Source: Chloroflexi bacterium CFX6
GTDB taxonomy: Bacteria > Chloroflexota > Anaerolineae > Anaerolineales > Villigracilaceae
Length of the DNA stretch: 64,000 nucleotides
Assembly: GCA_030263595.1 (NCBI GenBank)
Contig: SZPG01000032.1
Span: 1 to 64,000, forward strand
Direction: 5' to 3'
Numbering within the stretch: the first letter of the stretch is position 1; the number at the start of each line of letters is the position of its first letter. Positions 1 to 64,000 of this stretch are shown here, in pieces. The notes beneath the pieces were generated by a model. The model was not told where the DNA came from. It made no database searches and saw only the letters and a program-made list of their open reading frames with translations. Made by a program: the position numbers and the translations under genes.

Positions 1-972
1 CCCAACGCAGATGCCGCACGCGGTGCATTGCTGCGCATTGATGACCGCCAGTTTTTGGTAGCCTGAGTCGTCGTTCCGCTGCACCATGCGGATGGCGTCG
101 TACGGACATTCGGCGTAGCAGAGAACGCATCCCGTACATTTGGCGTCGGTAACGAGAGCAGGTCCCTCGTCACGCCCCGAGGCGAGCCAGGGGAGCAGGA
201 AAAGGCTCCCGCCGACGAGGATCGCAAGTCCCCAGAAGATCACATTGCCCACTTTGTCTATCAATGGGAGGAAGCCGAGGTAATACGCGTCCATCGGCAC
301 GGATTCGACCAGCGTGGAGAGGTCGGCAGGCGCGAAGGATTGGGTGGGCTTGATGAGCGAAAGGACGACCAAGCCGACGACCGCCTGAACGCTCACCCAG
401 CGCGGCGACCACCAGCGGGCGCGCGAGAGGCGCAGTCCGTGAATGTAGATGCCGAGGAACCCGATGAGCGGCAGGAAGACGTGCAGGAAGAGGATGATGA
501 CGAAGTTGGAAAAGGTGCGCGAGGCAATGTCGGGCGCGACATAAGTGAGTCCCGAGGTACCGGCGAGAGTTTCCATCATGTATTCGGTCATCCATTGGGC
601 GCGCAGGTCCCAGACCAGCCAATATCCGAAGGTGCCGACCAGCCAGGTCATCGCCAGCATGATCCAGCCGCTCGTCCACGCCAGCCAGCGCTGACCCCAG
701 AACTTGTCGCTGACGAACATCTTGACGATGTGGAGGACGATCAGGAGCATCATCGCATCGGAGGCATAACGATGCACGCTCCGCATCAGCGAGCCGAACC
801 AATTGGAGTTGATCTTCTCCACGGTTGCATAAGCCACATCCAGCCCGGGGCGGTAGATGATCGTGAGGTACACGCCGGTGGCGATCAGGATGACCAGCAT
901 GAAGATCGTCAGCGTGCCGAGTTTTTCGAGGCTGCGCATGAAGCGTCGTTCGGTGTAGGTCTTTTTGGTCAT
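1..972 (-). CDS. cytochrome b N-terminal domain with C-terminal ferredoxin tail (3' end outside window)
   Basis: Membrane di-heme cytochrome b, likely the quinol-oxidising subunit of a bc-type complex. 324 codons are visible and the frame is still open at the window edge. The two heme-ligand pairs have the family spacing: H67/H81 and H164/H178, each 13 residues apart, in hydrophobic helices. After two or three further membrane segments the chain continues, from about residue 278, into a bacterial ferredoxin domain with CTGCVLCYAECP and then CTACGIC, the second set cut off by the edge. The start ATG follows the copper ATPase gene on the same strand, so it probably belongs to the same operon. 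A cytochrome b carrying its own 4Fe-4S clusters is not the ordinary bc1 layout; electrons could pass to or from a soluble partner, which is inference. Family assignment is firm, partner unknown. Confidence 0.85.
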   Translation of the reverse strand, partial: MTKKTYTERRFMRSLEKLGTLTIFMLVILIATGVYLTIIYRPGLDVAYATVEKINSNWFGSLMRSVHRYASDAMMLLIVLHIVKMFVSDKFWGQRWLAWTSGWIMLAMTWLVGTFGYWLVWDLRAQWMTEYMMETLAGTSGLTYVAPDIASRTFSNFVIILFLHVFLPLIGFLGIYIHGLRLSRARWWSPRWVSVQAVVGLVVLSLIKPTQSFAPADLSTLVESVPMDAYYLGFLPLIDKVGNVIFWGLAILVGGSLFLLPWLASGRDEGPALVTDAKCTGCVLCYAECPYDAIRMVQRNDDSGYQKLAVINAQQCTACGICVG

Positions 973-990
973 TGATCCTTTTCACAAAAA

Positions 991-1052
991 CTCGGTGGTC
1001 GAGTAGTCCTTCGTCTCCGCTGCGCTCCACTCAGGACTACTCGACCACCGAG
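991..1052. repeat. 20-bp perfect inverted repeat (hairpin)
   Basis: Arms at 991-1010 and 1033-1052 are perfectly complementary (CTCGGTGGTCGAGTAGTCCT) with a 22-nt loop. The element sits between the copper ATPase gene and the cytochrome b gene and includes the last codons and stop of the frame-restored ATPase. It has no clear U-tract on either strand, so it looks more like a REP-type palindrome or mRNA-stabilising hairpin than a classical terminator. Confidence 0.8.
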
Positions 1053-1119
1053 GTATCTCCATCCAACAACGGATACTTGTTCATTCGCATCGCGTTGGCG
1101 GTGACGAAGACGCTGCTCA

Positions 1120-3462
1120 TCACCATTGCCAGCCGGCAAAGACGGGCTGCATCAATCCCGCCATCGCCAGCCCGACGCCGATGAGATTGTAGATGAACGC
1201 CCAGCCGAGGTTTTCCTTCACGCGGCGCATGGCGGTTTTCGAGAGATCGAACAGCCACGGAACCACGCGCAGGTCGTCTCGCATCAACACCACGTCCGCG
1301 GCGGTGCGCGCCACATCCGTGCCGTGATTCATCGCCAGCCCGATCGTGGAGGCGGCAAGCGCGGGACCGTCGTTGATGCCGTCGCCGACCATGGCAGTGT
1401 TCCCGACCAGATGCGACATCTTCTCATCGGGACTCAACCCCGCCTTGACCGAAATCCCCAACGCCTCCTCCCACCTTCGACCTGCCCTCTCCTCGTCGCC
1501 TGTCAACACGCTGAGACCGAGTCCGCGAGAATGCAATTGATGGATCACATCCCTCGCCTCCTCGCGGACCGTCTCACCGAGCCCCACCAACCCCTGGACC
1601 TGCCCGTCCCACCCCGCGAACACAACGACCTGCCCAGCCTCTTTCATCGCTTCCGCTTTTTGTTTCACTTCATTCGAAATCTTCAAGCCTTCCTGCGAGA
1701 TCAAGCGTTCATTGCCAATGAGGACTTCTTTGCCTGCCAATCCCGCCGTTACGCCCAAACCTGGCAGCGCCTTGAACGAGTCCGGCTTGATGAATTCAAC
1801 TTGTTGCGTCTTTGCATACTCAACAATCGCTTTCGCCAGCGGATGTTCCGATTCATTCTCAACCGAAGCGACGATCTGAACGAAACCCTTTTCTGAACTG
1901 CCATCCCACCCTTCGGCGTTGCTCAGGGCATGCTTTCCACTTTCCACTTTCCCAACAGATTTGACTTGCCAAACATACACCTCCCTTACCTTCATCGGCA
2001 ACTTCGTCAACGTCCCCGTCTTATCGAAGAAGACTTGCTCCACCTTCGCCAACCGTTCCAACGCGGAGGTGCTCCGCAGGATGACGCCCGACTCAGCCGC
2101 GCGTCCCAGCGAGAGCCACAACGTCAGCGGGGTTGCCAGCCCCAACGCGCACGGACAGGCGATCAGCAACACGGACAATGCAACGAGCAATCCCTCCTCG
2201 ACGCCGGATTGATGATTCCAAACGAAGAATGCAATCGCCGCCAAACTCAACGCAATGGGAGTCATCCACGCGGAGAGTTTGTCCGCCAGCCGCTCGAGCG
2301 GGGAACGATTCCACAACGCCTCGTGCAGCAAGCGACCGATCTGCCCGGCAGCCGTCGAGTCGCCGACAGCGGTGGCGATGATCTCGAATCCCCCGTCCAG
2401 GCTCAGGGTCCCGGCTTGAACCGCATCGCCGGCGCGATGGGTCACAGGACGCGGCTCACCCGTCAGCAAGGACTCGTCCACGTCTCCCTCGCCCGTCGCG
2501 ATGAGCCCGTCCACAGGGAATTTTTCGCCGGGGCGCACGCGCACGCGTTGACCCGCGCGCAACTCCGAGGCGCGCACGATCTTATCGCCTTTGGACGTTA
2601 CGACCGTTGCCGCATCGGGGATCTGTTCGAGCAGGCGCGTTACCGCCTGATTGCTGGATTTATGCGCCTGCATCTCCAGCCACCTGCCGATGGAAACGAG
2701 AAAGATGAGCATGGTCGCCGTGTCGAAATACAAGCCGCCGTGACCCGCGATCAAATTGCGCACGGATAACCCGAACGCGGAAAACGTCCCGATCGTGATG
2801 AGCGTGTGGATGTTCGGTTGACCGCGCAGTAAACTCGCAAAGCCCGCGCGCAGGATCGGCAGGCCCAGCAGGATCAAAACAGGCAGGCTCGAGACGAGCA
2901 TCATCACCTGAAAGAAATCCACCAATGGCTGCGACTCGGGCGTCACCCAGCCGAAGATCTCGCGCGCGTAGATCCCCGCGCCGATGATCATGTCGTGCAG
3001 GACCATCACGCCGCCGATCAGCAGACGCGTGAAAAACGATTCCTCCTCGTCGTATGGTTTTTCATTGGGAAGAGTGGCTTTGTAGCCGAGCGAACGCACG
3101 CGTTTTTTCAGTAATTTGGAATTGGTAATCGAGGGGTCGAATGTGAGATTTGCCTGATGCTGGATGAAACTGACTTCCGCATCCACCACGCCTTTTGTGC
3201 GTTTGAGTTGTTCGCCGACCAGCCACGCGCAGGACGAGCACCACATCCCGCCCAGGGTGAGGACGACGTTCTCGCTTCGTCCCTCAGCCGAAGCCTGCTT
3301 CCGTTCAATAACTGGACTCTCCGCTAAAAGCGCCGCGACCTCCCTGCACGAGGGACAGCAGAACGCCTCGCCTATCTTGTTCGTGAGCGGATGCAGAGTC
3401 GTCAATCCGCACACCGAGCAGGTGACGAGGGAGCGTGAGGGGGAGGCGGTTGCAAGGGTCAT
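1120..3462 (-). CDS. copper-translocating P-type ATPase, CcoI/FixI-like, C-terminus frameshifted
   Basis: P1B-type ATPase that moves Cu(I) across the membrane, most likely to supply the adjacent oxidase. In order: a Cys cluster (C15, C18, C35, C36, C39) of the type found before the HMA domain in CcoI-like pumps, an HMA domain with GGMWCSSC (C75, C78), membrane helices, the TGE loop (LLTGEP), the CPC metal site (IACPCALG), the phosphorylation loop DKTGTLT, the HP motif (SEHPLAK) and the hinge GDGIND. The reading frame stops at 1120 inside the last membrane helix (PVFAGWQW). The expected last helix (AMVMSSVFVTANAMRM) is encoded in the neighbouring frame and ends at 1037. A single missing base near 1130-1136 (GGCTGG for GGCCTGG on the coding strand) would join them. 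The Cys cluster, HMA and CPC motifs make copper the likely ion. Either a sequencing indel or a recent loss of the last helix. Confidence 0.88.
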   Translation of the reverse strand: MTLATASPSRSLVTCSVCGLTTLHPLTNKIGEAFCCPSCREVAALLAESPVIERKQASAEGRSENVVLTLGGMWCSSCAWLVGEQLKRTKGVVDAEVSFIQHQANLTFDPSITNSKLLKKRVRSLGYKATLPNEKPYDEEESFFTRLLIGGVMVLHDMIIGAGIYAREIFGWVTPESQPLVDFFQVMMLVSSLPVLILLGLPILRAGFASLLRGQPNIHTLITIGTFSAFGLSVRNLIAGHGGLYFDTATMLIFLVSIGRWLEMQAHKSSNQAVTRLLEQIPDAATVVTSKGDKIVRASELRAGQRVRVRPGEKFPVDGLIATGEGDVDESLLTGEPRPVTHRAGDAVQAGTLSLDGGFEIIATAVGDSTAAGQIGRLLHEALWNRSPLERLADKLSAWMTPIALSLAAIAFFVWNHQSGVEEGLLVALSVLLIACPCALGLATPLTLWLSLGRAAESGVILRSTSALERLAKVEQVFFDKTGTLTKLPMKVREVYVWQVKSVGKVESGKHALSNAEGWDGSSEKGFVQIVASVENESEHPLAKAIVEYAKTQQVEFIKPDSFKALPGLGVTAGLAGKEVLIGNERLISQEGLKISNEVKQKAEAMKEAGQVVVFAGWDGQVQGLVGLGETVREEARDVIHQLHSRGLGLSVLTGDEERAGRRWEEALGISVKAGLSPDEKMSHLVGNTAMVGDGINDGPALAASTIGLAMNHGTDVARTAADVVLMRDDLRVVPWLFDLSKTAMRRVKENLGWAFIYNLIGVGLAMAGLMQPVFAGWQW

Positions 3463-3477
3463 AGGGTTGAGTGTCGC

Positions 3478-3562
3478 GTGTTACGTGTTACGTGTTCCGT
3501 GTCTACGTGTGTACTTGTGTACCTGTGTACTTATGTACTTATGTACCTGCGTACCTGTCTAC
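3478..3562. repeat. 8-bp tandem repeat tract
   Basis: Eleven degenerate units lie end to end, first of 7 bp (GTGTTAC) and then of 8 bp (GTGTGTAC, TTGTGTAC, CTGTGTAC, TTATGTAC and similar). The tract fills nearly all of the gap between the copper ATPase gene and the upstream TauE/SafE-like gene. Units differ at one or two positions. It could change the spacing between the genes by slippage; it also pushes the ATPase start away from any obvious ribosome binding site. Confidence 0.85.
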
Positions 3563-3570
3563 TTCTCCAT

Positions 3571-4242
3571 CTACCAAAGCATGAACGAACCGATCATAAA
3601 ATGCTCAGCCCATCCCAATACCGCAAACCCGCGCATGGCGAACTGAAAGCCGAAGAACATCATGACGAGGGAGGCGAGACTCCTCGACCAGTTTCTTGAA
3701 ACGGTCTTTTGCGCGAGCCATTTGACGGCAAATAAACTCGGTACAGTGGCAAGACCAAATACAACCATGTTTAGCGCGCCTCGTATTGCGCTTCCCGATG
3801 TGATTGCGGGAATCAATGCAGTGAGGACCAATCCGCAGGGGAGCAAACCCCAGAGCAGACCGGCGAGAAACGGGGCGGGGGATCTTAGTCCGCGCATGGT
3901 TTGTCCCCATTTGGAGACGAGGCTCGAAAACAACAACTCGGGCGATCTGGCGATCCCGATGAAAGCGAACGCCATGTAAAAAGCGAGGATGGCGAACAAG
4001 ATGGAGAGAAGTCCCTGCAGGCGCGGCAGGTCGGCGGAGAAAAGGCTCAGGGTCTCGCCGAGCAGGCCCACGGTCAAGCCCAGAAGCGCATACGTGACGA
4101 TGCGTCCCGCGTGGGCGAGAATCCATGAGCGGTTATTTCCCTGAAACGAGGCTTGACGGTCGAGGAGGACGATCACCGCGCTGCACATCCCCACACAATG
4201 ACCGAGACTTCCGAGCAAACCAAGAAGAAAAGACGCCAGCAT
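3571..4242 (-). CDS. TauE/SafE-like (DsbD_2/UreH-type) membrane protein
   Basis: 223-residue polytopic membrane protein starting with LGLLGSLGHCVGMCSAV, the Gly/His/Cys signature of the sulfite exporter TauE/SafE-like, UreH/DsbD_2 family. About six hydrophobic segments are visible. Relatives of this family are commonly next to CcoI-type copper pumps and oxidase genes, and the same arrangement is seen here between subunit I and the copper ATPase. A role in copper delivery or oxidase assembly is therefore likely but is inferred from context. The Cys and His in the first helix could bind copper. A hairpin lies between it and subunit I, so expression may be lower than that of the oxidase genes. 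Confidence 0.75.
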   Translation of the reverse strand: MLASFLLGLLGSLGHCVGMCSAVIVLLDRQASFQGNNRSWILAHAGRIVTYALLGLTVGLLGETLSLFSADLPRLQGLLSILFAILAFYMAFAFIGIARSPELLFSSLVSKWGQTMRGLRSPAPFLAGLLWGLLPCGLVLTALIPAITSGSAIRGALNMVVFGLATVPSLFAVKWLAQKTVSRNWSRSLASLVMMFFGFQFAMRGFAVLGWAEHFMIGSFMLW

Positions 4243-4258
4243 GGATACCTGTAAAACT

Positions 4259-4309
4259 GTAACGCGACATTTATGCCGCCCCCAACAAGCGACATGAATG
4301 TCGCGTTAC
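4259..4309. repeat. REP-like palindrome with GTAACGCGACATT arms
   Basis: GTAACGCGACATT at 4259-4271 pairs perfectly with AATGTCGCGTTAC at 4297-4309. The right half holds a second small palindrome, GCGACATGAATGTCGC (4289-4304), which recurs at 30710-30725 and, with A/T swaps, at 33369-33384. It may act as an intra-operon attenuator or mRNA-stabilising hairpin between subunit I and the TauE/SafE-like gene. Confidence 0.75.
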
Positions 4310-4325
4310 ATAAACTTCGAAAACG

Positions 4326-6050
4326 TTATCGGATGAACCACGTCCTGCCCAACAGCCACCAGTTGGTGAGGTAATAGACCGCGAACCAGACGAGGAAGGC
4401 AAAGACCAGAACGAGCGTGCCGCGCGGCTGATTCTGCTTGTCCTCCAATTGGTGATCGGTCAGTTTGGTGGACTCGAGCAGGGGATTGTTCGTGCCTGCC
4501 ACGAGGAGCATGTTGCTGGCTTCGAGCCGCGGACCGGTGAGGATGGAGGTCAGCACGACGGTGATGTACATGATGCCGCCGGTGACCGCGATGAGCGCGC
4601 CGATGCCGAAGATGGCGAGGGTGAGGTCAACGGTGCCAGGCACGACGCCTGCAAAGGTGATGTCCCAGTTGCGGCGGGAGACGCCCTGCAAGCCGCTGGT
4701 GATCATGCCGAGGGAGACGAGCAATGTGCCGAAGCCGAACACGTACGGCTGCCAGACCGCCCATTTCTTGAGTTTCAGTTCCTTGCGGAAGATGAGCGGG
4801 ATGACGTAATACGTGAAGCCCATGAAGGCGGTCGTCGTGCCGCCGACCACCGTCGCGTGGAAGTGACCGGGCAGGCGCAGGGTGTTGTGCGCCAGCATGT
4901 TGATCTGCTCGGTGCCGATGGTCACGCCGGTCACGCCGCCGACCCAGCCGAACAGGATCATGGAGGTGACCAGCGCTCCGAAGCCCGGTTCGTTCCACGG
5001 TCCGTTGCGAAGCCAGCCGAACAAGCCTTTGCGGAAACCCTTGGCGCGCAATGCCACTTCCATGGCGGCGGGGATCGAGAAGGCGTGCATCATCGAGCCC
5101 AGCACGGCGAGGTACATCGCGTACGAGGTGTTTACAGCCTTCCAGCCAAACGTCAAACCGGGATCAACAAGAAGGTGATGAGCAGAGCCGAGGTTGATGA
5201 AGAACAGGTACAGGATGAAGGCGAGGCGCGAGAACTTCTCGTTGAGCGGGCGGATGCCGACGGTCATCTGGGCGAGCGAATACCAGATGGCGACCATCGC
5301 CGCCAGGTTGACCTGCTGCGCGGGGTGGCCGAATCCCCAGAAGAAGTTGCGGTAGATGCCCGGGTCGAGGTCCATCAAGCCGAGCGACCAGAGGAAGGCC
5401 GGCACGATTGCCGCCGCGCCCTGCAGAAGCGTGTAGGTGGCGAGAATGGCGGCGGTCATCAAGCCGAACACCACCAGCGGCATGGAACCTTCGAAGCGGG
5501 CTTCGCGTTTGGCGACCACGATGTTGATGAAGAACGTGATCACCGCGATCAACGCGCCGACCGCGAACAGGATGTAACTGAGGTAGAACAACGGATGCGC
5601 CTTGAGCGGCACGTACGCGGTGAAAGTCACGATGCTGTTGGTATCGAACCACACCACGAAGTTCGCCATCAACCCGCCGACGGTCATCAGGATGAAGCCG
5701 AGCCAGGCAAGTTTGGGCGCGGCGTGACGCGCATTCAGCAAAACGGTCGAGCCGAAATGCAGACCTGCCATCTCGAAGAAGACGATCCAGGCGACGAGCA
5801 TGTCAATGCCGTGCAGCGTGAGCAGGCGGTAGAACCAGGTCGCATCCAGCAGGTGGATCGCCTGCCAGCGGGTCAACGCGATCAACAGCGCGGCGATGCC
5901 TCCCAGCGTAAGACAGACCACCGCCATCACCGCGTTGGCGATGATGAGGCGCTCGGTGTGCAGATCCACTTTGAGGGTGGTCACGGGACAGGCGCGATAA
6001 TCGTCCTTTGCGTCCTTTGCCCAGGGGAATGTGGGTGATAATGCGGTCAT
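4326..6050 (-). CDS. B-family heme-copper oxidase subunit I lacking the active-site tyrosine; candidate NO reductase
   Basis: 574-residue protein with about 12-13 membrane helices. Heme and copper ligands are all visible: LHGIDM in helix II, H242 in GFGHPAQQVN, the CuB pair in GSAHHLLVDPG, and the heme pair in RLPGHFHATVVG. The GxxHHxxxDPG spacing and length match B-family (ba3-type) oxidases. The helix VI motif is HPAQQ where O2-reducing A- and B-family enzymes have HPEVY, so the Tyr that cross-links to the CuB His is replaced by Gln246. Within this superfamily, loss of that Tyr is a hallmark of NO reductases, including the B-related eNOR group. The start at 6050 was chosen because GGAGG precedes it by seven bases and it lies 11 nt after the subunit II stop; an upstream in-frame codon would overlap subunit II. 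NO reductase versus oxidase is not proven. Confidence 0.88.
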   Translation of the reverse strand: MTALSPTFPWAKDAKDDYRACPVTTLKVDLHTERLIIANAVMAVVCLTLGGIAALLIALTRWQAIHLLDATWFYRLLTLHGIDMLVAWIVFFEMAGLHFGSTVLLNARHAAPKLAWLGFILMTVGGLMANFVVWFDTNSIVTFTAYVPLKAHPLFYLSYILFAVGALIAVITFFINIVVAKREARFEGSMPLVVFGLMTAAILATYTLLQGAAAIVPAFLWSLGLMDLDPGIYRNFFWGFGHPAQQVNLAAMVAIWYSLAQMTVGIRPLNEKFSRLAFILYLFFINLGSAHHLLVDPGLTFGWKAVNTSYAMYLAVLGSMMHAFSIPAAMEVALRAKGFRKGLFGWLRNGPWNEPGFGALVTSMILFGWVGGVTGVTIGTEQINMLAHNTLRLPGHFHATVVGGTTTAFMGFTYYVIPLIFRKELKLKKWAVWQPYVFGFGTLLVSLGMITSGLQGVSRRNWDITFAGVVPGTVDLTLAIFGIGALIAVTGGIMYITVVLTSILTGPRLEASNMLLVAGTNNPLLESTKLTDHQLEDKQNQPRGTLVLVFAFLVWFAVYYLTNWWLLGRTWFIR

Positions 6051-6061
6051 TTCTTCGCCTC

Positions 6062-6577
6062 CTATTTGACGATGATTTTGCCGACCATGGTGTGGTGACC
6101 CAGGAAACAATATTCATTGCACACGATGGTAAATTCGCCGGTCGTCGTCGGCGTGATCGTCGCCACGTAATCGTAGCCGGGGATCACCTGCAGGTTGATG
6201 TTCACCGGCTGAAGCGAGAACCCATGCTGCAGGTCCATCGAGGAGACGTGCAGGCGGTATTCCTTCCCCTTCTCCAACTGTAAAATGGGATACCACTGCC
6301 AGGTGCTGGCGCGCAGGTACACATCGCTGCCGGGCGGCGCAACCACAGGGATGCCGTTCTCCTCCCCCACCTGATACTTCGCCACAAAATCGTTCACCTT
6401 CGCGGCGAATTCCTGCGGGGTCGTTCTATACGTTTCCGTGGGAACGTTCTGTTTCCCCATGAAATACCAGAGCGGCATCATAATGGTCAGGAAGATGCAC
6501 CAGACCAATGCCACCGTCAGCCAGGTCTTTTCCATGCGACCCATGGGCTTCCACCAGGTTCGTTCCGGAGCCAACAT
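6062..6577 (-). CDS. heme-copper oxidase subunit II with CuA site
   Basis: 171 residues, the short form typical of ba3-like enzymes: one N-terminal membrane anchor (about residues 18-39) and an external cupredoxin domain. The binuclear CuA site is complete: a His in DLQHGFS, then CNEYCFLGHHTM, which gives C-x3-C-x3-H-x2-M. It would accept electrons from a cytochrome c, for instance the lipoprotein cytochrome encoded divergently at 7034. The gene sits between the small membrane subunit and subunit I with gaps of 26 and 11 nt, consistent with one transcript. Confidence 0.92.
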   Translation of the reverse strand: MLAPERTWWKPMGRMEKTWLTVALVWCIFLTIMMPLWYFMGKQNVPTETYRTTPQEFAAKVNDFVAKYQVGEENGIPVVAPPGSDVYLRASTWQWYPILQLEKGKEYRLHVSSMDLQHGFSLQPVNINLQVIPGYDYVATITPTTTGEFTIVCNEYCFLGHHTMVGKIIVK

Positions 6578-6603
6578 AGTTTCTTCTCCTTTTCGCCTTC
6601 CGA

Positions 6604-6762
6604 CTATGGGGCAGGCGGCACGTTCAACAGGTCGTAGATCCCCCAGGCGTTGTAGATCACCCCGCTGATCAACAACGACAACAGAAACAACAGCCAGATG
6701 TTATCGAACAATTTTTGCCACTTCGATGCGGACGCGTCCTCGTGTTTTTCCTTTTCGGACAT
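6604..6762 (-). CDS. small single-span membrane protein, probable oxidase subunit IIa-like
   Basis: 52-residue protein: a charged N-terminus (MSEKEKHEDASASK), then one strongly hydrophobic segment (LLFLLSLLISGVIYNAWGIY). ba3-type oxidases have a very short one-helix subunit IIa, and this gene's size and position directly before subunit II fit that role. The start was set at 6762 because AAGGAG lies about eight bases upstream; the earlier in-frame ATG at 6786 would put that ribosome site inside the coding region. Function is inferred from position only. Confidence 0.7.
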   Translation of the reverse strand: MSEKEKHEDASASKWQKLFDNIWLLFLLSLLISGVIYNAWGIYDLLNVPPAP

Positions 6763-6788
6763 GACATTCTCCTTCCTTTGGATCAAAA

Positions 6789-6804
6789 TGTGTGTAATTT
6801 CACA
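6789..6804. promoter_or_regulatory. CRP/FNR-like box in the oxidase leader
   Basis: TGTGTGTAATTTCACA fits TGTGA-N6-TCACA with one mismatch. It lies 27 bp before the start of the small subunit gene and downstream of the predicted minus-strand transcription start, where a bound protein would be expected to block rather than activate. Confidence 0.45.
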
Positions 6805-6827
6805 AAGTTTGTCTATATACTGTTTTT

Positions 6828-6870
6828 ATGATAGCATTTCGGAAATGAAAAAACTGTAACTAAAGTCACA
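6828..6870 (-). promoter_or_regulatory. predicted class II CRP/FNR-type promoter of the oxidase operon
   Basis: The box TGTAACTAAAGTCACA (6855-6870) matches TGTGA-N6-TCACA with one mismatch. A minus-strand -10 (TATCAT, 6833-6828) would start transcription near 6821, which places the box centre at -41.5, the standard class II activator position. No -35 hexamer is seen, as expected for an activator-dependent promoter. Confidence 0.55.
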
Positions 6871-6948
6871 ATGGGAGGCGCGCCCGCTTCATTCTCCGCC
6901 GGTGGTTGACCCCGTCCGAGGAGCCTTCCCCACGCTGTATGCCCGGCG

Positions 6949-6991
6949 TGTAACTTAAGTCACTGTCGCAAAAGCGCAAATCGCATATACT
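6949..6991 (+). promoter_or_regulatory. predicted class II CRP/FNR-type promoter of the cytochrome c gene
   Basis: The box TGTAACTTAAGTCACT (6949-6964) is nearly identical to the one at 6855, and its core GTAACTTAAGTCAC is a near-perfect palindrome. The -10 TATACT (6986-6991) predicts a start near 6998, again putting the box centre at -41.5. This promoter would drive the cytochrome c at 7034 away from the oxidase operon. Confidence 0.55.
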
Positions 6992-7033
6992 CTGTCACAT
7001 TTCCAAAACAATCAGCCAAACGGAGGCGCGTAC

Positions 7034-7441
7034 ATGAAAAAGAACCTGATCCTGATTCTCACCCTCGGAGCCTTAATCCTTGCCGCATGTGGCGGCGGGG
7101 GCGGATCGTCGGACGAACCCGCGGCGTTGGAGCCCGTCCCAGCCGAATATGCCGGCAAGACCAACCCCCTCGGCGCGGAGGCTGCGGCCGAAGGCGCGAA
7201 AGTGTTCAAGGTCAACTGCGAATCCTGCCATGGTCCCCAGGGTCACGGCGACGGGCCCGCCGGACAGGCGCTCGACCCCAAGCCCAAGAACCTCCCCGAA
7301 CTTGCCGCGCAGGTCGGGGACGATTATCTGTTCTGGCGCGTTGCGGAGGGCAAGCCCGGCACGTCCATGGTCGCCTGGAAGGGCATCCTGACCGACGAGC
7401 AGGTCTGGCAGGCGGTGGCGTTCATCCGCACGCTCAAATAG
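7034..7441 (+). CDS. c-type cytochrome lipoprotein
   Basis: 135 residues. A signal peptide ends in the lipobox LILAACGG, so the protein should be anchored by lipid at Cys19. It is followed by a Gly/Ser linker and a single heme-binding motif CESCHGPQGHGDG, with a C-terminal Met (GTSMVAWKG) as a plausible distal ligand. This is the layout of a small class I cytochrome c. GGAGG lies seven bases before the ATG. It diverges from the oxidase operon and shares its regulatory region, so it is the obvious electron donor to the CuA subunit; that pairing is inference. Confidence 0.9.
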   Translation: MKKNLILILTLGALILAACGGGGGSSDEPAALEPVPAEYAGKTNPLGAEAAAEGAKVFKVNCESCHGPQGHGDGPAGQALDPKPKNLPELAAQVGDDYLFWRVAEGKPGTSMVAWKGILTDEQVWQAVAFIRTLK

Positions 7442-7586
7442 CCGCCAACGCGGAATTGCTTCCGCAACCGATGGCGGCATGACGAGCTTCAATAATTGAA
7501 TACCCAACCCGCGTAGTTGGCGTTCTCCAACGCCTTCCACAATCAATGGCGACACTGCGAAACGTGTCGCGGTACGGTATTCACCC

Positions 7587-7615
7587 GAGCGATGCCTTCA
7601 GGGCATCGCTCTTTT
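7587..7615 (+). terminator. rho-independent terminator-like hairpin
   Basis: GAGCGATGCC (7587-7596) pairs with GGCATCGCTC (7602-7611) and is followed by TTTT. It lies in the 278-nt gap between the cytochrome c gene and the sensor kinase. Nothing else coding was seen in that gap; a smaller GGCGTT/AACGCC hairpin precedes it. Confidence 0.7.
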
Positions 7616-7719
7616 CGCGCGGCGCCTCGAATTTGCGGGCCCGAAAACATGGGGAGGAATAAAAACCCCTCGCGGGAGGGAGGAAAAAGCGATGGGCAGG
7701 TGAATACAAGGGAGGCGTT

Positions 7720-10700
7720 ATGGGCTATACTTTGGGCATGAGAAGAGGAACGAAACGGATCTTCTCCCGCGTGATGGGATTCCTCCTCGCTTTCGCGCTG
7801 GTCTCGTGCGGGAACGGGAATCCGCTTCCAGCGACGCCCCAGGCCGATTCCACAGCGACCAGCCTTCCCGAAGTCCCGAACCGGGTTTCTCCGGCCTCCC
7901 TGCCGGAGGTGTGCAACTGCGTCCTGCGCTTCGACCGCCTCGGCATCGAGCAGGGGTTGTCCCAGAGTTCGGTGCGGGTCATCCTCCAGGATCATTTCGG
8001 CTTTTTGTGGTTCGGCACGGAGGACGGACTCAACCGCTACGATGGGTACGAGTTCAAAACGTACAAGCCCGACCCCGATACCCCCACCAGCCTGAGCGAC
8101 CGTTGGATCACCTCCATCGTGGAAGACAGGGAGGGCTATCTGTGGATCGGCACGCGTCAGGGCGGCTTGAACCGCTACGATCCGCGCACGGAACAGTTCA
8201 CGGTCTACCGCCACGACAAGGAAAACCCCTCCAGCATCAGCGACGATCACATCAACGTCCTGTACCTGGACGAGCGGGGCAATCTTTGGATCGGAACGTC
8301 GCAGGGTCTCGATCTTTTCGACGTCACGACCGGGATCGTCACGCGTCATTCCTACGATCCGCTGACGCCGGACAGCCTGACCGGGAAAAGCGTGACCGCC
8401 ATTTTCAAGGATCGCCGCGGGCGGCTTTGGATCGGAACCGCCTCCGGCGGGCTGAATCAATTCAACCCGCAAAGCAAAAAGTTCACGCCATACCTGCACA
8501 ACCCGGAGAACGTCAACTCGATCAGCAACGATTACGTCACCGCGATCCTGGATGCCGGGAATTCGAATCTGTGGGTCGGCACCCGGAACGGATTGAATTA
8601 CTTCGTTCCCGATACCGGCGAGTTCAAGCGCTACGTCCGTTCCGACAACGACGCTCAAAGCATCGCGGGGAATTCGGTCACCGCCCTGTACATGGACGGC
8701 GGCGGCAACCTGTGGATCGGCACGACCAGCGGGCTGGACCGCCTGAGCAGGGCGGAAGGGCGTTTCGTCCATTACAAGAACGATCCCTCCTACGCCAAAA
8801 GCCTGAGCAACGACTACATCCTTTCCATCCACGAGGATCGCGGCGGCGTGCTGTGGTTTGGGACGTATGGCGGCGGCTTGAACAAATACGACCGCCTGCG
8901 CGACAACTTTGCCTATTACCGGCACATCCCGGATGACCCGAACTCATTGAGCGGGAATTTCATCTTTCCCATTCACGTGGATTCGGATGGATACGCGTGG
9001 ATCGGCGCCTTCGGCGCCGGCCTGAACCGCCTGACGTGGTCCACCGGGCAGGTGGTCCGTTACCGTCACGACGACAGAAGGCCGAACAGCATCGCGTCCA
9101 ACATCCTGTATTCGATCCGCGAAGACCAGGACGGCATCCTGTGGATCGCCACAGCCAGCGGGCTGGACCGTTTCGACCGTAAGACAGCCAACTTTTCGCA
9201 TTACCAGCGCGATCCCAACAATCCCGCCAGCCTGAGCGCGAACACCGTCTTCGAAGTCTTTGTGGACAGTTCCAACAACGTGTGGGTGGGGACCGTCGCC
9301 GGGCTGGATCTGATGGACCGCAGGACAAGATCCTTCAAGCATTACACGCCCGAGGTCGGGAACCCCAACAGTTTGAGCGGTTCGGCGGTGGACGTGATCT
9401 ACGAGGACCGCGACGGTTATCTGTGGGTTGGAACCTCGGAAAGCGGATTGAACAGGTTCGATCCCGAAACGGAACAATTCACCCGTTATCGCTTCGACCC
9501 GAACGACAACAGGTCCCTGAGCAACGACTCGATCCTTTCGATCTACCAGGACACAAAAGGACGATTATGGATCGGCACGGGCGGCGGAGGCTTGAACCTG
9601 TACAACCCTGCAACCGATTCGTTTTCCTATTTCCTCGAAAAGGACGGGCTTCCCAACGGCGTCGTCTACGGCATCCTGGAGGACGATCTCGGATACCTGT
9701 GGTTAAGCACGAACTTCGGCATCTCGCGTTTCGACCCGGAAACGCGAACCTTCCGAAACTTCGACGCGGACGACGGCTTGCAGAGCAACGAGTTCAATAC
9801 GGGCGCGTTCGCAAAAGGCGGGGACGGGGAATTCTACTTTGGCGGCATCAACGGGCTGACGGTTTTCCATCCCTTGAACATCATCGAAAACCCCTATACG
9901 CCGCAGATCGCCCTGACGGCGCTCAGGCAGGATAACCAGCCCATCCCCACAGCCTCGAGCGTCGAGACCGTAAAGCAGGTGGTGTTGGTATGGCCCCAGA
10001 ACTCGCTCGAGTTCGAATTTGCGGCGTTGAGTTACAGCCAGCCCGAAAAGAATCAATACGCCTATTTCCTGGAGGGTTTCGACTCGAACTGGCATTACAT
10101 CGGCGCCAAAAGGGACGGGCGCTACACCAACCTGCCCGGCGGCGAATACACGTTATTGTTGAAAGCCGCGAACAGCAACGGGGTCTGGAATGAAACGCCC
10201 GTCCGCATTGACGTGAAGGTCGTTCCCCCGTTCTGGCAGACGGCGTGGTTTCGCGTAATGCTGGCGGCTTTCGGGATCGCAGCGGTCGCGGTCGGCATCC
10301 GCCTGCGCACCAGGGCGATCCAGGATCACAACCGCCAATTGGAGCGTCTCGTCCGTGAACGGACCAGCGCCCTCGAAAAACGCAGCCAGGAGATCCAGGC
10401 GCTCTATCAAGCCGACGAACGCATCCTGCGAAACGTCAGCCTGCAGCAGGTCTTCCAAACGCTCGTGGACGTGGCGGTGGATACGCTCGACGCCGACCGC
10501 AGCGTGGTTTTTGCCTGGGATGAAAGAAAGACCAGGCTCGTTCCGCGCGTCAGCCGCGGTTTCTCGCCTGAAACGCTCAAGGTGTTCCAGTTCGCGAAGG
10601 GCGAAGGGATCGTGGGCAGGGCGCTGGAAACGGGCAAGCCCGCCATCGTGCGGCAGATCGAATTGCGCGACTTCCGCCCGGATATACGCGAGGCGCTCAT

Positions 10701-11499
10701 CAAGGAAGGCATCCGTTCGTTCGCGCACATCCCCATCGTCGTGGATAACAAGGTCGTCGGCGTGTTCAACGTCGGCTTTACCAAGCCAAGCCTGATCGGC
10801 GACGATTCCATCCGCCTGTTCTCCGCGCTCACCCACCGCGCTTCGATCGCCATCGCCAACATGGAACTCTTCGAACAGACGAAGGACCTGGCGGTGATGG
10901 AGGAACGGAACCGCCTCGCGCGCGACCTGCACGACAGCGCCAAACAAAAAGCCTTCGCGGCGCTCGCGCAGCTCGGCGCGGCGCGCGGCACCCTGAACGA
11001 CAACGGTAGTAATGCGGCGGGTTTGCATCTCGGCGAGGCGGAGAATCTCGTTTCGGACGTGATCCAGGAACTGACCTTCCTCGTGCAGGAGATCTATCCC
11101 ATCGCATTGCAGGAGAAGGGACTGGCAGCCATTCTGCGCGAATACATCTTCGAATGGGAAAATCGCAACGACATTACGGTCAACCTGGCTGTGCATAAGG
11201 AGCGCCGCCTGCCCCTCAACATCGAGCAGGCGATCTATCGCGTGATACAGGAGGCGCTCGCAAACGTGGCGCGTCACAGCCGGGCGCGCCGCGTGGACAT
11301 TTCCCTCGTGTACAACGAGGATACCTTGCAACTTTCCGTGGCGGACGACGGACGCGGTTTCGACATGGAATTGAAGGGGCATGGGTTGGGATTCCGCTCC
11401 ATTCGCGAACGCGTGGGCAGTATCCGCGGCACAGTACATTTCCAGAGCGCGCCCGGGCAGGGAACACGGATCTTCGTCCAGGCGCCAACCAGAAATTAA
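7720..11499 (+). CDS. propeller-domain hybrid sensor histidine kinase (Reg_prop, Y_Y_Y, GAF, HisKA_3)
   Basis: 1259 residues. An N-terminal signal peptide ends in ALVSCGNG (Cys30), a possible lipobox. Then come 14 blade motifs of the two-component propeller type (WIGTxxGGLNRYD and variants, residues about 95-715), enough for two seven-blade propellers, followed by a Y_Y_Y domain (about 750-835), one membrane helix (837-863), a short coiled coil and a GAF domain (from about 897). The kinase core is of the NarX/DesK type: H1071 in ARDLHDS, then an ATPase domain with N-box AIYRVIQEALANVARHS and DDGRGFD. The external part probably binds a polymer or glycan, as in better known propeller kinases; the ligand is unknown. 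The response regulator follows 13 nt downstream. GGGAGG precedes the ATG at 7720 at short spacing; the ATG at 7738 is an alternative start. Confidence 0.92.
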   Translation: MGYTLGMRRGTKRIFSRVMGFLLAFALVSCGNGNPLPATPQADSTATSLPEVPNRVSPASLPEVCNCVLRFDRLGIEQGLSQSSVRVILQDHFGFLWFGTEDGLNRYDGYEFKTYKPDPDTPTSLSDRWITSIVEDREGYLWIGTRQGGLNRYDPRTEQFTVYRHDKENPSSISDDHINVLYLDERGNLWIGTSQGLDLFDVTTGIVTRHSYDPLTPDSLTGKSVTAIFKDRRGRLWIGTASGGLNQFNPQSKKFTPYLHNPENVNSISNDYVTAILDAGNSNLWVGTRNGLNYFVPDTGEFKRYVRSDNDAQSIAGNSVTALYMDGGGNLWIGTTSGLDRLSRAEGRFVHYKNDPSYAKSLSNDYILSIHEDRGGVLWFGTYGGGLNKYDRLRDNFAYYRHIPDDPNSLSGNFIFPIHVDSDGYAWIGAFGAGLNRLTWSTGQVVRYRHDDRRPNSIASNILYSIREDQDGILWIATASGLDRFDRKTANFSHYQRDPNNPASLSANTVFEVFVDSSNNVWVGTVAGLDLMDRRTRSFKHYTPEVGNPNSLSGSAVDVIYEDRDGYLWVGTSESGLNRFDPETEQFTRYRFDPNDNRSLSNDSILSIYQDTKGRLWIGTGGGGLNLYNPATDSFSYFLEKDGLPNGVVYGILEDDLGYLWLSTNFGISRFDPETRTFRNFDADDGLQSNEFNTGAFAKGGDGEFYFGGINGLTVFHPLNIIENPYTPQIALTALRQDNQPIPTASSVETVKQVVLVWPQNSLEFEFAALSYSQPEKNQYAYFLEGFDSNWHYIGAKRDGRYTNLPGGEYTLLLKAANSNGVWNETPVRIDVKVVPPFWQTAWFRVMLAAFGIAAVAVGIRLRTRAIQDHNRQLERLVRERTSALEKRSQEIQALYQADERILRNVSLQQVFQTLVDVAVDTLDADRSVVFAWDERKTRLVPRVSRGFSPETLKVFQFAKGEGIVGRALETGKPAIVRQIELRDFRPDIREALIKEGIRSFAHIPIVVDNKVVGVFNVGFTKPSLIGDDSIRLFSALTHRASIAIANMELFEQTKDLAVMEERNRLARDLHDSAKQKAFAALAQLGAARGTLNDNGSNAAGLHLGEAENLVSDVIQELTFLVQEIYPIALQEKGLAAILREYIFEWENRNDITVNLAVHKERRLPLNIEQAIYRVIQEALANVARHSRARRVDISLVYNEDTLQLSVADDGRGFDMELKGHGLGFRSIRERVGSIRGTVHFQSAPGQGTRIFVQAPTRN

Positions 11500-11512
11500 G
11501 AAAGAGGCGATC

Positions 11513-12187
11513 ATGCCAAAACACAACACCATCAGCATTCTGATCGTGGACGACCACGAGGTGGTCCGAAACGGCATTCGTTCATATCTTCAAACGATCA
11601 AGGATTTCGAGGTGGTCGGGGAGGCGGAATCGGGCGAGGTTGCCGTCAAACTTGTCTCCGAATTGATACCGGATATCGTCCTGCTCGACCTGATCATGCC
11701 CGGCATGGACGGCGTGGAAACGACGCGGCAAATCAAGAAGATCAGCCCGCGCACGCAGGTCGTGGTGTTGACGTCGTACCACGAGGACGTGCACATCTTC
11801 CCGGCGTTGAAGGCCGGGGCGAACTCTTATATTCTCAAGGACATGAAGATGGAAAAACTGGCGGAAGCGCTGCAACGGGCGGTGCGCCACGAAGTAACCC
11901 TGCATCCGCTGGTTGCCGAACGCGTCCTGCGAAACATCCGCGGCGACGACAACGAGGAACTCGCGCTGTTCACCGAACTGACCGAGCGCGAACTGGACGT
12001 GCTGCGGTTGATTGCCAAGGGCATGACCAACAGCCAGATCGCGGAGGCCCTCGTGATCAGCGAGAACACGGTCAAGGGACACGTGAGCAACATCCTGAGC
12101 AAATTGCACCTGGCAGACCGCACGCAGGTGGCGGTCTATGCGTGGCAGAGGGGGCTGGTCAACAAGGACCAAATGTCGAAGAAGTGA
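11513..12187 (+). CDS. NarL/FixJ-family response regulator
   Basis: 224 residues. Receiver domain with acidic pair D13/D14, phosphoacceptor D59 (IVLLDLIMPGMDG) and K109. The C-terminal LuxR-type helix-turn-helix reads LTERELDVLRLIAKGMTNSQ, ending in VKGHVSNILSKLHLADRTQ. It lies 13 nt behind the HisKA_3 sensor kinase, which is the usual partner class, so the two form a complete two-component pair. The start at 11513 is preceded by AAGAGG; an upstream in-frame start would overlap the kinase heavily. Targets are unknown. Confidence 0.95.
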   Translation: MPKHNTISILIVDDHEVVRNGIRSYLQTIKDFEVVGEAESGEVAVKLVSELIPDIVLLDLIMPGMDGVETTRQIKKISPRTQVVVLTSYHEDVHIFPALKAGANSYILKDMKMEKLAEALQRAVRHEVTLHPLVAERVLRNIRGDDNEELALFTELTERELDVLRLIAKGMTNSQIAEALVISENTVKGHVSNILSKLHLADRTQVAVYAWQRGLVNKDQMSKK

Positions 12188-12213
12188 TCCATTTTCCCGA
12201 GCCGCAATTCAAG

Positions 12214-12252
12214 AACGCGGGTCACAGGCAATGCGCTCCTGTGACCCGCGTT
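12214..12252. terminator. bidirectional terminator-like hairpin between convergent genes
   Basis: AACGCGGGTCACAGG and CCTGTGACCCGCGTT form a perfect 15-bp stem with a 9-nt loop. It is flanked by short A and T runs and lies between the response regulator and the convergent DUF2087 gene, so it could end transcripts from both sides. Confidence 0.75.
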
Positions 12253-12279
12253 TCGTTATGATCCCCTTTCGATGGGGGA

Positions 12280-12834
12280 TTAAACCCTCCAGTATTCGCC
12301 TCCCCCGCCTTCGCGCTGCATCAACCCGGCGCCGACCAATTCGCGCCGCAACGCGGCGGTGTCTTCGTGATACTTCGAGAGGATCTCGTTGACGCGCTTT
12401 TCGCTGTACCGTTTGCCGACCTCGAACGATTTCACGACATACCGCAGGATGGCGTCGAGTTTTTTGCGCTGGGCGGGGATGGTCTTCAAACTGCCGTCGC
12501 GCCGCGTGTAATCCTTGATCACCTTTTTATCGTAGGCATCCGCATCCACCTCGGCGGTGACGGCGGAGAGTTCCTCCTTCGAAAAGATGACGCGAGACTT
12601 TTCCTCCAGCGCCTTTCGATCCAGTTGATAGACGCTGTAATAACTTTCGGGGCGCGACTGCACCAATCCCGCCTCGGAAAGTTTGGAGAGGTGATGCGAG
12701 ACCGTGGAGGGTTTGAGTTTCAACAGCGCGGCGAGTTCCTCCACGCTATAGGGTTTTTCCGCAAGCAAGCCCACGATCTTGAGGCGGTTCGCGTCCGCCA
12801 GCGCTTTGAAAAAGGCGACGAGTTCTTCGCTCAC
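12280..12834 (-). CDS. ArsR-like winged-helix regulator with DUF2087 domain (second of pair)
   Basis: 184 residues. N-terminal ArsR-type helix-turn-helix (FFKALADANRLKIVGLLAE, then SVEELAALLKLKPSTVSHHL). The C-terminal half (about 95-184) is a DUF2087-type domain with PAQRKKLDAILRYV, RYSEKRVNEIL and DTAALRRELV. No Cys or His cluster is present in the recognition region, so it is not an obvious metal sensor. Its ATG overlaps the stop of the upstream paralogue by four bases, so the two are translationally coupled. DNA binding is confident; the signal and targets are not known. Confidence 0.85.
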   Translation of the reverse strand: MSEELVAFFKALADANRLKIVGLLAEKPYSVEELAALLKLKPSTVSHHLSKLSEAGLVQSRPESYYSVYQLDRKALEEKSRVIFSKEELSAVTAEVDADAYDKKVIKDYTRRDGSLKTIPAQRKKLDAILRYVVKSFEVGKRYSEKRVNEILSKYHEDTAALRRELVGAGLMQREGGGGEYWRV

Positions 12835-13385
12835 GGCAGCGTCTCCTTTTTCACGCGCCAGTATTTCGAGCCGTCGCTTTCGCGCGCCATGAGACCGTGG
12901 TCTACGAGGTAACGTCGCAGGGCGGCTGTGTCCGGGTTGAAGCGTCGCAGGATGGCGTTGACTTCCTTCTCCGTATAGGTCGCATCGAACGCGAACACTT
13001 CCACGATGAAGTTCAAGATGACGAGCAGTTTCTTCGTCTCCAGCGGGATGTGACGGAGCGTGCCGTCGGCGTTGAGGTACGCCTTCAACACCTTGCGAAC
13101 ATTCTCCGCTTGTTCCTCGTATTGCAGGCGATCCTCTTTCAACTGCCCGCGCGCGAGCGATTCGACGGCTTTCTCGTCCAATTCGTAGATACCGTCCGCT
13201 TCACGGACGACGCCCGCGTGCGCGAGAAAAGACAGATGCTGGAACACGTCCCGCACGGGGACGTGCAACTGCTCGGCGATTTCAGCCTGGGTGGCGCGAC
13301 CGCGCGCCAACACGCCGATCACGCGCAAGCGTTCGGCTGAGGCCATGGCTTTGACGAAATCCATCACTTCGGGTTGGGGTTCCAT
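12831..13385 (-). CDS. ArsR-like winged-helix regulator with DUF2087 domain (first of pair)
   Basis: 184 residues with the same build as the downstream gene: an N-terminal winged helix (MASAERLRVIGVLARG, TQAEIAEQLHVPVRDVFQHL) and a C-terminal DUF2087-type part (LETKKLLVILNFIVEVF, TYTEKEVNAILRRFN, DTAALRRYLVDHGLMAR). The two copies share clear sequence similarity, so the pair arose by duplication and may form a heterodimer, which is inference. A palindrome 16-39 bp upstream is a likely site of autoregulation. Confidence 0.85.
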   Translation of the reverse strand: MEPQPEVMDFVKAMASAERLRVIGVLARGRATQAEIAEQLHVPVRDVFQHLSFLAHAGVVREADGIYELDEKAVESLARGQLKEDRLQYEEQAENVRKVLKAYLNADGTLRHIPLETKKLLVILNFIVEVFAFDATYTEKEVNAILRRFNPDTAALRRYLVDHGLMARESDGSKYWRVKKETLP

Positions 13386-13400
13386 TTTTACGCTCTCAAT

Positions 13401-13424
13401 CTAATTCGATAATCATCGAATTGG
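13401..13424. promoter_or_regulatory. palindromic operator candidate of the DUF2087 pair
   Basis: CTAATTCGAT-AATC-ATCGAATTGG: two 10-bp half-sites with one mismatch and a 4-bp spacer, directly upstream of the divergon side of the 13385 start. Palindromes of this form are typical of dimeric winged-helix repressors. It is only about 140 bp from ilvE and could affect that promoter as well. Confidence 0.6.
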
Positions 13425-13560
13425 ATTTTAATCGTTTTCGGGCGAATGTCAAGGCTCGTGCAATGCGCGAAGCAACCGTCGGCGCGGGAGCGAATCGGAG
13501 CGTATCAGGTATAATTCCCGTGTAAGAGTTGGTCCTATCCCATTTTCCGGAGGTGCAGTA

Positions 13561-14478
13561 GTGGATCTCTCGAAGCACGCATTCTTTGAGGGAAAGATCG
13601 TCCCCCTTTCGGAGGCGAAGATCAGCATCGCCACGCACGGTTTTTTATATGGCACAGCCGTATTCGGCGGATTGCGAGGCTACTGGAACGAAGAGATGAA
13701 ACGTCTCTTCGTTTTTCGTCCCTACGATCATTTCAGGCGGTTGTTGCACTCGGCGAAGATGATGGCAGTGCAGACGGACTACGACGAGGAGGGTTTGATC
13801 GAACTCACGCTCGATCTCCTGCGCGCCGACAACTGGCAGCAGGACATCTACATGCGCCCCACCTTCTACAAGGCGGACCTGGGCATCGGCGTAAAACTGC
13901 ATGGCGTGAGGGACGAGTTTTCCATGTTCGTGATGGCATACGAACCCTACGTCAAAAACGATACCAACGCGCACGTGACGGTCTCCTCCTGGCGGCGCAT
14001 TGACGACAACGTCATCCCGGCGCGCGGCAAGGTGGCGGGCGCATACGTCAACTCGGCGCTGATCAAGACCGACGCGGTGCGCGCCGGTTTCGACGAGGCG
14101 TTCGTCCTCGACAACAACGGGCACATCTCCGAAGGCTCGGCGATGAACATCTTCATGGTGCGCGACGGGGCGCTGATCACCCCGCCCGTGACGGATAACA
14201 TCCTCGAAGGCATCACGCGCAGATCGGTCATCGAACTGGCGCGGGACGAACTGGGATTGGACGTGCGGGAACGATCCATTGACCGTACGGAGGTGTTCAT
14301 TGCCGAGGAACTCTTCCTGACCGGCACCGCCGCGCAGATCACCGCCGTCACGAAAGTGGATCACCGCCCTGTGGGCGCGGGCGTCATGGGCCCCATCACC
14401 GCCAGACTGCGCACCATGTATGAGGATATCTTACGGGGAAAAAATAGAAAGTACGAACACTGGAACGCGGCGGTTTAA
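13561..14478 (+). CDS. ilvE: branched-chain amino acid aminotransferase (class IV PLP enzyme)
   Basis: 305 residues, fold type IV aminotransferase; transfers the amino group between Leu/Ile/Val and 2-oxoglutarate in the cytosol. The PLP lysine is K157 in ARGKVAGAYVNS. The family signature follows (EAFVLDNNGHISEGSAMNIF, then TPPVTDNILEGITR) and the C-terminal LTGTAAQITAV is also typical. Length agrees with IlvE. The start is GTG at 13561, with GGAGGTG six bases upstream. D-amino acid transaminase and aminodeoxychorismate lyase are related folds, but the motifs favour IlvE. Confidence 0.92.
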   Translation: MDLSKHAFFEGKIVPLSEAKISIATHGFLYGTAVFGGLRGYWNEEMKRLFVFRPYDHFRRLLHSAKMMAVQTDYDEEGLIELTLDLLRADNWQQDIYMRPTFYKADLGIGVKLHGVRDEFSMFVMAYEPYVKNDTNAHVTVSSWRRIDDNVIPARGKVAGAYVNSALIKTDAVRAGFDEAFVLDNNGHISEGSAMNIFMVRDGALITPPVTDNILEGITRRSVIELARDELGLDVRERSIDRTEVFIAEELFLTGTAAQITAVTKVDHRPVGAGVMGPITARLRTMYEDILRGKNRKYEHWNAAV

Positions 14479-14482
14479 AAAA

Positions 14483-14511
14483 CGTAGCGCAAGACGGCGT
14501 CTTGCGCTACG
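14483..14511. repeat. perfect 13-bp stem palindrome
   Basis: CGTAGCGCAAGAC-GGC-GTCTTGCGCTACG lies between the convergent ilvE and the secreted-protein gene. It has A-rich flank on the left only. Likely a shared terminator or a REP-type element; it resembles other GTxxCGC palindromes in this window. Confidence 0.75.
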
Positions 14512-14522
14512 ATCCAATCGGA

Positions 14523-15224
14523 TCACCGGTTCTTCTTGAACCTCACCAGCACCAGGTTCTTCGAGCAATCGGCGGAGGTGGTGATCTCCACCTTGTCTGA
14601 GAGGGGGATGCCGTTCAGATCCACGAGCTGCACGTATAAGGTCTTGTTCGAAGCGACGGGCGCGTTCCCCAAAACGAACTCATAACCGGAGGGACCATAT
14701 TCCTTGTTGATGCCGGTCACGGTCGTCAGGTCAACCGTGCTGCCATTCAACGTGCCGCGCAGGACGACGACCGTCCCGATGACGTGACTGTTGTTCGTAT
14801 CCACCACTGTCCCCCCGATGCCCGCCCAATTGCACGCCAGTTCCGGATGGATGATGGCGCTGTCCACCTGCTGGATCGAGATGGCGGTAAAGGGCGCCCG
14901 GGGCGTATTGCTCGGCCTCGGCGTGCGTGTGGGCGGCACGAGCGAGAACGGCGTGTTCGTGGGAATCGGCGTCCAGGTGGGGACCAGCGTGTTGGTGGGC
15001 GTCAGTTCCAGCGTGGGGCTGGCAGTCCATGTCGGTTCGAGCCTGATCGGCGTGGGTGTGTTTGTCGGGGCGCTGGCAATCCCGCCGCTCGGCGGTAACA
15101 GGTTCAGGGGCGAATTGGGCGTGATGAAGATCAAGGCAAAATACCCGCCGACGCACGCGGTAAGGATCAACATCAGAATCGTAAGAACATCCCAAATCTG
15201 CATGGACGATTGTGATTTTCTCAT
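14523..15224 (-). CDS. membrane-anchored extracellular protein with Thr/Pro linker
   Basis: 233 residues of unknown function. A hydrophobic N-terminal segment (about 9-32, VLTILMLILTACVGGYFALI) anchors it; then a Thr/Pro-rich stalk (about 50-112, repeats such as PTWTPIPTNTP) and a globular C-terminal domain of about 120 residues with two cysteines (ELACNWAGIGG, TSADCSKN) that could form a disulfide. The W-x-G-I-G-G-T-V-V pattern suggests a small beta-sandwich. Next to a parvulin-like lipoprotein on the same strand, 21 nt away, so both may be exported together. No enzymatic motif seen. Confidence 0.75.
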   Translation of the reverse strand: MRKSQSSMQIWDVLTILMLILTACVGGYFALIFITPNSPLNLLPPSGGIASAPTNTPTPIRLEPTWTASPTLELTPTNTLVPTWTPIPTNTPFSLVPPTRTPRPSNTPRAPFTAISIQQVDSAIIHPELACNWAGIGGTVVDTNNSHVIGTVVVLRGTLNGSTVDLTTVTGINKEYGPSGYEFVLGNAPVASNKTLYVQLVDLNGIPLSDKVEITTSADCSKNLVLVRFKKNR

Positions 15225-15245
15225 CTACGTAACTCCATTGACCGA

Positions 15246-16148
15246 TCATCGCTCCGCAAGCGATATGTCCGCAAGCCGTTTCTGTTCCTCGACCCAGTTC
15301 TTCAACGCCAGTTCCTGCAACACAAGATAAGCGTCCGGCGAAAGCGTACGATGCGGGTCGCGCTCCAAAACCTTCAGGATGTGAAACCCGACGTTCGTTG
15401 CGATCACATCGCTGTACTGCCCGGCTTCCAGACCAAACGCTGCCTCTTCGATCTGCGGATCGAGCAGGTAGCCTCGCGGCACCCATCCGAGATCGCCGCG
15501 CGTAAGCGGATCAGCCCGCGCGGCAAGTTCGTCGAAATCGGCTCCGCCGTTCAATTGCGAAAGAAAGTCCTGAGCCGTCGCTTGATTATAGAGCAGAATT
15601 TGTTGGACGTGTACCTGCTCGGCAGTACCGGGGACGGATGCGGCGATCGTGTCGCGCATCCATGCCGCCTCGACCGCACGCTTCAAAGCGGACCGAAAAG
15701 CCTGCTCGCTGTACCCCCGGGCATTCCGCCACGCCGACAACGCCTCCGCTCCGCCGATCTGCGCGGCAAGCGAATCAATGCGCGCCTGCAACGCCGCATC
15801 GTCGAGGGTGAATCCGTCCGCGCGTGCGGCTTGAGCGAGGAGCAGTTGCGCGATGAGATCGTCGGCGACGACTTCGGCGGCGGCCTGTTCGTCAACGGGG
15901 CTGCCCAACGCGGACTGGGCCGCGAGGTAACGCTGCACTTCCGCTTCGAATTCGACCACGGTGACGCCCTCTCCGTTCACCGTCAACGCCATCGGCTCGA
16001 GGGTGGGCGTGGGAGGCGCGGGCGTAAACGTCGCCACAACGACGGTGGGAACAGGCTCGGGCGAAGAAACAGAAGCGCACGCGGAAAGTCCGAGTGCGAG
16101 GAGTAGAGTCCAGGATATCCAGATGATTTTTTTGCGGTGAGGAAACAT
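15246..16148 (-). CDS. parvulin-type peptidyl-prolyl isomerase lipoprotein (PrsA/SurA-like)
   Basis: About 300 residues. Signal peptide with lipobox LGLSACAS, a short Thr/Pro linker, a SurA_N-like helical region (about 60-165) and a rotamase domain with VHVQQILLY, DFDELAARAD, GDLGWVPRG and NVGFHILKVLE, all parvulin signatures. It should help fold exported proteins outside the membrane. The start at 16148 gives a normal signal peptide; a longer frame from 16199 would run through the groEL terminator. A TATAAT lies only 7 bp before the ATG. Confidence 0.88.
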   Translation of the reverse strand: MFPHRKKIIWISWTLLLALGLSACASVSSPEPVPTVVVATFTPAPPTPTLEPMALTVNGEGVTVVEFEAEVQRYLAAQSALGSPVDEQAAAEVVADDLIAQLLLAQAARADGFTLDDAALQARIDSLAAQIGGAEALSAWRNARGYSEQAFRSALKRAVEAAWMRDTIAASVPGTAEQVHVQQILLYNQATAQDFLSQLNGGADFDELAARADPLTRGDLGWVPRGYLLDPQIEEAAFGLEAGQYSDVIATNVGFHILKVLERDPHRTLSPDAYLVLQELALKNWVEEQKRLADISLAER

Positions 16149-16155
16149 CGCCCCG

Positions 16156-16161
16156 ATTATA
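16156..16161 (-). promoter_or_regulatory. -10 element next to the parvulin start
   Basis: TATAAT on the minus strand ends 7 bp before the ATG at 16148, so the transcript would begin at or next to the start codon. This points to leaderless translation. No good -35 hexamer is visible. Confidence 0.45.
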
Positions 16162-16163
16162 GC

Positions 16164-16204
16164 GGATAAAAAACCTTGCGAGGGTCGAAGCCCTCGCAAG
16201 GTTT
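16164..16204 (-). terminator. rho-independent terminator of groEL
   Basis: Perfect 14-bp stem (AAACCTTGCGAGGG / CCCTCGCAAGGTTT) with a 6-nt loop. Read on the minus strand it is followed by a run of six T. It begins a few bases after the groEL stop. Confidence 0.9.
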
Positions 16205-16210
16205 TGGGTT

Positions 16211-17863
16211 TTAGTAGTCCATGCCACCGGGCGGCATGGCGGGAGCGGATTTTTCCTTTTCCGGCATGTCGGTGATGAGCACGTCCGTGGTGAGGATCAT
16301 GGAGGCGATGGAGGCGGCATTTTCGAGCGCGCCGCGCACCACCTTGACCGGGTCAATGACGCCAGCCTGGAGCATGTCCTCGTATTTGCCGGTCAACACG
16401 TTGTAGCCGATGTTCTTGTTCTTCTTCTCGGCGGCGGTGCGGCGCACGGTGTCAATGATGACGGAGCCGTCCTGCCCGGCGTTGGAGGCGAGTTTGCGGA
16501 TCGGGGCTTCGAGCGCCTTGCGCACGATGTTGATGCCGACGCGCATCTCCTCGTATTCGTCGCTGTTTTCCTTCGCCAGTTTGTCCAGTTTTGCCGCGGT
16601 GTTGATGAGGGAGATTTCGCCGCCGGGTACGATGCCTTCCTCCACTGCGGCGCGCGCCGCGGAGAGGGCGTCTTCCACGCGGTGTTTCTTTTCCTTCATC
16701 TCGGTCTCGGTCGCCGCGCCCACGCGGATGATGGCGACGCCGCCTGTCAACTTGGCGAGGCGTTCCTGGAGTTTTTCGCGGTCGTAATCGCTGGTGCTTT
16801 TCTCGATCTCGGCGCGGATCTCCCTGATGCGTCCTTCGATGTCGCTCTTCTTGCCCTTGCCGCCCACGATGGTGGTATTCTCCTTGTCGGAGACGACCTT
16901 CTCGGCTTTGCCCAGGTCCTGGATGGTGGCGGTTTCGAGTTTGCGCCCGGTCTCTTCAGCGATCACGGTGCCGCCGGTCAGGATGGCAATATCATGCAGC
17001 ATGGCTTTGCGGCGGTCGCCGAAGCCGGGGGCTTTGACAGCCAGCACGTTCAACATGCCGCGCAGTTTGTTGAGGACGAGGGTGGCGAGCGCTTCGCCGT
17101 CAATGTCCTCCGCGATGATGACCAGTTCGCGTTTTCCGATCTGGACGAGTTTTTCGAGGATGGGGACGATGTCCTGCGCGGCGGAGATCTTCTTTTCGTG
17201 GATGAGGATGTAGGGTTCGCTGATCACGGCTTCCATCTTTTCGACGCTGGTGATGAAGTAGGGCGAGATATAGCCGCGGTCGAACTGCATGCCTTCCACG
17301 TATTCGGTCTCGAACTGCAGGGACTTGGATTCTTCGACGGTGATGACGCCGTCCTTGCCGACCTTGTCCATCACGTCCGCGATGAGCGTGCCGATCTGCT
17401 CGTCCGCGGCGGAGTTGGTGGCGACGTGACCGATCTCCTCCTTGGTGTCAATCTTGACCGACATCTTGCGGAGTTCCTCCACGACGGTTTCGGTCGCAAG
17501 CACAATGCCGTTCTTGATCAGCATCGGGTTGAAACCGGCTTCGAGGGCTTTCAAACCTTCGTTCACGATGGCGTGAGCCAGCACGGTCGAGGTGGTCGTG
17601 CCGTCGCCGGCGATGTCGTTGGTCTTGGTCGCGGCTTCCTTGAGGAGTTGCGCGCCCATGTTCTCGAACGGGTCTTCGAGTTCGATCTCCTTGGCGACGG
17701 AAACGCCGTCGTGCGTGATGGTGGGGGAACCGAATTTGCGATCCACCGCCACGTTGCGCCCCTTGGGACCCAGGGTCGCGCTCACCGCGTTGGCGACGAT
17801 GTTCATGCCGTTCTTGAGTTTGCGGCGGGCGTCCTCTGAAAAGACAAGTTGTTTAGCAGCCAT
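16211..17863 (-). CDS. groEL: chaperonin GroEL (60 kDa)
   Basis: 550 residues, full length. Highly conserved segments include [36 protein letters not shown] (ATP site) and [12 protein letters not shown]. The C-terminus is Gly/Met-rich (MPPGGMDY), short of the usual GGM repeat run but of normal form. It forms the double-ring folding chamber with GroES, whose gene is 63 nt upstream. AGGAGGAATAAATA precedes the ATG. Expression should follow the CIRCE/HrcA control in front of groES. Confidence 0.98.
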
Positions 17864-17926
17864 TATTTATTCCTCCGATGATTTGCGCTCCGCAACGTTC
17901 GAGAACGTCGCTTACGCGGGAAATGT

Positions 17927-18229
17927 TTAGCCTTCGATTATTGCCAGAATGTCGCTTTCGCGCAGGATGAGCAGTTTCTTGCCATCCACCTTCACTTCGG
18001 TGCCGGAATACTTCGCGAACAGCACCCTGTCGCCCACGTTCACGTCCATGGGAATGCGCTTGCCGTCCTCGTCGCGCTCGCCCGGACCCGCCGCCAGGAT
18101 CTTGCCTTCCTGCGGTTTTTCCTTTGCGGTCTCGGGGAGGTAGATGCCGCTGGCGGTCTTTTCGTCCTGCTCGATCGGCTCCACGATCACGCGGCCCCCA
18201 AGGGGTTTCAGTTTCAACTTACTTGCCAT
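17927..18229 (-). CDS. groES: co-chaperonin GroES
   Basis: 100 residues, standard length. Signature [20 protein letters not shown] near the N-terminus, a mobile loop [15 protein letters not shown] and the roof/base segment [20 protein letters not shown]. It caps the GroEL cavity. First gene of the groESL operon; AGGAGGCAGAAAG precedes the ATG. A CIRCE element lies 45 nt upstream. Confidence 0.98.
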
Positions 18230-18273
18230 CTTTCTGCCTCCTGATAGGGTTTTGGTTTTACATAATCACGAAA

Positions 18274-18300
18274 TTAGCACTCTAACTCCCAGAGTGCTAA
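18274..18300. promoter_or_regulatory. CIRCE element (HrcA operator)
   Basis: TTAGCACTC-N9-GAGTGCTAA, an exact match to the CIRCE consensus. It overlaps the predicted transcription start of groES, so HrcA should repress groESL until heat or unfolded protein titrates it. Confidence 0.97.
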
Positions 18301-18305
18301 TCGCT

Positions 18306-18334
18306 ATCTTACCTATTTCGGAGAGGCAAGTCAA
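18306..18334 (-). promoter_or_regulatory. sigma-70-type promoter of groESL
   Basis: Minus strand: TTGACT (18334-18329), 17-bp spacer, TAAGAT (18311-18306). Start of transcription expected near 18299, inside the CIRCE element. Confidence 0.85.
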
Positions 18335-18410
18335 GGGGGTTGTAAAAACTCTTACATTTCTCTGACAGAGATTTGCGCCGCGACCTCTTCGGTAAACACA
18401 CGGCAGGCTT

Positions 18411-19892
18411 TCATGGGGTGGATGTGGGCGTCGCGGTCCCCTCCCCCAGCCCCTCCTCCGCCCCCGGAACCGGGGAGGCCGGCGCGCCGTCCTCCGCCAG
18501 CGATTCACAGATCGCCTCCCCCGCCTGGACGATGCTCAGGATGGTCTGATAACCGTCCTCGTAGCTCTCCGGCTTGGAGGTGATCTCGGTTCGCACCTCG
18601 CCCAAAACCTGCATCGCCTCCCCGCACTTGTTATCACGCGGACGGCTCAACGCCGCCAGCACCGATCCATAGGTGTAATAGTACACGATCGTATTCGGAG
18701 AAAGTTCAAGCCCCCGAATCTCCACCGGATTCTCGTTCAGGTCGGGATAGCATTTATCCAACCCGCGCCCCAGGCAGGACTCTTCGCCGGAACAACCGTA
18801 GGTCGCGCACTTCAGGGAAAAGATCGAACCCTCGTAGTTGCGCGAGCGGAAATAGACGATGCCCAACTGCCCGTAGATATCCGCGTTGGTCGGGTCGAAC
18901 TCCAACGCCCTTTGGACGTTCCTCGCCGCGGCAAAGAATTCGCCCAACTGCGAATACGTGCGCGAGATGGACAGATAGGGCGTGGGGTCCTTCACGTCTA
19001 TCACTTCGTTGATGCGCGCGGCTTTATCGAAATATTCCAGCGACTTTTCGTACACCTCGCGCGCCGCTTCCTCGTTTGGGATCTCGAACGCAAGACGGCG
19101 ATAGTTCGCGCCGGCGCGCAAATAAAGGAAGGTAAAGTTCGGCTGAAGCAAAATGGCTTTGTCGTATTCCGTGATCGCCAGGTTGTATTGACCGAGCGTC
19201 TCCAGCAGGTAGGCGTTGACGCGATGCACGTCCATCAATTCATCCGCGTCTTCGCGTTGCAGCGCCTGGTTGATGTACTGCTCCGCCTGGCTCCATTTCT
19301 GCTGGTCCAAAAGGACCTCCGCGTAGAAAGCCAGAGCCAGCGTATTCGTGCTGTCCAATTGCAGGGCGCGCACCGCCTCCTGCTCGGCTTCCACCAGGAA
19401 TTTTTCCACCTGTTGTGGATCGTCGCTATAGAGGGTCGAATCCGCGTTCCAATCCAGCGCAAAGGCAAGGATGGCGTGCGCCGTGCTGTCGTCCGGCGCG
19501 AGTTCCACCGCCTTGCGCGCCGATTCGAGCGCTTCGAGCAGGCGCGCCTTCTTTTCGGGGTTCGTGATGAGGAAGGCGGAGGAATACGTCTGAATGCGCG
19601 CGAGTTTGCTCCAGATTTCGGCGTTGTTTGGGTCCACGCGCACAGCCTCCTGGTACGCGAGAATCGCCGCGTCCAGTTTGCCGGCCGTGAAGTTGGCGTC
19701 CCCCTCCAACGCGTAAGAATCCGCAGAGCGCGTGGGCGTCGGGGGCGCCTGGAACAGGGGCTGGATGTTTCCCTTGTTCATCTGCTGCAACATCCAAACG
19801 AAGACCAGGATCAGCGCCACCCACAGGAACATGCGGTAGATGTTCGACTGGGGCTTGCGATTGAACAGGGGACGACGCGGATACAGGTTCAT
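18411..19892 (-). CDS. membrane-anchored TPR protein (second of pair)
   Basis: 493 residues. One N-terminal membrane helix (about 20-36, YRMFLWVALILVFVWML), a Thr/Pro-rich linker, then tetratricopeptide repeats through about residue 455 (examples: GKLDAAILAYQEAVRVDPNN, GQYNLAITEYDKAILLQPNF, AARNVQRALEFDPTN). A four-cysteine stretch (KCATYGCSGEESCLGRGLDKC) interrupts the repeats and may be a metal or disulfide site. The tail is Pro/Thr-rich. Its ATG overlaps the stop of the upstream paralogue by four bases. TPRs mediate protein contacts; the partner is unknown. Confidence 0.85.
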   Translation of the reverse strand: MNLYPRRPLFNRKPQSNIYRMFLWVALILVFVWMLQQMNKGNIQPLFQAPPTPTRSADSYALEGDANFTAGKLDAAILAYQEAVRVDPNNAEIWSKLARIQTYSSAFLITNPEKKARLLEALESARKAVELAPDDSTAHAILAFALDWNADSTLYSDDPQQVEKFLVEAEQEAVRALQLDSTNTLALAFYAEVLLDQQKWSQAEQYINQALQREDADELMDVHRVNAYLLETLGQYNLAITEYDKAILLQPNFTFLYLRAGANYRRLAFEIPNEEAAREVYEKSLEYFDKAARINEVIDVKDPTPYLSISRTYSQLGEFFAAARNVQRALEFDPTNADIYGQLGIVYFRSRNYEGSIFSLKCATYGCSGEESCLGRGLDKCYPDLNENPVEIRGLELSPNTIVYYYTYGSVLAALSRPRDNKCGEAMQVLGEVRTEITSKPESYEDGYQTILSIVQAGEAICESLAEDGAPASPVPGAEEGLGEGTATPTSTP

Positions 19893-21154
19893 GGCGTGGA
19901 AGTGGCGGCGGGCGTTTCGGCGCCTGTCGGAACCGGGGTGTTCGCCGGGGGATTATCCAGCGCCTCCTCGCAAATGCGGATGATCTCGCCGGCCGCGAAT
20001 TGCGCGTTCTCATCCGCCGGCACGCGCGCCTGGATCATCTGCGCGATCTGCAACGCTTCGCCGCATTGATTGGTGCGCGCCAGCGCCAGTCCATAGGTAT
20101 AGTAATATTCCGCGACCCGTATGTCGTTGACCAGCGGTATGCCTTCGATCTCCACGCCGTCCTCGGTTACGCCGCCGTAGATCGTGTACCCCAATTGCTG
20201 AATGGCTTCGGGCCAGTAGAAATTCCGGTAATACATCACGCCCAGGTTGCCGCGCAGGCTGGCGTCGTCAGGGCGGTCCTGCACAGCCGTCTCGGCATAT
20301 TGCAGGGATTTGGCGTATTCGCCGATGGTCGCGTACGTGCGGGAAATGTACAGGTCGGGGAAGGGGTCCGAGGGATTCAAAGCGTTGGCGCGCGTGAACG
20401 CCTCCACCGCCTTGTCGTAAACCTGCAGGATGCGGTAATTGAGTCCCAGCCCGATGTACAACGAGGAAATGTTCGGGTTGATGTTGATCGCCGCCTGGTA
20501 CTCGGCGATCGCCTCCTCGTAATTCCCGGTCGCTTCGAGGATCAAAGCCCGCGCCCGGCGCGTCTCCACCAGATCGGGGTCGAGCGCCAGCGCCACGCGC
20601 GATTCCTCGGCCGCTTTTTCATAGCCCTCGAACCCGGTGTTGATCAATATCTCCACGTAATAGGCGTGGATCAGCGCGTTGTTCGGGTCCAACCGCAGCG
20701 CCTCCTGGATGGAAGCCTGCGCCTCGCTGTTCCTTCCCTGAAAATCCAAAGCCCAGGCGTGCACGCCGTAAGCCAGCGCGTTGTTCGGGTTCAACAACAA
20801 CGCGTTCTCCGCGTTCTTCTGCGCCTCCTCGTATTGCCCCGCGAACACCTGTGTGCGCGCCAACGACACGTACAGCGACGAATCCTGCGGCGACGAGTTG
20901 ATCGCCTGCTGGTAGGCGCCGACGGCGGGCAACAACTTCCCCTCCGCAAAGAGCGCCTGCGCCTCCGTCACGAATGATTCGGGGGAACGCGTGGGCGTGG
21001 GCGTCGGCTCGAACGGGTTCGGCTGTGTGGGCAGGTAGATCTGGTTGAAATAATATCCGAATAGCACGATCAAAATCAAAAGCGCCAGGCTGAAATAATT
21101 CGGGCGCCGCTTGCGGCGATTCATGCTCCATTTACTGCTTCTCGGTAGATACAT
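19889..21154 (-). CDS. membrane-anchored TPR protein (first of pair)
   Basis: 421 residues, same plan as its downstream neighbour: a basic start, one membrane helix (about 20-38, YFSLALLILIVLFGYYFN), a Pro/Thr linker and about eight TPR units (GKLLPAVGAYQQAINSSPQD, GNYEEAIAEYQAAININPN). The common C-terminal pattern VEIxGxxLxxxxxxxYYTYG is shared by both proteins and is not part of an ordinary TPR, so it may be a small capping domain. The start could also be the ATG at 21124 (MNRRKRR), which has GGAG close by. Function unknown. Confidence 0.83.
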   Translation of the reverse strand: MYLPRSSKWSMNRRKRRPNYFSLALLILIVLFGYYFNQIYLPTQPNPFEPTPTPTRSPESFVTEAQALFAEGKLLPAVGAYQQAINSSPQDSSLYVSLARTQVFAGQYEEAQKNAENALLLNPNNALAYGVHAWALDFQGRNSEAQASIQEALRLDPNNALIHAYYVEILINTGFEGYEKAAEESRVALALDPDLVETRRARALILEATGNYEEAIAEYQAAININPNISSLYIGLGLNYRILQVYDKAVEAFTRANALNPSDPFPDLYISRTYATIGEYAKSLQYAETAVQDRPDDASLRGNLGVMYYRNFYWPEAIQQLGYTIYGGVTEDGVEIEGIPLVNDIRVAEYYYTYGLALARTNQCGEALQIAQMIQARVPADENAQFAAGEIIRICEEALDNPPANTPVPTGAETPAATSTP

Positions 21155-21216
21155 GATTTCATATTACCATCTGCCGCATAGCCCCGCAAGCCAGTTCTTA
21201 TTTGCCTCTTATCTAT

Positions 21217-21224
21217 GCTAAAAT
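21217..21224 (+). promoter_or_regulatory. extended -10 element in front of trmD
   Basis: TGCTAAAAT (TGn plus TAAAAT) ends 6 bp before the trmD ATG, which again suggests a leaderless transcript. No ribosome binding site is visible. Confidence 0.45.
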
Positions 21225-21230
21225 CACAAC

Positions 21231-21992
21231 ATGCAATTCGAAGTCTTCACTTTATTGCCTGAAGTCTTCCCCCCCTACCTTGAATCGAGCATCCTCAAGC
21301 GCGCCATCCAGCGGGGACTGATCGGCGTCCGCATCCACAACATCCGCGACTACACACACGACAAGCATCACGTCACCGACGATACCCCGTACGGAGGCGG
21401 AGGCGGAATGGTGATGAAACCGGAACCGGTCTTCGAAGCCGTCGAAACCGTTTTGGGACTCGCTCCGCTTCAGACTCCGCCCGAGCCTGGATCAAACACC
21501 CCCATCATTCTCCTCACCCCGCAGGGACGCGTGTTCGATCAGCGCGCGGCGGAGGAACTATCCCGTCACGAACGCGTCGCCCTGCTGTGCGGACGCTACG
21601 AAGGCGTGGACGAACGCGTCCGCGAGCATCTCGTCACCGACGAAATATCCATCGGCGATTACGTGCTGACCGGAGGCGAACTCCCCGCGTTGATCCTGAT
21701 TGATACGGTCTCGCGCCTCATCCCCGGCGTGTTGGGCGATCCCACCGGCGCGGAGGACGACTCGCACTCCATGGGTTTGCTGGAGTATCCGCATTACACC
21801 AAGCCATCCGATTTTAGAGGTTGGAAAGTTCCCGATGTCCTGCTTTCGGGAGATCACGCGAAGATCGAAAAGTGGCGCAGGCAACAGGCGTTGCTCCGCA
21901 CGCTCAACAAACGACCCGACATGCTCGAAAAAGCGGAATTGAGCAAGGAAGATAAAAAATTCATCGAAAGTCTAAAGTCGAATGACCTTTGA
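21231..21992 (+). CDS. trmD: tRNA (guanine(37)-N1)-methyltransferase TrmD
   Basis: 253 residues, normal length. SPOUT-fold enzyme that methylates G37 of tRNAs using S-adenosylmethionine. Conserved parts: the N-terminus [51 protein letters not shown], and the knotted SAM site [18 protein letters not shown]. Usually found with rpsP, rimM and rplS; none of them is next to it here. Monocistronic to all appearance. Confidence 0.97.
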
Positions 21993-22034
21993 CCTGCGAC
22001 CTTCGACTCACAAAAATAAAAACTGGAGGATATG

Positions 22035-23507
22035 ATGTCCGCTCGACTCAACTACGGCAAGACCTTCCTGCTCGGCTTCGGCTTTTTCGGGGTCAGTGTC
22101 ATCTGGGGCGTGTACAACGCCTTCGTCCCCATCTTTCTCGCAAACAAATTCCACGTCTCGGCGGGCGTGATCGGCTTCTTTATGACGCTCGACAATATTG
22201 CGGCATTGTTCATCCAGCCGCCCGTCGGCGCATGGTCGGACAGGGTTCGCACGCCGCTGGGACGCCGCATCCCGTTCATCCTGGTCGGCGCGCCGATCTC
22301 CGCCATCGCGTTTGGTTTGATCCCGATTGCGGCTGTTCTTCCGCTTTTCGTGGCTTGCACCAGCACGTTGTTGTTGAGCGCCGCCCTGTGGCGCACTCCG
22401 GTCGTCGCGCTCATGCCGGATATTACGCCGTCCGCGTTTCGTTCGCAGGCGAACGGCATCATCAACTTCATGGGCGGCGTTGGCACGATCATCGCCTTGC
22501 AGACGGGAGGCATCCTGTTCGACATGAGTCCCAATTTCCCGTTCTGGCTGGGGTCCGCGCTTGTGATCCTCGCCGCGCTGGTCGTTTATCTCTTCATCGA
22601 GGAGCCGAAGGAGTACGAAACAAAGCCGGATGAAAACAGGAGCAGCGTTTCCGGTTTCTTCGGGTTCGTGCGGGAGAAATTCCTCGTTTCAATGATCGGT
22701 CTGGTCGCAGTGGCGGCGGCGGTGGCGGCGCTTGCCATGACCTTCCCGGACTTACGCACGGTTGGGAATCAAATCGGCTTGCCTTCCTATTTCGTCCTGG
22801 TTCTGATCCTGCTGGCTGCGTGGTTTGTATATCTCTACGTTTTCTACATGGCGCGTGAAGTCATCTTCGAGCAGGAAAAAAGCGGTCTTCGCATCCTGCT
22901 GGCGATCTTCTTCTGGTTCATCGGCTTCTCCGCTGTGGAAACCTTCTTCACCCTCTACGCTGAAAAGCACCTGGGGCTGACGGCGGGAACCGGGGCGACC
23001 CTGCTTTCGGTATTGCCATTGTTCTTCGTCCTGTTCGCCATTCCGTCGGGCTTCATCGCCGGCAAGATCGGGCGGCGGATGACGATCTCCATCGGGCTGG
23101 TGATCATCATCGTGATGATGGTCCTGCTGTACATCACTCCGGCGGAGGCATTGCTCACCGGGATCGCGCCGCTGCCGCTGGTCGGTATTCCGGTGGTGGA
23201 GGGCGGGGCGCGCATGTTGACGCTGGCGGGCGTCCTGCTCATCTTCGGCGGCATCGGCTGGGCGTTCATCAACATCAACTCCCTGCCCATGATCGTGGAT
23301 CTTACGGGAGCGGAAAAGATCGGCACGTACACCGGTTTGTATTATCTGTTCTCGACCCTGTCAGCCATCGTCGGACCCATTTCGAACGGCATCGCCATCG
23401 AACTCACGAACAATAATTACAACATCATCATGGCGATTGCCCCGGTCTTCTTTGCCGTCGCGCTCGTGATGATGCTGGGAGTCCGCCGCGGGGAGGCGAC
23501 TGCCTGA
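22035..23507 (+). CDS. MFS transporter, SLC45/GPH-like
   Basis: About 490 residues with 12 hydrophobic segments. The loop 2-3 signature reads SDRVRTPLGRRIPFILVGAP, the form seen in SLC45-type sugar/H+ symporters and in glycoside-pentoside-hexuronide relatives. The second-half loop GKIGRRMTISIG is also MFS-like. The substrate cannot be read from sequence; a sugar is likely by family. Two ATGs are adjacent; the second (22035) has better spacing from GGAGG. Stands alone between trmD and the BMP operon. Confidence 0.85.
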   Translation: MSARLNYGKTFLLGFGFFGVSVIWGVYNAFVPIFLANKFHVSAGVIGFFMTLDNIAALFIQPPVGAWSDRVRTPLGRRIPFILVGAPISAIAFGLIPIAAVLPLFVACTSTLLLSAALWRTPVVALMPDITPSAFRSQANGIINFMGGVGTIIALQTGGILFDMSPNFPFWLGSALVILAALVVYLFIEEPKEYETKPDENRSSVSGFFGFVREKFLVSMIGLVAVAAAVAALAMTFPDLRTVGNQIGLPSYFVLVLILLAAWFVYLYVFYMAREVIFEQEKSGLRILLAIFFWFIGFSAVETFFTLYAEKHLGLTAGTGATLLSVLPLFFVLFAIPSGFIAGKIGRRMTISIGLVIIIVMMVLLYITPAEALLTGIAPLPLVGIPVVEGGARMLTLAGVLLIFGGIGWAFININSLPMIVDLTGAEKIGTYTGLYYLFSTLSAIVGPISNGIAIELTNNNYNIIMAIAPVFFAVALVMMLGVRRGEATA

Positions 23508-23677
23508 GGCGCAGGATCAGGCATCGGCCGGGTCCGAAGCGGGCTTTCATCCCCGGCAACAGGGATGATGGTTGTCACGTTTTTCATGTGACTTGTCGAA
23601 TGGTTGAAGTAAATGTATACTAGCGAACAGGGTTGTATCAATATTCACTATCAATGGATCACGAAAATCTCGCGTAG

Positions 23678-23699
23678 ATTGCGCTCTCCAGCGCAATTT
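23678..23699 (+). terminator. small hairpin after the MFS gene
   Basis: ATTGCGCT-CTCC-AGCGCAAT followed by TT. Weak U-tract, so terminator function is tentative. The 248-nt gap from the MFS gene to the BMP gene holds no coding region. Confidence 0.45.
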
Positions 23700-23755
23700 G
23701 ACGTTAGACGCCTTTGGCAGAGTCAACTGCTTTCGTGAAGAGGAGTATGCGAGTA

Positions 23756-24787
23756 ATGAGAAGATTACAGGCTGCGCTTGCAGGGTGGTTCATCGCCGCG
23801 CTGTTTTTGTCAGCCTGCGTTTCGGCAACGCCCGATTGCGCCAGCGAGAACGTGTTCTGTGTGGGTCTGGTGACGAACATCGGCAAGGTAAACGACAAAT
23901 CCTTCAATCAGTCTGCGTGGGAGGGGGTTTACCAGTCTCAAAGGGAATTGGGCGCCCAGGTTCAATACATCGAGACCGTTGATCCGAAGGATTACGATAA
24001 GAACATCGCCGCTTTTGCCGATGAGAATTACGACGTGATCGTGACCGTCGGTTTCAGCATGAGCGAAGCGACACTCAAAGCCGCCGGACTCCATCCAAAC
24101 GTCAAATTTATCGGCGTGGATCAATTCCAGGAGGAGGAAATTCCGAACGTGGTCGGCTTGATCTTTCCCGAGGATCAAGCCGGGTTCCTTGCAGGTGCGC
24201 TTGCCGCGCGGATGAGCAAAACCCAACAGATCGGGGCGGTTTGCGGACCCGATGTGATTCCCCCGGTCTGGCGTTTTGGGGAGGGGTACCGGGCAGGCGC
24301 GGCTTATGCGGACAGCCTCAGTGGCGCGGCGACGAAGGTCCTTATTGCGTATCACGAGAATAACGATATTGCCTTTACCGACGTTGAGTGGGGCGCGGAG
24401 ACCGCCAAAAGCATGATGGATCAAGGCGTTGACGTGATCTTCGGCTGCGGAGGCGTCACCGGCAACAGCGCGATCACGACCGCCGCCGAGGCTGGCGCGT
24501 ACGTCATCGGCGTTGACACCGACCAGTACCTGACCCTGCCCGAAGCCGCCCCGCGCATGCTCTCCAGCGCGATGAAACTCATCACGCCGGGCGTCCTGAA
24601 TCTGATCAGGCTCGCGCGGGAAGGCAATTTCCCGGGCGGCAGCAACCACCTCGGCGAGGCCGGTTACGCTCCCTATCACGATCTGGAGAGCGAAGTCCCG
24701 GCGGACGTGAAGGAGATTATGGAAGAGATCAAGGCCGGTCTGCTCGACGGTTCGCTCGAGACCGGCGTACCCGCGACCAAACCATAG
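23756..24787 (+). CDS. BMP-family substrate-binding lipoprotein 1
   Basis: 343 residues from the chosen start. Signal peptide with lipobox LFLSAC (Cys21), then a periplasmic-binding fold of the BMP/Med/PnrA family: VGLVTNIGKVNDKSFNQSAW, DVIVTVGFSMSEAT, PEDQAGFLAGALAA, VIGVDTDQYLTLPEA. Members bind purine nucleosides or related compounds for an ABC importer. The start at 23756 is taken because AGGAG lies 10 bases upstream and it gives a normal signal peptide; ATG codons at 23714 and 23747 are in frame. It is more diverged from the second BMP protein than a recent duplicate would be. Confidence 0.9.
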   Translation: MRRLQAALAGWFIAALFLSACVSATPDCASENVFCVGLVTNIGKVNDKSFNQSAWEGVYQSQRELGAQVQYIETVDPKDYDKNIAAFADENYDVIVTVGFSMSEATLKAAGLHPNVKFIGVDQFQEEEIPNVVGLIFPEDQAGFLAGALAARMSKTQQIGAVCGPDVIPPVWRFGEGYRAGAAYADSLSGAATKVLIAYHENNDIAFTDVEWGAETAKSMMDQGVDVIFGCGGVTGNSAITTAAEAGAYVIGVDTDQYLTLPEAAPRMLSSAMKLITPGVLNLIRLAREGNFPGGSNHLGEAGYAPYHDLESEVPADVKEIMEEIKAGLLDGSLETGVPATKP

Positions 24788-25050
24788 CGACTCTCTTTTC
24801 GCGCTCCGGTGAGTTTTGTTGATATAATCCAGAGAGTGCGTTTCGGTCGAAAGCAACGATATGCGCCATTCACGGTCCAACAATCATCATTCAGGAATCC
24901 CAGGCTCTTCGATCTTCCAGCCATGTTGGACGTTCCTTTCCATGCAGAAAACGCGAACCAGTCAAGGAGGTGCCACGACAAATTACCCAATCCCCCAATC
25001 TTAATAAAGTCCAAATATAGAACTTCAATTTTCAAGAGGAGAAGAAACAC

Positions 25051-26106
25051 ATGAAAAAACTGCACTTTGCAATGGGAATATTGCTCATCGCCTCCATGAT
25101 TCTCACCGCCTGCGGCGGCGGAGGCGGCGCTTTCAAAGTCGCCCAGGTGACCGACCTCGGCGGTATTGACGACAAATCCTTCAATGCCACAGCCTACAAG
25201 GGCATCGAACGAGCCGTAGCCGAACTGGGCGTCGAGGGCAAGTATTTGGAATCGCAGCAACAGTCCGATTATGCCAAGAACATCCAGCAACTGCTCGATG
25301 AGGATACCGACCTGATCGTCACCGTCGGCTTCCTGCTTGGCGTGGATACGGCTGTCACCGCGAAAGCGAATCCCGATCAGAAGTTCGCGATCGTTGACTA
25401 CGCATATCCAGACTGCTGGCCCGGCGCGGTCGAAGGCAAGGACTGCGGCTCGACGACCGAACTGCCCAATGTTCTGGGTCTGACCTTCGCCACCGACCAG
25501 GCTGGCTTCCTGGCGGGTTATGCCGCTGCCGCCAGCACCAAGACCGGCAAGGTCGCCACCTTCGGCGGCATTCAACTCCCGACCGTGACCATCTTCATGA
25601 AGGGCTTCGAAGCCGGTGTGGGCTATTACAACCAGAACATGGGAACCAACGTCGAAGTCCTCGGTTGGAGCACCGCCGACGACGCGGGTTCCTTCACCGG
25701 CAACTTCGAGTCCCTCGATGATGGGCGCTCCTTCGCCGAAGCCTTCGTCCAGGAAGGCGCCGACATCATCATGCCGGTCGCCGGACCTGTGGGACTTGGT
25801 TCCGCCGCATATTGCAAGGAGACCGGTTCCTGCATGATCGTTGGCGTGGACACCGACTGGACCGTTTCTGCCAGCGAATACAGCGACGTCACTCTCACGA
25901 GCGTATTGAAGATGATGGACGTGGCCGTGTTCGACGCGATCAAAGCCGCGCAGGACGGCACCTTCAAGGGCGGCATCTACGTCGGCACGCTCGCCAACGG
26001 CGGCGTGGGCATTGCCCCGGTCAAAGGCGCTTCCGCCGAACTCAACGCGACGCTGGAGCAATTGAAGAACGACATCATCTCCGGCGCCATTAAAGTAGGT
26101 GGCTAA
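25051..26106 (+). CDS. BMP-family substrate-binding lipoprotein 2
   Basis: 351 residues. Lipobox MILTAC (Cys21), Gly-rich linker, then AQVTDLGGIDDKSFNATAY, IVTVGFLLGVDTA, TDQAGFLAGYAAA and MIVGVDTDWTVSASEY, the BMP family pattern. It keeps extra cysteines (DCWPGAVEGKDC, YCKETGSC) that may form disulfides. A strong hairpin follows the stop, ahead of the ATPase gene, so this binding protein is probably made in excess over the membrane parts. AGGAG lies upstream of the ATG. Confidence 0.93.
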   Translation: MKKLHFAMGILLIASMILTACGGGGGAFKVAQVTDLGGIDDKSFNATAYKGIERAVAELGVEGKYLESQQQSDYAKNIQQLLDEDTDLIVTVGFLLGVDTAVTAKANPDQKFAIVDYAYPDCWPGAVEGKDCGSTTELPNVLGLTFATDQAGFLAGYAAAASTKTGKVATFGGIQLPTVTIFMKGFEAGVGYYNQNMGTNVEVLGWSTADDAGSFTGNFESLDDGRSFAEAFVQEGADIIMPVAGPVGLGSAAYCKETGSCMIVGVDTDWTVSASEYSDVTLTSVLKMMDVAVFDAIKAAQDGTFKGGIYVGTLANGGVGIAPVKGASAELNATLEQLKNDIISGAIKVGG

Positions 26107-26117
26107 TTCACTGTTCG

Positions 26118-26151
26118 AAAGGGTCGGGGAAACGAATTCCCCGACCCTTTT
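26118..26151 (+). terminator. attenuator/terminator hairpin between BMP and ATPase genes
   Basis: AAAGGGTCGGGGAA-ACGAA-TTCCCCGACCCTTT, a perfect 14-bp stem followed by T. Partial read-through would give the usual excess of binding protein mRNA over the ATPase and permeases. Confidence 0.8.
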
Positions 26152-26266
26152 CGTCCGGGCGATCTTACGATCTTTCCTCTGTTAATTTGCGCCTGTTTCC
26201 CGCTGCGTAAACCTGCGGAAATTAGCGGATGAATCATCCCAACGTACCGGGCGCGGAGGACATGCC

Positions 26267-27829
26267 ATGACAAATGTTCTGGAACTGCGCGGCATCACCA
26301 AACGATTCCCTGGTGTGCTTGCAAACGATAAAGTGGACATCACCTTGCGGGAGGGCAAGATCCTTGCCTTGTTGGGGGAAAACGGCGCCGGAAAATCCAC
26401 CTTGATGAACATTCTATACGGATTGTACAGACCCGATGAAGGCAGGATCGTCGTACGCGGGCAGGAGGTGGACTTCCAGGGACCCAACGACGCCATTGCG
26501 CGCGGCATCGGCATGGTGCATCAACACTTCATGCTCGTGCCGGTGATGACGGTCACGGAAAACGTGATGCTCGGCGTGGAGCCGACGAAGAATCGCTTCT
26601 TCCTGGACAAGGACAAGGTGGCGGCGCGCATCCGTGAAATCTCGGACCAATATGGGTTGGAGGTGGACCCGGACGCGTACATCAAGGATCTGCCGGTCGG
26701 CATCCAGCAGCGGGTCGAGATCATCAAGGTCCTGTATCGTTCCGCCGACATCCTGATCCTCGACGAGCCGACCGCCGTGTTGACCCCGCAGGAGGTGGAA
26801 AGCCTGTTCAAGATCATTCACTCCCTGATCGAAAGGGGCAAATCCATCATCTTCATTACGCACAAACTCAAGGAGGTGATGAAGATCGCGGACGATATCA
26901 CGGTCCTGCGCCTCGGTCGTGTGGTCGGTTCGACCACCCCGCAGGAAGCCAGCCTCGACAAGCTGGCAGCCATGATGGTGGGGCGCGAAGTGAACCTGGT
27001 GGTGACAAAGAAACCCGCCAACCCGCAGGAAATCGTGATGGAGGTCAAGGATCTTTACGTGCGCGATGAACGCCAGAACCTGACTGTCAAGGGCGTGACT
27101 TTCGACGTGCGAAAAGGCGAAGTATTGGGCATCGCGGGAGTGCAGGGCAACGGTCAGACGGAACTGGTCTATGCGTTGACGGGTCTGCTTCCCATTGACA
27201 GCGGCGCGATCCAGTTGTTGGGCGAGACGATCCATCGCGCCACCCCGCGCAACATCCTGGAGCGCGGCGTGGCTCACATCCCCGAGGACAGGCAGCGACA
27301 CGGCTTGATCCTCTCCTTCCCCGTTCACGATAACCTGGTGCTATGCACGTATTACCAGCCTCCGTTCGCGAAAGGCGTGTCTTTACAACAGAATACGATC
27401 TTCGGAAACGCCGAGGGGCTGGTCAAGCAATTCGATATCCGCACGCCGAGTATTTTCGTCAACGTCGGGGGGCTTTCGGGCGGCAACCAGCAAAAGGTGA
27501 TCGTGGCGCGCGAATTCTCGCGTCCGATCCAACTGCTCATCGCCTCGCAGCCGACCCGGGGCTTGGACGTCGGTTCGATCGAATACATCCACAACCAGAT
27601 CATCAAAAAACGCGACGAAGGCACAGGCATCCTGCTGGTGTCGTCGGAATTGGACGAGATCCTGGCGCTCTCGGATCGCATTGCGGTGATGTACAAGGGC
27701 GGCATCATGGACATCCTCGATGCGAAGAAAGTGGACAAGGAATACCTGGGCTTGCTTATGGCGGGCGTGCACCCGTCCGAACCGGTGAAGGTGGATGAAA
27801 GCGCCGCCGCCCCGGAAAGAGTTTTCTAG
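26267..27829 (+). CDS. nucleoside-type ABC importer ATPase (two ATPase domains)
   Basis: 520 residues with two ABC cassettes, as in RbsA/NupO-type ATPases. First domain: Walker A GENGAGKSTL and Walker B region ILILDEPTAVLTPQE; the signature loop is degenerate (DLPVGIQQR). Second domain: degenerate Walker A (GVQGNGQTEL) and signature LSGGNQQK, with QLLIASQPTRGLDVG where Walker B is expected. Such asymmetry is normal in this family. It powers uptake with the two permeases downstream. GGAGG lies eight bases before the ATG. 10 nt separate it from the next gene. Confidence 0.93.
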   Translation: MTNVLELRGITKRFPGVLANDKVDITLREGKILALLGENGAGKSTLMNILYGLYRPDEGRIVVRGQEVDFQGPNDAIARGIGMVHQHFMLVPVMTVTENVMLGVEPTKNRFFLDKDKVAARIREISDQYGLEVDPDAYIKDLPVGIQQRVEIIKVLYRSADILILDEPTAVLTPQEVESLFKIIHSLIERGKSIIFITHKLKEVMKIADDITVLRLGRVVGSTTPQEASLDKLAAMMVGREVNLVVTKKPANPQEIVMEVKDLYVRDERQNLTVKGVTFDVRKGEVLGIAGVQGNGQTELVYALTGLLPIDSGAIQLLGETIHRATPRNILERGVAHIPEDRQRHGLILSFPVHDNLVLCTYYQPPFAKGVSLQQNTIFGNAEGLVKQFDIRTPSIFVNVGGLSGGNQQKVIVAREFSRPIQLLIASQPTRGLDVGSIEYIHNQIIKKRDEGTGILLVSSELDEILALSDRIAVMYKGGIMDILDAKKVDKEYLGLLMAGVHPSEPVKVDESAAAPERVF

Positions 27830-27839
27830 GAGAACCCCC

Positions 27840-29024
27840 GTGACCGAAAAGAAGAAATCGAAATCCAAATCTTCCGAAGGGATCGGCGGCGGCTCGCTGG
27901 GCGAGGCGCTGCGCGTCCCCGCATTGGCTGTGCTGACGGGCTTGATCATCGGCGCAATCGCCATTGCGGCAAGCGGTTCGAACGTTTTCGAAGCCTACAG
28001 CGCTTTATTCATCGGCGCGTTTGGGGACCCGGTCCGCTTCTTCAACGGTTTCCAGCAACTCTTTACCACAGGCGAGACGGCCGGATTGCTCAGAGCCATC
28101 TACCCGTTCACGGAAAGCCTCGTCACGGCGACGCCCTACATCTTCGCCGGGCTTTCCGTGGCGCTGGGTTTCCGCTGCGGGCTTTTCAACATCGGCGCGG
28201 AAGGGCAGCTCTTCATTGGCGCGTTATGCTCGGCTTTCGTCGGATATAGCATCGTCGGCTTGCCGGCCTACATCCACCTGCCGCTTGCCCTCCTGGCTGG
28301 CGCGGCGGGCGGCGCGCTCTGGGGCATTGTGCCTGGATACCTCAAGGCGCGTTTCGGCGCGCACGAGGTGGTCAACACCATCATGATGAACTGGATCGCC
28401 TTTCGATTAAGCGACTGGCTGTTGAACGGACCCATGAAAGCCTCCGGCTTCCGACCGGTGACGCCCAACATCGAACACACTGCGGAACTGCCCCGCTTCT
28501 TTCCCGATCCCCTGCGGCTGAACTGGGGCTTCATCCTCGCGCTCATTGTCGCCTACGTTTTGTACTGGTTCCTCTTCAAGACCACGCTCGGTTTCGAGAT
28601 CCGTTCGGTGGGCGCCAACCCGGACGCCGCCAAATACGCCGGCATGAACATCATCAGGAACTTTGTGCTGGTCATGGCGCTGGCTGGCGGACTGGCGGGG
28701 CTGGCGGGTTCCTCGCAGGTGCTGGGCGTGGATCATTGGGTCGGGCAGGGCTTCTCGGCGGGTTATGGTTTCGATGCGATCGCGCTGGCGCTGCTCGGCA
28801 AAAGTCACCCATTCGGGGTGGTGCTGGCTGCCCTGCTGTTCGGTTTTCTGCGCAGCGGCGCGACGCGCATGCAATCCATGGCTGGCGTGCCGATTGACAT
28901 TATTTCCATCATCCAGGGATTGGTGATCATCTTCATCGCCGCGCCCGAAATCATCCGCTGGCTGTACCGGCTAAAAAGCGTCAAGGTCGAAGAAACCGTG
29001 TTGACGCGCGGCTGGGGCAAATAA
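27840..29024 (+). CDS. nucleoside-type ABC importer permease 1
   Basis: 394 residues from a GTG start; about nine hydrophobic segments of the BPD_transp_2 (RbsC/NupP) family. Typical motif region: LGFRCGLFNIGAEGQLFIGA, and GAHEVVNTIMMNWIA. AGGAG of the preceding gene's end serves as ribosome site, 10 bases upstream of the GTG. An earlier in-frame ATG at 27795 overlaps the ATPase gene and adds a charged tail, so it was rejected. It pairs with the permease that follows. Confidence 0.9.
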   Translation: MTEKKKSKSKSSEGIGGGSLGEALRVPALAVLTGLIIGAIAIAASGSNVFEAYSALFIGAFGDPVRFFNGFQQLFTTGETAGLLRAIYPFTESLVTATPYIFAGLSVALGFRCGLFNIGAEGQLFIGALCSAFVGYSIVGLPAYIHLPLALLAGAAGGALWGIVPGYLKARFGAHEVVNTIMMNWIAFRLSDWLLNGPMKASGFRPVTPNIEHTAELPRFFPDPLRLNWGFILALIVAYVLYWFLFKTTLGFEIRSVGANPDAAKYAGMNIIRNFVLVMALAGGLAGLAGSSQVLGVDHWVGQGFSAGYGFDAIALALLGKSHPFGVVLAALLFGFLRSGATRMQSMAGVPIDIISIIQGLVIIFIAAPEIIRWLYRLKSVKVEETVLTRGWGK

Positions 29025-29036
29025 AGGAGAGACCAG

Positions 29037-30299
29037 ATGACAACACTGAACGCAACAGTCAATACCGCCCTGGTAAACCGCGCCCGCATCACCTACGGCA
29101 TCGTCCTGCTGGCGATGGGCTTGTTCATCTACTTTTTCTTCGGTTTGGATACGCAATCCGGTTTGGAGACCACCTTCGGGCTCAACCTGGCAGGTTCGCA
29201 GGCGATCCCGATTCCCGACCTCACGGTCCCCTCGCAGTTGACCGTTTATCTGATGGCGGGGATCGCCGTCTTCCTCGGCGCGTTCCAACTGGCGCGCGGG
29301 GTCAGGACCACGGGCGCGCTGATCGCCGTCATTGGCGCCACGTTTATCGTCGCCTTCCTTACCTGGGCGGCGCAGGGAAAGTCCTTCAACCTGACCGGCA
29401 TGTTGAGCAGTTCGCTGGTGCGCGCCACGCCCATCGCCCTCGCCGCGCTCTGCGGCGTCGTCAGCGAACGGGCGGCGGTCATCAACATCGGCATCGAGGG
29501 CATCATGTTGATCTCCGCACAGGCGGCTGTGGTGGCAGCCAGCCTCACGGGTAATTTATACCTGGGGCTGTTCTTTGCGATCCTGCTCGGCGGTCTGGTC
29601 GCCGCCCTGCACGCCTTTCTCGTCATCCGCTTCAAGGTGGACCAGATCGTCAGCGGCGTCGCCATCAACATATTCGGCACCGGTCTTACCTCGTTCATAA
29701 GTTCGCGCTTCCTCGAAAAGAACACGGATCTATTGAACAATTCCGGCGTTTTTCCCGTCGTCTCCATTCCCGTTCTCTCGAAGATCCCCGTTCTGGGTCC
29801 CATGTTGTTCGAGAACAACATCGTCATTTATCTGGCGATGCTGTTGATTGTCGCCCTGCACATCGTCCTGTTCTATACTCCCTGGGGATTGCGGACGCGC
29901 GCGGTCGGAGAACACCCCAAGGCGGCGGATACGCTCGGCGTGAACGTTTATCTCGTCCGTTACGTGAACGTCATTCTCGGCGGCATGATCGCGGGCTTGG
30001 GCGGCGCGTATTTCACCATCGGCTCTGTGGGACGTTTCGACGAGATCATGACCGCCGGTAAGGGATTCATCGGTCTCGCCGCGATGATCTTCGGCAAGTG
30101 GAATCCCATCGGCGCATTCGCTTCGTCTTTGATCTTTGGCTTCGCCGACTCGCTCCAGGTGAGATTGCAGATCCTGCGCGTGCCGATCCCTTCGGAGTTC
30201 CTGCTCATGGCGCCCTACATCGTGACGATGATCGCCCTGACGGGCGTTGTGGGTCGCGCCATTCCTCCCGCCGCCGACGGCCAGCCGTACGAGAAATAA
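29037..30299 (+). CDS. nucleoside-type ABC importer permease 2
   Basis: 420 residues, BPD_transp_2 (NupQ-like). A longer N-terminal part than permease 1 contains two extra hydrophobic segments (about 17-35 and 65-85), then the family core: CGVVSERAAVINIGIEGIML and KVDQIVSGVAINIFGTGL, VGEHPKAADTLGVNV. 12 nt behind permease 1. Last gene of the transporter operon; a run of repeats and a hairpin follow. Confidence 0.9.
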   Translation: MTTLNATVNTALVNRARITYGIVLLAMGLFIYFFFGLDTQSGLETTFGLNLAGSQAIPIPDLTVPSQLTVYLMAGIAVFLGAFQLARGVRTTGALIAVIGATFIVAFLTWAAQGKSFNLTGMLSSSLVRATPIALAALCGVVSERAAVINIGIEGIMLISAQAAVVAASLTGNLYLGLFFAILLGGLVAALHAFLVIRFKVDQIVSGVAINIFGTGLTSFISSRFLEKNTDLLNNSGVFPVVSIPVLSKIPVLGPMLFENNIVIYLAMLLIVALHIVLFYTPWGLRTRAVGEHPKAADTLGVNVYLVRYVNVILGGMIAGLGGAYFTIGSVGRFDEIMTAGKGFIGLAAMIFGKWNPIGAFASSLIFGFADSLQVRLQILRVPIPSEFLLMAPYIVTMIALTGVVGRAIPPAADGQPYEK

Positions 30300-30474
30300 C
30301 GGGAGCGAAGGATCGGGCTTGGAAAAGGCTGGGATTCGCGGAGCAGCATAAAGCCGGGAAAGAAGCGGAACGGGAGTCAGGAATCTGGCTCCCGTTTCTT
30401 CATCCCTCGATCCGCGCCAACATAAAATCTTTTCTCTGTGTCTTCGTGCCTCCGTAGTTTTCAAGCCCTTTTTG

Positions 30475-30612
30475 GTTTCGACAGGCTCAACCCAGGAGTT
30501 TCGACAGGCTCAACCCAGGAGTTTCGGCAGGCTCAACCCAGGAGTTTCGGCAGGCTCAACCCAGGGGTTTCGACAGGCTCAACCCAGGAGTTTCGGCAGG
30601 CTCAACCCGGGA
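30475..30612. repeat. six tandem 23-bp repeats
   Basis: Six uninterrupted units of GTTTCGRCAGGCTCAACCCAGGA (R at position 7; two units vary near the end). No spacers, so not CRISPR. Part of the 553-nt gap between the transporter operon and the first NBR1-type gene. The rest of the gap holds a miniature inverted-repeat element (30638-30777) and no coding region. Confidence 0.93.
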
Positions 30613-30637
30613 GTTGAGGCTTGTCCGAGTTAGGAAT

Positions 30638-30777
30638 TGATGTTACGCAATGATACCCGTAACGCGAGACTGCGTAGCGTCTCGCTTTTCAGGCGTTTCC
30701 TGGGCAAGAGCGACATGAATGTCGCATTACGATGACCGCATTACGATGACCAATATAATCTTTTCTGCGTAACATCA
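30638..30777. mobile_element. miniature inverted-repeat element, copy 1
   Basis: 140 bp bounded by a perfect 12-bp inverted repeat (TGATGTTACGCA at 30638-30649, its complement at 30766-30777). Inside are a GCGAGAC/GTCTCGC hairpin followed by TTTT (30664-30689, a possible terminator), the palindrome GCGACATGAATGTCGC (30710-30725) and two perfect 14-bp direct repeats GCATTACGATGACC (30724-30751). No transposase; resembles a MITE. A second member lies at 32046. Confidence 0.6.
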
Positions 30778-30852
30778 GTTAGGAACAAAGGACAGTGCAA
30801 GTGCGTCCTCCATGATGTAAAATTGACCCATCGTTTCGAGGAGAAAAGCATC

Positions 30853-31986
30853 ATGTTCAAAGTCGCACGTAATTTTTTCGTTTTGAGCGTATTCCTGGCG
30901 CTTGCGCTGGCGTCCTGCAACCTGCCTTCGCGCTCGCCGCAGACGGAGGAGCCCAACGCCATCTTCACGCAGGCGGCGTTGACCGTGCAGGCGCAATTGA
31001 ACCAGACCCCCACCCCCGCCCCTTTCAACACGCCGACCCTGCCGCCTCCGCAGCCGACGAACACGGCTGTCACCCTGCCCACGTTTCCGGCCGTCACAAA
31101 TACGTCGGTCGCCTCCGCCACACCGACCTGTGATGTGGGGCAGTTCATCAGGGATGTGACCATCCCGGATGGAACGACTTTCGCTCCCGGTGAGACGTTC
31201 ACGAAAACCTGGCGAATCAGGAACGCAGGCACCTGCACCTGGTCCGGCTATGCGCTCGTGTTCGACAGCGGCGATGCCATGAACGGCGCCTCGCCCATCG
31301 CCATCGGAACGGTGGGGCCGGGCCAGGAAGTGGATATCTCCGTCAACCTGATCGCCCCCGCGACGAACGGTTCCTATCGCGGCTACTGGCGCATCCGCAA
31401 CGCCTCGGGGGTTTTTATCCCGATCCTCGGCGGAACGCAGGGCAGGTCCTTCTTCGTGGACATCAAGGTCGGCGTCAGCAGTTCGGGGTACGATTTCTAC
31501 ACGAGAGCCTCCAGCGCGGTCTGGACGAGCGGCGCCGGCAGCCTCACCTTCGGCGGACCCGATACGGACGACAAGGGCTTTGCCATGTACAAGGACAACC
31601 AGAAACTCGAGGACGGAACGACCACCACAAAAGTCCTCGAAACGCACCCGCAATTCGTGGACAACGGTTTTATATCGGGGCGGTTCTCCTCGTACACCGT
31701 CGTTCAGGGCGAGCATTTCACGGCAAAGATCGGGTTTCTCGCGCTTGCCGACGGCACGTGTGGATCGGGCAACGTGAAATTCCAACTGAACTACAGGGAG
31801 GGCGGCGGTCCGATCACCTCCCTCGGCGAATGGACCGAGACCTGCGACGGCATTATGAAATCCATTGACGTGGATTTGACCTCCCTCAAAGGCAAAACGG
31901 TCGAATTCATCTTGCAAGTTTCGGCGAACGGCGCGTCCTCACAGGACTGGGCTGTCTGGGTCAGGCCCCAAATAGCGCTGCCGTAA
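30853..31986 (+). CDS. NBR1-type Ig-like lipoprotein 1
   Basis: 377 residues. Signal peptide with lipobox LALASC (Cys22), a Thr/Pro linker (about 45-92), one NBR1-type Ig-like domain (about 93-200: IRDVTIPDGTTFAPGETFTK, TWRIRNAGTCTWSGYALVF, YRGYWRIRNASG) with two Cys that should form a disulfide, and a second module (about 205-377) that starts SSGYDFYTRASSAVWTSGAG and ends ASSQDWAVWVRP. The same second module follows the NBR1 domain in the proteins at 33409 and 56738. Surface-exposed by prediction. GAGGAG precedes the chosen ATG. Ligand and function unknown. Confidence 0.88.
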   Translation: MFKVARNFFVLSVFLALALASCNLPSRSPQTEEPNAIFTQAALTVQAQLNQTPTPAPFNTPTLPPPQPTNTAVTLPTFPAVTNTSVASATPTCDVGQFIRDVTIPDGTTFAPGETFTKTWRIRNAGTCTWSGYALVFDSGDAMNGASPIAIGTVGPGQEVDISVNLIAPATNGSYRGYWRIRNASGVFIPILGGTQGRSFFVDIKVGVSSSGYDFYTRASSAVWTSGAGSLTFGGPDTDDKGFAMYKDNQKLEDGTTTTKVLETHPQFVDNGFISGRFSSYTVVQGEHFTAKIGFLALADGTCGSGNVKFQLNYREGGGPITSLGEWTETCDGIMKSIDVDLTSLKGKTVEFILQVSANGASSQDWAVWVRPQIALP

Positions 31987-31997
31987 CGATGAGCAAA

Positions 31998-32026
31998 CGC
32001 CCGACCCGCCCCGTCGGGCGTTTTTT
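31998..32026 (+). terminator. rho-independent terminator
   Basis: CGCCCGAC-N7-GTCGGGCG followed by six T, 11 nt after the stop of NBR1-type gene 1. Separates it from the next gene. Confidence 0.93.
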
Positions 32027-32045
32027 ATGAACGGTATAATCGAGC

Positions 32046-32124
32046 GATGTTACGCAGTCCATTCGTACCGCAGCCCGAATGTCGCCCTGCGAATGCGAGA
32101 CCGTGGTCTCGCAATACTGCGTAA
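32046..32124. mobile_element. miniature inverted-repeat element, copy 2
   Basis: 79 bp. The left end GATGTTACGCAGT shares 11 bases with the end of the element at 30638, and TTACGCAGT (32050-32058) pairs with ACTGCGTAA (32116-32124). Its core is the perfect palindrome TGCGAGACCGTGGTCTCGCA (32094-32113), like the GCGAGAC hairpin of copy 1. Confidence 0.55.
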
Positions 32125-32174
32125 GGCGGGTCATCAGCCGCCAAGAGTTACAGATGAAACAAGAAAGGTAGTTA

Positions 32175-33107
32175 ATGCGTTTACAAAAACCGACGATAAT
32201 TCCACTCCTGGTTTGCGTTGCGTTGCTCGCCGCTTCGTGCGGCGGCGCGGCGCGGACCGAAACCGAATCAGAGATCGCCACAGCCGTCGCGCAGACCGTA
32301 CAGGCGCGGGATTCGTTGACAAAGGTCTCGGCTCTTCCCACCCTTACGCCTGTTCCTGCCCTCCAAGCCACCGCGACGCCCGAACCCGATCCCACCAACA
32401 CACCCGGGCAGGCGGTTTCCAACCCCGGATGCGCCGCCTCCGCCAGCCTGGTCAGCGAGAGCCCGCCCGATGACGTGTTATTCCCGCCCGGCGAATACTT
32501 CTGGAAAACGTGGACGTTCCTCAACACCGGCGACTGCGTTTGGGACACCTCCTACAGCCTCGTCTTCTGGAACGGGGAACGCATGGGAGGTCTTTCCTCC
32601 TACGCGCTGACCGAGGTCGTCCAACCCGGCGGCACCCTGGAGATATCCGTCTATCTGCAAGCCCCAGCCGCCGATGGCACCTACACAGGCTTCTGGCGTT
32701 TGAAGACGCCCTGGGGCGCGGATTTCGGCGTGGGTCCGTTGAACACTTCCTTCTACGTGCGGGTCGAAGTGTCGTCGGGTTCCAAACCCCGTTACGGAAT
32801 CTCGAACGTGGCGTTCGAACTGGTGCGCGATCCCGCCTCGGGATGCCCGGTGAACGTCCGTTACACGGTCTACGCCACGATCACGACGAACGGTCCGCTC
32901 GCCGTCGGTTATTACTGGGACCAAAGCGACGGGAACGAGACCGGCATCCGCTGGCTTGAATTCACCAAGGCGGAAAGCCGCACCATCGAACGCGAATGGA
33001 TGATCGGCAGGGGCGCCACGCAAAACCCGCGCTGGATCCAATTGATCGTCACCGAGCCGCAGCGCCAGGAATATGAACGAGTGCCGATCCTGAACACCTG
33101 CCCGTAG
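32175..33107 (+). CDS. NBR1-type Ig-like lipoprotein 2
   Basis: 310 residues. Lipobox LLAASC (Cys22), low-complexity linker (about 30-82), a diverged NBR1-type domain (about 85-195: LFPPGEYFWKTWTFLNTGDC, TGFWRLKTPWG) and a different C-terminal domain (about 200-310) with KPRYGISNVAFELVRDPASG and a Cys pair (SGCPVNVRY, ILNTCP). That C-terminal domain looks like a small beta-sandwich and is not shared with the other members. The PDG motif of the family is replaced (SPPDDVLF). Own terminator follows, so it is transcribed alone. Confidence 0.86.
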   Translation: MRLQKPTIIPLLVCVALLAASCGGAARTETESEIATAVAQTVQARDSLTKVSALPTLTPVPALQATATPEPDPTNTPGQAVSNPGCAASASLVSESPPDDVLFPPGEYFWKTWTFLNTGDCVWDTSYSLVFWNGERMGGLSSYALTEVVQPGGTLEISVYLQAPAADGTYTGFWRLKTPWGADFGVGPLNTSFYVRVEVSSGSKPRYGISNVAFELVRDPASGCPVNVRYTVYATITTNGPLAVGYYWDQSDGNETGIRWLEFTKAESRTIEREWMIGRGATQNPRWIQLIVTEPQRQEYERVPILNTCP

Positions 33108-33112
33108 AGTTC

Positions 33113-33143
33113 AAAAGCCGAAGCCAACACTTCGGCTTTTTTT
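33113..33143 (+). terminator. rho-independent terminator
   Basis: AAAAGCCGAAG-CCAACA-CTTCGGCTTTT followed by more T, 6 nt after the stop of NBR1-type gene 2. Confidence 0.95.
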
Positions 33144-33236
33144 ATGGAACTCCCGACCCGGCCGGAACGTCCTAGCAAATGGTCTTATGAGGCAGCGCGA
33201 TATTTATGTCTATGTCGCCTTTTGATTGCGAATTCT

Positions 33237-33361
33237 CTACCGTACATTTTAGAAATCGGACGCGGACGAGCGCCGACGCTTCGCGCGCGGAAAATAAATT
33301 AAAAATCCGCGTTGTCCGCGCGCTCCGCAGTCCGCGTCCTATAAGTGGCTTTGTACGGTAG
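33237..33361. mobile_element. 125-bp nested inverted-repeat element
   Basis: Outer arms CTACCGTAC (33237-33245) and GTACGGTAG (33353-33361); inner arms GGACGCGGAC (33258-33267) and GTCCGCGTCC (33330-33339); a central CGCGGA/TCCGCG pair around an AT-rich loop. It would fold into one long imperfect hairpin. No coding capacity; MITE-like. It fills most of the 301-nt gap before NBR1-type gene 3. Confidence 0.6.
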
Positions 33362-33368
33362 TGAAATT

Positions 33369-33389
33369 GCGACTTGAAAGTCGCGTTAC
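33369..33389. repeat. REP-like palindrome, third GCGAC-type copy
   Basis: GCGACTTGAAAGTCGCGTTAC, the same plan as the copies at 4289 and 30710 with A/T exchanges that keep the stem paired. It lies 20 bp before the start of NBR1-type gene 3. Confidence 0.65.
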
Positions 33390-33408
33390 GCTGAAATCGG
33401 AGGTTCGA

Positions 33409-34746
33409 ATGTCTGGAAAGAATTCCAGGATCGTCTTGATATTGACCGTGACGCTGGGGGTCACGCTAGCCTGCGGTCTTTTTACGCCCGCGACGCCCCA
33501 GCCCGCGGCGACGCTTGATTCCCTCTACACTGCCGCCGCGCAAACGTTGAACGCTATGTCCACGCAAGCCGGTGCGACCCAGCCTGTGGCGACCTCCTCT
33601 CCCTCCCCCACCTCCACCCTGTTCGTGCCAACCAACAGCCCGACAGGTTTCCCCACGTTTACGCTGGTGCCGCCCCTGCAGACCGTCACAAAATGCGACG
33701 CGGCGGCGTTCGTGGCGGACGTCACCTATCCCGACGGTTCGGTTATCGGGCGCGGGCAAACGTTCACAAAGACGTGGCGCGTGAAGAACGTCGGCACATG
33801 CGCGTGGACGACCGCCTACGACCTGGTATTCGTGAGCGGCGAAAAGTTCGGGGCGAGTAACGTTGTCGCTTTGCCGGCAGGCGTCGCCCCGGGAAGAAGC
33901 GTGGATATATCCGTTCAACTCACCTCGCCCACCCAGGACGGGCGCTATCGAGGCTTCTGGAAACTTCGCAACGCATCCGACGTCCTGTTCGGGTTCGGGT
34001 CGAGCGGCGACTCCAGCCTCTACGTGGACGTGACCGTCGCCGGTTACACGATCACGGGATACGACCTGGCGACGAACCTCTGCGATGCCGCATGGCGGAA
34101 CGCGGAGAAACAACTGCCCTGCCCGGGCGCGCAAGGCTCCGCCGACGGGTTTGCCGTATTGATGAACGCCCCTCAAATGGAGGATGGCGTCGTGCGCGGC
34201 ATCGGCCTGTTGACGCATCCGCAAATGATCAACCACGGCGCGATCACGGGAAAATACCCCGCCATCAACATCCAGTCGGGAGATCGCTTCAAGGCGTTGA
34301 TCGGCTGCCTGTATCAAGCCGACGACTGCAACATGATCTTCAAACTCGAATACCAGATCGGAAGCGACCCGGTGAAACTGCTCGGTCAATGGAACGAAAT
34401 CTACGAAGGGAAGTATTACCCCGTTGACATTGACCTGAACTTCCTGAGCGGAAAAAAGGTCAAGTTCATTTTGACGATTCTAGCCAACGGCTCCTCGCAC
34501 GAGGATTACGGATTGTGGGTCATGCCGCGCATTACGAAACAAAGTTCCCAGCCTCCCACTGCGACGCCCACCCGCACTCTTTCCCCGACCGTAACTGCCA
34601 CGCCGACCTCGACCTTTACCGCCACCCCGACCTTTACCGCCTCACCGACCTCCACCGCAACGGCAACGGCGAGCGCATCGCCAACGGCAACCGCCACCGA
34701 GACCCCGACCGAAACGCCCACTGAAACCCCGATCACAGCGCCGTGA
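33409..34746 (+). CDS. NBR1-type Ig-like lipoprotein 3 with Ser/Thr/Pro tail
   Basis: 445 residues. Lipobox VTLACG (Cys near 22), Thr/Pro linker, NBR1-type domain (about 95-205: VADVTYPDGSVIGRGQTFTK, CAWTTAYDLVF, YRGFWKLRNAS), then the YDx second module (about 208-380: TGYDLATNLCDAAWRNAEKQ, HEDYGLWVMPR) as in proteins 1 and the 1538-residue mosaic. It ends in a 60-residue Ser/Thr/Pro/Ala repeat tail (TATPTSTFTATPT and similar) with no anchor after it. Start ATG 33409 has GGAGG seven bases upstream; an earlier GTG in frame lies within a repeat element. Confidence 0.88.
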   Translation: MSGKNSRIVLILTVTLGVTLACGLFTPATPQPAATLDSLYTAAAQTLNAMSTQAGATQPVATSSPSPTSTLFVPTNSPTGFPTFTLVPPLQTVTKCDAAAFVADVTYPDGSVIGRGQTFTKTWRVKNVGTCAWTTAYDLVFVSGEKFGASNVVALPAGVAPGRSVDISVQLTSPTQDGRYRGFWKLRNASDVLFGFGSSGDSSLYVDVTVAGYTITGYDLATNLCDAAWRNAEKQLPCPGAQGSADGFAVLMNAPQMEDGVVRGIGLLTHPQMINHGAITGKYPAINIQSGDRFKALIGCLYQADDCNMIFKLEYQIGSDPVKLLGQWNEIYEGKYYPVDIDLNFLSGKKVKFILTILANGSSHEDYGLWVMPRITKQSSQPPTATPTRTLSPTVTATPTSTFTATPTFTASPTSTATATASASPTATATETPTETPTETPITAP

Positions 34747-34783
34747 AGCGGGCGTACCTCGTAAGTCATATTGCATACTGCTG

Positions 34784-34838
34784 CCTTGCATACTGCCTTG
34801 CATACTGCCTTGCATACTGCCTTGCATACTGCCTTGCA
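34784..34838. repeat. 12-bp tandem repeats directly upstream of a -10 element
   Basis: Four perfect units of CCTTGCATACTG (34784-34831) plus a 7-bp partial unit, with a degenerate copy just before. The last unit runs into ATACTG-CCTTG-CAGTAT, a small inverted repeat that overlaps the -10 at 34840. Confidence 0.93.
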
Positions 34839-34839
34839 G

Positions 34840-34879
34840 TATAATGAGATTGGGAACGCGGTCATAAACGCGTTCCCAA
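34840..34879 (+). promoter_or_regulatory. -10 element followed by a 5'-leader hairpin
   Basis: TATAAT (34840-34845), then TTGGGAACGCG (34850-34860) pairing perfectly with CGCGTTCCCAA (34869-34879). Transcription should begin about 34852, at the base of the hairpin, giving NBR1-type gene 4 an mRNA with a structured 5' end. No -35 hexamer is seen; the spacing falls inside the tandem repeats. Confidence 0.55.
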
Positions 34880-34915
34880 CCCACTCGTGAAACGACCTGA
34901 ACGGAGGTAACCATC

Positions 34916-35653
34916 ATGTTCTTTCGGATATTTCCGCGGCGCATCCTGCTTATGTCGCTGACCGCCGCCCTGATACTTGCCTCGTGCAACGTTGGCGCGG
35001 AGCCATCCCCCACGCTGGACGTGAACGCCATCAACACCGCCATCGTCGGGACGACGGTCGCCCAACTCTCCGCGCAATTTACGCAGACCGCGCTTGCCGC
35101 GCCGACAAACACCCCCACAGCGACCAACACGCCTCAGGATCTGCCCACATTTGCCCTGCCCACCGCGGACGCCAGCGCCCTGCCGACCATTTCATTCAAC
35201 ACCACACCCGGAGCCATCACAACGCCGCTGCCGGGCTTTACCCAAATTTCCCCCGCATCGCCCTCCGCCGCGACACAGTCGCTTGGAGACGCGTGCAATA
35301 ACAGCGCCTTCGAAGGCGACATTACCATTCCAGACGGTTCGATACTGCCGCCCGGTTATGATTTCCAAAAGATCTGGAAACTTCGCAATACCGGCAGCTG
35401 CACATGGGATGAAGGTTACACCCTGGTCTACATCGGCGGCAGCACACCGGACCTGGATCCGAGGAATTTCGAATTCACAAAAAGCAGCGACTTTGTCGCA
35501 GGAGGGCAAGCCATCAACATGGGCATCTGGCTGACGACCCCCTGTACCCCCGGCAAAGACTACCAGGGACATTGGCGCATGCGCAATGACAGCGGCTACT
35601 ATTTTGGAACGCTTCTGTCCGTCTACGTGGAAGTCCAGGAAAAGTGCAAGTAG
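34916..35653 (+). CDS. NBR1-type Ig-like lipoprotein 4
   Basis: 245 residues. Lipobox LILASC (Cys near 24), Thr/Pro/Ala-rich linker (about 45-125), one NBR1-type domain to the C-terminus (EGDITIPDGSILPPGYDFQK, KLRNTGSCTWDEGYTLVY, YQGHWRMRNDSGYYFG). It has an extra cysteine pair (TTPCTPG, QEKCK at the end) not found in the other members. GGAGGTAA lies before the ATG. 21 nt separate its stop from gene 5, and no terminator lies between, so genes 4 and 5 are probably one transcript. Confidence 0.88.
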   Translation: MFFRIFPRRILLMSLTAALILASCNVGAEPSPTLDVNAINTAIVGTTVAQLSAQFTQTALAAPTNTPTATNTPQDLPTFALPTADASALPTISFNTTPGAITTPLPGFTQISPASPSAATQSLGDACNNSAFEGDITIPDGSILPPGYDFQKIWKLRNTGSCTWDEGYTLVYIGGSTPDLDPRNFEFTKSSDFVAGGQAINMGIWLTTPCTPGKDYQGHWRMRNDSGYYFGTLLSVYVEVQEKCK

Positions 35654-35674
35654 TATCGAACGGAAGGAGATCCC

Positions 35675-36295
35675 ATGAAACTCAAATACTTCGCGCTCCC
35701 GCTCCTTTGTGGTTTGCTCCTCTCCGCATGTGGCGGGTCCGCCGCCCCCACAGAGCCGCCGGTTGACGTTGCCGCTGTTCGCACCTCCGCCGCCAGCACA
35801 GTGGAGGCGAGATTCACCCTGACCGCCGCAGCGTTCACCCCCACCCCGCCTCCCCCGACCGAAACCGAAGCCGCCGCAACGGACGAACCCGAAGCCACCC
35901 CCACTGCAACATCGCCGGTGATCGCCGTGGTTACGAACGCGGAGGGAACGCAGGTCGAACTTTGCGATAATCTGATCTACGTCGCCGATGTGACCGTCCC
36001 GGACGGAACCATCATGTCGCCCGGACAGGATTTCGTCAAGACGTGGCGCGTACGAAACACCGGCGCGTGTCCGTGGGGCGCGGGATACGTTCTCGCCTAC
36101 GCGGGATATACCATCCCGATGGCCGGTCAATTCATTGCGATGACGGAGGTCATCCAACCGGGGCAGGAGGTGGAGGTCTCCGTTCAATTCACAGCCCCCA
36201 GCCAGGCCGGCGAATACCTGAGCGCGTGGACGATGCGGAACCCGCAGGGAGTCACCTTTCCTCAAGTGGTCTTCGTGAAGATCATCGTGCAATAG
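35675..36295 (+). CDS. NBR1-type Ig-like lipoprotein 5
   Basis: 206 residues, the shortest member. Lipobox LLLSACGG (Cys near 19), Thr/Pro/Glu linker (about 45-85), one NBR1-type domain (about 95-206: YVADVTVPDGTIMSPGQDFV, RVRNTGACPWGAGYVLAY, AWTMRNPQGVTFPQVVFV). AAGGAG precedes the ATG. queG begins 4 nt after the stop, so this gene may be cotranscribed with it, although the functions are unrelated. Confidence 0.88.
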   Translation: MKLKYFALPLLCGLLLSACGGSAAPTEPPVDVAAVRTSAASTVEARFTLTAAAFTPTPPPPTETEAAATDEPEATPTATSPVIAVVTNAEGTQVELCDNLIYVADVTVPDGTIMSPGQDFVKTWRVRNTGACPWGAGYVLAYAGYTIPMAGQFIAMTEVIQPGQEVEVSVQFTAPSQAGEYLSAWTMRNPQGVTFPQVVFVKIIVQ

Positions 36296-36299
36296 ATCA

Positions 36300-37340
36300 G
36301 TGACCCGCGACCTCAAACAGAACATCAAAGACAAAGCGCGCCAGTTGGGATTTATCCTGACTGGCGTGACGCTTCCCGACCCGCCCCCGCACTACTCCAC
36401 ATTCGAAAACTGGCTCGCGCAAGGCCGTCACGGCAAAATGGATTACCTTGCCGCCGAACGCTCCCGTGTCCGCCGCGCCGACCCGAAACAAATCCTCCCC
36501 GAATGTAAATCCATCCTGGTCCTGGCAACGCCCTACGATCCCCCGCTCCCCATGAGGGAGGGGCTGGGCGCGAGGGTCGCCTCCTACGCGCGCGGCGCAG
36601 ACTACCACGACGTTCTCCCCGCGCGGATGAAGGAACTTGTTCAATTCATCGAGGAGCAGGTCGGAGGTCCGGTAAAGAACCGCTGGTACACGGATACCGG
36701 CCCCATCCTCGAACGCGATCTCGCCCAGCGCGCCGGCATCGGATGGATCGGCAAGAACACCTGTCTCATCCACCCGAAACAAGGCTCGTATTTCTTCATC
36801 TCCGAAGTCCTGCTCGACCTCGAACTCGAACCCGACCCGCCCTTCGTCACCGATCACTGCGGCGCGTGCACGCGTTGCATCGAAGCATGCCCCACGCAAT
36901 GTATCCTTCCCGATCGCACGCTCGACGCGGCGCGCTGCATTTCCTACCTCACCATCGAACTCAAGGACGACATTCCTCTTGAACTGCGCGGCAAAATGGG
37001 CGATTGGGTTTTTGGGTGCGACGTCTGCCAGATGGTCTGCCCGTGGAATCGATTCGCGCCCGAAGGCGATCCCGCCTTTTCGGAGGAAGAACCGCCTCCC
37101 TCTTTGACCGAGGAACTGACTCTCACACCCCGGACTTTTAACCAACGCTTCGAGCGGAGCCCCGTCAAACGCGCCAAGCGACGCGGCTACCTGCGAAACG
37201 TCGCGGTCGCGCTCGGCAACACCGGAGACCTGCGCGCCCTCCCGGTATTACAAAACGCATTGAACGACGAGGAACCCACGATCCGCGAACACGCGGCTTG
37301 GGCAATCGAACAGATCAATCGGCGCGCGAATCAGCCGTGA
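36300..37340 (+). CDS. queG: epoxyqueuosine reductase QueG
   Basis: 346 residues. Last step of queuosine synthesis: cobalamin-dependent reduction of epoxyqueuosine in tRNA. Visible: catalytic Asp132 in WYTDTGPILERDLA, AGIGWIGKNTCLI, two 4Fe-4S sets (CGACTRCIEACPTQC and CDVCQMVCPWN), and a C-terminal HEAT-like repeat (RALPVLQNALNDEEPTIREH) as in the longer QueG form. The start is a GTG at 36300; nothing upstream in frame fits better. No other queuosine gene is in the window. Confidence 0.95.
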   Translation: MTRDLKQNIKDKARQLGFILTGVTLPDPPPHYSTFENWLAQGRHGKMDYLAAERSRVRRADPKQILPECKSILVLATPYDPPLPMREGLGARVASYARGADYHDVLPARMKELVQFIEEQVGGPVKNRWYTDTGPILERDLAQRAGIGWIGKNTCLIHPKQGSYFFISEVLLDLELEPDPPFVTDHCGACTRCIEACPTQCILPDRTLDAARCISYLTIELKDDIPLELRGKMGDWVFGCDVCQMVCPWNRFAPEGDPAFSEEEPPPSLTEELTLTPRTFNQRFERSPVKRAKRRGYLRNVAVALGNTGDLRALPVLQNALNDEEPTIREHAAWAIEQINRRANQP

Positions 37341-37361
37341 CGTTTTACGCAGGATGGATCG

Positions 37362-37958
37362 TCAACCCTGAAGCGTTATATACTTCCTTCGGGGATTAAT
37401 CCCAATGATCCCTTCGAACGCCCCCTTGATCGCCTTCATATCCGCTTCCATGTCCCCGGTGGGATGAAACGCCTGTCCGATAATACGGACGGTTCTATGT
37501 TTCCCGTCCACCTGCGCCATCACAACTGGAATCCCGGCCGTCCTGGCGATGTGATAAAACCCGCTCTTCCATTCCGTCACGTGATGACGCGTCCCTTCGG
37601 GGGCAATGGTCAGGACGAAGCGATCGGATTCGTTGCATATCTTCACCATCTGTTCCACCAACCCGCTGGATTTCCTACGGTCCACGGGAATCCCGCCGCA
37701 ATAACGGAAGAACCAGCCGACCGGGAAGCGGAACAACTCCGCCTTGCCCATGAAGTGGACGTTCGCCCGCAGGACGAAGATCACGCCGAGGAACAGGACG
37801 AAATCCCAGTTGGAGGTGTGCGGCGCGCCGATCAGGATATATTTCGGAATATCGGGAAGTTTCCCCTCCACGCGCCATCCGGCGAGGCGCATGACGATCC
37901 GCGCAAGGACGTGAAAAATAAAACTGAGGACGGGGGTATTGAAGATGGTGGTTTTCAT
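37362..37958 (-). CDS. PlsC-like acyltransferase (lysophospholipid acyltransferase family)
   Basis: 198 residues. All four acyltransferase motifs are present: GAPHTSNWD (catalytic H-x4-D), GKAELFRFP, GGIPVDRR and APEGTRHHV. One N-terminal hydrophobic segment would hold it at the membrane. It should acylate glycerophospholipids or a related acceptor. Shorter than typical PlsC (about 240), a subgroup often annotated as glycerol acyltransferase. It converges with queG and leaves 110 nt before the divergent sulfotransferase gene. Confidence 0.88.
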   Translation of the reverse strand: MKTTIFNTPVLSFIFHVLARIVMRLAGWRVEGKLPDIPKYILIGAPHTSNWDFVLFLGVIFVLRANVHFMGKAELFRFPVGWFFRYCGGIPVDRRKSSGLVEQMVKICNESDRFVLTIAPEGTRHHVTEWKSGFYHIARTAGIPVVMAQVDGKHRTVRIIGQAFHPTGDMEADMKAIKGAFEGIIGINPRRKYITLQG

Positions 37959-38068
37959 CCTATTCCGTTTGTTCGATTTGAAACTGGGTCGCCCCGATAC
38001 TTCCCTGTATTCATTGGCAATCGCATCGCTGTCATCCCGATTATACTCCTCTGTGGTTTAATACCGTC

Positions 38069-38917
38069 ATGTCCTTGAAGTCGTCGCTCCGTTCCATTCT
38101 CTATCAGACCGAAAAAACAATCCAGCGCGTTCGTTTTGCCTCGCAACCTGCCGACCTGCCGATCCTGCTCGGCATCTCCTTTCCGAAAAGCGGAACGCAC
38201 CTGCTCGATCAGATCCTGCTCGGCTTCTCGAACGTTGCGCCATACGCCAAACGCCTGCATTCCTTTTACGCCGAATACGAAGGCGAAAGCGGGGTCAAGC
38301 GCGCGCCGGAGCAAGCCATTCGCTGGCTCGATTCGCTTCGTTCGCGCGACGTCGCCTCCGCCCATCTCTTTGCAAGACCCGATGCCGTCGTCCGCGTTCG
38401 TTCCCCCAGGTACATTCCCTACTTCATCTTCCGCGACCCGCGCGATGCGGTCGTCTCGCACGTCTTCTACGTCACCGAAATGGAAGCGCGCCACGCGCAT
38501 CATGCGTACTATCAATCCCTGCCCGATTTCGACACGCGGCTCAAGGTCAGCATTTTGGGCAGACCCGATACAGACATCGAATTCCCCAACGTCGCCGAAC
38601 GCTTCGCTCCCTACGTGGGTTGGCTGGATCAGCCCGAGGTGTTGACCATTCACTTCGAAGATTTGATTCAGGACCGGGCGGCGGCTCTGAACCGCATCCT
38701 GGACCACTTCCTCGCCCGCGTCCCGCTTCCTTCGCCCAGACAGTTGATCCTTGACTCCCTCGAGTCCGCCATCAACCCGGCAAAGTCCCCGACCTTCCGC
38801 TCCGGGAAGACCGGCGAATGGAGGAAGCATTTCACAGACGAACACAAAAAGCTCTTCAAGGACGCGGCGGGCGATTTGTTGATAAGATTGGGTTACGAAA
38901 AGGATAATGACTGGTAA
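38069..38917 (+). CDS. PAPS-dependent sulfotransferase 1
   Basis: 282 residues. 5'-phosphosulfate loop LGISFPKSGTHLLDQILLG near residue 35, 3'-phosphate motif YFIFRDPRDAVVSHVFY near 115, and the C-terminal FRSGKTGEWRKHFTDEHK, the pattern of Sulfotransfer_1 enzymes. Cytosolic. As the first gene of a glycosyltransferase cluster it probably sulfates a sugar of the polysaccharide. Acceptor unknown. A second sulfotransferase ends the cluster. Confidence 0.88.
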   Translation: MSLKSSLRSILYQTEKTIQRVRFASQPADLPILLGISFPKSGTHLLDQILLGFSNVAPYAKRLHSFYAEYEGESGVKRAPEQAIRWLDSLRSRDVASAHLFARPDAVVRVRSPRYIPYFIFRDPRDAVVSHVFYVTEMEARHAHHAYYQSLPDFDTRLKVSILGRPDTDIEFPNVAERFAPYVGWLDQPEVLTIHFEDLIQDRAAALNRILDHFLARVPLPSPRQLILDSLESAINPAKSPTFRSGKTGEWRKHFTDEHKKLFKDAAGDLLIRLGYEKDNDW

Positions 38918-38967
38918 CTGCTCCGTCGTCATCGCGCATTCGATGCGACTCCCGCCAATAGTGCCAC

Positions 38968-40245
38968 ATGAAATATTACTCCGAATTCATTCCCTATACA
39001 TTTCTATCCGTGTTTTTGGTGGGATTATATTACCTGTTGGAAAACAAATTGACCAAAGCCTGGATGCGTTGGGCATGGTGGGTTGGCTGTCTGGTGGTCG
39101 TCATTGCAATCGGCTGGCAGGTTGGGGTTGATCATATCTGGGCTGACTTCGGAAATGGTTATTACTTTGCAGGGCGAAACATCCTCGCCCGTCCCGATCA
39201 ACTCTATCAGGGTGAGAATTGCGGGGGATACGTCAACTTTCCGCTATTGGCGTATGTGTTTGCGCCTCTGGGAAGGATGGCAAAGGGGGAGGCAGGTCGC
39301 ATATTTTTCCTGATCAACACCGTTTCCATCATGCCGCTTGCCTACTGGCTGGTCAAATTTGGAAATTTGAAAGGCTGGAGGCGCTGGCTCGCGCTTTTCC
39401 TCCTCGCGATCAACGGTCCCCTCGACTATAGTATCTGGCTCGGGAATTCCACCAATCTCATCATGCTGAGCATGATTCTGGCGCTCTGGTGGTTCGAACG
39501 GGGAAAGGATTTCGGAGCGGGCATTCTTCTGGGGATCAATGGTTTGATCAAGATTCCCATGATCCTTCCGGCAGGGTACTATTTTGCGCGGCGTCAATGG
39601 AAAGTGGTTGCCGGCGGGGTATTGGCGGTGGGCGTCGTTGTTGTGTTATCTCTGGCGTTTACATCCCTTTCCCTTAACCGCATGTGGCTGAATAACTGCA
39701 TCCTGTCCTTTTCGGGACGCCCGGTTGGCGCCTTCAACAACCAATCGGTTGCGGCTGTGCTGGCGCGCGAACTTATACCGGAGAGTGGGATTAGATACTG
39801 GCTCCCTCTCGAACCGACCCCGCTCTTCAGCGCAGCCTCCAGGATGGCGGTGTTTCTGCTTTTTGTCCCGGTGATCGTCATATTGCTCGATCGTTGGAAA
39901 TCGCCGCGCACAAAATCCGAGCATCTGCTTGAGTTTTTCATGGTTCTCGTGTGTTCATTATTGACAAGCCCGATTTCGTGGACGCATTATTTCATGTTTC
40001 TATTGATTCCCACCGCTTATTATTTCGAGGATCGTCTTCTTGCAAAAGGAACAAAGGGGCTTAACCTGTTGCTGTTGATAAGTTTGATCCTGATAACCAC
40101 ACCGGCGGATTTGACTCTGGCGCTTTTCGACGCGACAGGCCGGCGCGGCGTACTGTCCGTTCACTTTTGGGGAGGCGCGCTTTTCTACATATTCCTTTTT
40201 GCGTTATGGCTGCGCCGGCGTAAAAGCGCCCTCGAGAAATCATGA
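38968..40245 (+). CDS. GT87-like (DUF2029) polyprenyl-linked glycosyltransferase, membrane
   Basis: 425 residues, about 11 membrane segments. The first outer loop holds WADFGNGYYFAGRNILA, with the catalytic-type Asp of GT-C enzymes, and INGLIKIPMILPAGYY is the NGxxKxxP motif of the GT87/mannosyltransferase family. It would move a hexose from a polyprenyl-phosphate sugar on the outer face. Its last four bases overlap the start of the next gene (ATGA). Confidence 0.8.
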   Translation: MKYYSEFIPYTFLSVFLVGLYYLLENKLTKAWMRWAWWVGCLVVVIAIGWQVGVDHIWADFGNGYYFAGRNILARPDQLYQGENCGGYVNFPLLAYVFAPLGRMAKGEAGRIFFLINTVSIMPLAYWLVKFGNLKGWRRWLALFLLAINGPLDYSIWLGNSTNLIMLSMILALWWFERGKDFGAGILLGINGLIKIPMILPAGYYFARRQWKVVAGGVLAVGVVVVLSLAFTSLSLNRMWLNNCILSFSGRPVGAFNNQSVAAVLARELIPESGIRYWLPLEPTPLFSAASRMAVFLLFVPVIVILLDRWKSPRTKSEHLLEFFMVLVCSLLTSPISWTHYFMFLLIPTAYYFEDRLLAKGTKGLNLLLLISLILITTPADLTLALFDATGRRGVLSVHFWGGALFYIFLFALWLRRRKSALEKS

Positions 40246-41186
40246 TTACTCCCATGAACTGCTCCGTCGTCGTCCGCGCGTATAACGAAGAGAAACACAT
40301 CGGCCGTTTGCTCGAGGGGATTCGCCAGCAGACGATCCGTGACGCGGAGATCCTCCTCGTCGACTCCGGCTCGACCGATGGAACTGTTGCGATCGCGGAA
40401 TCGTTCGGAGCGCGGGTCGTCCACATTCCGTCAGCGGAGTTTACGTTTGGGCGGTCGCTCAATTTCGGGGTCCGCGAAGCGACGCGTGAGTTCGTCGTCA
40501 TTGCCAGCGCGCACGTCTATCCCGTCTATCCCGATTGGCTGGAGAGTTTGCTTCGTCCCTTCGAGGATGGACGGATCGCATTGACCTACGGCAAACAGCG
40601 CGGACCCGCTTCCGCCAAATATTCCGAACAGCAGATTTATCATCAATGGTATCCCGATACGGGCAGCCTCGACCAGCCGACTGCGTTTTGCAACAACGCC
40701 AACGCCGCCATCCGCAAAAGTTTGTGGGAGCGGCATCCCTACGACGAAACGTTGACCGGACTCGAAGACGTGGCGTGGGGAAAGTGGGCGAAGGAACAGG
40801 GATACGGAATCGCGTACGCCCCCGAAGCGGAGATCGTCCACGTCCACGACGAATCGCCGCGCGGGGTTTACAATCGTTACCGCCGCGAGGCGATGGCGCT
40901 ACGGAAGATCTACCCCGAAGCGCATTTCAACTTTTACGATTTTATCCGTTTGACGATCACGAACATCTTCAGCGATCTGTGGCACGCGGCGCGGGAGCGC
41001 GTCTTGTTGAAGAATATCGCCTCGATCCTCTGGTTCCGTTTCATGCAGTTTCATGGAACGAGAATGGGACATCGCGAGACGAGCCTGGTCACACCGCAAT
41101 TGCGCGAGACGTTCTATTACGCGAGGGAGAGGAAGAGGAAGGACGAAAAGCAGAGGGATGTGGAACCGATTCGATATCGGTCCTGA
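40242..41186 (+). CDS. family 2 glycosyltransferase
   Basis: 314 residues. GT-A fold: SVVVRAYNEEKHIGRLLEGI at the N-terminus, DSGSTDGTV (nucleotide-sugar binding), an acceptor-side motif TGLEDVAWGKWAKEQG (the ED of many GT2 enzymes), and a C-terminal amphipathic region. The usual DxD is represented by SAHVYP, which is diverged. Overlaps the GT87 gene by four bases. Donor and acceptor not predictable. Confidence 0.88.
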   Translation: MITPMNCSVVVRAYNEEKHIGRLLEGIRQQTIRDAEILLVDSGSTDGTVAIAESFGARVVHIPSAEFTFGRSLNFGVREATREFVVIASAHVYPVYPDWLESLLRPFEDGRIALTYGKQRGPASAKYSEQQIYHQWYPDTGSLDQPTAFCNNANAAIRKSLWERHPYDETLTGLEDVAWGKWAKEQGYGIAYAPEAEIVHVHDESPRGVYNRYRREAMALRKIYPEAHFNFYDFIRLTITNIFSDLWHAARERVLLKNIASILWFRFMQFHGTRMGHRETSLVTPQLRETFYYARERKRKDEKQRDVEPIRYRS

Positions 41187-41200
41187 CGGTTTCCGCGGAG

Positions 41201-42652
41201 ATGCGACGAGAAATGAGCCGTTTATTTAGCAGCAGGAACACGTTCGCAGAGGCGCTCGGGCTGATCCTGTTTTTGTCCGGTCTTGCGTTGTTCGCATACC
41301 TGGGCTATTACAACCGTTACTGGGCGGACGATTGGTGTTACAACGCCGATCTCGAGAGGCTTGGTTTTTGGGGAACCATGAAGGGGTATACCTACGTCAC
41401 AACGTACGCGTCGAACAGGTTCTCGTTGACGTTGTTCTCCGGGTTGTTGAATTTCGGGGGCGTGATCGGGGTCCAGGCGATGACCGGGGTATTCATCCTG
41501 TTTTGGATGTGGGGAATGTATCGCCTGCTGAGTCACGTCAACGCATGGACGGACCTCCGCTTCCCAAAAACAACCCCATTGCTCGTAACGGCGATCATCG
41601 TTTTCTATTCCATCCACCTTGCCCCGCACCTGTACCAGAGCCTCTACTGGAGGTCGGGACTCCTTCCTTACACTGCGCCGCTGGTGTTCGGGGTGTGGGC
41701 GTTTGCACTGATCCTGTCCCCTGCCGTGCAGGAAGCGCGTGTTTTTCCTCACGCGACCCTCACAGGCATTCTCGCGTTTCTAGGCGGAGGATTTTCGGAG
41801 GCGGGCAACGCCGTGTTGACCGCGGCATTGACGATGTATGTGATCGCCTGTCTCGTGTTCAGGCGGAGGGAATGGGCAGGAACCACACTCCCTTTCGCGG
41901 TCGTCGCCCTGTTGGCTTCGATCTCTGCGATGGCGGTTTTGATCGTCTCGCCCACCACCGATTACCGGCTTGGGTTATATGAGGCGGCTCCCGGTCTTAC
42001 GGAGTTCCCCCGCCTGTTGTTCTACCATACCTACGAGTTCCTCGCCCTCAACATGTTGGAGTTAGCGCTGACGCACACGATCATTTTCGGGACCTTGTTA
42101 CTGGTCGGCGCGCTATCGGCTTCGCTCACGCCGAAACGCCCGCAAGCAGGGACATCCTTCCTCGCGGTCTCTGCGATTGCCGTGTCTACGTTTGCATTGG
42201 TCGCGGCAAGTTTTGCCCCCAGCGTATACATCGAAAGTTCGCTCCCGGCGTCACGGGCGAGGGTCATCGCCCAGTTCTTATTCATCCTGGGTTACGGGGT
42301 GGTCGCCTTCCTCGCGGGTCTCTACATCAGGCAACACGTCCATTGGCGGCGGCTGGATCTGCTTCTGACCATCGTTCTCTTTTTGCTTTACGCGCATGGC
42401 GCGTACTCTGTGGCGCTGGAAGCCGGAAAGATTCCCTTGTACGCGGAGAGGGCAGCCGTTTGGGACGAAAGGGATTTGCAGATCAGGCAATCGAAAGAGC
42501 AGGGGATTTTGGAAATCCACGTGCGCGGGATTGACGGCTCCCCTGTGGGCGGCATTCGGGATTTCATGGACGCGCGCGGACCGGGCTATTGGGTCAATAA
42601 CTGCGCCGTCCGCTATTACGGCGTGGAGGCGATCTACGCGGCACTGCCATGA
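41201..42652 (+). CDS. polytopic membrane protein, DUF6056/GT-C-like
   Basis: About 483 residues and 11-12 hydrophobic segments. The first external loop reads YYNRYWADDWCYNADLERLG; an acidic pair in this place is what GT-C glycosyltransferases use, and DDxCY is characteristic of DUF6056-type proteins. A soluble C-terminal part (about 415-483) contains IRQSKEQGILEIHVRGIDG. Start uncertain between ATG 41201 and ATG 41213; neither has a well placed ribosome site. Longer in-frame extensions upstream lie inside the GT2 gene and were rejected. Confidence 0.75.
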   Translation: MRREMSRLFSSRNTFAEALGLILFLSGLALFAYLGYYNRYWADDWCYNADLERLGFWGTMKGYTYVTTYASNRFSLTLFSGLLNFGGVIGVQAMTGVFILFWMWGMYRLLSHVNAWTDLRFPKTTPLLVTAIIVFYSIHLAPHLYQSLYWRSGLLPYTAPLVFGVWAFALILSPAVQEARVFPHATLTGILAFLGGGFSEAGNAVLTAALTMYVIACLVFRRREWAGTTLPFAVVALLASISAMAVLIVSPTTDYRLGLYEAAPGLTEFPRLLFYHTYEFLALNMLELALTHTIIFGTLLLVGALSASLTPKRPQAGTSFLAVSAIAVSTFALVAASFAPSVYIESSLPASRARVIAQFLFILGYGVVAFLAGLYIRQHVHWRRLDLLLTIVLFLLYAHGAYSVALEAGKIPLYAERAAVWDERDLQIRQSKEQGILEIHVRGIDGSPVGGIRDFMDARGPGYWVNNCAVRYYGVEAIYAALP

Positions 42653-42690
42653 GCGCTTATCGAATCTCCAAGTCCGTTATAATTCATCCA

Positions 42691-43362
42691 ATGAACCTTG
42701 TTGCCCTCGTCCCCATGCGCCATCACAGCCAGCGCGTGCCAGGCAAGAACTACCGCGTCCTTGCCGGGAAACCGCTCTATCAGCACATCCTCGAGACGCT
42801 TCTCGCCGTCCCTGAAATCAATCAAATCGTCGTGGATACAGACTCCGATCCCGTAATGAACGGATTGCGTGAAAACTTCCCGCAGGTGAAGATCATCGTC
42901 CGCCCCGAACGCCTGCGCGCGGACGATATTCCCATGAACGAAATCCTTCTGTACGACACGGAACAATATCCCGCCGATTTTTATTTGCAGACGCACAGCA
43001 CCAATCCGTTGCTCAAAGCCGAAACGATCTCGCGCGCGATCCAACTGCTCGTTACGAATTACCCCAAAAACGATTCGCTTTTTTCCGTCACGCGCCGGCA
43101 GACGCGCCTCTATGACCGGCGCGGAAAGGCGATCAATCACGATCCTCACGAACTGATCCAGACACAGGACCTGCCTCCCGTGTACGAGGAAAATTCGTGC
43201 ATTTACATTTTCACGCGCGAAAAACTCATTGCCAAACGTCACCGCATCGGCGACGCGCCGCTGATGTTCGAGAGCCCTCGCCTCGAAGCCGTGGACATTG
43301 ACGAAGAGTCCGATTTTCAAATTGCGGAAATCCTCATGCGAATGCGAATGGAAAACGACTAA
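42691..43362 (+). CDS. acylneuraminate cytidylyltransferase family (CMP-sugar synthetase)
   Basis: 223 residues. N-terminal nucleotide-binding motif ALVPMRHHSQRVPGKNYRVL, a variant of the PARGGSxRxPxKN loop, then VVDTDSDPVM, YLQTHSTNPLLKAETISRAI and VDIDEESDFQIAE. It would activate a sugar acid with CTP. The diverged loop (MRHHSQR) means the substrate may not be a standard sialic acid. No NeuB-like synthase is in the window. Start chosen for homology; an ATG at 42649 overlaps the previous stop by four bases and would add 14 residues. TATAAT lies 7 bp before 42691. Confidence 0.85.
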   Translation: MNLVALVPMRHHSQRVPGKNYRVLAGKPLYQHILETLLAVPEINQIVVDTDSDPVMNGLRENFPQVKIIVRPERLRADDIPMNEILLYDTEQYPADFYLQTHSTNPLLKAETISRAIQLLVTNYPKNDSLFSVTRRQTRLYDRRGKAINHDPHELIQTQDLPPVYEENSCIYIFTREKLIAKRHRIGDAPLMFESPRLEAVDIDEESDFQIAEILMRMRMEND

Positions 43363-44334
43363 ATGCCCGCCGTCCTTTTCACCGCCCCCTACATGATCCC
43401 ATTCCTGGATCGCTTCAAACCCGTCTTCGACAAATACGGCATCGAACTCCTCATCCCCGAAGTGAAAGAACGCCTGGAGGAAGACGACCTGTTGAAATAC
43501 GCCGGTCAATTCGATGGGACGATCTGCGGGGATGACCGTTACACCGCGCGCGTCATCGAAGCCTGTTCCCCGCGCCTCAAAGTGATCTCGAAATGGGGGA
43601 CGGGGATCGATTCGATTGACGCCGAAGCCTGCTCCCGTTATTCGATAAGCATTGGACGCACCCCGAACGCTTTCACCACCCCCGTAGCGGACACCGTCCT
43701 CGGATACATGCTCGCCTTCGTCCGCCGCCAGCCGTGGATGGATCAAGAGATGAAAAGCGGAAAGTGGGAAAAGATTCCGGGCAAAACATTGAGCGAGTGT
43801 ACGCTTGGCGTGATCGGCGTGGGAAATATCGGAAAAGCCGTTACGCGCCGCGCCCGCGCCTTCGGCATGAAGGTCTACGGAACGGACATCGCCGAGGTTG
43901 ACCACGTCTTCGTCGCCGAAACCGGCATCGAGATGACCGGTCTCCACTTTCTACTTTCCAATTCGGATTTCGTCTCGCTCAATTGCGATTTGAATCCGAC
44001 AAGTTATCATTTGATGAATTCCAATACCTTCGCATTGATGAAACCAACCGCCGTCCTCATCAACACCGCCCGCGGATCCATCCTCGAGGAGAAAAGTTTA
44101 GTCGCCGCGCTGCAGGCTGAACGTCTCGCGGGAGCCGCATTGGATGTCTTCGAGGCGGAACCCCTTCCGCTGGACAGTCCGTTATTGAAAATGGATAACG
44201 TCCTGCTTGCCCCGCACAACGCCAACTCCAGCCCGGCCGCGTGGGAGCGCGTGCATTGGAACACGATCAGGAATTTGCTGGAGGGATTGGGGATTCGATT
44301 TTCGTACACGGATTTCACGGACGACACGGAATGA
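43363..44334 (+). CDS. D-isomer-specific 2-hydroxyacid dehydrogenase (SerA-like)
   Basis: 323 residues. NAD-binding LGVIGVGNIGKAVTRRARAF, substrate-site ISKWGTGIDSID, catalytic Arg/Glu/His regions (NTARGSILEE, ALDVFEAEP, APHNANSSP). It lacks the ACT domain of biosynthetic phosphoglycerate dehydrogenase. It starts directly after the cytidylyltransferase stop, so both probably serve one sugar-acid or sugar-alcohol pathway of the cluster. Exact substrate unknown. Confidence 0.9.
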   Translation: MPAVLFTAPYMIPFLDRFKPVFDKYGIELLIPEVKERLEEDDLLKYAGQFDGTICGDDRYTARVIEACSPRLKVISKWGTGIDSIDAEACSRYSISIGRTPNAFTTPVADTVLGYMLAFVRRQPWMDQEMKSGKWEKIPGKTLSECTLGVIGVGNIGKAVTRRARAFGMKVYGTDIAEVDHVFVAETGIEMTGLHFLLSNSDFVSLNCDLNPTSYHLMNSNTFALMKPTAVLINTARGSILEEKSLVAALQAERLAGAALDVFEAEPLPLDSPLLKMDNVLLAPHNANSSPAAWERVHWNTIRNLLEGLGIRFSYTDFTDDTE

Positions 44335-44358
44335 ATTTGAACTGACGGAGGCGATAGT

Positions 44359-44553
44359 ATGCAAACTCGAAGGAAATTCGAGGGTAAACACTCGGAATTG
44401 ACAGACGCTCACGATGCCCAATTGCTCAACTACTTGAAATCAACCGAAGTTGAAGTGGGGCTTTTGTCGAATTTCGGTCGTCAGGCTGAATTTCATCGTA
44501 AAATCTTCGATAACTCACGCAAGGGTTCGTTGACTTGGACGAAGAAACCGTAA
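44359..44553 (+). pseudogene. C-terminal fragment of a GxxExxY protein
   Basis: 64 residues. The segment LTDAHDAQLLNYLKSTEVEV and GLLSNFGRQAEFHRKIFDN match the C-terminal half of GxxExxY proteins (PDDEXK_3-like), which are normally about 125 residues. The N-terminal half with the GxxExxY motif is missing, and the upstream sequence does not encode it in any frame I could see. It nevertheless has an ATG with GGAGG upstream, so it may be expressed. Probably a remnant left by deletion. Confidence 0.65.
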
Positions 44554-44608
44554 GAATAAATCCGTCTCCGTGTAATCCGTGTTATCCGTGTACAAAAAGA
44601 AAATTCTC

Positions 44609-45364
44609 ATGGCTAAAACAGTTCTCATCACCGGCGCAGGCGGAGGGATCGGGCGGGCTTGTGTACGCCATTTTTCTGAAAGAGGCTGGCGCGTCATTGG
44701 CGTTGACCGTTCAGAGTTTGGAAGTGATTTTCCGAAAAATGGACATTTCATTCAAGCCGATATTTCGCATCCCGATTCCGCCGAGGTGATCTTTCGACAG
44801 GCGAAAAGTTTTCATCCCACCCTGGATGTGCTGGTGAACAACGCCGCGGTGCAGGTCGCCAAACCGCTGATCGAAACGACTGTCGAAGAATGGGACGCGG
44901 TGATGGCGTCCAATTTGCGTTCGGTGTTTTTGTTCGTGAAACTGGCGCATCCATTGATGAAAGCCGCCGGAGGCGGGGCGATCGTGAACGTATCGTCCGT
45001 GCACGCCATCCAAACGTCGGCGAATATCGCCGCGTACGCCGCCTCGAAGGGCGGGCTGCTCGCCCTGACCCGCGCCATGGCAATCGAGTTCGCGCCGGAT
45101 AACATCCGCGTCAACGCCGTCCTGCCCGGCGCAGTGGATACGCCCATGCTCCGCGCGGGACTCGGACGCGGGCACGTGGGCGGCGGCGGCGTACAGGAGC
45201 GGCTCGATAACCTCGCGCGCAGGACCGTCAGCGGGAAGGTGGGCAAGCCCGAAGAGATCGCGCACGCAATCTACTTTTTGGCGGATAACGAGCAGTCGGC
45301 GTTTATGACCGGTCAGGCGCTGGTCGTGGATGGGGGCGCGACGGCAAGACTCAGCACGGAGTAA
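44609..45364 (+). CDS. short-chain dehydrogenase/reductase (SDR)
   Basis: 251 residues, classical SDR. Cofactor motif VLITGAGGGIGRACVRHF, VLVNNAAVQVA, and the catalytic Ser in VNVSSVHA with YAASKGG (Tyr and Lys). C-terminal MTGQALVVDGG. FabG-like, but its place in a polysaccharide cluster next to a hydroxyacid dehydrogenase suggests a sugar substrate. The start at 44609 was chosen because it gives the standard N-terminus; a GGAG-like site is not seen. Confidence 0.9.
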   Translation: MAKTVLITGAGGGIGRACVRHFSERGWRVIGVDRSEFGSDFPKNGHFIQADISHPDSAEVIFRQAKSFHPTLDVLVNNAAVQVAKPLIETTVEEWDAVMASNLRSVFLFVKLAHPLMKAAGGGAIVNVSSVHAIQTSANIAAYAASKGGLLALTRAMAIEFAPDNIRVNAVLPGAVDTPMLRAGLGRGHVGGGGVQERLDNLARRTVSGKVGKPEEIAHAIYFLADNEQSAFMTGQALVVDGGATARLSTE

Positions 45365-45375
45365 CCATACGTTCC

Positions 45376-45412
45376 GAAGGCTTGAACGACTCCCCGCGTC
45401 GCTCAAGCCTTC
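45376..45412 (+). terminator. hairpin after the SDR gene
   Basis: GAAGGCTTGA (45376-45385) pairs with TCAAGCCTTC (45403-45412), loop of 17 nt, no U-tract. Weak terminator candidate. Confidence 0.4.
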
Positions 45413-45434
45413 TGGGCGGTAAAGAGGCAAACAA

Positions 45435-45788
45435 ATGAAACTCTCAACCTTTCAATTGACGCGTTATCTCTTCCTCTTCACAGCCGCAGTCCTCGCGGCG
45501 TTTGGAGGGGGGTCTCTCTTGCGGATCAGCGCAAACCCCGACCGGACATTTCTGTATGCGTTCTATGCGCTTGCCATGTTTGGCGATGCAATAGCCATCG
45601 TATTTTGCGCATGGCTTTTGAGCAAAAGGATGAAATTCGCCTTTCACGTCTCTGTTTTGATTCTTGCGCTCAACATCTTCCTGACGGTTTTCGACCAATT
45701 CGGTCTTGTGGACCTACTCTTTGTGCTGCTGAACTTTGCCGCATTGATCGTCCTCCTCGCGGCTCGCAAGGAATTTCTCCCCGCATGA
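45435..45788 (+). CDS. small four-helix membrane protein, unknown
   Basis: 117 residues with four hydrophobic segments (LFLFTAAVLAAFGGGSLL, FLYAFYALAMFGDAIAIVF, FHVSVLILALNIFLTVF, LLFVLLNFAALIVLLAA). No catalytic motif. Its stop overlaps the start of the MptE/DUF115-like gene by four bases, so both are likely made together. I do not recognise a family. Confidence 0.7.
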   Translation: MKLSTFQLTRYLFLFTAAVLAAFGGGSLLRISANPDRTFLYAFYALAMFGDAIAIVFCAWLLSKRMKFAFHVSVLILALNIFLTVFDQFGLVDLLFVLLNFAALIVLLAARKEFLPA

Positions 45789-46591
45789 AACAAACGCTGA
45801 AATCCATTCTTCCGAATCCCATCCTGCAAATCCTCAAGAACTCCTACGACGCCGTCCGGCGCCTGCGGCAGGCGCCGGACGCGTACCTGCACCCCTGGCG
45901 GCGGATCAGCCGCGAACGCATGGCTGGATATTTCAACCTCCATCGCGGCGAACGATGCTTCATCATCGGCAACGGGCCCAGCCTCAAGCGGACCGACCTG
46001 ACCAGACTCAAAAACGAATTCACCTTCGGGATGAACCGCATCTACCTGCTCTTCCCCGAACTTGGATTCACGACGACTTACTTCGTCTCCATCAACGACC
46101 TGGTCATCGAACAATGCGCCGACGAGATCGCCTCCCTGCCGATCCCCAAGTTCATCGCCTGGCATTCCAACCGTCACTTTCAGAGAATGCCCGAGGATAT
46201 GATCTTCCTCTACACCACCTACACGGGAGCGCGGTTTGCCTACGACATGACGCGCCGCATCTGGGAGGGCGCCACGGTGACCAACGTCGCTTTGCAACTC
46301 GCGTTTTACATGGGCTTCGAGCGTGCCATCCTCATCGGCGTGGATCACAATTTCGCCTCGAAGGGCGACGCCAACAAAACCGTCGTCTCGACCGGCGACG
46401 ACCCCAATCACTTCGACCCGCGTTATTTCGGCAGGGGTTTCCGCTGGCAACTGCCCGACCTGGATACCTCCGAGATCGGTTATACCCTCGCGCGCGAAGC
46501 CTATCGCAAGGCGGGACGCGCAGTTTTGGACGCGACCGTCGGCGGGAAGTTGACCGTCTTTCCCAAAGTGGATTACGACAGCCTGTTTTAG
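45785..46591 (+). CDS. MptE/DUF115-like protein
   Basis: 268 residues. The segment RCFIIGNGPSLKRTDLTRLK followed by TFGMNRIYLL and, later, ILIGVDHNF is the conserved core of DUF115 (6-hydroxymethylpterin diphosphokinase MptE-like) proteins, whose bacterial members are tied to surface glycosylation, including the Maf flagellin-modification proteins. In archaea MptE makes a pterin cofactor, but here the context is glycan synthesis. Longer frames upstream overlap the membrane protein and are artefacts. Its exact reaction is unknown. Confidence 0.82.
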   Translation: MKQTLKSILPNPILQILKNSYDAVRRLRQAPDAYLHPWRRISRERMAGYFNLHRGERCFIIGNGPSLKRTDLTRLKNEFTFGMNRIYLLFPELGFTTTYFVSINDLVIEQCADEIASLPIPKFIAWHSNRHFQRMPEDMIFLYTTYTGARFAYDMTRRIWEGATVTNVALQLAFYMGFERAILIGVDHNFASKGDANKTVVSTGDDPNHFDPRYFGRGFRWQLPDLDTSEIGYTLAREAYRKAGRAVLDATVGGKLTVFPKVDYDSLF

Positions 46592-46642
46592 GTTTCGGAT
46601 TTACGATTCGTGATTGACCTCCGACCTTCGACTCTTTCTCCC

Positions 46643-47677
46643 GTGAACCTGCCTCCCCCTCCCGAACGCCCCCTCGTTTCGATTGTGACCCCCTCCTATA
46701 ACCAGGCTCGCTACCTCGAACAGACCATCCGTTCCGTCCTCGAGCAGGAGTACCCGCGCATCGAGTACATCGTCATTGACGGCGCATCCACGGATGAGTC
46801 GGTGGAGATCATCGAGAAGTACGCTTTGGAATCAGACAGCCTGCCGTCGAATACCCGGAAGCGAGCTTCTGGAATCCATAAGATAAGTCATTGGGTCTCC
46901 GAAAAAGACAGCGGACAAGCCGATGCCATCAACAAGGGACTGGCGCGCGCGGCGGGTGGGATCGTCGCATGGCTGAACTCGGACGATTTCTATTTCCCCG
47001 GCGCGGTCGCTTCGGCGGTGAAGGCGTTCGAGGCGCATCCCGAAGCGGGACTGGTCTACGGCGATACGGTCGCCGTGGATGAAAACGGCGAATTCATCCA
47101 CTTCCCCAAATACGCGCAATGGGATTTGGATGACCTGCTCACCTTCCACATCCTCGGACAGCCAGCCGTTTTTATGCGTCGTGAAGCGCTCGAGAAAGCC
47201 GGGTATCTCGATCCGTCCTTTCATTTTCTCCTCGATCATCATTTATGGATTCGCATGGCGTCGCGCGCTCCGATGGTATATGTCCCTGAACGCTGGGCGG
47301 CGGGACGTTTTCACGAATCCGCGAAGAACGTGGCGCAGGCGGAGAAGTTCGGCGAGGAGGCGTTTCGCATTTTGGAGGGGGCGGAAAGCGATCCGCTTGT
47401 ATCCGGCGCGTTGAGGCGGGTCAGCCGTCGGTCACGCGCCGCGGCGCTGCGCATTAATGGGAGATACCTCCTCGACGCGGGAAAAGCCCGGCAGGCGTTC
47501 CGATCCTATTTGCGGAGTCTCATCGCGCATCCAGCCACCGCGCTCGTGGAATGGAAGCGGATCGTTTTTTCGTTTCTGAGCCTGTTCGGGTTGGGCGTCC
47601 TGCAAAAGCATTACAACCGCTGGCGCAAACAAAGGGCGCAGAAGCGCGCGCTTTCGGAATCAAATGGGCGGAGGTAA
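46643..47677 (+). CDS. family 2 glycosyltransferase
   Basis: 344 residues. PLVSIVTPSYNQARYLEQTI, VIDGASTDESVEIIEKY, and AWLNSDDFYFPGAV with the SDD version of the DxD motif; VYGDTVAVDENGEF follows. A hydrophobic C-terminal region (about 300-335) may touch the membrane. About half identical by eye to the GT2 at 49231. Start set at GTG 46643, because the upstream bases (TTGACCTCCGACCTTCGACTC) are a dispersed non-coding repeat seen also at 21989. Confidence 0.87.
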   Translation: MNLPPPPERPLVSIVTPSYNQARYLEQTIRSVLEQEYPRIEYIVIDGASTDESVEIIEKYALESDSLPSNTRKRASGIHKISHWVSEKDSGQADAINKGLARAAGGIVAWLNSDDFYFPGAVASAVKAFEAHPEAGLVYGDTVAVDENGEFIHFPKYAQWDLDDLLTFHILGQPAVFMRREALEKAGYLDPSFHFLLDHHLWIRMASRAPMVYVPERWAAGRFHESAKNVAQAEKFGEEAFRILEGAESDPLVSGALRRVSRRSRAAALRINGRYLLDAGKARQAFRSYLRSLIAHPATALVEWKRIVFSFLSLFGLGVLQKHYNRWRKQRAQKRALSESNGRR

Positions 47678-47678
47678 A

Positions 47679-49202
47679 ATGCCTGAGCCTATGGACGGCA
47701 AATCCTTCATCGCTCCGAACCGTTGGGCGCTGGCATTCGTGCTGGCGCTTTTGTTCGGGTTGGGGCTGGGCATCCGCCTGACCGACCTGACCGACCTGCC
47801 GCTCGATTTTCATCCCACCCGCCAGTTGTTCTCCGCCATCAAAGCGCGCGGCATCTATTACCAGACCGCGCCCGGCATTCCCGAATGGCAGCGCGAGGTT
47901 GCATTGCGCGCCTACGACGCCGAAGCGGTCATCGAGCCGCCCGTGATTGACGGTTTGGTCGCCGCCTCCTATCGCGTGTTCGGCGAATATATGTGGATCG
48001 CCCGCATCTATTCCTCGCTGTTCTGGATCGTCGGCGGGATATTCCTGTTCCTGCTCGCGCGCGAATTGCTGACGCTGGACGAGGCGCTTCTTTCCCTGAC
48101 CTTTTACCTGCTCCTGCCCTACGGAGTTTTTGCCAGCCGATCCTTTCAACCCGATCCCTTGATGGTGACGTTGATTCTCATTGGCTGCTGGGCGGCATTG
48201 CGTTGGAGTCGCCAGCCCGCGTGGACGTGGGCGTTACTGGCTGGGATCGCCGGCGGGCTTGCCATCTTCGTCAAATTGACGGCGGCGTTTTTTATTGCGG
48301 GAGGATTCATCGGCGCGGTTCTCTCCCGTCATTCGTTCAGGGAGGCGCTGCGTCAGTCTCAAGTGTGGGTCATGGCAGCGCTGACGGTTCTACCCGGCGC
48401 GGCGTACGTCGTCTATGGCGTTTACGTTGCCGGTTATCTGGGGTCGCAGTTCAACGGACGTTTCTTCCCGGAACTATGGAGCAATCCATTCTTTTACCTG
48501 CGCTGGGAGGGGAAGGTCGCATTGATCCTGGGGCATCTCGGTCTGGCTCTGGCTTTGCTGGGTTTGTTCTTTTTACGCACGCGGCAAGGCCGGATCTTCG
48601 CGACCGCCTTGTGGGTGGGTTACGCGTTCTTCGGAATGTTTTTCGGCTATCATATTTCGAGCCACGATTATTACAGCCTGCCGCTCGTTCCCATCGCGGC
48701 ATTGTCGCTGGGGGCTTTGGGCGGGGTGACGGTCCGGGCGTTGGCGGAGCAGGCTTCGGGGTCCGGTTGGACGCGTGCTTTTATCCGTATGATGTTATTG
48801 TTCGTCGCGGCGATGACCTTCTGGCAGACGCGCGTCGAATTGCTATCCGTGGATTATCGTCCGCAGGCGGCGTTCTGGGCGTCGGTGGGCGAGGCGCTCG
48901 ATCACCAACCGTCCGTGATCGCGGTGACGCAGGACTACGGCTACCCGCTGGTGTATTGGGGCTGGCAAAGAGTCACGGTTTGGCCCGAAGCGCGGGGCGA
49001 GTTTTTCGGCGCGCAAAGCAATGAGGATACGGCGAGCCGCTTCGACAGGCTGACCTCCAACAAGGCGTATTTTCTCGTCACCGATTCCGACGAACTGGAC
49101 CGCCAGCCGGGTTTGGAGGAAATCCTGCGCGGGAATTATCCGATCCATGCGGAGGGAGAGGGTTTTGTCATCTTCGATCTGACGCGGCGATTGGGAGAGT
49201 AA
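47679..49202 (+). CDS. GT39/ArnT-like membrane glycosyltransferase
   Basis: 507 residues, about 11 membrane segments. First outer loop: LTDLTDLPLDFHPTRQLFSA, the acidic loop of PMT_2-type GT-C enzymes; FASRSFQPDPLMVTLILIG and FGYHISSHDYYSLPLVPIAA are also typical. It transfers a sugar from a polyprenyl-phosphate donor at the outer face. GGAGGT lies three bases before the ATG. The C-terminal soluble part (about 400-507) holds DYGYPLVYWGWQRV. Confidence 0.85.
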   Translation: MPEPMDGKSFIAPNRWALAFVLALLFGLGLGIRLTDLTDLPLDFHPTRQLFSAIKARGIYYQTAPGIPEWQREVALRAYDAEAVIEPPVIDGLVAASYRVFGEYMWIARIYSSLFWIVGGIFLFLLARELLTLDEALLSLTFYLLLPYGVFASRSFQPDPLMVTLILIGCWAALRWSRQPAWTWALLAGIAGGLAIFVKLTAAFFIAGGFIGAVLSRHSFREALRQSQVWVMAALTVLPGAAYVVYGVYVAGYLGSQFNGRFFPELWSNPFFYLRWEGKVALILGHLGLALALLGLFFLRTRQGRIFATALWVGYAFFGMFFGYHISSHDYYSLPLVPIAALSLGALGGVTVRALAEQASGSGWTRAFIRMMLLFVAAMTFWQTRVELLSVDYRPQAAFWASVGEALDHQPSVIAVTQDYGYPLVYWGWQRVTVWPEARGEFFGAQSNEDTASRFDRLTSNKAYFLVTDSDELDRQPGLEEILRGNYPIHAEGEGFVIFDLTRRLGE

Positions 49203-49230
49203 ATGGTATGATTTGGCTGGTTTCAATTCG

Positions 49231-50076
49231 ATGAATATCCTTCCGCTGGTTTCCATCGTCACCCCATCCTTCAACCAGGCGCGCTTCCTCGATGCCACGA
49301 TCCGTTCCGTGCTGGAACAGGATTACCCGCGCATCGAATACCTCATCGTGGACGGCGGCTCGACCGATGGAAGCGTGGAGATCATCGAGAAGTATGCGGA
49401 GGGTTTGGAATTCAGCAGCCCGCTTCTGGAAGACCGACAGCAATCTGTCGGAATCCATAAAGTCAACTATTGGGTCTCTGAAAAAGATCAAGGTCAGACG
49501 GACGCCATCAACAAGGGATTTGCGCGGGCGCAGGGAGACATCCTCGCATGGATCAATTCGGACGACACGTATGAACCCGGCGCGATCTCTGCCGCGGTGA
49601 AATATTTGCAGGAGCATCCCGAGGTTGGGCTGGTCTACGGCGACGCCAACTTCATTGACGAAGGAGGACGCGTGATCGGCAAATTCGCGGCGCGCCAGAC
49701 CGATTACGCGCGGCTGCGCCGCGGATACGTCCACATCCCGCAGCAGGCTTCGTTCTTTCGCGCGGGTCTGTGGCGCGAGGTCGGGCCGCTCGATCCATCC
49801 TTTTACTTTGCGATGGATTACGATCTTTGGGTGCGCCTCGCGGCGCGCGCGCCGATCCATTACACCCCGCAGACGTGGGCGAACTTCCGCTTGCATTCCA
49901 GCGGCAAGACCATCGCCGACGACGACCGCTGCTGGCCCGAGATGATCCGCATCCACCGCAGGGACGGCGGGAACCGGCTTTCGATCATCGTGGCAAAGTA
50001 TTACGTGCGGAAGATCGTCGCTCCGTTGCTCAACTGGCGGCGGAGACTCCAGATGCGCCGTTACGCAGACAGGTGA
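49231..50076 (+). CDS. family 2 glycosyltransferase
   Basis: 281 residues. PLVSIVTPSFNQARFLDATI, IVDGGSTDGSVEIIEKY, AWINSDDTYEPGAISAAVKY and FYFAMDYDLWVRLAARAP (a late acidic/Trp motif of GT2 enzymes). Strongly similar to the enzyme at 46643, so the two probably act on similar sugars in the same repeat unit. Start at ATG 49231 is normal for the family. Confidence 0.9.
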   Translation: MNILPLVSIVTPSFNQARFLDATIRSVLEQDYPRIEYLIVDGGSTDGSVEIIEKYAEGLEFSSPLLEDRQQSVGIHKVNYWVSEKDQGQTDAINKGFARAQGDILAWINSDDTYEPGAISAAVKYLQEHPEVGLVYGDANFIDEGGRVIGKFAARQTDYARLRRGYVHIPQQASFFRAGLWREVGPLDPSFYFAMDYDLWVRLAARAPIHYTPQTWANFRLHSSGKTIADDDRCWPEMIRIHRRDGGNRLSIIVAKYYVRKIVAPLLNWRRRLQMRRYADR

Positions 50077-50080
50077 CCTC

Positions 50081-50797
50081 GTGAAAAAACGTTTGTTTGC
50101 CCCCCCATCCGTTGAGGACCTGATTCAACTTTTGCAGGCGTGGCGCTTCTGGGTTTTGAGCGGTCTGGTCGGCGCGCTGCTCGGCGGACTCGTGTACCTC
50201 ATCCTCCCGCCGGACTTCCGCGCCCGCGCAACCGTCGTGGTGGACTTCAACATGGAGCAGGCATGGCCCGTGGACTCGGACCGCGAGTTGTTCTATTATC
50301 TCGAACGCGAAACGCGCAAACTGGAGGAGGTCGCGCGGTCCGATGAAACGCTTGCCAAAGTTGCGGAGGCGGTGGGCGGCGTGACCGTATTCGATTTGCG
50401 AGACGGCGTATTGGAATTGAGCGAACCGGCGGACGGCGGCTGGCATTTTTACGCGAACGATCCCGATCCCGCGCGCGCCGAACAACTCGCATCCATTTGG
50501 GCGGAGGCGTTCGTTGTCGAAGTTCGCGAAGGCATCGAAACCGCCGTCGCCCTGGACGCGGCTCGCAAGGCGCTCGAAGCAAACCCGGCCGACGAAGAAC
50601 TTTTATCGCGCGTCGGCGAACTCGAATCGAAATCGCTGGGCATCACGCCCGAGTTGCAAATTTCCCCCGCGCAAATCAACGATTTGAACCCGCAAAGGCG
50701 CGTCGGTCTTGCAAACCATATTTTCGCCGGGGCGGTCATCTTCGCGGCGCTCGGCGCGTTGTTCATCCTTTTCTTTGGAACGGGCAGGCGTGCGTAA
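50081..50797 (+). CDS. Wzz-like chain-length regulator
   Basis: 238 residues. Membrane helix near each end (about 24-44, LSGLVGALLGGLVYLILP; about 210-232, FAGAVIFAALGALFILFF) and a helical external part, the layout of Wzz/Wzc-N proteins that set polysaccharide chain length. No tyrosine-kinase domain. GTG start 4 nt after the GT2 stop. It overlaps the polymerase gene by eight bases, and Wzz with the polymerase is the expected pair. Confidence 0.75.
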   Translation: MKKRLFAPPSVEDLIQLLQAWRFWVLSGLVGALLGGLVYLILPPDFRARATVVVDFNMEQAWPVDSDRELFYYLERETRKLEEVARSDETLAKVAEAVGGVTVFDLRDGVLELSEPADGGWHFYANDPDPARAEQLASIWAEAFVVEVREGIETAVALDAARKALEANPADEELLSRVGELESKSLGITPELQISPAQINDLNPQRRVGLANHIFAGAVIFAALGALFILFFGTGRRA

Positions 50798-52268
50798 ACC
50801 GACGCTCGATTCGCTGGCGCGCATCCTATGGGCGCTTGTCCTCGTGACCCTCCCGGTCACCAGTTTTCGATTCATGCCGTTCATGGGCGCGGGGACGTTC
50901 GTCCGCCCGCTGGCGCTTTATCCATTGGGATTGCTCATGCCGGTCCTGCTCTACCGGATTTGGACGAAACGCCTCACGCGTCCCTGGAACGGGACCCTGA
51001 CCATCCTGCTTGCCTTCACGCTGACGGCGCTCCTCTCCACCGCGTTCGGCTCGCTGCTGGCGCCCATCGAACTGCGCGGCGTGGGCTTCTGGGACCGCGC
51101 CCTGCGCGCCTGGATCACGTTCGTCATCGGCCTGTCGTTTTTCCTCTCCGCCGTGTGGATGAACCGTAACGAAGACGATCTCAAATTCTCATTGAAATGG
51201 CTGCTGGCGGGATTAATTCTGCACATCGTCTGGGGAGGAATACAGGCGGTGGGATTGCAAATGGGTCTGCGCGGCGAATTGAACGAGATACAGAACCTCT
51301 TCTCGATACGCGGTCTGCCGCGCAACAGGCGCATCGCGGGTTTTGCCTACGAACCTTCGTGGCTGGCGGGTCAACTGGCGGCGTTGTATCTTCCCTGGTT
51401 GTTCGCTTCCTTATTGACGCGGTATCGGTTATCGAAATTCAAATGGCTGGAACCCCTCCTTCTGCTGGGCGGGGTTGTCATCCTCCTGTTGACTTATTCA
51501 CGCGGCGGATTGTTCATCACGGTCGGCGCGGTCATTTTGACTTTCCTTGTGGCGGGTTCGGAAACAAGAAGGAGTGTGTGGAATTGGTATCGGGCAGGAT
51601 TCCGCCGGGACGCCGGGGAAGGTCAAGGGAGGAGGATTCAGGCTGTGGGGAGTCGGATCGTCCTCAGTCTGGTCCTCATCGGCGCGGTGGTCGGCGCGGG
51701 GGTCTTTCTGGCGGACAAGGGGTACATCGCCGCGTTGTGGAATTCGTCCGCGGAGAGTTTGTGGGATTACGCCATCGACGCGTATCTCGGTCCGCGCCTT
51801 GCTTACGTGATCGCCGCGTTGGATTCGTTTCGGTCGCATCCTCTGACCGGCGTGGGGCTGGGCGCGAGCGGCTTTACAATGTATGCCAATATGCCCGACT
51901 GGGCGTTGAGCGGCGTGCCGGAGATCGCGCGACAGTTGAGCCCGTCGTCCAATTTGTATCCCAACCCAAAGAACTTTTACGTCCGCCTGCTGGCTGAAAC
52001 CGGCTTGCCGGGATTCCTTTTGTATGTTTCGTTTTTGTTTGCCATGCTGGCGTACGCGCTCAAGGGATTGCGCCGGGCGGAATCGTTTTTGCGCTTCGTC
52101 GGCGCGGCGGGATTTTTCAGCGCAGCCGCCATCGCCGCGCAGGGCATCTCGCAGGATTCGTTCGCGATGCCGGAGATGTGGATCAACCTGGGCATGTTGG
52201 CGGGCGTGATTGCGTTAAAATCGGAAAACGCACCGCGACCTTCAAGTCGCAGCCCGAAAGGCGAATGA
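50790..52268 (+). CDS. O-antigen ligase-like polysaccharide polymerase (Wzy_C)
   Basis: 492 residues, about 11 membrane segments. A large external loop contains GFAYEPSWLAGQLAALYLPW and later GVGLGASGFTMYANMP; LLTYSRGGLFITVGAVIL is the Wzy_C signature (TxSRG). It links repeat units or attaches the polymer. Starts with GTG at 50790 inside the end of the Wzz-like gene; a longer upstream frame would lie antisense-free but inside that gene and was rejected. Confidence 0.87.
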   Translation: MRKPTLDSLARILWALVLVTLPVTSFRFMPFMGAGTFVRPLALYPLGLLMPVLLYRIWTKRLTRPWNGTLTILLAFTLTALLSTAFGSLLAPIELRGVGFWDRALRAWITFVIGLSFFLSAVWMNRNEDDLKFSLKWLLAGLILHIVWGGIQAVGLQMGLRGELNEIQNLFSIRGLPRNRRIAGFAYEPSWLAGQLAALYLPWLFASLLTRYRLSKFKWLEPLLLLGGVVILLLTYSRGGLFITVGAVILTFLVAGSETRRSVWNWYRAGFRRDAGEGQGRRIQAVGSRIVLSLVLIGAVVGAGVFLADKGYIAALWNSSAESLWDYAIDAYLGPRLAYVIAALDSFRSHPLTGVGLGASGFTMYANMPDWALSGVPEIARQLSPSSNLYPNPKNFYVRLLAETGLPGFLLYVSFLFAMLAYALKGLRRAESFLRFVGAAGFFSAAAIAAQGISQDSFAMPEMWINLGMLAGVIALKSENAPRPSSRSPKGE

Positions 52269-52311
52269 TTTTTTTCTTTTGAACCACAGAGTCACGGAGA
52301 TCCAAAAAATA

Positions 52312-53040
52312 ATGATCGTACTTTCCGTCGGGATGCCGCGCGCGGGTTCAGGCTGGCATTACAACCTCATTCACGACCTTATGGAAACGGCCGGGTACGT
52401 GGACGCGCGCCTCATCCGCGAGAAGTATCGCCTGCAAAGCATATTGACCGAGGTTAACTGCAATATCGGGGTCCTGTCCCTGCGGCGGATGGGGATGGCG
52501 GCGATCCCCGCGCTCATGGGCAACAACTTCGTCATCAAGGCGCACGCGGGACCTTCGGCTTCCTCCCGCCTCCTGCAGCGACTGGGTTTGCTCCGCATCA
52601 CGTACATTTACCGCGACCCGCGCGACGCCATGCTCTCCGCCTACGAGTTCGGTCAGCGCGCCCTGCAAAAGGGACGCCCCAACGCCTTCTCGCATCTCAC
52701 CGATTTCGGGAAGAGCCTCGAGTTCATCATGGACTACGTCCGCGTATGGGAGGCGTGGACGAGGGAGAAGGACGTTTTGATCGCGCGTTACGAAGACCTG
52801 CTCACGAATTACGATGACGAGATAAGCCGTCTGCCTGGATTCCTCGAGTTGGACGGAGGCAAACCCGAGGTCCAAAGGGTGATCGAGAAGTATCGTCCCG
52901 GCGCGGCGGAGGGGCAGCAGGGTCTGCATTTCTACAAGGGAAAGATCGGCAGGTTCCGGGAATCCTATACCAGGGAACAACAGGAAATCCTGAAGGAACG
53001 CATGGGCGGATATTTACCCAAAATGGGATACGAACTTTAA
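52312..53040 (+). CDS. PAPS-dependent sulfotransferase 2
   Basis: 242 residues. 5'-phosphosulfate loop SVGMPRAGSGWHYNLIHDLM at the extreme N-terminus (the usual PKSGT is PRAGS), and the 3'-phosphate motif TYIYRDPRDAMLSAYEFG. C-terminal HFYKGKIGRFRESYTREQQE matches the usual GKxGxWxxxFT. More diverged than sulfotransferase 1, so probably a different acceptor. It closes the cluster. Start at ATG 52312; upstream bases resemble a dispersed repeat (accacagagtcacggag). Confidence 0.83.
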   Translation: MIVLSVGMPRAGSGWHYNLIHDLMETAGYVDARLIREKYRLQSILTEVNCNIGVLSLRRMGMAAIPALMGNNFVIKAHAGPSASSRLLQRLGLLRITYIYRDPRDAMLSAYEFGQRALQKGRPNAFSHLTDFGKSLEFIMDYVRVWEAWTREKDVLIARYEDLLTNYDDEISRLPGFLELDGGKPEVQRVIEKYRPGAAEGQQGLHFYKGKIGRFRESYTREQQEILKERMGGYLPKMGYEL

Positions 53041-53099
53041 TTCATCTGCAACGCCGCAAGGGGGGGTTCGCTTAATCTTTTTCAGGTATCATTGCAGTC

Positions 53100-54830
53100 A
53101 TGCGACGATACGATTCGCCCTATGCCGCAGACTGGTTTGCCGCATCCATGCGCTGGCTGATGCTGGTCGTCCTGACCCTGTCGCTGGCTTTGCGCGGGCA
53201 GATCTGGGAACCGCCGTTCTGGGCGCTGGGAGCGATGTTCGCCTGGAACGTCGCCATGAGCGCGCTGGCAGGGATGAACATGCGCCTGCCCAATCATCGT
53301 TACGTCGTCCTGGGCGTGGATTTTCTGCTCGCCGCGGTGTACTTCTGGGCGCAGAGCGCGGTATCGGGCGGCGCGTCCATCTGGTCCAGCGTCGTTCCCA
53401 TCGTAACGGGCGCGATCTATTTCGAGATGTGGGGGGCGTTCCTGGCGGCATTCCTGTTCGCCATTCTGCAATTCCTCGCGCTGCAATATTCATTCTCCAG
53501 CGAAATCCTTTTCACCCTGGCGGTGGGGCTGGCGGGGGGATTGATCGGGCGTTTCGGGATGAGGCGCGTGCGCGCCGCCCGACAGACGCGCCTGGATGCG
53601 GAAGAACGCCGCCGCCGCGCGGAGACCGAACGCATGCGCGCCATCTACGAACTTTCCTCCACGCTGACGGCGACCCTCAGTTACAAACGCGTCCTCGATT
53701 CCGCCCTCGACCTCGGCTATAACGCGCTCAACCCAAGTTTCGACCCCGAAGAAGAGCGGGACGAACGGCTGGTCAGCGCGGTCTTGTTGATCAAGGGCAA
53801 CGAGTTGCGCGTCGGTTCCGCGCGGCGCTTCACCCATGCAGACACGCGCGCCATCCTGCGCGGGGACGACGGCATCCTCAAAAAAGTATTGGACGAGGGG
53901 GAGGCGGTCCTCACCCAGGACGTGGGCTACGATCCCGAGCTTGGACGCATCGTGGCTTTGCGTTCCTGCTCCTCCGCGTATTGCTTTCCCCTGCGGAGCG
54001 GGTTCAACGTCTACGGCGCGATGCTCTTCGCCCACCCCGACCCAAACTATTTCACGAACGAACGCCGCGGACTTCTCGACATCATCGGCAGGCAGGCGGT
54101 GATCGCCGTGCAGAACGCAAGCCTGTACCAGGACCTGATCGAGGAGAAGGAACGCATGGTCGAAGTCCAGGAGGAGACGCGCAAGAAACTGGCGCGCGAC
54201 CTGCACGACGGACCGACCCAATCGGTGGCGGCGATGGCGATGCGCATCAACCTCGTCCGCCGCATGATGGCGAAGACCCCCCAGGACGCCATGGACGAAC
54301 TGCAAAAGATCGAGGAACTGGCGCACCGCACGACGAAGGAGATCCGTCACATGCTGTTCACCCTGCGCCCGCTCATCCTCGAATCGCAGGGCTTGAACGC
54401 CGCGCTCCAGGCAATGGCGGAGAAGATGCGCGAGACCTTCACTCAGAACGTGCTTATCAACGTGGACGAGAGCGTTCTCGAAAACATGGAGATGGGCAAG
54501 CAGGGCGTGATCTTCTACATCATCGAGGAGGCGGTCAACAACGCGCGTAAACACGCCAGCGCGGCGCACATCTGGGTACGCCTGCGCCCGTTCGAACCGG
54601 AGATCGCACTGCTGGAGATCGAAGACGACGGCATCGGCTTCGACGTGGCGGCTGTGCATAAGTCCTACGACAAGCGCGGCAGCCTGGGGATGATCAATTT
54701 GAGGGAACGCACCGAACTGGTGACCGGGCTGTTGAACATCGATTCCGCGCCCGGCAAGGGGACGAGGATACAGGTCTACATTCCGCTCTCCGAGGAAGCC
54801 GCGGATCGCCTGCATCACGCGAAGAGGTAA
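53100..54830 (+). CDS. sensor histidine kinase (5-6 TM, GAF, HisKA_3)
   Basis: 576 residues. About five membrane helices (17-150) with little outside, a short coiled coil (155-180), a GAF-like domain (about 185-345) containing two Cys (RSCSSAYCFP) that could be redox- or metal-active, and a NarL-type kinase core: H369 in ARDLHDGPTQS, then GVIFYIIEEAVNNARKHA and DDGIGFD. No response regulator gene lies next to it, so it is an orphan. It is divergent in sequence from the propeller kinase at 7720 outside the core. Confidence 0.93.
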   Translation: MRRYDSPYAADWFAASMRWLMLVVLTLSLALRGQIWEPPFWALGAMFAWNVAMSALAGMNMRLPNHRYVVLGVDFLLAAVYFWAQSAVSGGASIWSSVVPIVTGAIYFEMWGAFLAAFLFAILQFLALQYSFSSEILFTLAVGLAGGLIGRFGMRRVRAARQTRLDAEERRRRAETERMRAIYELSSTLTATLSYKRVLDSALDLGYNALNPSFDPEEERDERLVSAVLLIKGNELRVGSARRFTHADTRAILRGDDGILKKVLDEGEAVLTQDVGYDPELGRIVALRSCSSAYCFPLRSGFNVYGAMLFAHPDPNYFTNERRGLLDIIGRQAVIAVQNASLYQDLIEEKERMVEVQEETRKKLARDLHDGPTQSVAAMAMRINLVRRMMAKTPQDAMDELQKIEELAHRTTKEIRHMLFTLRPLILESQGLNAALQAMAEKMRETFTQNVLINVDESVLENMEMGKQGVIFYIIEEAVNNARKHASAAHIWVRLRPFEPEIALLEIEDDGIGFDVAAVHKSYDKRGSLGMINLRERTELVTGLLNIDSAPGKGTRIQVYIPLSEEAADRLHHAKR

Positions 54831-55466
54831 TGGCACATCCCCTTTGCTTTCATCACCGCCCTGGCTCGATGGCTGAGGCGGTTTTTTTCGTCCATGCTGA
54901 GTTCTGCCATGGTTTTTCCCAAATCGGTCAGGAGGAGTGCCGCGTTCTTCCGGGATGATCTCGCCTTCGCAGATGCCTTCTGTTATTATCACTCTGAATG
55001 AGCCGTTTTCCGGCGAACGAAGTCTCTCCGCTGGGCTTTCTCCGAGACCCTTCGCTTCGCTCAGGGTGACATTGGCAGGTAGTGCAATCGCGATCACGGC
55101 GCGGAAGCGCGCCGTCCACGGGCGGGGTTTGTCTTGCAGTTTGCTTATCAGATATTTGCGTCGTTCTGCGTCTGAAAGTCTATTTCCATCAGGAGAACCG
55201 TAACGCGCGGAATACAGACCCGGTTCGCCGTCGAGCGCGTCCACCTCGAGACCGGAGTCGTCGGCGAGGGAGATCAGCCCGCTGGCGTCGGCAAAGGCGA
55301 AGGCTTTTTTTGCCGCGTTCTCGGCGTAGGTGAGTCCGTCTTCGAGGACATCGAGATCGAGCCCGATCTGCGCGGGGGTGACGAGTTCCACGTTCACGCC
55401 GGCAAGGAGGTCGCGGAGTTCCTCCACCTTGCCGGTGTTGTTGGTGGCGATGAGGAGTTTGTTCAT
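54815..55466 (-). pseudogene. rdgB: dITP/XTP pyrophosphatase (RdgB/HAM1), broken by an internal deletion
   Basis: The N-terminal part is clearly RdgB: LLIATNNTGKVEELRDLLAG, YAENAAKKAFAFADASGL, LADDSGLEVDALDGEPGLYS and EGICEGEIIPEERG. After EERG the frame changes. The expected NGFGYDPIF segment, which forms the substrate pocket, is missing, and the family C-terminus (LTDLGKTMAELSMDEKNRLS, HRARAVMKAKG) is in the next frame, ending at 54815. This fits a deletion of about 26 nt near 54936-54940. Without it the enzyme would sanitise dITP/XTP. The intact frame reads on antisense into the kinase gene, which cannot be real. Either true pseudogene or a small assembly collapse. Confidence 0.85.
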
Positions 55467-55502
55467 CGAGAAATATCGCAACCTTCGCGGTTAATCTCTT
55501 AC

Positions 55503-56567
55503 TTACCCCGCCTCCGCCATCGCTCTTTTGAATTCGACCAATGCCTGGATGGGAGTGGGGTCAACGCCGTAAGCCATGGCGAGATAATACGCCACGTAAT
55601 CGCCGAACAGGATCGTCGTCCACATCTGCGCGAGAGGCGTCTCGCCGCGCGCCTCGATGAAGTCCGTGTTCAAACCTTCGAGCATGAAGGCTTTGCGCGT
55701 CAAATCGGAACGCAGGCGATTGCGCGGGTGGTCGGAGGGCGCGTTCAGGAACAGGGTCATCGTGTGGGCGTTGAGCGTCTCTTGCGGGTTGAGCGTCCCA
55801 GCCAGCGTGTTGTGATCCGCTTCGGGCAGGAATTCGAAGTTGGCGCCCGCCTTGGCGATCTCGTTGATCTGCGTCTTCCAGCGGCGGGCGACGGGAGCCA
55901 TGAAACCCGATCCCATGATCGTCACCCACCTCCCCATCAATTGACCGGCGTAACGCTTGGCGGGATTCTTTGCCGCGGGAACGTCGGCTTTCAAATTTTC
56001 CTGCGTTCTCTTCATGGATGCCACCGCGCCCTCGATCGCCTCTTGTTGATCGGGGATGATTCCCAAACGCTGGAACATCGCCAGCAGCAAGCCGAAGGAA
56101 AATCCCGCCGCGGCGCGCGGCTGACCGGCGTGATCGAACTTCCACAAGAGGACGTTATTTTCCTCCGCGCGCTTTGCCAGTTCGCCGCCGGTACAGACCG
56201 CGACGATTCGACATCCGGCTTTGCGCGCGGCTTCGAAGGCGTCGAGCGTCTCTTCGGTATCCCCGGAGTGCGAGGAGCAGACGACCAGTATCTCCGCGCC
56301 GCGCGCGTAAAAGGGGAGTCCGTAGTCTCGATGGACGGAGACAGGTATCGGGGAGAGGGAAGCGGAGTACGAGGCGAGCAGGTCGGCGCCGATGGCGGAT
56401 CCGCCCATGCCGGCGATCACCGCCTGTCGGAAATCCTTCCAGTCCGGCAGATCGTGTTTCATCCCCAGGCGGTAGGCAAAACCCAACTGGTCGGGGAGGT
56501 TGTCAATCTCCCCGAGCATGTTCAATGGATCGAGTCGTTCGAAACGTTCGAGATCGTCAAGGTTCAT
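55503..56567 (-). CDS. bifunctional phosphoglucose/phosphomannose isomerase
   Basis: 354 residues. SIS-domain sugar isomerase: AGMGGSAIGADLLASY, VVCSSHSGDTEETLDAF, and the C-terminal half with FEFLPEADHNTLAGT and the catalytic region EARGETPLAQMWTTILFGDY. Length and motifs match the archaeal/Chloroflexi-type bifunctional PGI/PMI rather than ordinary PGI. It links glycolysis to mannose-6-phosphate and so could feed the mannosyl donors of the polysaccharide cluster. GGAG is five bases before the ATG at 56567. Confidence 0.92.
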   Translation of the reverse strand: MNLDDLERFERLDPLNMLGEIDNLPDQLGFAYRLGMKHDLPDWKDFRQAVIAGMGGSAIGADLLASYSASLSPIPVSVHRDYGLPFYARGAEILVVCSSHSGDTEETLDAFEAARKAGCRIVAVCTGGELAKRAEENNVLLWKFDHAGQPRAAAGFSFGLLLAMFQRLGIIPDQQEAIEGAVASMKRTQENLKADVPAAKNPAKRYAGQLMGRWVTIMGSGFMAPVARRWKTQINEIAKAGANFEFLPEADHNTLAGTLNPQETLNAHTMTLFLNAPSDHPRNRLRSDLTRKAFMLEGLNTDFIEARGETPLAQMWTTILFGDYVAYYLAMAYGVDPTPIQALVEFKRAMAEAG

Positions 56568-56737
56568 GATCGCTCCCAAATAAGATGTAGTGGCTCGATT
56601 CTACAACAAAATCCCGGCCATTTTTGTATTGAAATTGTCACGCTCGGCGATTGGAATTTTAATGTGCGGCGGGTTCCTTTATGTAATGATTAACTGGTGC
56701 AAGGAGCATGGAGGTCGAGAATGCAAAGGAGGTTTCC

Positions 56738-59700
56738 ATGTTCAGACAGAAATTGTTGAGCATGGTTCTTTTGGCGGGGATGTTGCTGGGACAGACCGTT
56801 CCCAACGCGCTGGCGGTTGAAATTTGCGATCAGGCGCAATTCGTTTCGGATATCACCGTCCCGGATGGGGCTTCGTTCGCGCCGGGCGCGTCGTTCACAA
56901 AGACGTGGCGGTTCACGAACGCCGGGACGTGCGCGTGGACGACGTCGTATAAACTCGTCTTTGCCGGTGGCGACGCGATGGGTCCCACCGCTTCCGTCAA
57001 TTTGCCCGTGAACGTCGCGCCGGGACAGATGCTCGACATCTCTGTCAACCTGACCGCGCCGACGACGCCCGGTCACTACAAAAGTCTATGGAAGTTCGCG
57101 AACGCATCCGGCGCGCAATTCGGCATCGGCAGTTCGGGGAGCGACGCTTTTTGGGTGGACATCAACGTGGTCGCGAGCGACGCGGTCATTTACGATTTTG
57201 TCGCCAACGCGCCTTATGCAACATGGAGGAGCGGCGCGGGGACACTGCCCTACCCCGGCGCAAGCGGGGACAGGCGCGGCTTCTCCTACCAGGTGGACAG
57301 ACCGCACCTCGAGGACGACTCGTTCGATTCATTGCCCGGACTGCTGACCGTTCCCCAAAACAAATACAACGGCTACATCCAGGCGACCTATCCCGAATTC
57401 CAGGTGCAACAGGGCGACAAATTGCAAACGCTCGTCAACTGCGAGTTCGGCGCGACCGGCTGCTACGTCACCTTCCGCATTGATTACCTGCTCCCCAACG
57501 GTTTACAGAAAACGCTGTGGACCTGGAAGGAAGCGCACGATAAACGCTTCTATCGCGCGAACCTGGATTTGAGTTCACTGGCGGGACAAAAGGTCCGCTT
57601 TGTGTTCATGCTGTTATCGAGCGGACTGGCAAGCAACGACCGCGCCTTATGGGGATCGCCGCGCATCGTTCGTTCCGGGACGATACAACCACCGGCTCCT
57701 CCGGCGACCTTGACTCCGCTCCCGCCTCTCACGCCGACTCCAACGCCGATCACGCCTCCGCCTCCCACCATTGCTCCCGCCGGCTGCGACCGCGCCTCCT
57801 TCGTCACGGACGTAAACGTCCCGGATGGGACGATCTTTGCGCCCAGCGCGACGTTCTCCAAAACGTGGCGGTTGAAAAACTCCGGTTCCTGCACGTGGAC
57901 AAAAGACTACAAATTGATGTACTACAGCGGCGAGGTGATGAACGCGCAGACCGCGGTCAACATGCCGTTCTTTGTGTACCCGGGCGAGACGGTTGACGTT
58001 ACCGCCAACATGGTCGCCCCGGGCGCGCCCGGCGATTATCGCAGTTACTGGATCCTCTCCAACGCGAACGGAAAGATGTTCGGACTCGGCTCGAACGCGT
58101 CCAATCCCTTCTGGGTGGATATCAAGGTGGCGGGCGAGTCGCCGCAGGAAACCGGTTACAACTTCTGGCTGAACGCCTGCGCCGCCCAATGGAAGAGCGG
58201 CGCGGGCGCATTGCCCTGTCCCGGCACGGGTGGAGACCGCAAAGGCTACGTCATCGCGGATAACTTCTCGCACCTCGAAGACGGGACGATGGGTCCCGCG
58301 CCCTCGCTGCTGCTCGCACCGGAGAATAAATACAACGGCTACATCCAGGGCTTCTATCCCGCTTTTACCGTGCAGCCCGGCGACCGCTTCCGCTCGGTGG
58401 TGGGATGCAATTATGGCGCGAGTTGTTACGTCACCTTCCGGCTCGATTACATGAATCCCAACGGCTACATTGGGAACTTCTGGCAATGGCGCGAACAGAA
58501 CGATAAAAAGAATTACACGGTGGACGTGGACTTGAGCCCATTGGCGGGAAGAAGCGTGCGCTTCATCCTCACCATCCTTGCCACCGGCAGCGCAAACGGC
58601 GACATTGTGCGATGGGGCGCGCCGATGATCATCCGCGCGGGAGGGAGCGCGCCGCCCAGCGTAACCCCCATTCCGCCGACGGATAACTGGTTAACCTATT
58701 CCAACGCGGCATACGGATTCGAGTTCAAATATCCGCCGCAGTCGCAGATCGCCAGCCAGCAGAACAATTTCGCGCGCATCCAACTGCCCATCGTCCCCGG
58801 CACGAACCTTTCGGAGAAATACCTCGAGGCGGTCGTCACCGAAAACGCCGGTGTCTGCCAGAGTCCCTTCGCCACGAGTTCCATCCTCGCCACGTCCGAG
58901 ACGGTGAACATCAACGGCATATCCTTCCTCAAACAGACGGGCGGAGACGCCGGCGCGGGCAACTTCTACGATTGGGTCGCTTATTCGACGCTCCGTAACG
59001 CGAATTGCGTAAGCATGGGCTTTGTCCTCCATTCGCTCAACCCCGGCAACTTCGATCCGCCGAGACCGGTCTTCGACAAAGCCGCCGAGTCTGCGGTGTT
59101 CGCGCAAATGATGTCCACATTTACGTGGCTGACGGCGCCTCCCACACCGACCTTCACGCCTGTTCCCCCCACATTGACACCCATCCCCCCGCCGACGATC
59201 ACGCCCGGACCGCCGGTCGCTTCGCCCACCATCAGGTCGCTGCACATGAACGATGCCATGAACGGGTGGGCGCTCGGCGATCAGTACGTCCTGCGCACAT
59301 ACGATGGCGGCGCGACCTGGTACAGCGTGTTGTCTGAAAGCGCGCCCACCGGCGGCTACTTTGCATCGCCCACGACGGCGTGGGTGATCGGCAATTTCGC
59401 CGATCTCAGCGTCGGTTCGCTCTACCGCACAACGAACGGCGGCGCCAACTGGACGAAGTACGATGTCCCGTTCAACGGCGGTTCCATCCAATTCCTGGAC
59501 GACAACACCGGTTACGTGTTCCAGATCACCGGCGCGGCGATGAATAAACAATCCGTCGTCCTGTACAAGACCACGGATGGCGGCGCCACCTGGATCAAGA
59601 ACTACGATAACGATCCCACTGTGCCAGGCTCGAGCAACACGCTTCCGCTCGGCGGGCACAAGAGCGGCATAACATTCAGCGCTGCGACCACCGGCTGGAT

Positions 59701-61354
59701 CGGCGGCGATATCCCAACCGACGGATACTTCTACTTCTACAAGACATCCGACAGCGGCGTTACCTGGTCGCGGCTTCAATTGGCGATACCCGCCGGTTAC
59801 GAATCCGCTTACATCTCCACGACCGCGCCGAAATTCTTCGGAGCAAACGACGGCGTGCTGCCGGTCTGGATGACGATCGGCATCGGTATGCGCGACCTGT
59901 TCCTGTACGTCACCCACGATGGCGGCAATACGTGGACGCCCTCCCCCGCCTTCGCCCGCAGCGCCGAACACACGGAGATCATCTCCATGAGCAACACGAT
60001 CAGTTGGGACTGGGCAAACATCTTCCACGTCACCAACAACGGCGGAAACTCATGGACGACCGTTACGCCGGACGTGACCTTCGGCAATGGCTTCCGCGAA
60101 CTGGACTTCGTCTCGGCGACAAACGGCTGGGCGCGCCTGCAACTCGATGACGGTCACACCGCTCTCTACCGGACGACAGACGGCGGCTCTCACTGGACAT
60201 TGTTATTTGGCGCGCCCAACCCGCCTGCTCCCACCCCGGATCCCTCCGCCTTTGCCCAATCTGTCGTAAACGCACTGAACGCGCGCGCCTTCGAAACGCT
60301 GCCGCCCTTGATGGACGAGACCTTCACGTTCGCCTACTGGCAATCGCAGGGAACGGTCTATCAGTCCGAGACTGCGGTTGAATACCTGCGGACCAGTCAC
60401 ATCGGCACGAGCCCATTGATACCCGATGCCGCAAAGGACCTGACCGCGCTTCTGGGAGGCAGTCTCTATGCGATCATGAATCTCGACCCGGCGAAATCCC
60501 TGGCGCTGTTCGTCACCGGCTGGGGCTTGGACGGAAAGACCGAAGCCATTCTCTACGTCACGCAGCGCGCGGACGGAAGCCTGTACTGGCACAGCGTCCT
60601 GATCGCGCCGTACGGGTTCACCGTTCCCACCAACCTGATCGGACCCTACGCGGTCGTCAACGTGGCTGTGAACGATGTGCTGAATATCCGGTCGGGCGCG
60701 GGCGTCAGTAATCCGATCGTCGGTTACTTTGCGTCAGACGCGAGAGATGTCATGAGAACAGGACCAACCGCGAGCGTGGATGGAGCCGTGTGGGTCGAAG
60801 TCCGCAGGAACGATGGGCTGGTCGGCTGGGTCAATTCCTATTACCTGACCGAGTACGTCACGCACGAAGCCTTCTGCGCGGACACGCGCATCCTGCCATT
60901 GATCGAGCAGGCGAAACAAAGCATGAACCAGACCAATGGGAGTTTGCTCGGGCAGATCGTGAGTCCGGTCCATGGCGTGAACATGCACTTGTGGGCTTAT
61001 GGACCCGGCATCAACTTTACGCAAGCCGCCGCCGCGAATATTTATACCGATCCGACTGTCTACAACTGGGGCGGCGGTCCGAGCGGCATCCCGGACACCG
61101 GCGCGTTCAATGCCGTTGTAAAGCCAAAATATCTGGAGGTCTTCAACGCGCCGAACATGGAAACGTATTGCGATTCGCTGGACAAGGTTTTCCCGCTCTC
61201 GCGCCCGTGGCCCTATCCGAACATCCGCTTCTACAATTTATACAAACCCGCATCCGACCAGTTCTTCGATTTCCGCACCCTGCTGGTCGGCATCGAATAT
61301 GTCAACGGTCAACCGTACATTTACGGCACGGTGACCATCATCTGGGAGCCGTAA
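56738..61354 (+). CDS. 1538-residue extracellular mosaic: two NBR1-type domains, Ycf48-like propeller, SH3-like domain
   Basis: Signal peptide ending NALA-VEICD (no lipobox). Domains: NBR1-type Ig-like a (about 28-145), YDx second module a (146-315), Pro/Thr linker, NBR1-type b (349-460), second module b (465-630), a PsbP-like domain (649-800, AYGFEFKYPPQSQIAS), a Pro/Thr linker, a Ycf48/BNR-type propeller (829-1165) with repeated DGGATW, SGVTW, GGNTWT, DGGSHWT motifs, an unassigned stretch (1167-1300), a bacterial SH3-like domain (1301-1373, DVLNIRSGAGVSNPIVG) and a unique C-terminus with four Cys. AAAGGAGG lies eight bases before the ATG. Not transmembrane after the signal, so secreted; a wall-binding role for the SH3 part is inference. 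Confidence 0.9.
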   Translation: MFRQKLLSMVLLAGMLLGQTVPNALAVEICDQAQFVSDITVPDGASFAPGASFTKTWRFTNAGTCAWTTSYKLVFAGGDAMGPTASVNLPVNVAPGQMLDISVNLTAPTTPGHYKSLWKFANASGAQFGIGSSGSDAFWVDINVVASDAVIYDFVANAPYATWRSGAGTLPYPGASGDRRGFSYQVDRPHLEDDSFDSLPGLLTVPQNKYNGYIQATYPEFQVQQGDKLQTLVNCEFGATGCYVTFRIDYLLPNGLQKTLWTWKEAHDKRFYRANLDLSSLAGQKVRFVFMLLSSGLASNDRALWGSPRIVRSGTIQPPAPPATLTPLPPLTPTPTPITPPPPTIAPAGCDRASFVTDVNVPDGTIFAPSATFSKTWRLKNSGSCTWTKDYKLMYYSGEVMNAQTAVNMPFFVYPGETVDVTANMVAPGAPGDYRSYWILSNANGKMFGLGSNASNPFWVDIKVAGESPQETGYNFWLNACAAQWKSGAGALPCPGTGGDRKGYVIADNFSHLEDGTMGPAPSLLLAPENKYNGYIQGFYPAFTVQPGDRFRSVVGCNYGASCYVTFRLDYMNPNGYIGNFWQWREQNDKKNYTVDVDLSPLAGRSVRFILTILATGSANGDIVRWGAPMIIRAGGSAPPSVTPIPPTDNWLTYSNAAYGFEFKYPPQSQIASQQNNFARIQLPIVPGTNLSEKYLEAVVTENAGVCQSPFATSSILATSETVNINGISFLKQTGGDAGAGNFYDWVAYSTLRNANCVSMGFVLHSLNPGNFDPPRPVFDKAAESAVFAQMMSTFTWLTAPPTPTFTPVPPTLTPIPPPTITPGPPVASPTIRSLHMNDAMNGWALGDQYVLRTYDGGATWYSVLSESAPTGGYFASPTTAWVIGNFADLSVGSLYRTTNGGANWTKYDVPFNGGSIQFLDDNTGYVFQITGAAMNKQSVVLYKTTDGGATWIKNYDNDPTVPGSSNTLPLGGHKSGITFSAATTGWIGGDIPTDGYFYFYKTSDSGVTWSRLQLAIPAGYESAYISTTAPKFFGANDGVLPVWMTIGIGMRDLFLYVTHDGGNTWTPSPAFARSAEHTEIISMSNTISWDWANIFHVTNNGGNSWTTVTPDVTFGNGFRELDFVSATNGWARLQLDDGHTALYRTTDGGSHWTLLFGAPNPPAPTPDPSAFAQSVVNALNARAFETLPPLMDETFTFAYWQSQGTVYQSETAVEYLRTSHIGTSPLIPDAAKDLTALLGGSLYAIMNLDPAKSLALFVTGWGLDGKTEAILYVTQRADGSLYWHSVLIAPYGFTVPTNLIGPYAVVNVAVNDVLNIRSGAGVSNPIVGYFASDARDVMRTGPTASVDGAVWVEVRRNDGLVGWVNSYYLTEYVTHEAFCADTRILPLIEQAKQSMNQTNGSLLGQIVSPVHGVNMHLWAYGPGINFTQAAAANIYTDPTVYNWGGGPSGIPDTGAFNAVVKPKYLEVFNAPNMETYCDSLDKVFPLSRPWPYPNIRFYNLYKPASDQFFDFRTLLVGIEYVNGQPYIYGTVTIIWEP

Positions 61355-61363
61355 AAAAGACCA

Positions 61364-61454
61364 CCGTCATTGCAAGGAGCGACTGAAAGAAGCGACGAAG
61401 CAATCTCCACGTGTGATTGGGGATTGCTTCGCTTCGCTTTGCTCGCAACGACGG
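61364..61454. mobile_element. 91-bp imperfect inverted-repeat element (MITE/REP-like)
   Basis: Left arm begins CCGTCATTGCAAGGAGCGA, right arm ends CTTTGCTCGCAACGACGG; the complements match over about 35 bases with mismatches and small gaps. Intergenic between the convergent mosaic and S10 genes. Such GTCATTGCRAGGAGCGA hairpins are widespread in several phyla; it may also end transcription. Confidence 0.7.
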
Positions 61455-61464
61455 TCAGTGTGTA

Positions 61465-62938
61465 TCACATCGCGCTTCTTATAAACTTCGCCAGATCCTT
61501 CTTCATCTTCCTCAGCGACGGGATATGGATGTACATCATGTGCCCCGCTTCGTAATATTCCATCGAGAGGTTCTTCCGCACGGATTCATGCAGTCCGAGG
61601 TGGTTGAACGTGTACTCCGTCGCGAAATACGGCGTGCCCAGGTCGTAATATCCATTCGCGGCAAACACTTTGAGGTGCGGGTTATACGTCATCGCGGCGC
61701 GTAACGTCTCGCCCACATTGACGTAGGCGTTCTCGAACTCCTTGTACGACCACGGATGCACGAACCCGCTCAGGATCTCATACGGCAGGTCCGACTCGAA
61801 CTTCAACTCGCGGCGGACGTAATCGTAGAACGCGGCGGTGTAGGGTCCCATGATGTTCGTCAACAGAGGATCGTATTCCGGGCGTTCGGTCACGCCCAGG
61901 CGGTCGCGCCCGATCAAACGGGAATCGAGGCGTCCCACCGTCAGCCCGCGTTCGCGCAGGAGTTCCTTGAAGAAATGCTGGTCGTTGATCCGCAAATTGG
62001 ATCGTTCGATGAACTGCTCCGAGATGCCGGTGAAATACGACAACCTCTTCACGATGCCGGAGCGCTCCTCCTTCTTCATCGCATCGCCTTTGAGCAAAGC
62101 CTTTGCGTAATCGCCCAGCGCGAACTCCTCCGCTTCCTTGAGCCACGCCTGCAATGTCCGCCTGGGCTTGAGTACATTGTGATACCAGGCAGCGGCTGTA
62201 TAGCCCGGCAGGAACAGGATGTTCGGCAGGTCGTTGTTCACGTTGAAATCAATGGTCGTGAAATCGAGCACCACCGAGACCAGCATGATGCCGTTCAGGT
62301 ACATGCCGTGCCGTTCCTGCAAATAACCCGAAAGCCCCGCCGAGCGCGTCGTGCCATACGATTCGCCGATCAAAAATTTCGGCGAGAGCCAGCGGTTGTT
62401 GCGCGTGGTATACAGACGGATGAAATCGCCCACCGACTCGATGTCCTTTTTGAAACCGTGCCACTCCTTCGGTTTCTCGCCCTCCACGGGGCGGCTGTAG
62501 CCCGTATTCATCGGGTCAATGAAAACCAGGTCGGTTTCATCCAGGATCGAATAATCGTTATCGGTCAATTTATACGGCGGAGGCGGAAGTTCCCCATCGC
62601 CTTTCATCAATACGCGTCTTGGACCCAGCACGCCGAGATGCAGCCACACGGACGACGACCCGGGCCCCCCGTTGAACGAAAACGTGAGGGGACGCCTGGA
62701 TGGATCGCGGACTCCATCCTTTGTGTATGCGATGAAGAAGATCTGCGCGCGCGGCTTCTCGCCCTCCGCTTCCTTCTCCTTTCAGGATCAGCGTCCCCGC
62801 TGTGACCGTGTACTTGACCTCCTTCCCCGCGATCCTCATCGTGTGCTTCGTCACGACGAGATTGTCCTTCGGGGTCGGTTTTTCCTCCTTCTTTTCGTCT
62901 TTCTTCTCCTCGGGTTTCTTTTCTTCTTTAGCGGGCAT
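61465..62938 (-). pseudogene. S10-family serine carboxypeptidase, frameshifted
   Basis: Two frames together make one peptidase. Frame 1 (from 62938): MPAKEEKKPEEKKDEKKEEK, a charged Lys/Glu/Pro tract, then VKYTVTAGTLILK. Frame 2 (to 61465): LTFSFNGGPGSSSVWLHLG (oxyanion region), catalytic Ser in GESYGTTRSAG, Asp in NGYYDLGTPYFATEY and His in EAGHMMYIH, about 490 residues in all. Removing one A from the AAA at 62780-62782 restores a single frame (LKEKEAEGEKPRAQIFF). The catalytic triad is complete, so the gene would work if the indel is a sequencing error. A start at 62649 would lose the oxyanion region. No signal peptide is seen. Confidence 0.85.
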
Positions 62939-63513
62939 GGGTATTCGCTCCTTGACATCAAAATGCAGTGATTGCCTGATTTTACAACTATTCGGTTAAT
63001 TCTTGACCCGGATGGAAAGAACTTCGCCGCATGGACATAACTCTCGAACGTGCCATCCACCGGCGTATCGGACCAGCGGTTCCATACCCGATCCATGCGC
63101 GGATGACGTTTGGATACGTTCATCATATATTGCGCCACTTCCGCGTCGGTTGCGAACTCCGCAACAGAGTCGAATTCCCTGCGCCCCACCCGCACGTGAA
63201 CTTTTGGGTTGGCTTTCAGGTTCTTGAACCAGTCCGTGTTGCCGCCCCAACCCGCTGCAATGCGATAACGATCATTCCCTCTGTCGTATTCGTATTCGAG
63301 CGGAGTACGACGCGGCTTTCCGCTTGTACGCCCGGTTGTGGTCAGCAACAGAACATATTTGCCGATCATCCACCCCATGCCAAGCCTGTACTGCAATATG
63401 GGCATCTTGAAAATCCACTTGAAAACCGGCCCGACATCCTTCTGCGGCACGAGCTTCATGATCCACGTTTCCATCCGGTTGTAGATCTTCTCAGCCAGAC
63501 CGATCTTCGACAT
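62851..63513 (-). CDS. deazaflavin-dependent nitroreductase family protein, 3' end suspect
   Basis: As read, 220 residues. The first 150 match the F420-dependent nitroreductase (DUF385, Ddn-like) family: LLTTTGRTSGKPRRTPLEYE, GGNTDWFKNLKANPKVHVRV. The frame then runs 88 nt into the S10 gene on the same strand, giving a Lys/Arg-rich tail that is only that gene read in another frame. One extra base near 63013 would end the protein at 62996 (AKFFP then IRVKN), before the S10 start. Cofactor F420 binding is inferred from family. GGGAGG lies before the ATG at 63513. Confidence 0.7.
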   Translation of the reverse strand: MSKIGLAEKIYNRMETWIMKLVPQKDVGPVFKWIFKMPILQYRLGMGWMIGKYVLLLTTTGRTSGKPRRTPLEYEYDRGNDRYRIAAGWGGNTDWFKNLKANPKVHVRVGRREFDSVAEFATDAEVAQYMMNVSKRHPRMDRVWNRWSDTPVDGTFESYVHAAKFFPSGSRINRIVVKSGNHCILMSRSEYPCPLKKKRNPRRRKTKRRRKNRPRRTISS

Positions 63514-63545
63514 GCTTGCCTCCCGACCGAACTGATGCAAAACAT

Positions 63546-64000
63546 CTAACCCATTTTATTGATCAGCGCATAGATCTCGCGCCTGCTCCAGCCTGAAACT
63601 TTCGCCAACTCCGATGAAATATCCTTCGCGGATTTTCCAGACTTGACTCCCGCTTCGATCGCCGCCGACAACTGCTCCTCCGTCCATTCCTGTTCCTCGT
63701 CCCCGGGTTTTCCCTCCACCACCAGCGTAAATTCCCCCCTTGCAGGCTGGGATTTGAAATACTCCACCGCGCCGCTGAGGGTCCCGCGCCAGTATTCCTC
63801 GAACATCTTGGTCATCTCGCGCGCCACGCAAATGCGCCGGTCACCCAATACGGAGAGAATATCTTCGAGCGATTCGACGATGCGATAGGGGGATTCGAGG
63901 AAGATCAACGTGTAGGGCAAATCGGCAACCTGCCCGACGAACTTGTGCCTTTCACTTGTCTTGTGGGGGAGGTAGCCGAGGTAGAGAAACGAGTCTGTGG
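63546..64000 (-). CDS. rsmI: 16S rRNA 2'-O-ribose C1402 methyltransferase RsmI (5' part outside window)
   Basis: The visible C-terminal 150 residues read TDSFLYLGYLPHKTSERHKF, LIFLESPYRIVESLEDIL and RRICVAREMTKMFEEYWRGT, the conserved core of RsmI (YraL), followed by the C-terminal SAKDISSELAKVSGWSRREIYALI helix-turn-helix-like part. It methylates C1402 of 16S rRNA with SAM. The start is beyond position 64000. Confidence 0.95.
   Translation of the reverse strand, partial: TDSFLYLGYLPHKTSERHKFVGQVADLPYTLIFLESPYRIVESLEDILSVLGDRRICVAREMTKMFEEYWRGTLSGAVEYFKSQPARGEFTLVVEGKPGDEEQEWTEEQLSAAIEAGVKSGKSAKDISSELAKVSGWSRREIYALINKMG

Follow-up and report, generated by a model that had tools for sequence, protein, structure and literature searches.

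A predicted eNOR-type nitric oxide reductase in a conserved operon of an Anaerolineales genome

The closest described relatives of the enzyme considered here belong to the eNOR family of heme-copper enzymes, which is reportedly covered by Hemp and Gennis (2008), Hemp (2015), Schwartz (2022), and Murali (2024). In this superfamily, electrons pass from CuA to the low-spin heme and then to the binuclear center; to cleave the O-O bond, a cross-linked tyrosine must supply a fourth electron as well as a proton, whereas the joining of two NO molecules has no such requirement. Members of the eNOR family have glutamine in place of this tyrosine, six ligand histidines, and a cupredoxin/CuA subunit II encoded immediately upstream of subunit I, and they are reported in Anaerolineales, other Chloroflexota, Proteobacteria, and Archaea. 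Glutamine at the active-site tyrosine position is the published diagnostic of eNOR (PMC8756737), other NO reductases (NORs) having asparagine (sNOR and CuANOR/bNOR), aspartate (gNOR), or glutamate (cNOR/qNOR) there (PMC8756737, Table A4), and reports of eNOR in Anaerolineales already exist on the basis of the glutamine criterion (PMC8756737). A later paper, which cites Murali et al. 2024, places eNOR, as a B-related enzyme, among the four biochemically characterized NOR families (PMC11388526). An eNOR has also been reported in an operon with nirK in Ardenticatena (PMC4653789). General facts on eNOR are already published, and the family is common in relatives of the organism studied here.

The window, a stretch of 64,000 nucleotides, covers the opening 64 kb of contig C130 in the 4.07-Mb draft genome of Chloroflexi bacterium CFX6. 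Subunit I of the eNOR-type enzyme (heme b and heme b3-CuB) is encoded on the minus strand at 4326..6050 and has 574 amino acids (Pfam COX1, 3e-59); the reading frame is open over 4326-6110, and the ATG at 6050 is the likeliest start. All six histidines that serve as ligands of the low-spin heme, CuB, and the high-spin heme were found (H80, H242, H291, H292, H396, and H398). The helix VI active-site motif, H242-P-A-Q-Q246 (5313..5327, minus strand), carries glutamine at the cross-linked tyrosine site: relative to ba3 numbering, Y237 has become Q246 and Y244 has become V253, with Y248 retained as Y257. An ordinary oxidase with its tyrosine elsewhere in helix VI was rejected, since Y257 is the equivalent of ba3 Y248 and lies too far along the helix. 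The C-family O2 reductases have an alternative cross-linked tyrosine on helix VII; by eye, no tyrosine was present in the segment FFINLGSAHH just before H291-H292, in an alignment consisting of sequences from outside the C family. An AF2 model of subunit I built with 21 sequences (pLDDT 74, pTM 0.80) matched heme-copper subunit I chains with Z scores of about 30-33 over 450-480 residues, with identities of 22-25% to B-family and 14-20% to A-family chains. This predicted structure confirms the heme-copper fold, but because A- and B-family chains lie within about 2 Z units of each other, it does not discriminate between the families.

The active-site change is a constant feature of the group. 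Five positions (E93, Q245, Q246, N248, and H322) separate the glutamine-type enzymes from A- and B-family oxidases with no exception in our sample, each being invariant in 30/30 glutamine-type proteins. Position 246 is tyrosine in every one of the sampled oxidases (14 B-family and 8 A-family), where the motif ends in VY (22/22) rather than QQ, and position 322, which we take to be the key residue of the K channel, is lysine in 8/8 A-family and threonine in 14/14 B-family proteins. Such conservation on both sides argues that the glutamine is due neither to chance nor to sequencing error. A sequencing error or pseudogene was rejected also because the frame is intact and more than 30 Anaerolineales genomes encode the protein at 98-82% identity.

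Those close relatives come from metagenome-assembled genomes labeled Anaerolineales or Chloroflexi; beyond them, subunit I is about 50-54% identical in Nitrospinota/Nitrospirota. The nearest proteins on annotated plasmids were those of Thermomicrobium roseum (54%), Defluviimonas (48%), and Thermus thermophilus (47%), and haloarchaeal and other ba3 oxidases on such plasmids reached 30-34%. A tree was built from 54 proteins, the A-family oxidases serving as the outgroup; in it, the 30 glutamine-bearing enzymes, which come from Chloroflexota, Nitrospinota/Nitrospirota, a Thermus plasmid, and Defluviimonas, all fell into one clade (support, 99/98). The 14 sampled tyrosine-bearing B-family proteins were monophyletic without the window protein (99/99), so that the glutamine clade is their sister and does not lie inside them; a second tree built with other rows agreed (glutamine clade, 100/99). 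Together, the diagnostic residue, the metal ligands, the tree placement, and the overlap in taxa, rather than an alignment with the purified Rhodothermus enzyme, support assignment of the window enzyme to eNOR, a family described previously, and not to a new kind of enzyme. It shares with that family the glutamine, the six histidines, and the upstream CuA subunit, and we found no difference in kind. Neither NCBIfam nor Pfam tells eNOR apart from CtaD/COX1.

A preliminary description of this DNA had read subunit I in the same way with regard to the six histidines, the HPAQQ motif from H242 to Q246, and the loss of ba3 Y244 with retention of the last tyrosine of helix VI. It had named eNOR as the nearest match, which the glutamine, the ligands, and the tree bear out, and had allowed that the protein might instead fall inside the O2-reducing B family with an equivalent tyrosine; we found a sister clade and Q246. 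Its label "B-family" captures a real relationship, although eNOR, B-related and sister to the B family, is the better name. The proposed function, likely NO reductase, is supported by the glutamine, the tree, and the host nir and narG genes, with NO reduction itself being predicted from sequence.

Directly upstream of the subunit I gene is a gene for a CuA-bearing cupredoxin subunit II in the ba3-like short form (6062..6577, minus strand; 171 amino acids), whose best PDB match is subunit II of Thermus thermophilus ba3 (6e-15). The ligand region, H118...C153-N-E-Y-C157...H161..M164 (6086..6226, minus strand), contains a complete CuA set of H118, C153, E155 (the carbonyl position), C157, H161, and M164; the two histidines, both cysteines, and the methionine were invariant among 18 aligned subunit II proteins, and Glu16 of subunit II is likewise invariant. 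Preceding it is a gene for a subunit IIa-like protein with one hydrophobic helix (6604..6786, minus strand; ATG at 6762; 51-60 amino acids), which has a homologue at the same place, before subunit II, in almost every Anaerolineales locus, with further homologues (29-38%) in Nitrospinota, Thermomicrobium, and Defluviimonas. The complete CuA site, the short ba3-like subunit II, and the preceding one-helix gene had all been recognized in the preliminary description.

The minus-strand gene order is IIa-like, II, I, DsbD_2, Cu P-type ATPase, and cytochrome b-4Fe4S. The DsbD_2-family membrane protein (3571..4242, minus strand; Pfam DsbD_2, 4e-41), a probable assembly factor that the preliminary description did not mention, follows subunit I directly in relatives as well. 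The heavy-metal (Cu) P-type ATPase (1120..3462, minus strand) is FixI/CcoI-like, scores above the cutoff of NCBIfam ATPase-IB1_Cu, has a Cys-rich N terminus with an HMA domain, and is conserved in the operon; it probably supplies copper for CuB and CuA. The last gene encodes a cytochrome b-2x[4Fe-4S] protein (1..972, minus strand; Pfam Cytochrome_B and Fer4_7) that is cut by the contig start; in relatives the protein has about 700 amino acids, and it is complete in L006 (12209-14311). A divergently transcribed gene for a lipoprotein-like monoheme cytochrome c (7034..7441, plus strand; Pfam Cytochrome_CBB3, 3e-13), a candidate electron donor to CuA, is conserved next to the operon in part of the Anaerolineales loci.

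The copper pump and the cytochrome b-ferredoxin protein had been noted before, but the claim that they make a new operon layout was an overstatement. The order from IIa to cytochrome b-ferredoxin recurs across Anaerolineales loci, being common to dozens of relatives, and is therefore not peculiar to this genome, even though the full operon (with IIa, the DsbD-like protein, the Cu ATPase, and cytochrome b-ferredoxin) was not described in the eNOR literature that we examined. In Nitrospinota/Nitrospirota (31-37% identical) and Defluviimonas (37%), too, eNOR is followed by a cytochrome b gene, and at three Anaerolineae loci (L066, L067, and L069) the cytochrome b-ferredoxin gene comes after a ba3-type oxidase, so this protein is an old, shared partner.

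A search of 6787-7033, which separates the cytochrome c and IIa genes, for an FNR/DNR-type site (TTGAT-N4-ATCAA, allowing 2 mismatches) gave no match, and no such site was conserved among the relatives. Adjoining the operon on the plus strand (7720-12187) are genes for a Reg_prop/Y_Y_Y/GAF/HisKA_3 sensor kinase and a LuxR/NarL-type response regulator. They were rejected as the operon's own regulators, since clear orthologues occur only in the closest relative, L005 (96%), and a few other relatives have genes that are 25-44% similar. Also in the window, on the minus strand (12283-13385), are two adjacent, similar ArsR-like regulators of 184 amino acids, each with a helix-turn-helix followed by a DUF2087-like tail, which apparently arose by tandem duplication.

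A profile search of the host genome identified nirK on contig C120 and nirS on C11, both above the cutoff, as well as narG, which is split between C1 and C118. A full-length nosZ was not found in the genome, where the matches covered the CuA domain only, and no other NOR was present among its PF00115 matches; a PF00115 fragment on C107 was rejected as a second NOR because it is a small COX1-like membrane protein beside a UbiA gene. With a completeness of about 91% and a contamination of 4.9% for this genome, such absences are soft. Nevertheless, the presence of narG, nirK, and nirS together with the absence of nosZ and of another NOR fits reduction of NO to N2O as the last step in this host, and the simplest reading is a pathway from nitrate to N2O (NarG, NirK/NirS, and eNOR, with no NosZ) that ends at the window enzyme. 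The NirS domain of the host, which coexists with nirK in the same genome, lies in an 823-amino-acid frame (G000:C11:51541-52713) compatible with a published Chloroflexi cytochrome-NirS fusion.

From these observations, the enzyme is very probably a three-part heme-copper eNOR (I, II, and IIa-like), with NO as its predicted substrate; in this bacterium it would terminate a nitrate-to-N2O pathway. The electron route, proton uptake, and accessory-gene roles that we infer are as follows. Electrons would pass from quinol to the monoheme cytochrome c outside the membrane, to CuA of subunit II, to the low-spin heme (H80/H398), and on to the high-spin heme (H396) and CuB (H242, H291, and H292), where two NO, two electrons, and two protons would give N2O and H2O. 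Loss of the tyrosine, with Gln246 instead, would be tolerated because joining two NO needs no electron or proton from that residue. Protons would probably enter from the cytoplasmic side by the one channel expected of an eNOR, a K-path analogue of modified B type made up of Glu16 of subunit II and Y257, S319, H322, and S325 of subunit I, leading toward Gln246; among the analogues of the K-path residues, Glu16, Y257, and S319 are conserved, T312 is replaced by the invariant H322, and Y244 is lost. The DsbD-like protein and the Cu ATPase may load copper; a probable role for the cytochrome b-ferredoxin protein is to connect the enzyme with the quinol pool or with a soluble reductant. It is tempting, if rather unlikely, to see in H322 the sign of a proton-conducting, energy-conserving NOR with cytochrome b-ferredoxin as its dedicated electron-input module; if so, NO respiration in Anaerolineales would conserve energy, unlike that by cNOR and qNOR.

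The same chemistry could instead serve detoxification, with NO from outside as the inducer and no coupling to growth, as opposed to a respiratory, energy-conserving NOR. In a hand tally of 61 relatives, nir genes were found in 11 of the 17 eNOR genomes and in 22 of the 44 others, and neither nirK nor nirS was found in the remaining 6 of the 17; this absence of a clear association leaves room for detoxification of outside NO or for another substrate. The operon in the window has no nir gene, and an eNOR-type enzyme adjoins nirK in the relatives G038 and G105. Against detoxification, the host itself carries narG, nirK, and nirS, the conserved K-path-like residues suggest coupled proton uptake, and the dedicated cytochromes b and c suggest a respiratory chain. 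We therefore consider detoxification a serious possibility, though one with the balance of the evidence against it.

An O2 reductase of low or specialized activity that works without the cross-linked tyrosine, such as an O2 scavenger in anaerobes, would account for the B-related fold, the CuA site, the K-path-like residue set, and the cytochrome c neighbor, and the B-family O2 reductases at L066, L067, and L069 also adjoin a cytochrome b-ferredoxin gene. The best PDB sequence matches are ba3 O2 reductases (Thermus thermophilus 1EHK/1XME and Aquifex 7DEG), which have the same short CuA subunit II, single-helix IIa-type partner, and subunit II glutamate at the entrance of the K path. However, ba3 has both the helix VI tyrosine and Y244, which the window enzyme has lost, and T312 in place of His322; the helix VI site is without tyrosine in all 30 relatives, the O2-reducing B-family enzymes form a separate clade, and a related eNOR is characterized as an NO reductase, according to the later paper cited above (PMC11388526). 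An O2 reductase is thus very improbable.

Membership in a different tyrosine-less, B-related NOR family (bNOR/CuANOR, sNOR, gNOR, or nNOR), all of which have cupredoxin subunits and one of which, the CuANOR/bNOR of Bacillus azotoformans, is likewise CuA bearing, is hardly credible, since the published residues are Asn (CuANOR and sNOR) or Asp (gNOR) and not Gln (PMC8756737), in a comparison by published residues that covers CuANOR/bNOR, sNOR, and gNOR, and since the tree places the sNOR-like HTLVN protein of L136 at a great distance. The cNOR/qNOR enzymes differ further, having an active-site Glu and a cytochrome c subunit or fused quinol module where the window enzyme has Q246 and a CuA subunit.

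Several relatives carry unusual heme-copper genes outside the window. In six Chloroflexota genomes (G038, G052, G059, G105, G262, and G182), a second COX1-like gene follows the eNOR-type subunit I gene directly or after one gene (L096, 6770-8347, plus strand; L097, 5146-6594, minus strand; L098, 6707-8206, minus strand; L134, 7450-8931, plus strand; L136, 7204-8673, plus strand; and L118 in G262:C40). The encoded proteins keep the heme histidines of helices II and X and the helix VI histidine but lack the helix VII His-His pair (CuB) and H388, one histidine being left in the G182 copy (L136). In the tree they group together (100/100) on the side of eNOR, although with long branches and an unsure exact position, and nirK lies near the gene pair in G038, G059, and G105. 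The second protein is possibly a two-heme electron-transfer partner, and we found no account of it in the eNOR literature examined. The catalytic subunit I of G059 (L098, 8222-9880, minus strand) has the motif HTLQY, in which Gln occupies +3 and Tyr occupies +4, together with all CuB ligands; it has the eNOR-type E93, N248, and H322, branches beside the eNOR clade, and is flanked by two nirK genes, and it may stand midway between O2 reductases and eNOR or be an enzyme of its own. A glutamine-type protein on the Thermus thermophilus plasmid pTthSNM6-6b (L079, 8980-10665) has HFK instead of HFH in helix X, such that a low-spin heme histidine ligand appears to be replaced by lysine; its neighbors are cytochrome P460, Rrf2, and DUF542 genes. 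The sNOR-like HTLVN-type subunit I of L136 (1725-3317, minus strand), with Asn at the tyrosine site, is encoded beside an eNOR on the same Chloroflexota contig.

Two features deserve attention: the invariant histidine (H322) at the key K-channel position and the second heme-copper subunit in six Chloroflexota genomes. The signature residues E93, Q245, Q246, N248, and H322 can be used to annotate eNOR. The window adds a clean case of this family: its operon context is conserved, and its host genome would take the pathway no further than N2O. As eNOR genes are usually labeled cytochrome c oxidase, it is likely that too little N2O production is credited to the Chloroflexota of bioreactors, groundwater, and lakes.

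Follow-up and report, generated by a model that had tools for sequence, protein, structure and literature searches.

The closest described relatives of the proteins analysed here are human ILRUN and NBR1 and fungal Nbr1, whose FW domains have the same fold, motif and pocket residues. The eukaryotic proteins are cytosolic, while the bacterial proteins of this study are predicted to be exported and lipid-anchored. The bacterial FW domain also has an extra Cys pair and usually Tyr, Trp or Phe at the fourth Trp site, and unlike NBR1 its proteins have no PB1, ZZ, UBA or other NBR1 domain. The available portions of Marchbank et al. 2012 (PMC3357945) report FW domains in eubacteria, Chloroflexi among those named, and give the bacterial architectures as XRE-FW, tandem-FW and TM-FW; a lipoprotein array, CBM51-like partners, an importer locus and tip exchange go unmentioned in those portions. 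A literature search found no described role for the FW domain in bacteria.

Other parts of the locus also have known counterparts. The YD module of gene 3 has the same fold as CBM51/NPCBM domains (Z 14 to 15, 12-15% identity), but YD has no Pfam NPCBM match and is found on lipoproteins without an enzyme, and its sugar binding is putative. The nearest solved structure to the second domain of gene 2 is RbmA of Vibrio cholerae, a biofilm scaffold of tandem FnIII domains, whereas the domain of gene 2 is 5% identical to it and is a single FnIII beside FW on a lipid-anchored protein. BMP/PnrA-type nucleoside ABC importers share with this locus a Bmp component, an ATPase and a pair of BPD_transp_2 permeases; the locus differs in containing FW lipoproteins and queG, and in that two importer versions alternate at one place. 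The same FW proteins occupy the same positions throughout the host family, next to an importer, and one of them has an exchangeable tip; this turns the role of the bacterial FW domain into a defined test. The locus offers an extracellular counterpart to the cargo domain of an autophagy receptor.

The array and its neighbours

The window, a stretch of 64,000 nucleotides from the uncultured Chloroflexi bacterium CFX6 (Anaerolineales), has five adjacent + strand genes at 30853-36295. The initial annotation described five neighbouring genes with an NBR1-type domain, and PF16158 (N_BRCA1_IG) matches five of five (E 3e-20 to 7e-25). A BMP-type importer lies in the window, with Bmp, ABC_tran and BPD_transp_2 genes together according to Pfam. 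The features are the following.

23714-24784, +, BMP/PnrA-type substrate-binding protein (PF02608, E 1.8e-49), in the same place in relatives
25051-26106, +, second BMP/PnrA-type substrate-binding protein (PF02608, E 9.9e-52)
26267-27829, +, double ABC ATPase of the importer (PF00005, two stretches, E 2.4e-48)
27795-29024, +, permease A (PF02653, E 1.1e-46)
29037-30299, +, permease B, from one of two diverged importer versions (PF02653, E 1.1e-38)
30853-31986, +, FW lipoprotein of position 1, with the exchangeable tip: lipobox, helix-like stretch, Thr/Pro stalk, FW, CBM51-like YD
31159-31416, +, FW domain of gene 1 (PF16158, E 1.5e-24)
31477-31983, +, YD (CBM51-like) module of gene 1, from alignment (genome match 31480-31977)
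32175-33107, +, FW lipoprotein of position 2: FW and FnIII-type domain
32466-32771, +, FW domain of gene 2 (PF16158, E 1.2e-20)
32796-33098, +, FnIII-type domain of gene 2 (5g50_B, second domain of RbmA, Z 9.5, rmsd 2.2 over 94)
33409-34746, +, FW lipoprotein of position 3: FW, YD module, C-terminal Thr/Pro tail
33724-34038, +, FW domain of gene 3 (PF16158, E 3.1e-24; 6vhi, Z 17.6)
34051-34539, +, YD (CBM51-like) module of gene 3 (7js4, Z 15.2, rmsd 2.1 over 133)
34916-35653, +, FW lipoprotein of position 4, FW at its end (PF16158 at 35324-35635)
35675-36295, +, FW lipoprotein of position 5, FW at its end (PF16158 at 35993-36289), queG directly downstream
36300-37340, +, queG-like epoxyqueuosine reductase gene (PF08331, E 3e-18; Fer4_16)
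56738-61354, +, secreted relative, FW-YD-FW-YD and a beta-propeller (BNR/Ycf48/Vps10), with a weak SH3_3 match (ORF listed from 56708)

The start of gene 3 was taken as the ATG at 33409, and an alternative GTG at 33361 is likewise open. Within the ORF at 56708-61354 the M at 56738 is the likelier start, and two PF16158 matches agree with the two FW domains first ascribed to this relative. The family is larger than the six members originally counted: the genome has 19 FW domains in 16 genes. Eleven of these 16 genes sit outside the five-gene array, which counts against reading the array as capture receptors of the importer locus.

Common to all five array proteins are a lipobox, a short helix-like segment, a Thr/Pro stalk and the Ig-like FW domain. 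The lipoboxes of the five genes (LASC, AASC, TLAC, LASC and LSAC) support the export and lipid anchoring that had been proposed. A rule-based check finds a lipobox in 91 of 93 array proteins from 19 loci (L031, a near copy of L030, was left out), and the remaining two are lipoprotein-like by eye. Genes 4 and 5 are 21 nt apart, and gene 5 is 4 nt from queG. Terminator-like sites are found 3' of gene 1 (32007-32020) and gene 2 (33120-33139), but the claim of separate terminators is weak, with 9 such sites in the region compared to 8.2 expected. Terminators and promoters were rejected as a sign of separate units because the site counts match those of shuffled sequence.

The FW domain and its partner modules

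The array genes carry the four-Trp/NBR1 FW domain, and sequence agrees on this with AlphaFold2/PDB comparison of genes 2 and 3. In a profile search all 19 FW domains of the genome exceed the curated PF16158 cut-off. The AlphaFold2 model of gene 3 matches 6vhi (Z 17.6, rmsd 1.4 over 108) and 4ole (Z 15.6) in the PDB, and that of gene 2 matches 6vhi (Z 15.9) and 7vqo_A (Z 14.6), which supports the NBR1-type Ig-like fold first read from the sequence. Three of the four Trp sites have W in 257, 262 and 232 of 262 domains, and the fourth has W in 72, Y in 90 and F in 27 of 221. The YWRxRN motif, given earlier as common to all five genes, is literal in gene 1 only. The extra cysteines covary, with both present in 243 of 261 domains, the upstream Cys alone in 3, that of GxC alone in 0, and neither in 15; the pair would give the bacterial domain an additional disulfide.

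The pocket is also conserved. The acidic residue is found at the D654 site in 257/261 domains and at the D658 site in 258/262, Trp occupies the W672 site in 257/262, and an aromatic residue occupies the F651 site in 220/248; the complete five-residue pocket is present in only 152 of 208 FW domains. The strongest FW conservation is at Trp, Cys, Asn, Gly and Pro positions, and the conserved Asp and Trp of the pocket could instead be structural. Pfam scans of the six window proteins and the ten other FW proteins of the genome found no PB1, ZZ or UBA domain. An NBR1-like link to autophagy or ubiquitin was rejected, as no FW protein of the genome has a further NBR1 domain.

As originally described, the C-terminal parts differ: genes 1 and 3 have the YDx module, gene 2 has a different domain, and genes 4 and 5 have nothing past FW. 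The AlphaFold2 model of the gene 3 YD module has the CBM51 fold (7js4, Z 15.2; 2vmg, Z 14.7). Among the ten PDB matches just under the FW structures for this model, nine are CBM51 by title, from Z 15.2 (7js4) to 13.9 (2vnr), and the tenth is 8pvs_A, an Akkermansia enzyme; MAM domains come next, from Z 12.6. Even at E up to 10, Pfam gives no NPCBM match to the YD module of gene 1 or gene 3, so it is the fold that points to sugar binding. The FnIII-type domain of gene 2 reaches Z 9.5 with RbmA, compared to 8 to 9 for unrelated sandwiches. FW and YD were rejected as an obligatory pair because 13 of 41 YD frames (loci L169-L209, with some duplicates among them, such as L182 and L207) are without FW. 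A role as defence genes was rejected: the single PADLOC match is weak (E 0.005) and implausible, and falls in the Thr/Pro tail of gene 3.

Conserved order and exchange of the protein 1 tip

The five FW genes form an old locus of fixed order beside a nucleoside-type importer. In the host family the order is BMP-type ABC importer, FW1 to FW5, queG. The FW domains cluster by array position and not by genome, with 10 label changes compared to a minimum possible of 7 and a shuffled mean of 70 (L010 and L011, the same places as L028 and L027, were left out of this tree). The position groups are older than the genera of the host family, in agreement with the old expansion by duplication that had been suggested.

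The C-terminal module of protein 1 has been exchanged as a cassette at least nine times over 30 orthologues. Its states are CBM51-like, FnIII-like, CBM96-like or none; the CBM96-like label comes from one weak Pfam match (E 0.098) and a motif, and is a lead only. The position-1 FW tree (30 orthologues) has 12 tip changes with five states or 9 with four, and the queG tree (26 loci) has 9. A single origin of the YD carriers at position 1 is contradicted by the AU test (p 4.6e-6). Between the window and L018, the position-1 proteins are 52% identical in FW and 60% in YD. When species are compared, partner-module variation is seen at position 1 only. The idea of surface binders varying by partner domain stands in a narrower form: modules are swapped between relatives at position 1, and the partner is constant at positions 2-5. 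The trees omit L031; L161, nearly identical to L162, was retained in the position-1 FW tree and the queG tip tree. L046, which has no position 3, is absent from the 30-row position-1 tree, and L032 and L042 were added to it by hand.

The sources of the modules were also considered. A copy from gene 3 was rejected for the YD module of gene 1, since position-1 YD modules form their own clade (97), and copying between the FnIII domains of positions 1 and 2 was rejected as they form separate clades (99). Both trees leave out L010, L011 and L161, and the FnIII tree also leaves out L131 and L134 (same as L032 and L042).

In 51 of 57 genomes queG has an FW gene no more than 500 nt upstream. Among the 38 loci whose upstream sequence reaches 9 kb or more, the BMP importer is upstream in 24 and absent there in 14; of the latter, 11 still keep FW-queG, so the importer is dispensable for FW5 in some loci. 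By the permB tree, two long-diverged importer versions alternate at this place, with 9 changes on the queG tree (27 loci), and none of 13 genomes searched has both. A fixed locus with importer and queG argues against a free-standing array of adhesins.

Possible roles of the array

From the observed anatomy, synteny and cassette exchange we infer a function. The best explanation, held tentatively and at slightly less than an even chance, is that the array consists of outward-facing, lipid-anchored capture receptors belonging to the conserved importer locus. The repeated exchange of the outer module of protein 1 suggests a set of capture receptors, and they probably serve the importer. FW would be the common docking part, with its acidic and aromatic pocket kept; the corresponding pocket of fungal Nbr1 holds the free N-terminus of a protein. 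The C-terminal modules may attach to glycans or glycoconjugates outside the cell, and the receptors would deliver material such as cell debris and the products of nucleic-acid or glycan breakdown. The BMP-type importer could then take up nucleoside-like products, and the range of material captured would be tuned through protein 1 and its exchangeable tip. The capture-receptor model leaves the link to cytoplasmic QueG unaccounted for. Anaerolineales live in sludge, sediment and groundwater and have mostly not been cultured, and the array is likely part of their capture machinery. A bolder proposal, which we regard as unlikely, is that the fixed set of FW lipoproteins makes up a cell-surface docking platform that reads free protein N-termini or strands through the Nbr1-type pocket, with the tip of protein 1 and the whole importer exchanged as cassettes from lineage to lineage. 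In that case FW would be an ancient dock for reading N-termini, extracellular in bacteria and intracellular in autophagy receptors.

It is rather unlikely that the proteins are adhesins or a matrix scaffold holding cells, sheath or biofilm together, with the importer merely a neighbour. The FnIII domain of gene 2 would act as in RbmA, its nearest structure, and the CBM51-like modules would act on matrix glycans. The long Thr/Pro stalks, the 11 of 38 loci with FW-queG and no importer, and the further FW genes elsewhere in the genome are consistent with such a scaffold. However, FnIII matches at Z 8-10 reflect a common arrangement, and the importer is upstream in 24 of 38 loci and has repeatedly given way, at the same place, to another BMP-type importer, which a mere neighbour would not need.

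Quite improbable is that these are housekeeping or envelope proteins in which FW and the C-terminal modules are structural spacers, the order resulting from vertical descent and slow rearrangement alone. The peaks of FW conservation are as for a fold core, but tip cassettes and importer versions were exchanged many times while the order stayed, and two acidic pocket positions are kept (257/261 and 258/262).

Uptake of a queuosine precursor, in which the importer takes a 7-deazapurine (preQ1 or Q nucleoside) with the FW proteins as accessories, would explain queG and its adjacency to FW5 (51/57) but is highly doubtful: PTPS is found in 18 of 25 relatives, importer-less FW-queG loci exist, QueG acts in the cytoplasm on tRNA, and the presence of Vut_1/YhhQ-family transporters, carriers of queuosine precursor, in 17 of 25 relatives including this genome weakens it further. 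What makes this reading attractive is that these bacteria probably do salvage precursors, since 23 of 25 relatives have QueA and 22 have TGT, while QueC gives at most weak partial matches in 22 (best 30.8 bits, 69/210 positions) and none in 3.

The five-gene array and its predicted folds

The array is best read as a set of surface receptors linked to an importer, with one tip that can be swapped. The initial annotation of five adjacent lipid-anchored proteins with a four-tryptophan NBR1-type (FW) domain was right. In each protein a lipobox is followed by a short helix-like stretch (typically xxTxAAxTVxA), then by a Thr/Pro stalk and a single FW domain, which matches Pfam N_BRCA1_IG with E-values of 3e-20 to 7e-25.

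23714-30299, BMP-type ABC importer
30853-31986, + strand, gene 1, FW lipoprotein with YD module
32175-33107, + strand, gene 2, FW lipoprotein with a different second domain
33409-34746, + strand, gene 3, FW lipoprotein with YD module
34916-35653, + strand, gene 4, FW lipoprotein
35675-36295, + strand, gene 5, FW lipoprotein
36300-37340, queG

An Ig-like fold and export, named beforehand as the point at which the proposal could fail, hold for the modelled proteins of genes 2 and 3. In the gene 3 FW-YD model (25-row alignment, pLDDT 91.6), the FW domain resembles human ILRUN (6vhi; Z 17.6, rmsd 1.4 over 108) and NBR1 (4ole; Z 15.6). The YD module is closest to CBM51 modules (7js4, Z 15.2, rmsd 2.1 over 133; 2vmg, 14.7), with MAM domains ranking lower (Z 12.6). 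The gene 2 model (8 alignment rows, pLDDT 86.6) pairs an FW domain (6vhi, Z 15.9) with a second domain similar to RbmA (5g50_B; Z 9.5, rmsd 2.2 over 94). For genes 1, 4, and 5 the same fold and export are predicted from sequence.

FW domains are widespread among the relatives. The window belongs to a 4.07-Mb genome in 141 contigs that has 19 FW domains in 16 genes. All 41 genomes of the relatives sample, this one included, have matches (1 to 21 per genome; members of the genus have 7 to 21). Across the phylum, 94 of 301 sampled genomes match, with at most 15 scored candidates counted per genome. Record titles place 59 of the 63 detected loci in Chloroflexota, mostly Anaerolineales/Anaerolineae, and the closest named relative of gene 3 (90% identity) is from "MAG: Anaerolineales bacterium isolate MAG_12". 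Bacterial FW domains are already known from PMC3357945, which names Chloroflexi, and PMC9582228. The open-access literature searched yielded no account of this array, of CBM51-like modules on FW lipoproteins, or of a link between an FW array and an importer.

A motif like PTxDxxxIxTxAAxTVxAxxTQTA recurs right after the lipobox Cys, before the stalk, in the FW lipoproteins of the window and in others outside the array (loci L001 and L009); it is possibly a common membrane-proximal helix. Two tandem repeats lie between genes: six copies of a 23-nt unit at 30475-30615, between importer and gene 1 (GTTTCGACAGGCTCAACCCAGGA), and a perfect repeat of a 12-nt unit, in nearly five copies, at 34781-34838, between genes 3 and 4 (CTGCCTTGCATA).

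Conservation of the importer-FW-queG locus

Scans with profiles made from this genome's domains show the same gene order in other genera: BMP protein(s), ABC importer, FW1, FW2 (FnIII), FW3 (YD), FW4, FW5, and queG. QueG is present in 57 of 61 family genomes. An unselected reading of the surroundings of queG in all 57 found a same-strand FW gene no more than 500 nt upstream in 51, mostly in stop-to-stop overlapping frames. Of the other six, two stop at a contig edge (G334, G056), and queG lies elsewhere or apart in G045, G021, G350, and G369; in G045 the importer is still followed by a full array, with queG about 14 kb away. Between one and six FW genes occur near queG. The importer is found in 24 of the 38 queG loci with at least 9 kb of upstream sequence, all 24 of which have FW. 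Six loci (L117, L121, L125, L128, L132, L133) have a short form with a single FW gene between importer and queG, and an FW-YD gene lies at queG in L092, a locus from a different family of this order.

The importer exists in two versions. Two gene orders, abc-perm-perm and perm-perm-abc (13 and 14 loci), match two permease B clades (100). On the queG tree the versions require 9 changes, which is no lower than for shuffled labels (271 to 279 of 500 shuffles are as low). Among 13 genomes searched with the window permease, seven have one version (69-100% identity) and six the other (47-51%); none has both, and the permeases sit at the array in all 13. The alternation may have come about by several replacements or by an exchange of alleles that diverged long ago. 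Under either reading the site retains a BMP-type importer, and this retention is the strongest evidence that importer and array are functionally tied.

A role of the importer in queuosine precursor uptake is weakened by the presence of YhhQ-type transporters and PTPS. In this genome and 24 relatives, QueA was found in 23 of 25 and TGT in 22, with at most weak partial matches to QueC; TGT was not found in the present genome (91% complete). These Anaerolineales, with tgt and queA as well as queG but no convincing queC, probably salvage a precursor. YhhQ-type transporters occur in 17 of the 25, including this genome, and PTPS in 18.

Old paralogues and an exchangeable tip

The FW domains group by position, showing that the duplications are older than the genera and that the genes were not remade in each genome; the proposed old expansion is thus upheld. 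The tree comprises 107 domains, from 19 array loci and from 14 further sites in this genome, and many of its forks are weak owing to few columns; position labels on it require 10 changes (minimum 7; shuffled mean 70.2, 0 of 200 shuffles as low). Position 5 forms one group (support 90), and 16 of 18 position-3 domains fall in one starred set.

The initial interpretation was half right: partner domains vary between relatives at position 1 only, and the importer locus was not part of it. Position 3 has a YD module in 19/19 loci, and positions 4 and 5 end within 3 and 1 aa of the FW domain, respectively (20/20 each). Position 2 has an FnIII-type tail in 18/18, a constancy partly by construction since that tail helped to define the position when loci were chosen. 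The 30 position-1 orthologues, labelled from tail length and motif rather than structure, have FnIII-like (10), YD (9), two kinds of CBM96-like (4 and 4), or no tails (3). These states require 12 changes on the position-1 FW tree (9 with CBM96 kinds pooled) and 9 on the independent queG tree (26 of the 30 loci). Single origins of the YD carriers (AU p 4.6e-6) and CBM96-like carriers (AU p 6.6e-7) are rejected, for groups named after the architectures had been inspected. Position-1 YD modules form one clade separate from position 3 (support 97), and position-1 FnIII domains are split from those of position 2 (support 99). L160 and L025 have position-1 FW domains 81% identical with unrelated tails; the window and L018 share 52% identity in FW and 60% in YD. 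The simplest reading of these sequences is that C-terminal cassettes were exchanged between position-1 genes of different lineages.

Conserved residues and other FW proteins

Residues were counted in 262 domains non-redundant at 80% identity, from 342 near-full among 351 found. Of 261 countable domains, 243 have both the GxCxW Cys and another Cys immediately upstream of the domain; three have the upstream Cys alone, none the GxC Cys alone, and 15 neither. The GxC Cys is absent from eukaryotic FW domains in the alignments examined. A disulfide between the pair would fit an exported protein.

PMC9233695 describes a Chaetomium Nbr1 pocket (F651, D654, D658, W672, L762, W763) in which the di-glycine at the N-terminus of Ams1 is gripped. 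These residues correspond to alignment columns 7, 10, 15, 29, 110, and 111, the last two assigned by manual counting. Column 7 is aromatic in 220/248 domains, columns 10 and 15 are acidic in 257/261 and 258/262, column 29 is Trp in 257/262, and column 111 is aromatic in 189/221; of the 208 domains that have no gap at these five columns, 152 fit at every one. The candidate residues are F,D,D,W,F in gene 1, L,E,D,W,Y in gene 2, F,D,D,W,Y in gene 3, F,D,D,W in gene 4 (column 111 unsure), and Y,D,D,W,F in gene 5. R743 from the same source is not conserved in the aligned window domains.

Other FW and YD proteins have different architectures. A secreted protein at 56738-61354 has FW-YD-FW-YD followed by a beta-propeller (BNR/Ycf48/Vps10) and an SH3_3 region. 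Elsewhere in this genome, L002 and L004 repeat its FW-YD-FW-YD part, and L002 also shares the following segment. An FW lipoprotein at L007:2844-3845 has a CAP/SCP partner domain (PF00188, E 7e-15), and a protein kinase-like protein from another Chloroflexota family (L206:2537-5512, genome G128) carries a YD module C-terminally. A tandem array of FW genes, with four frames and five domains, also occurs in a Chloroflexi MAG that is more distant (L065:4369-10763); the locus has no BMP or queG matches.
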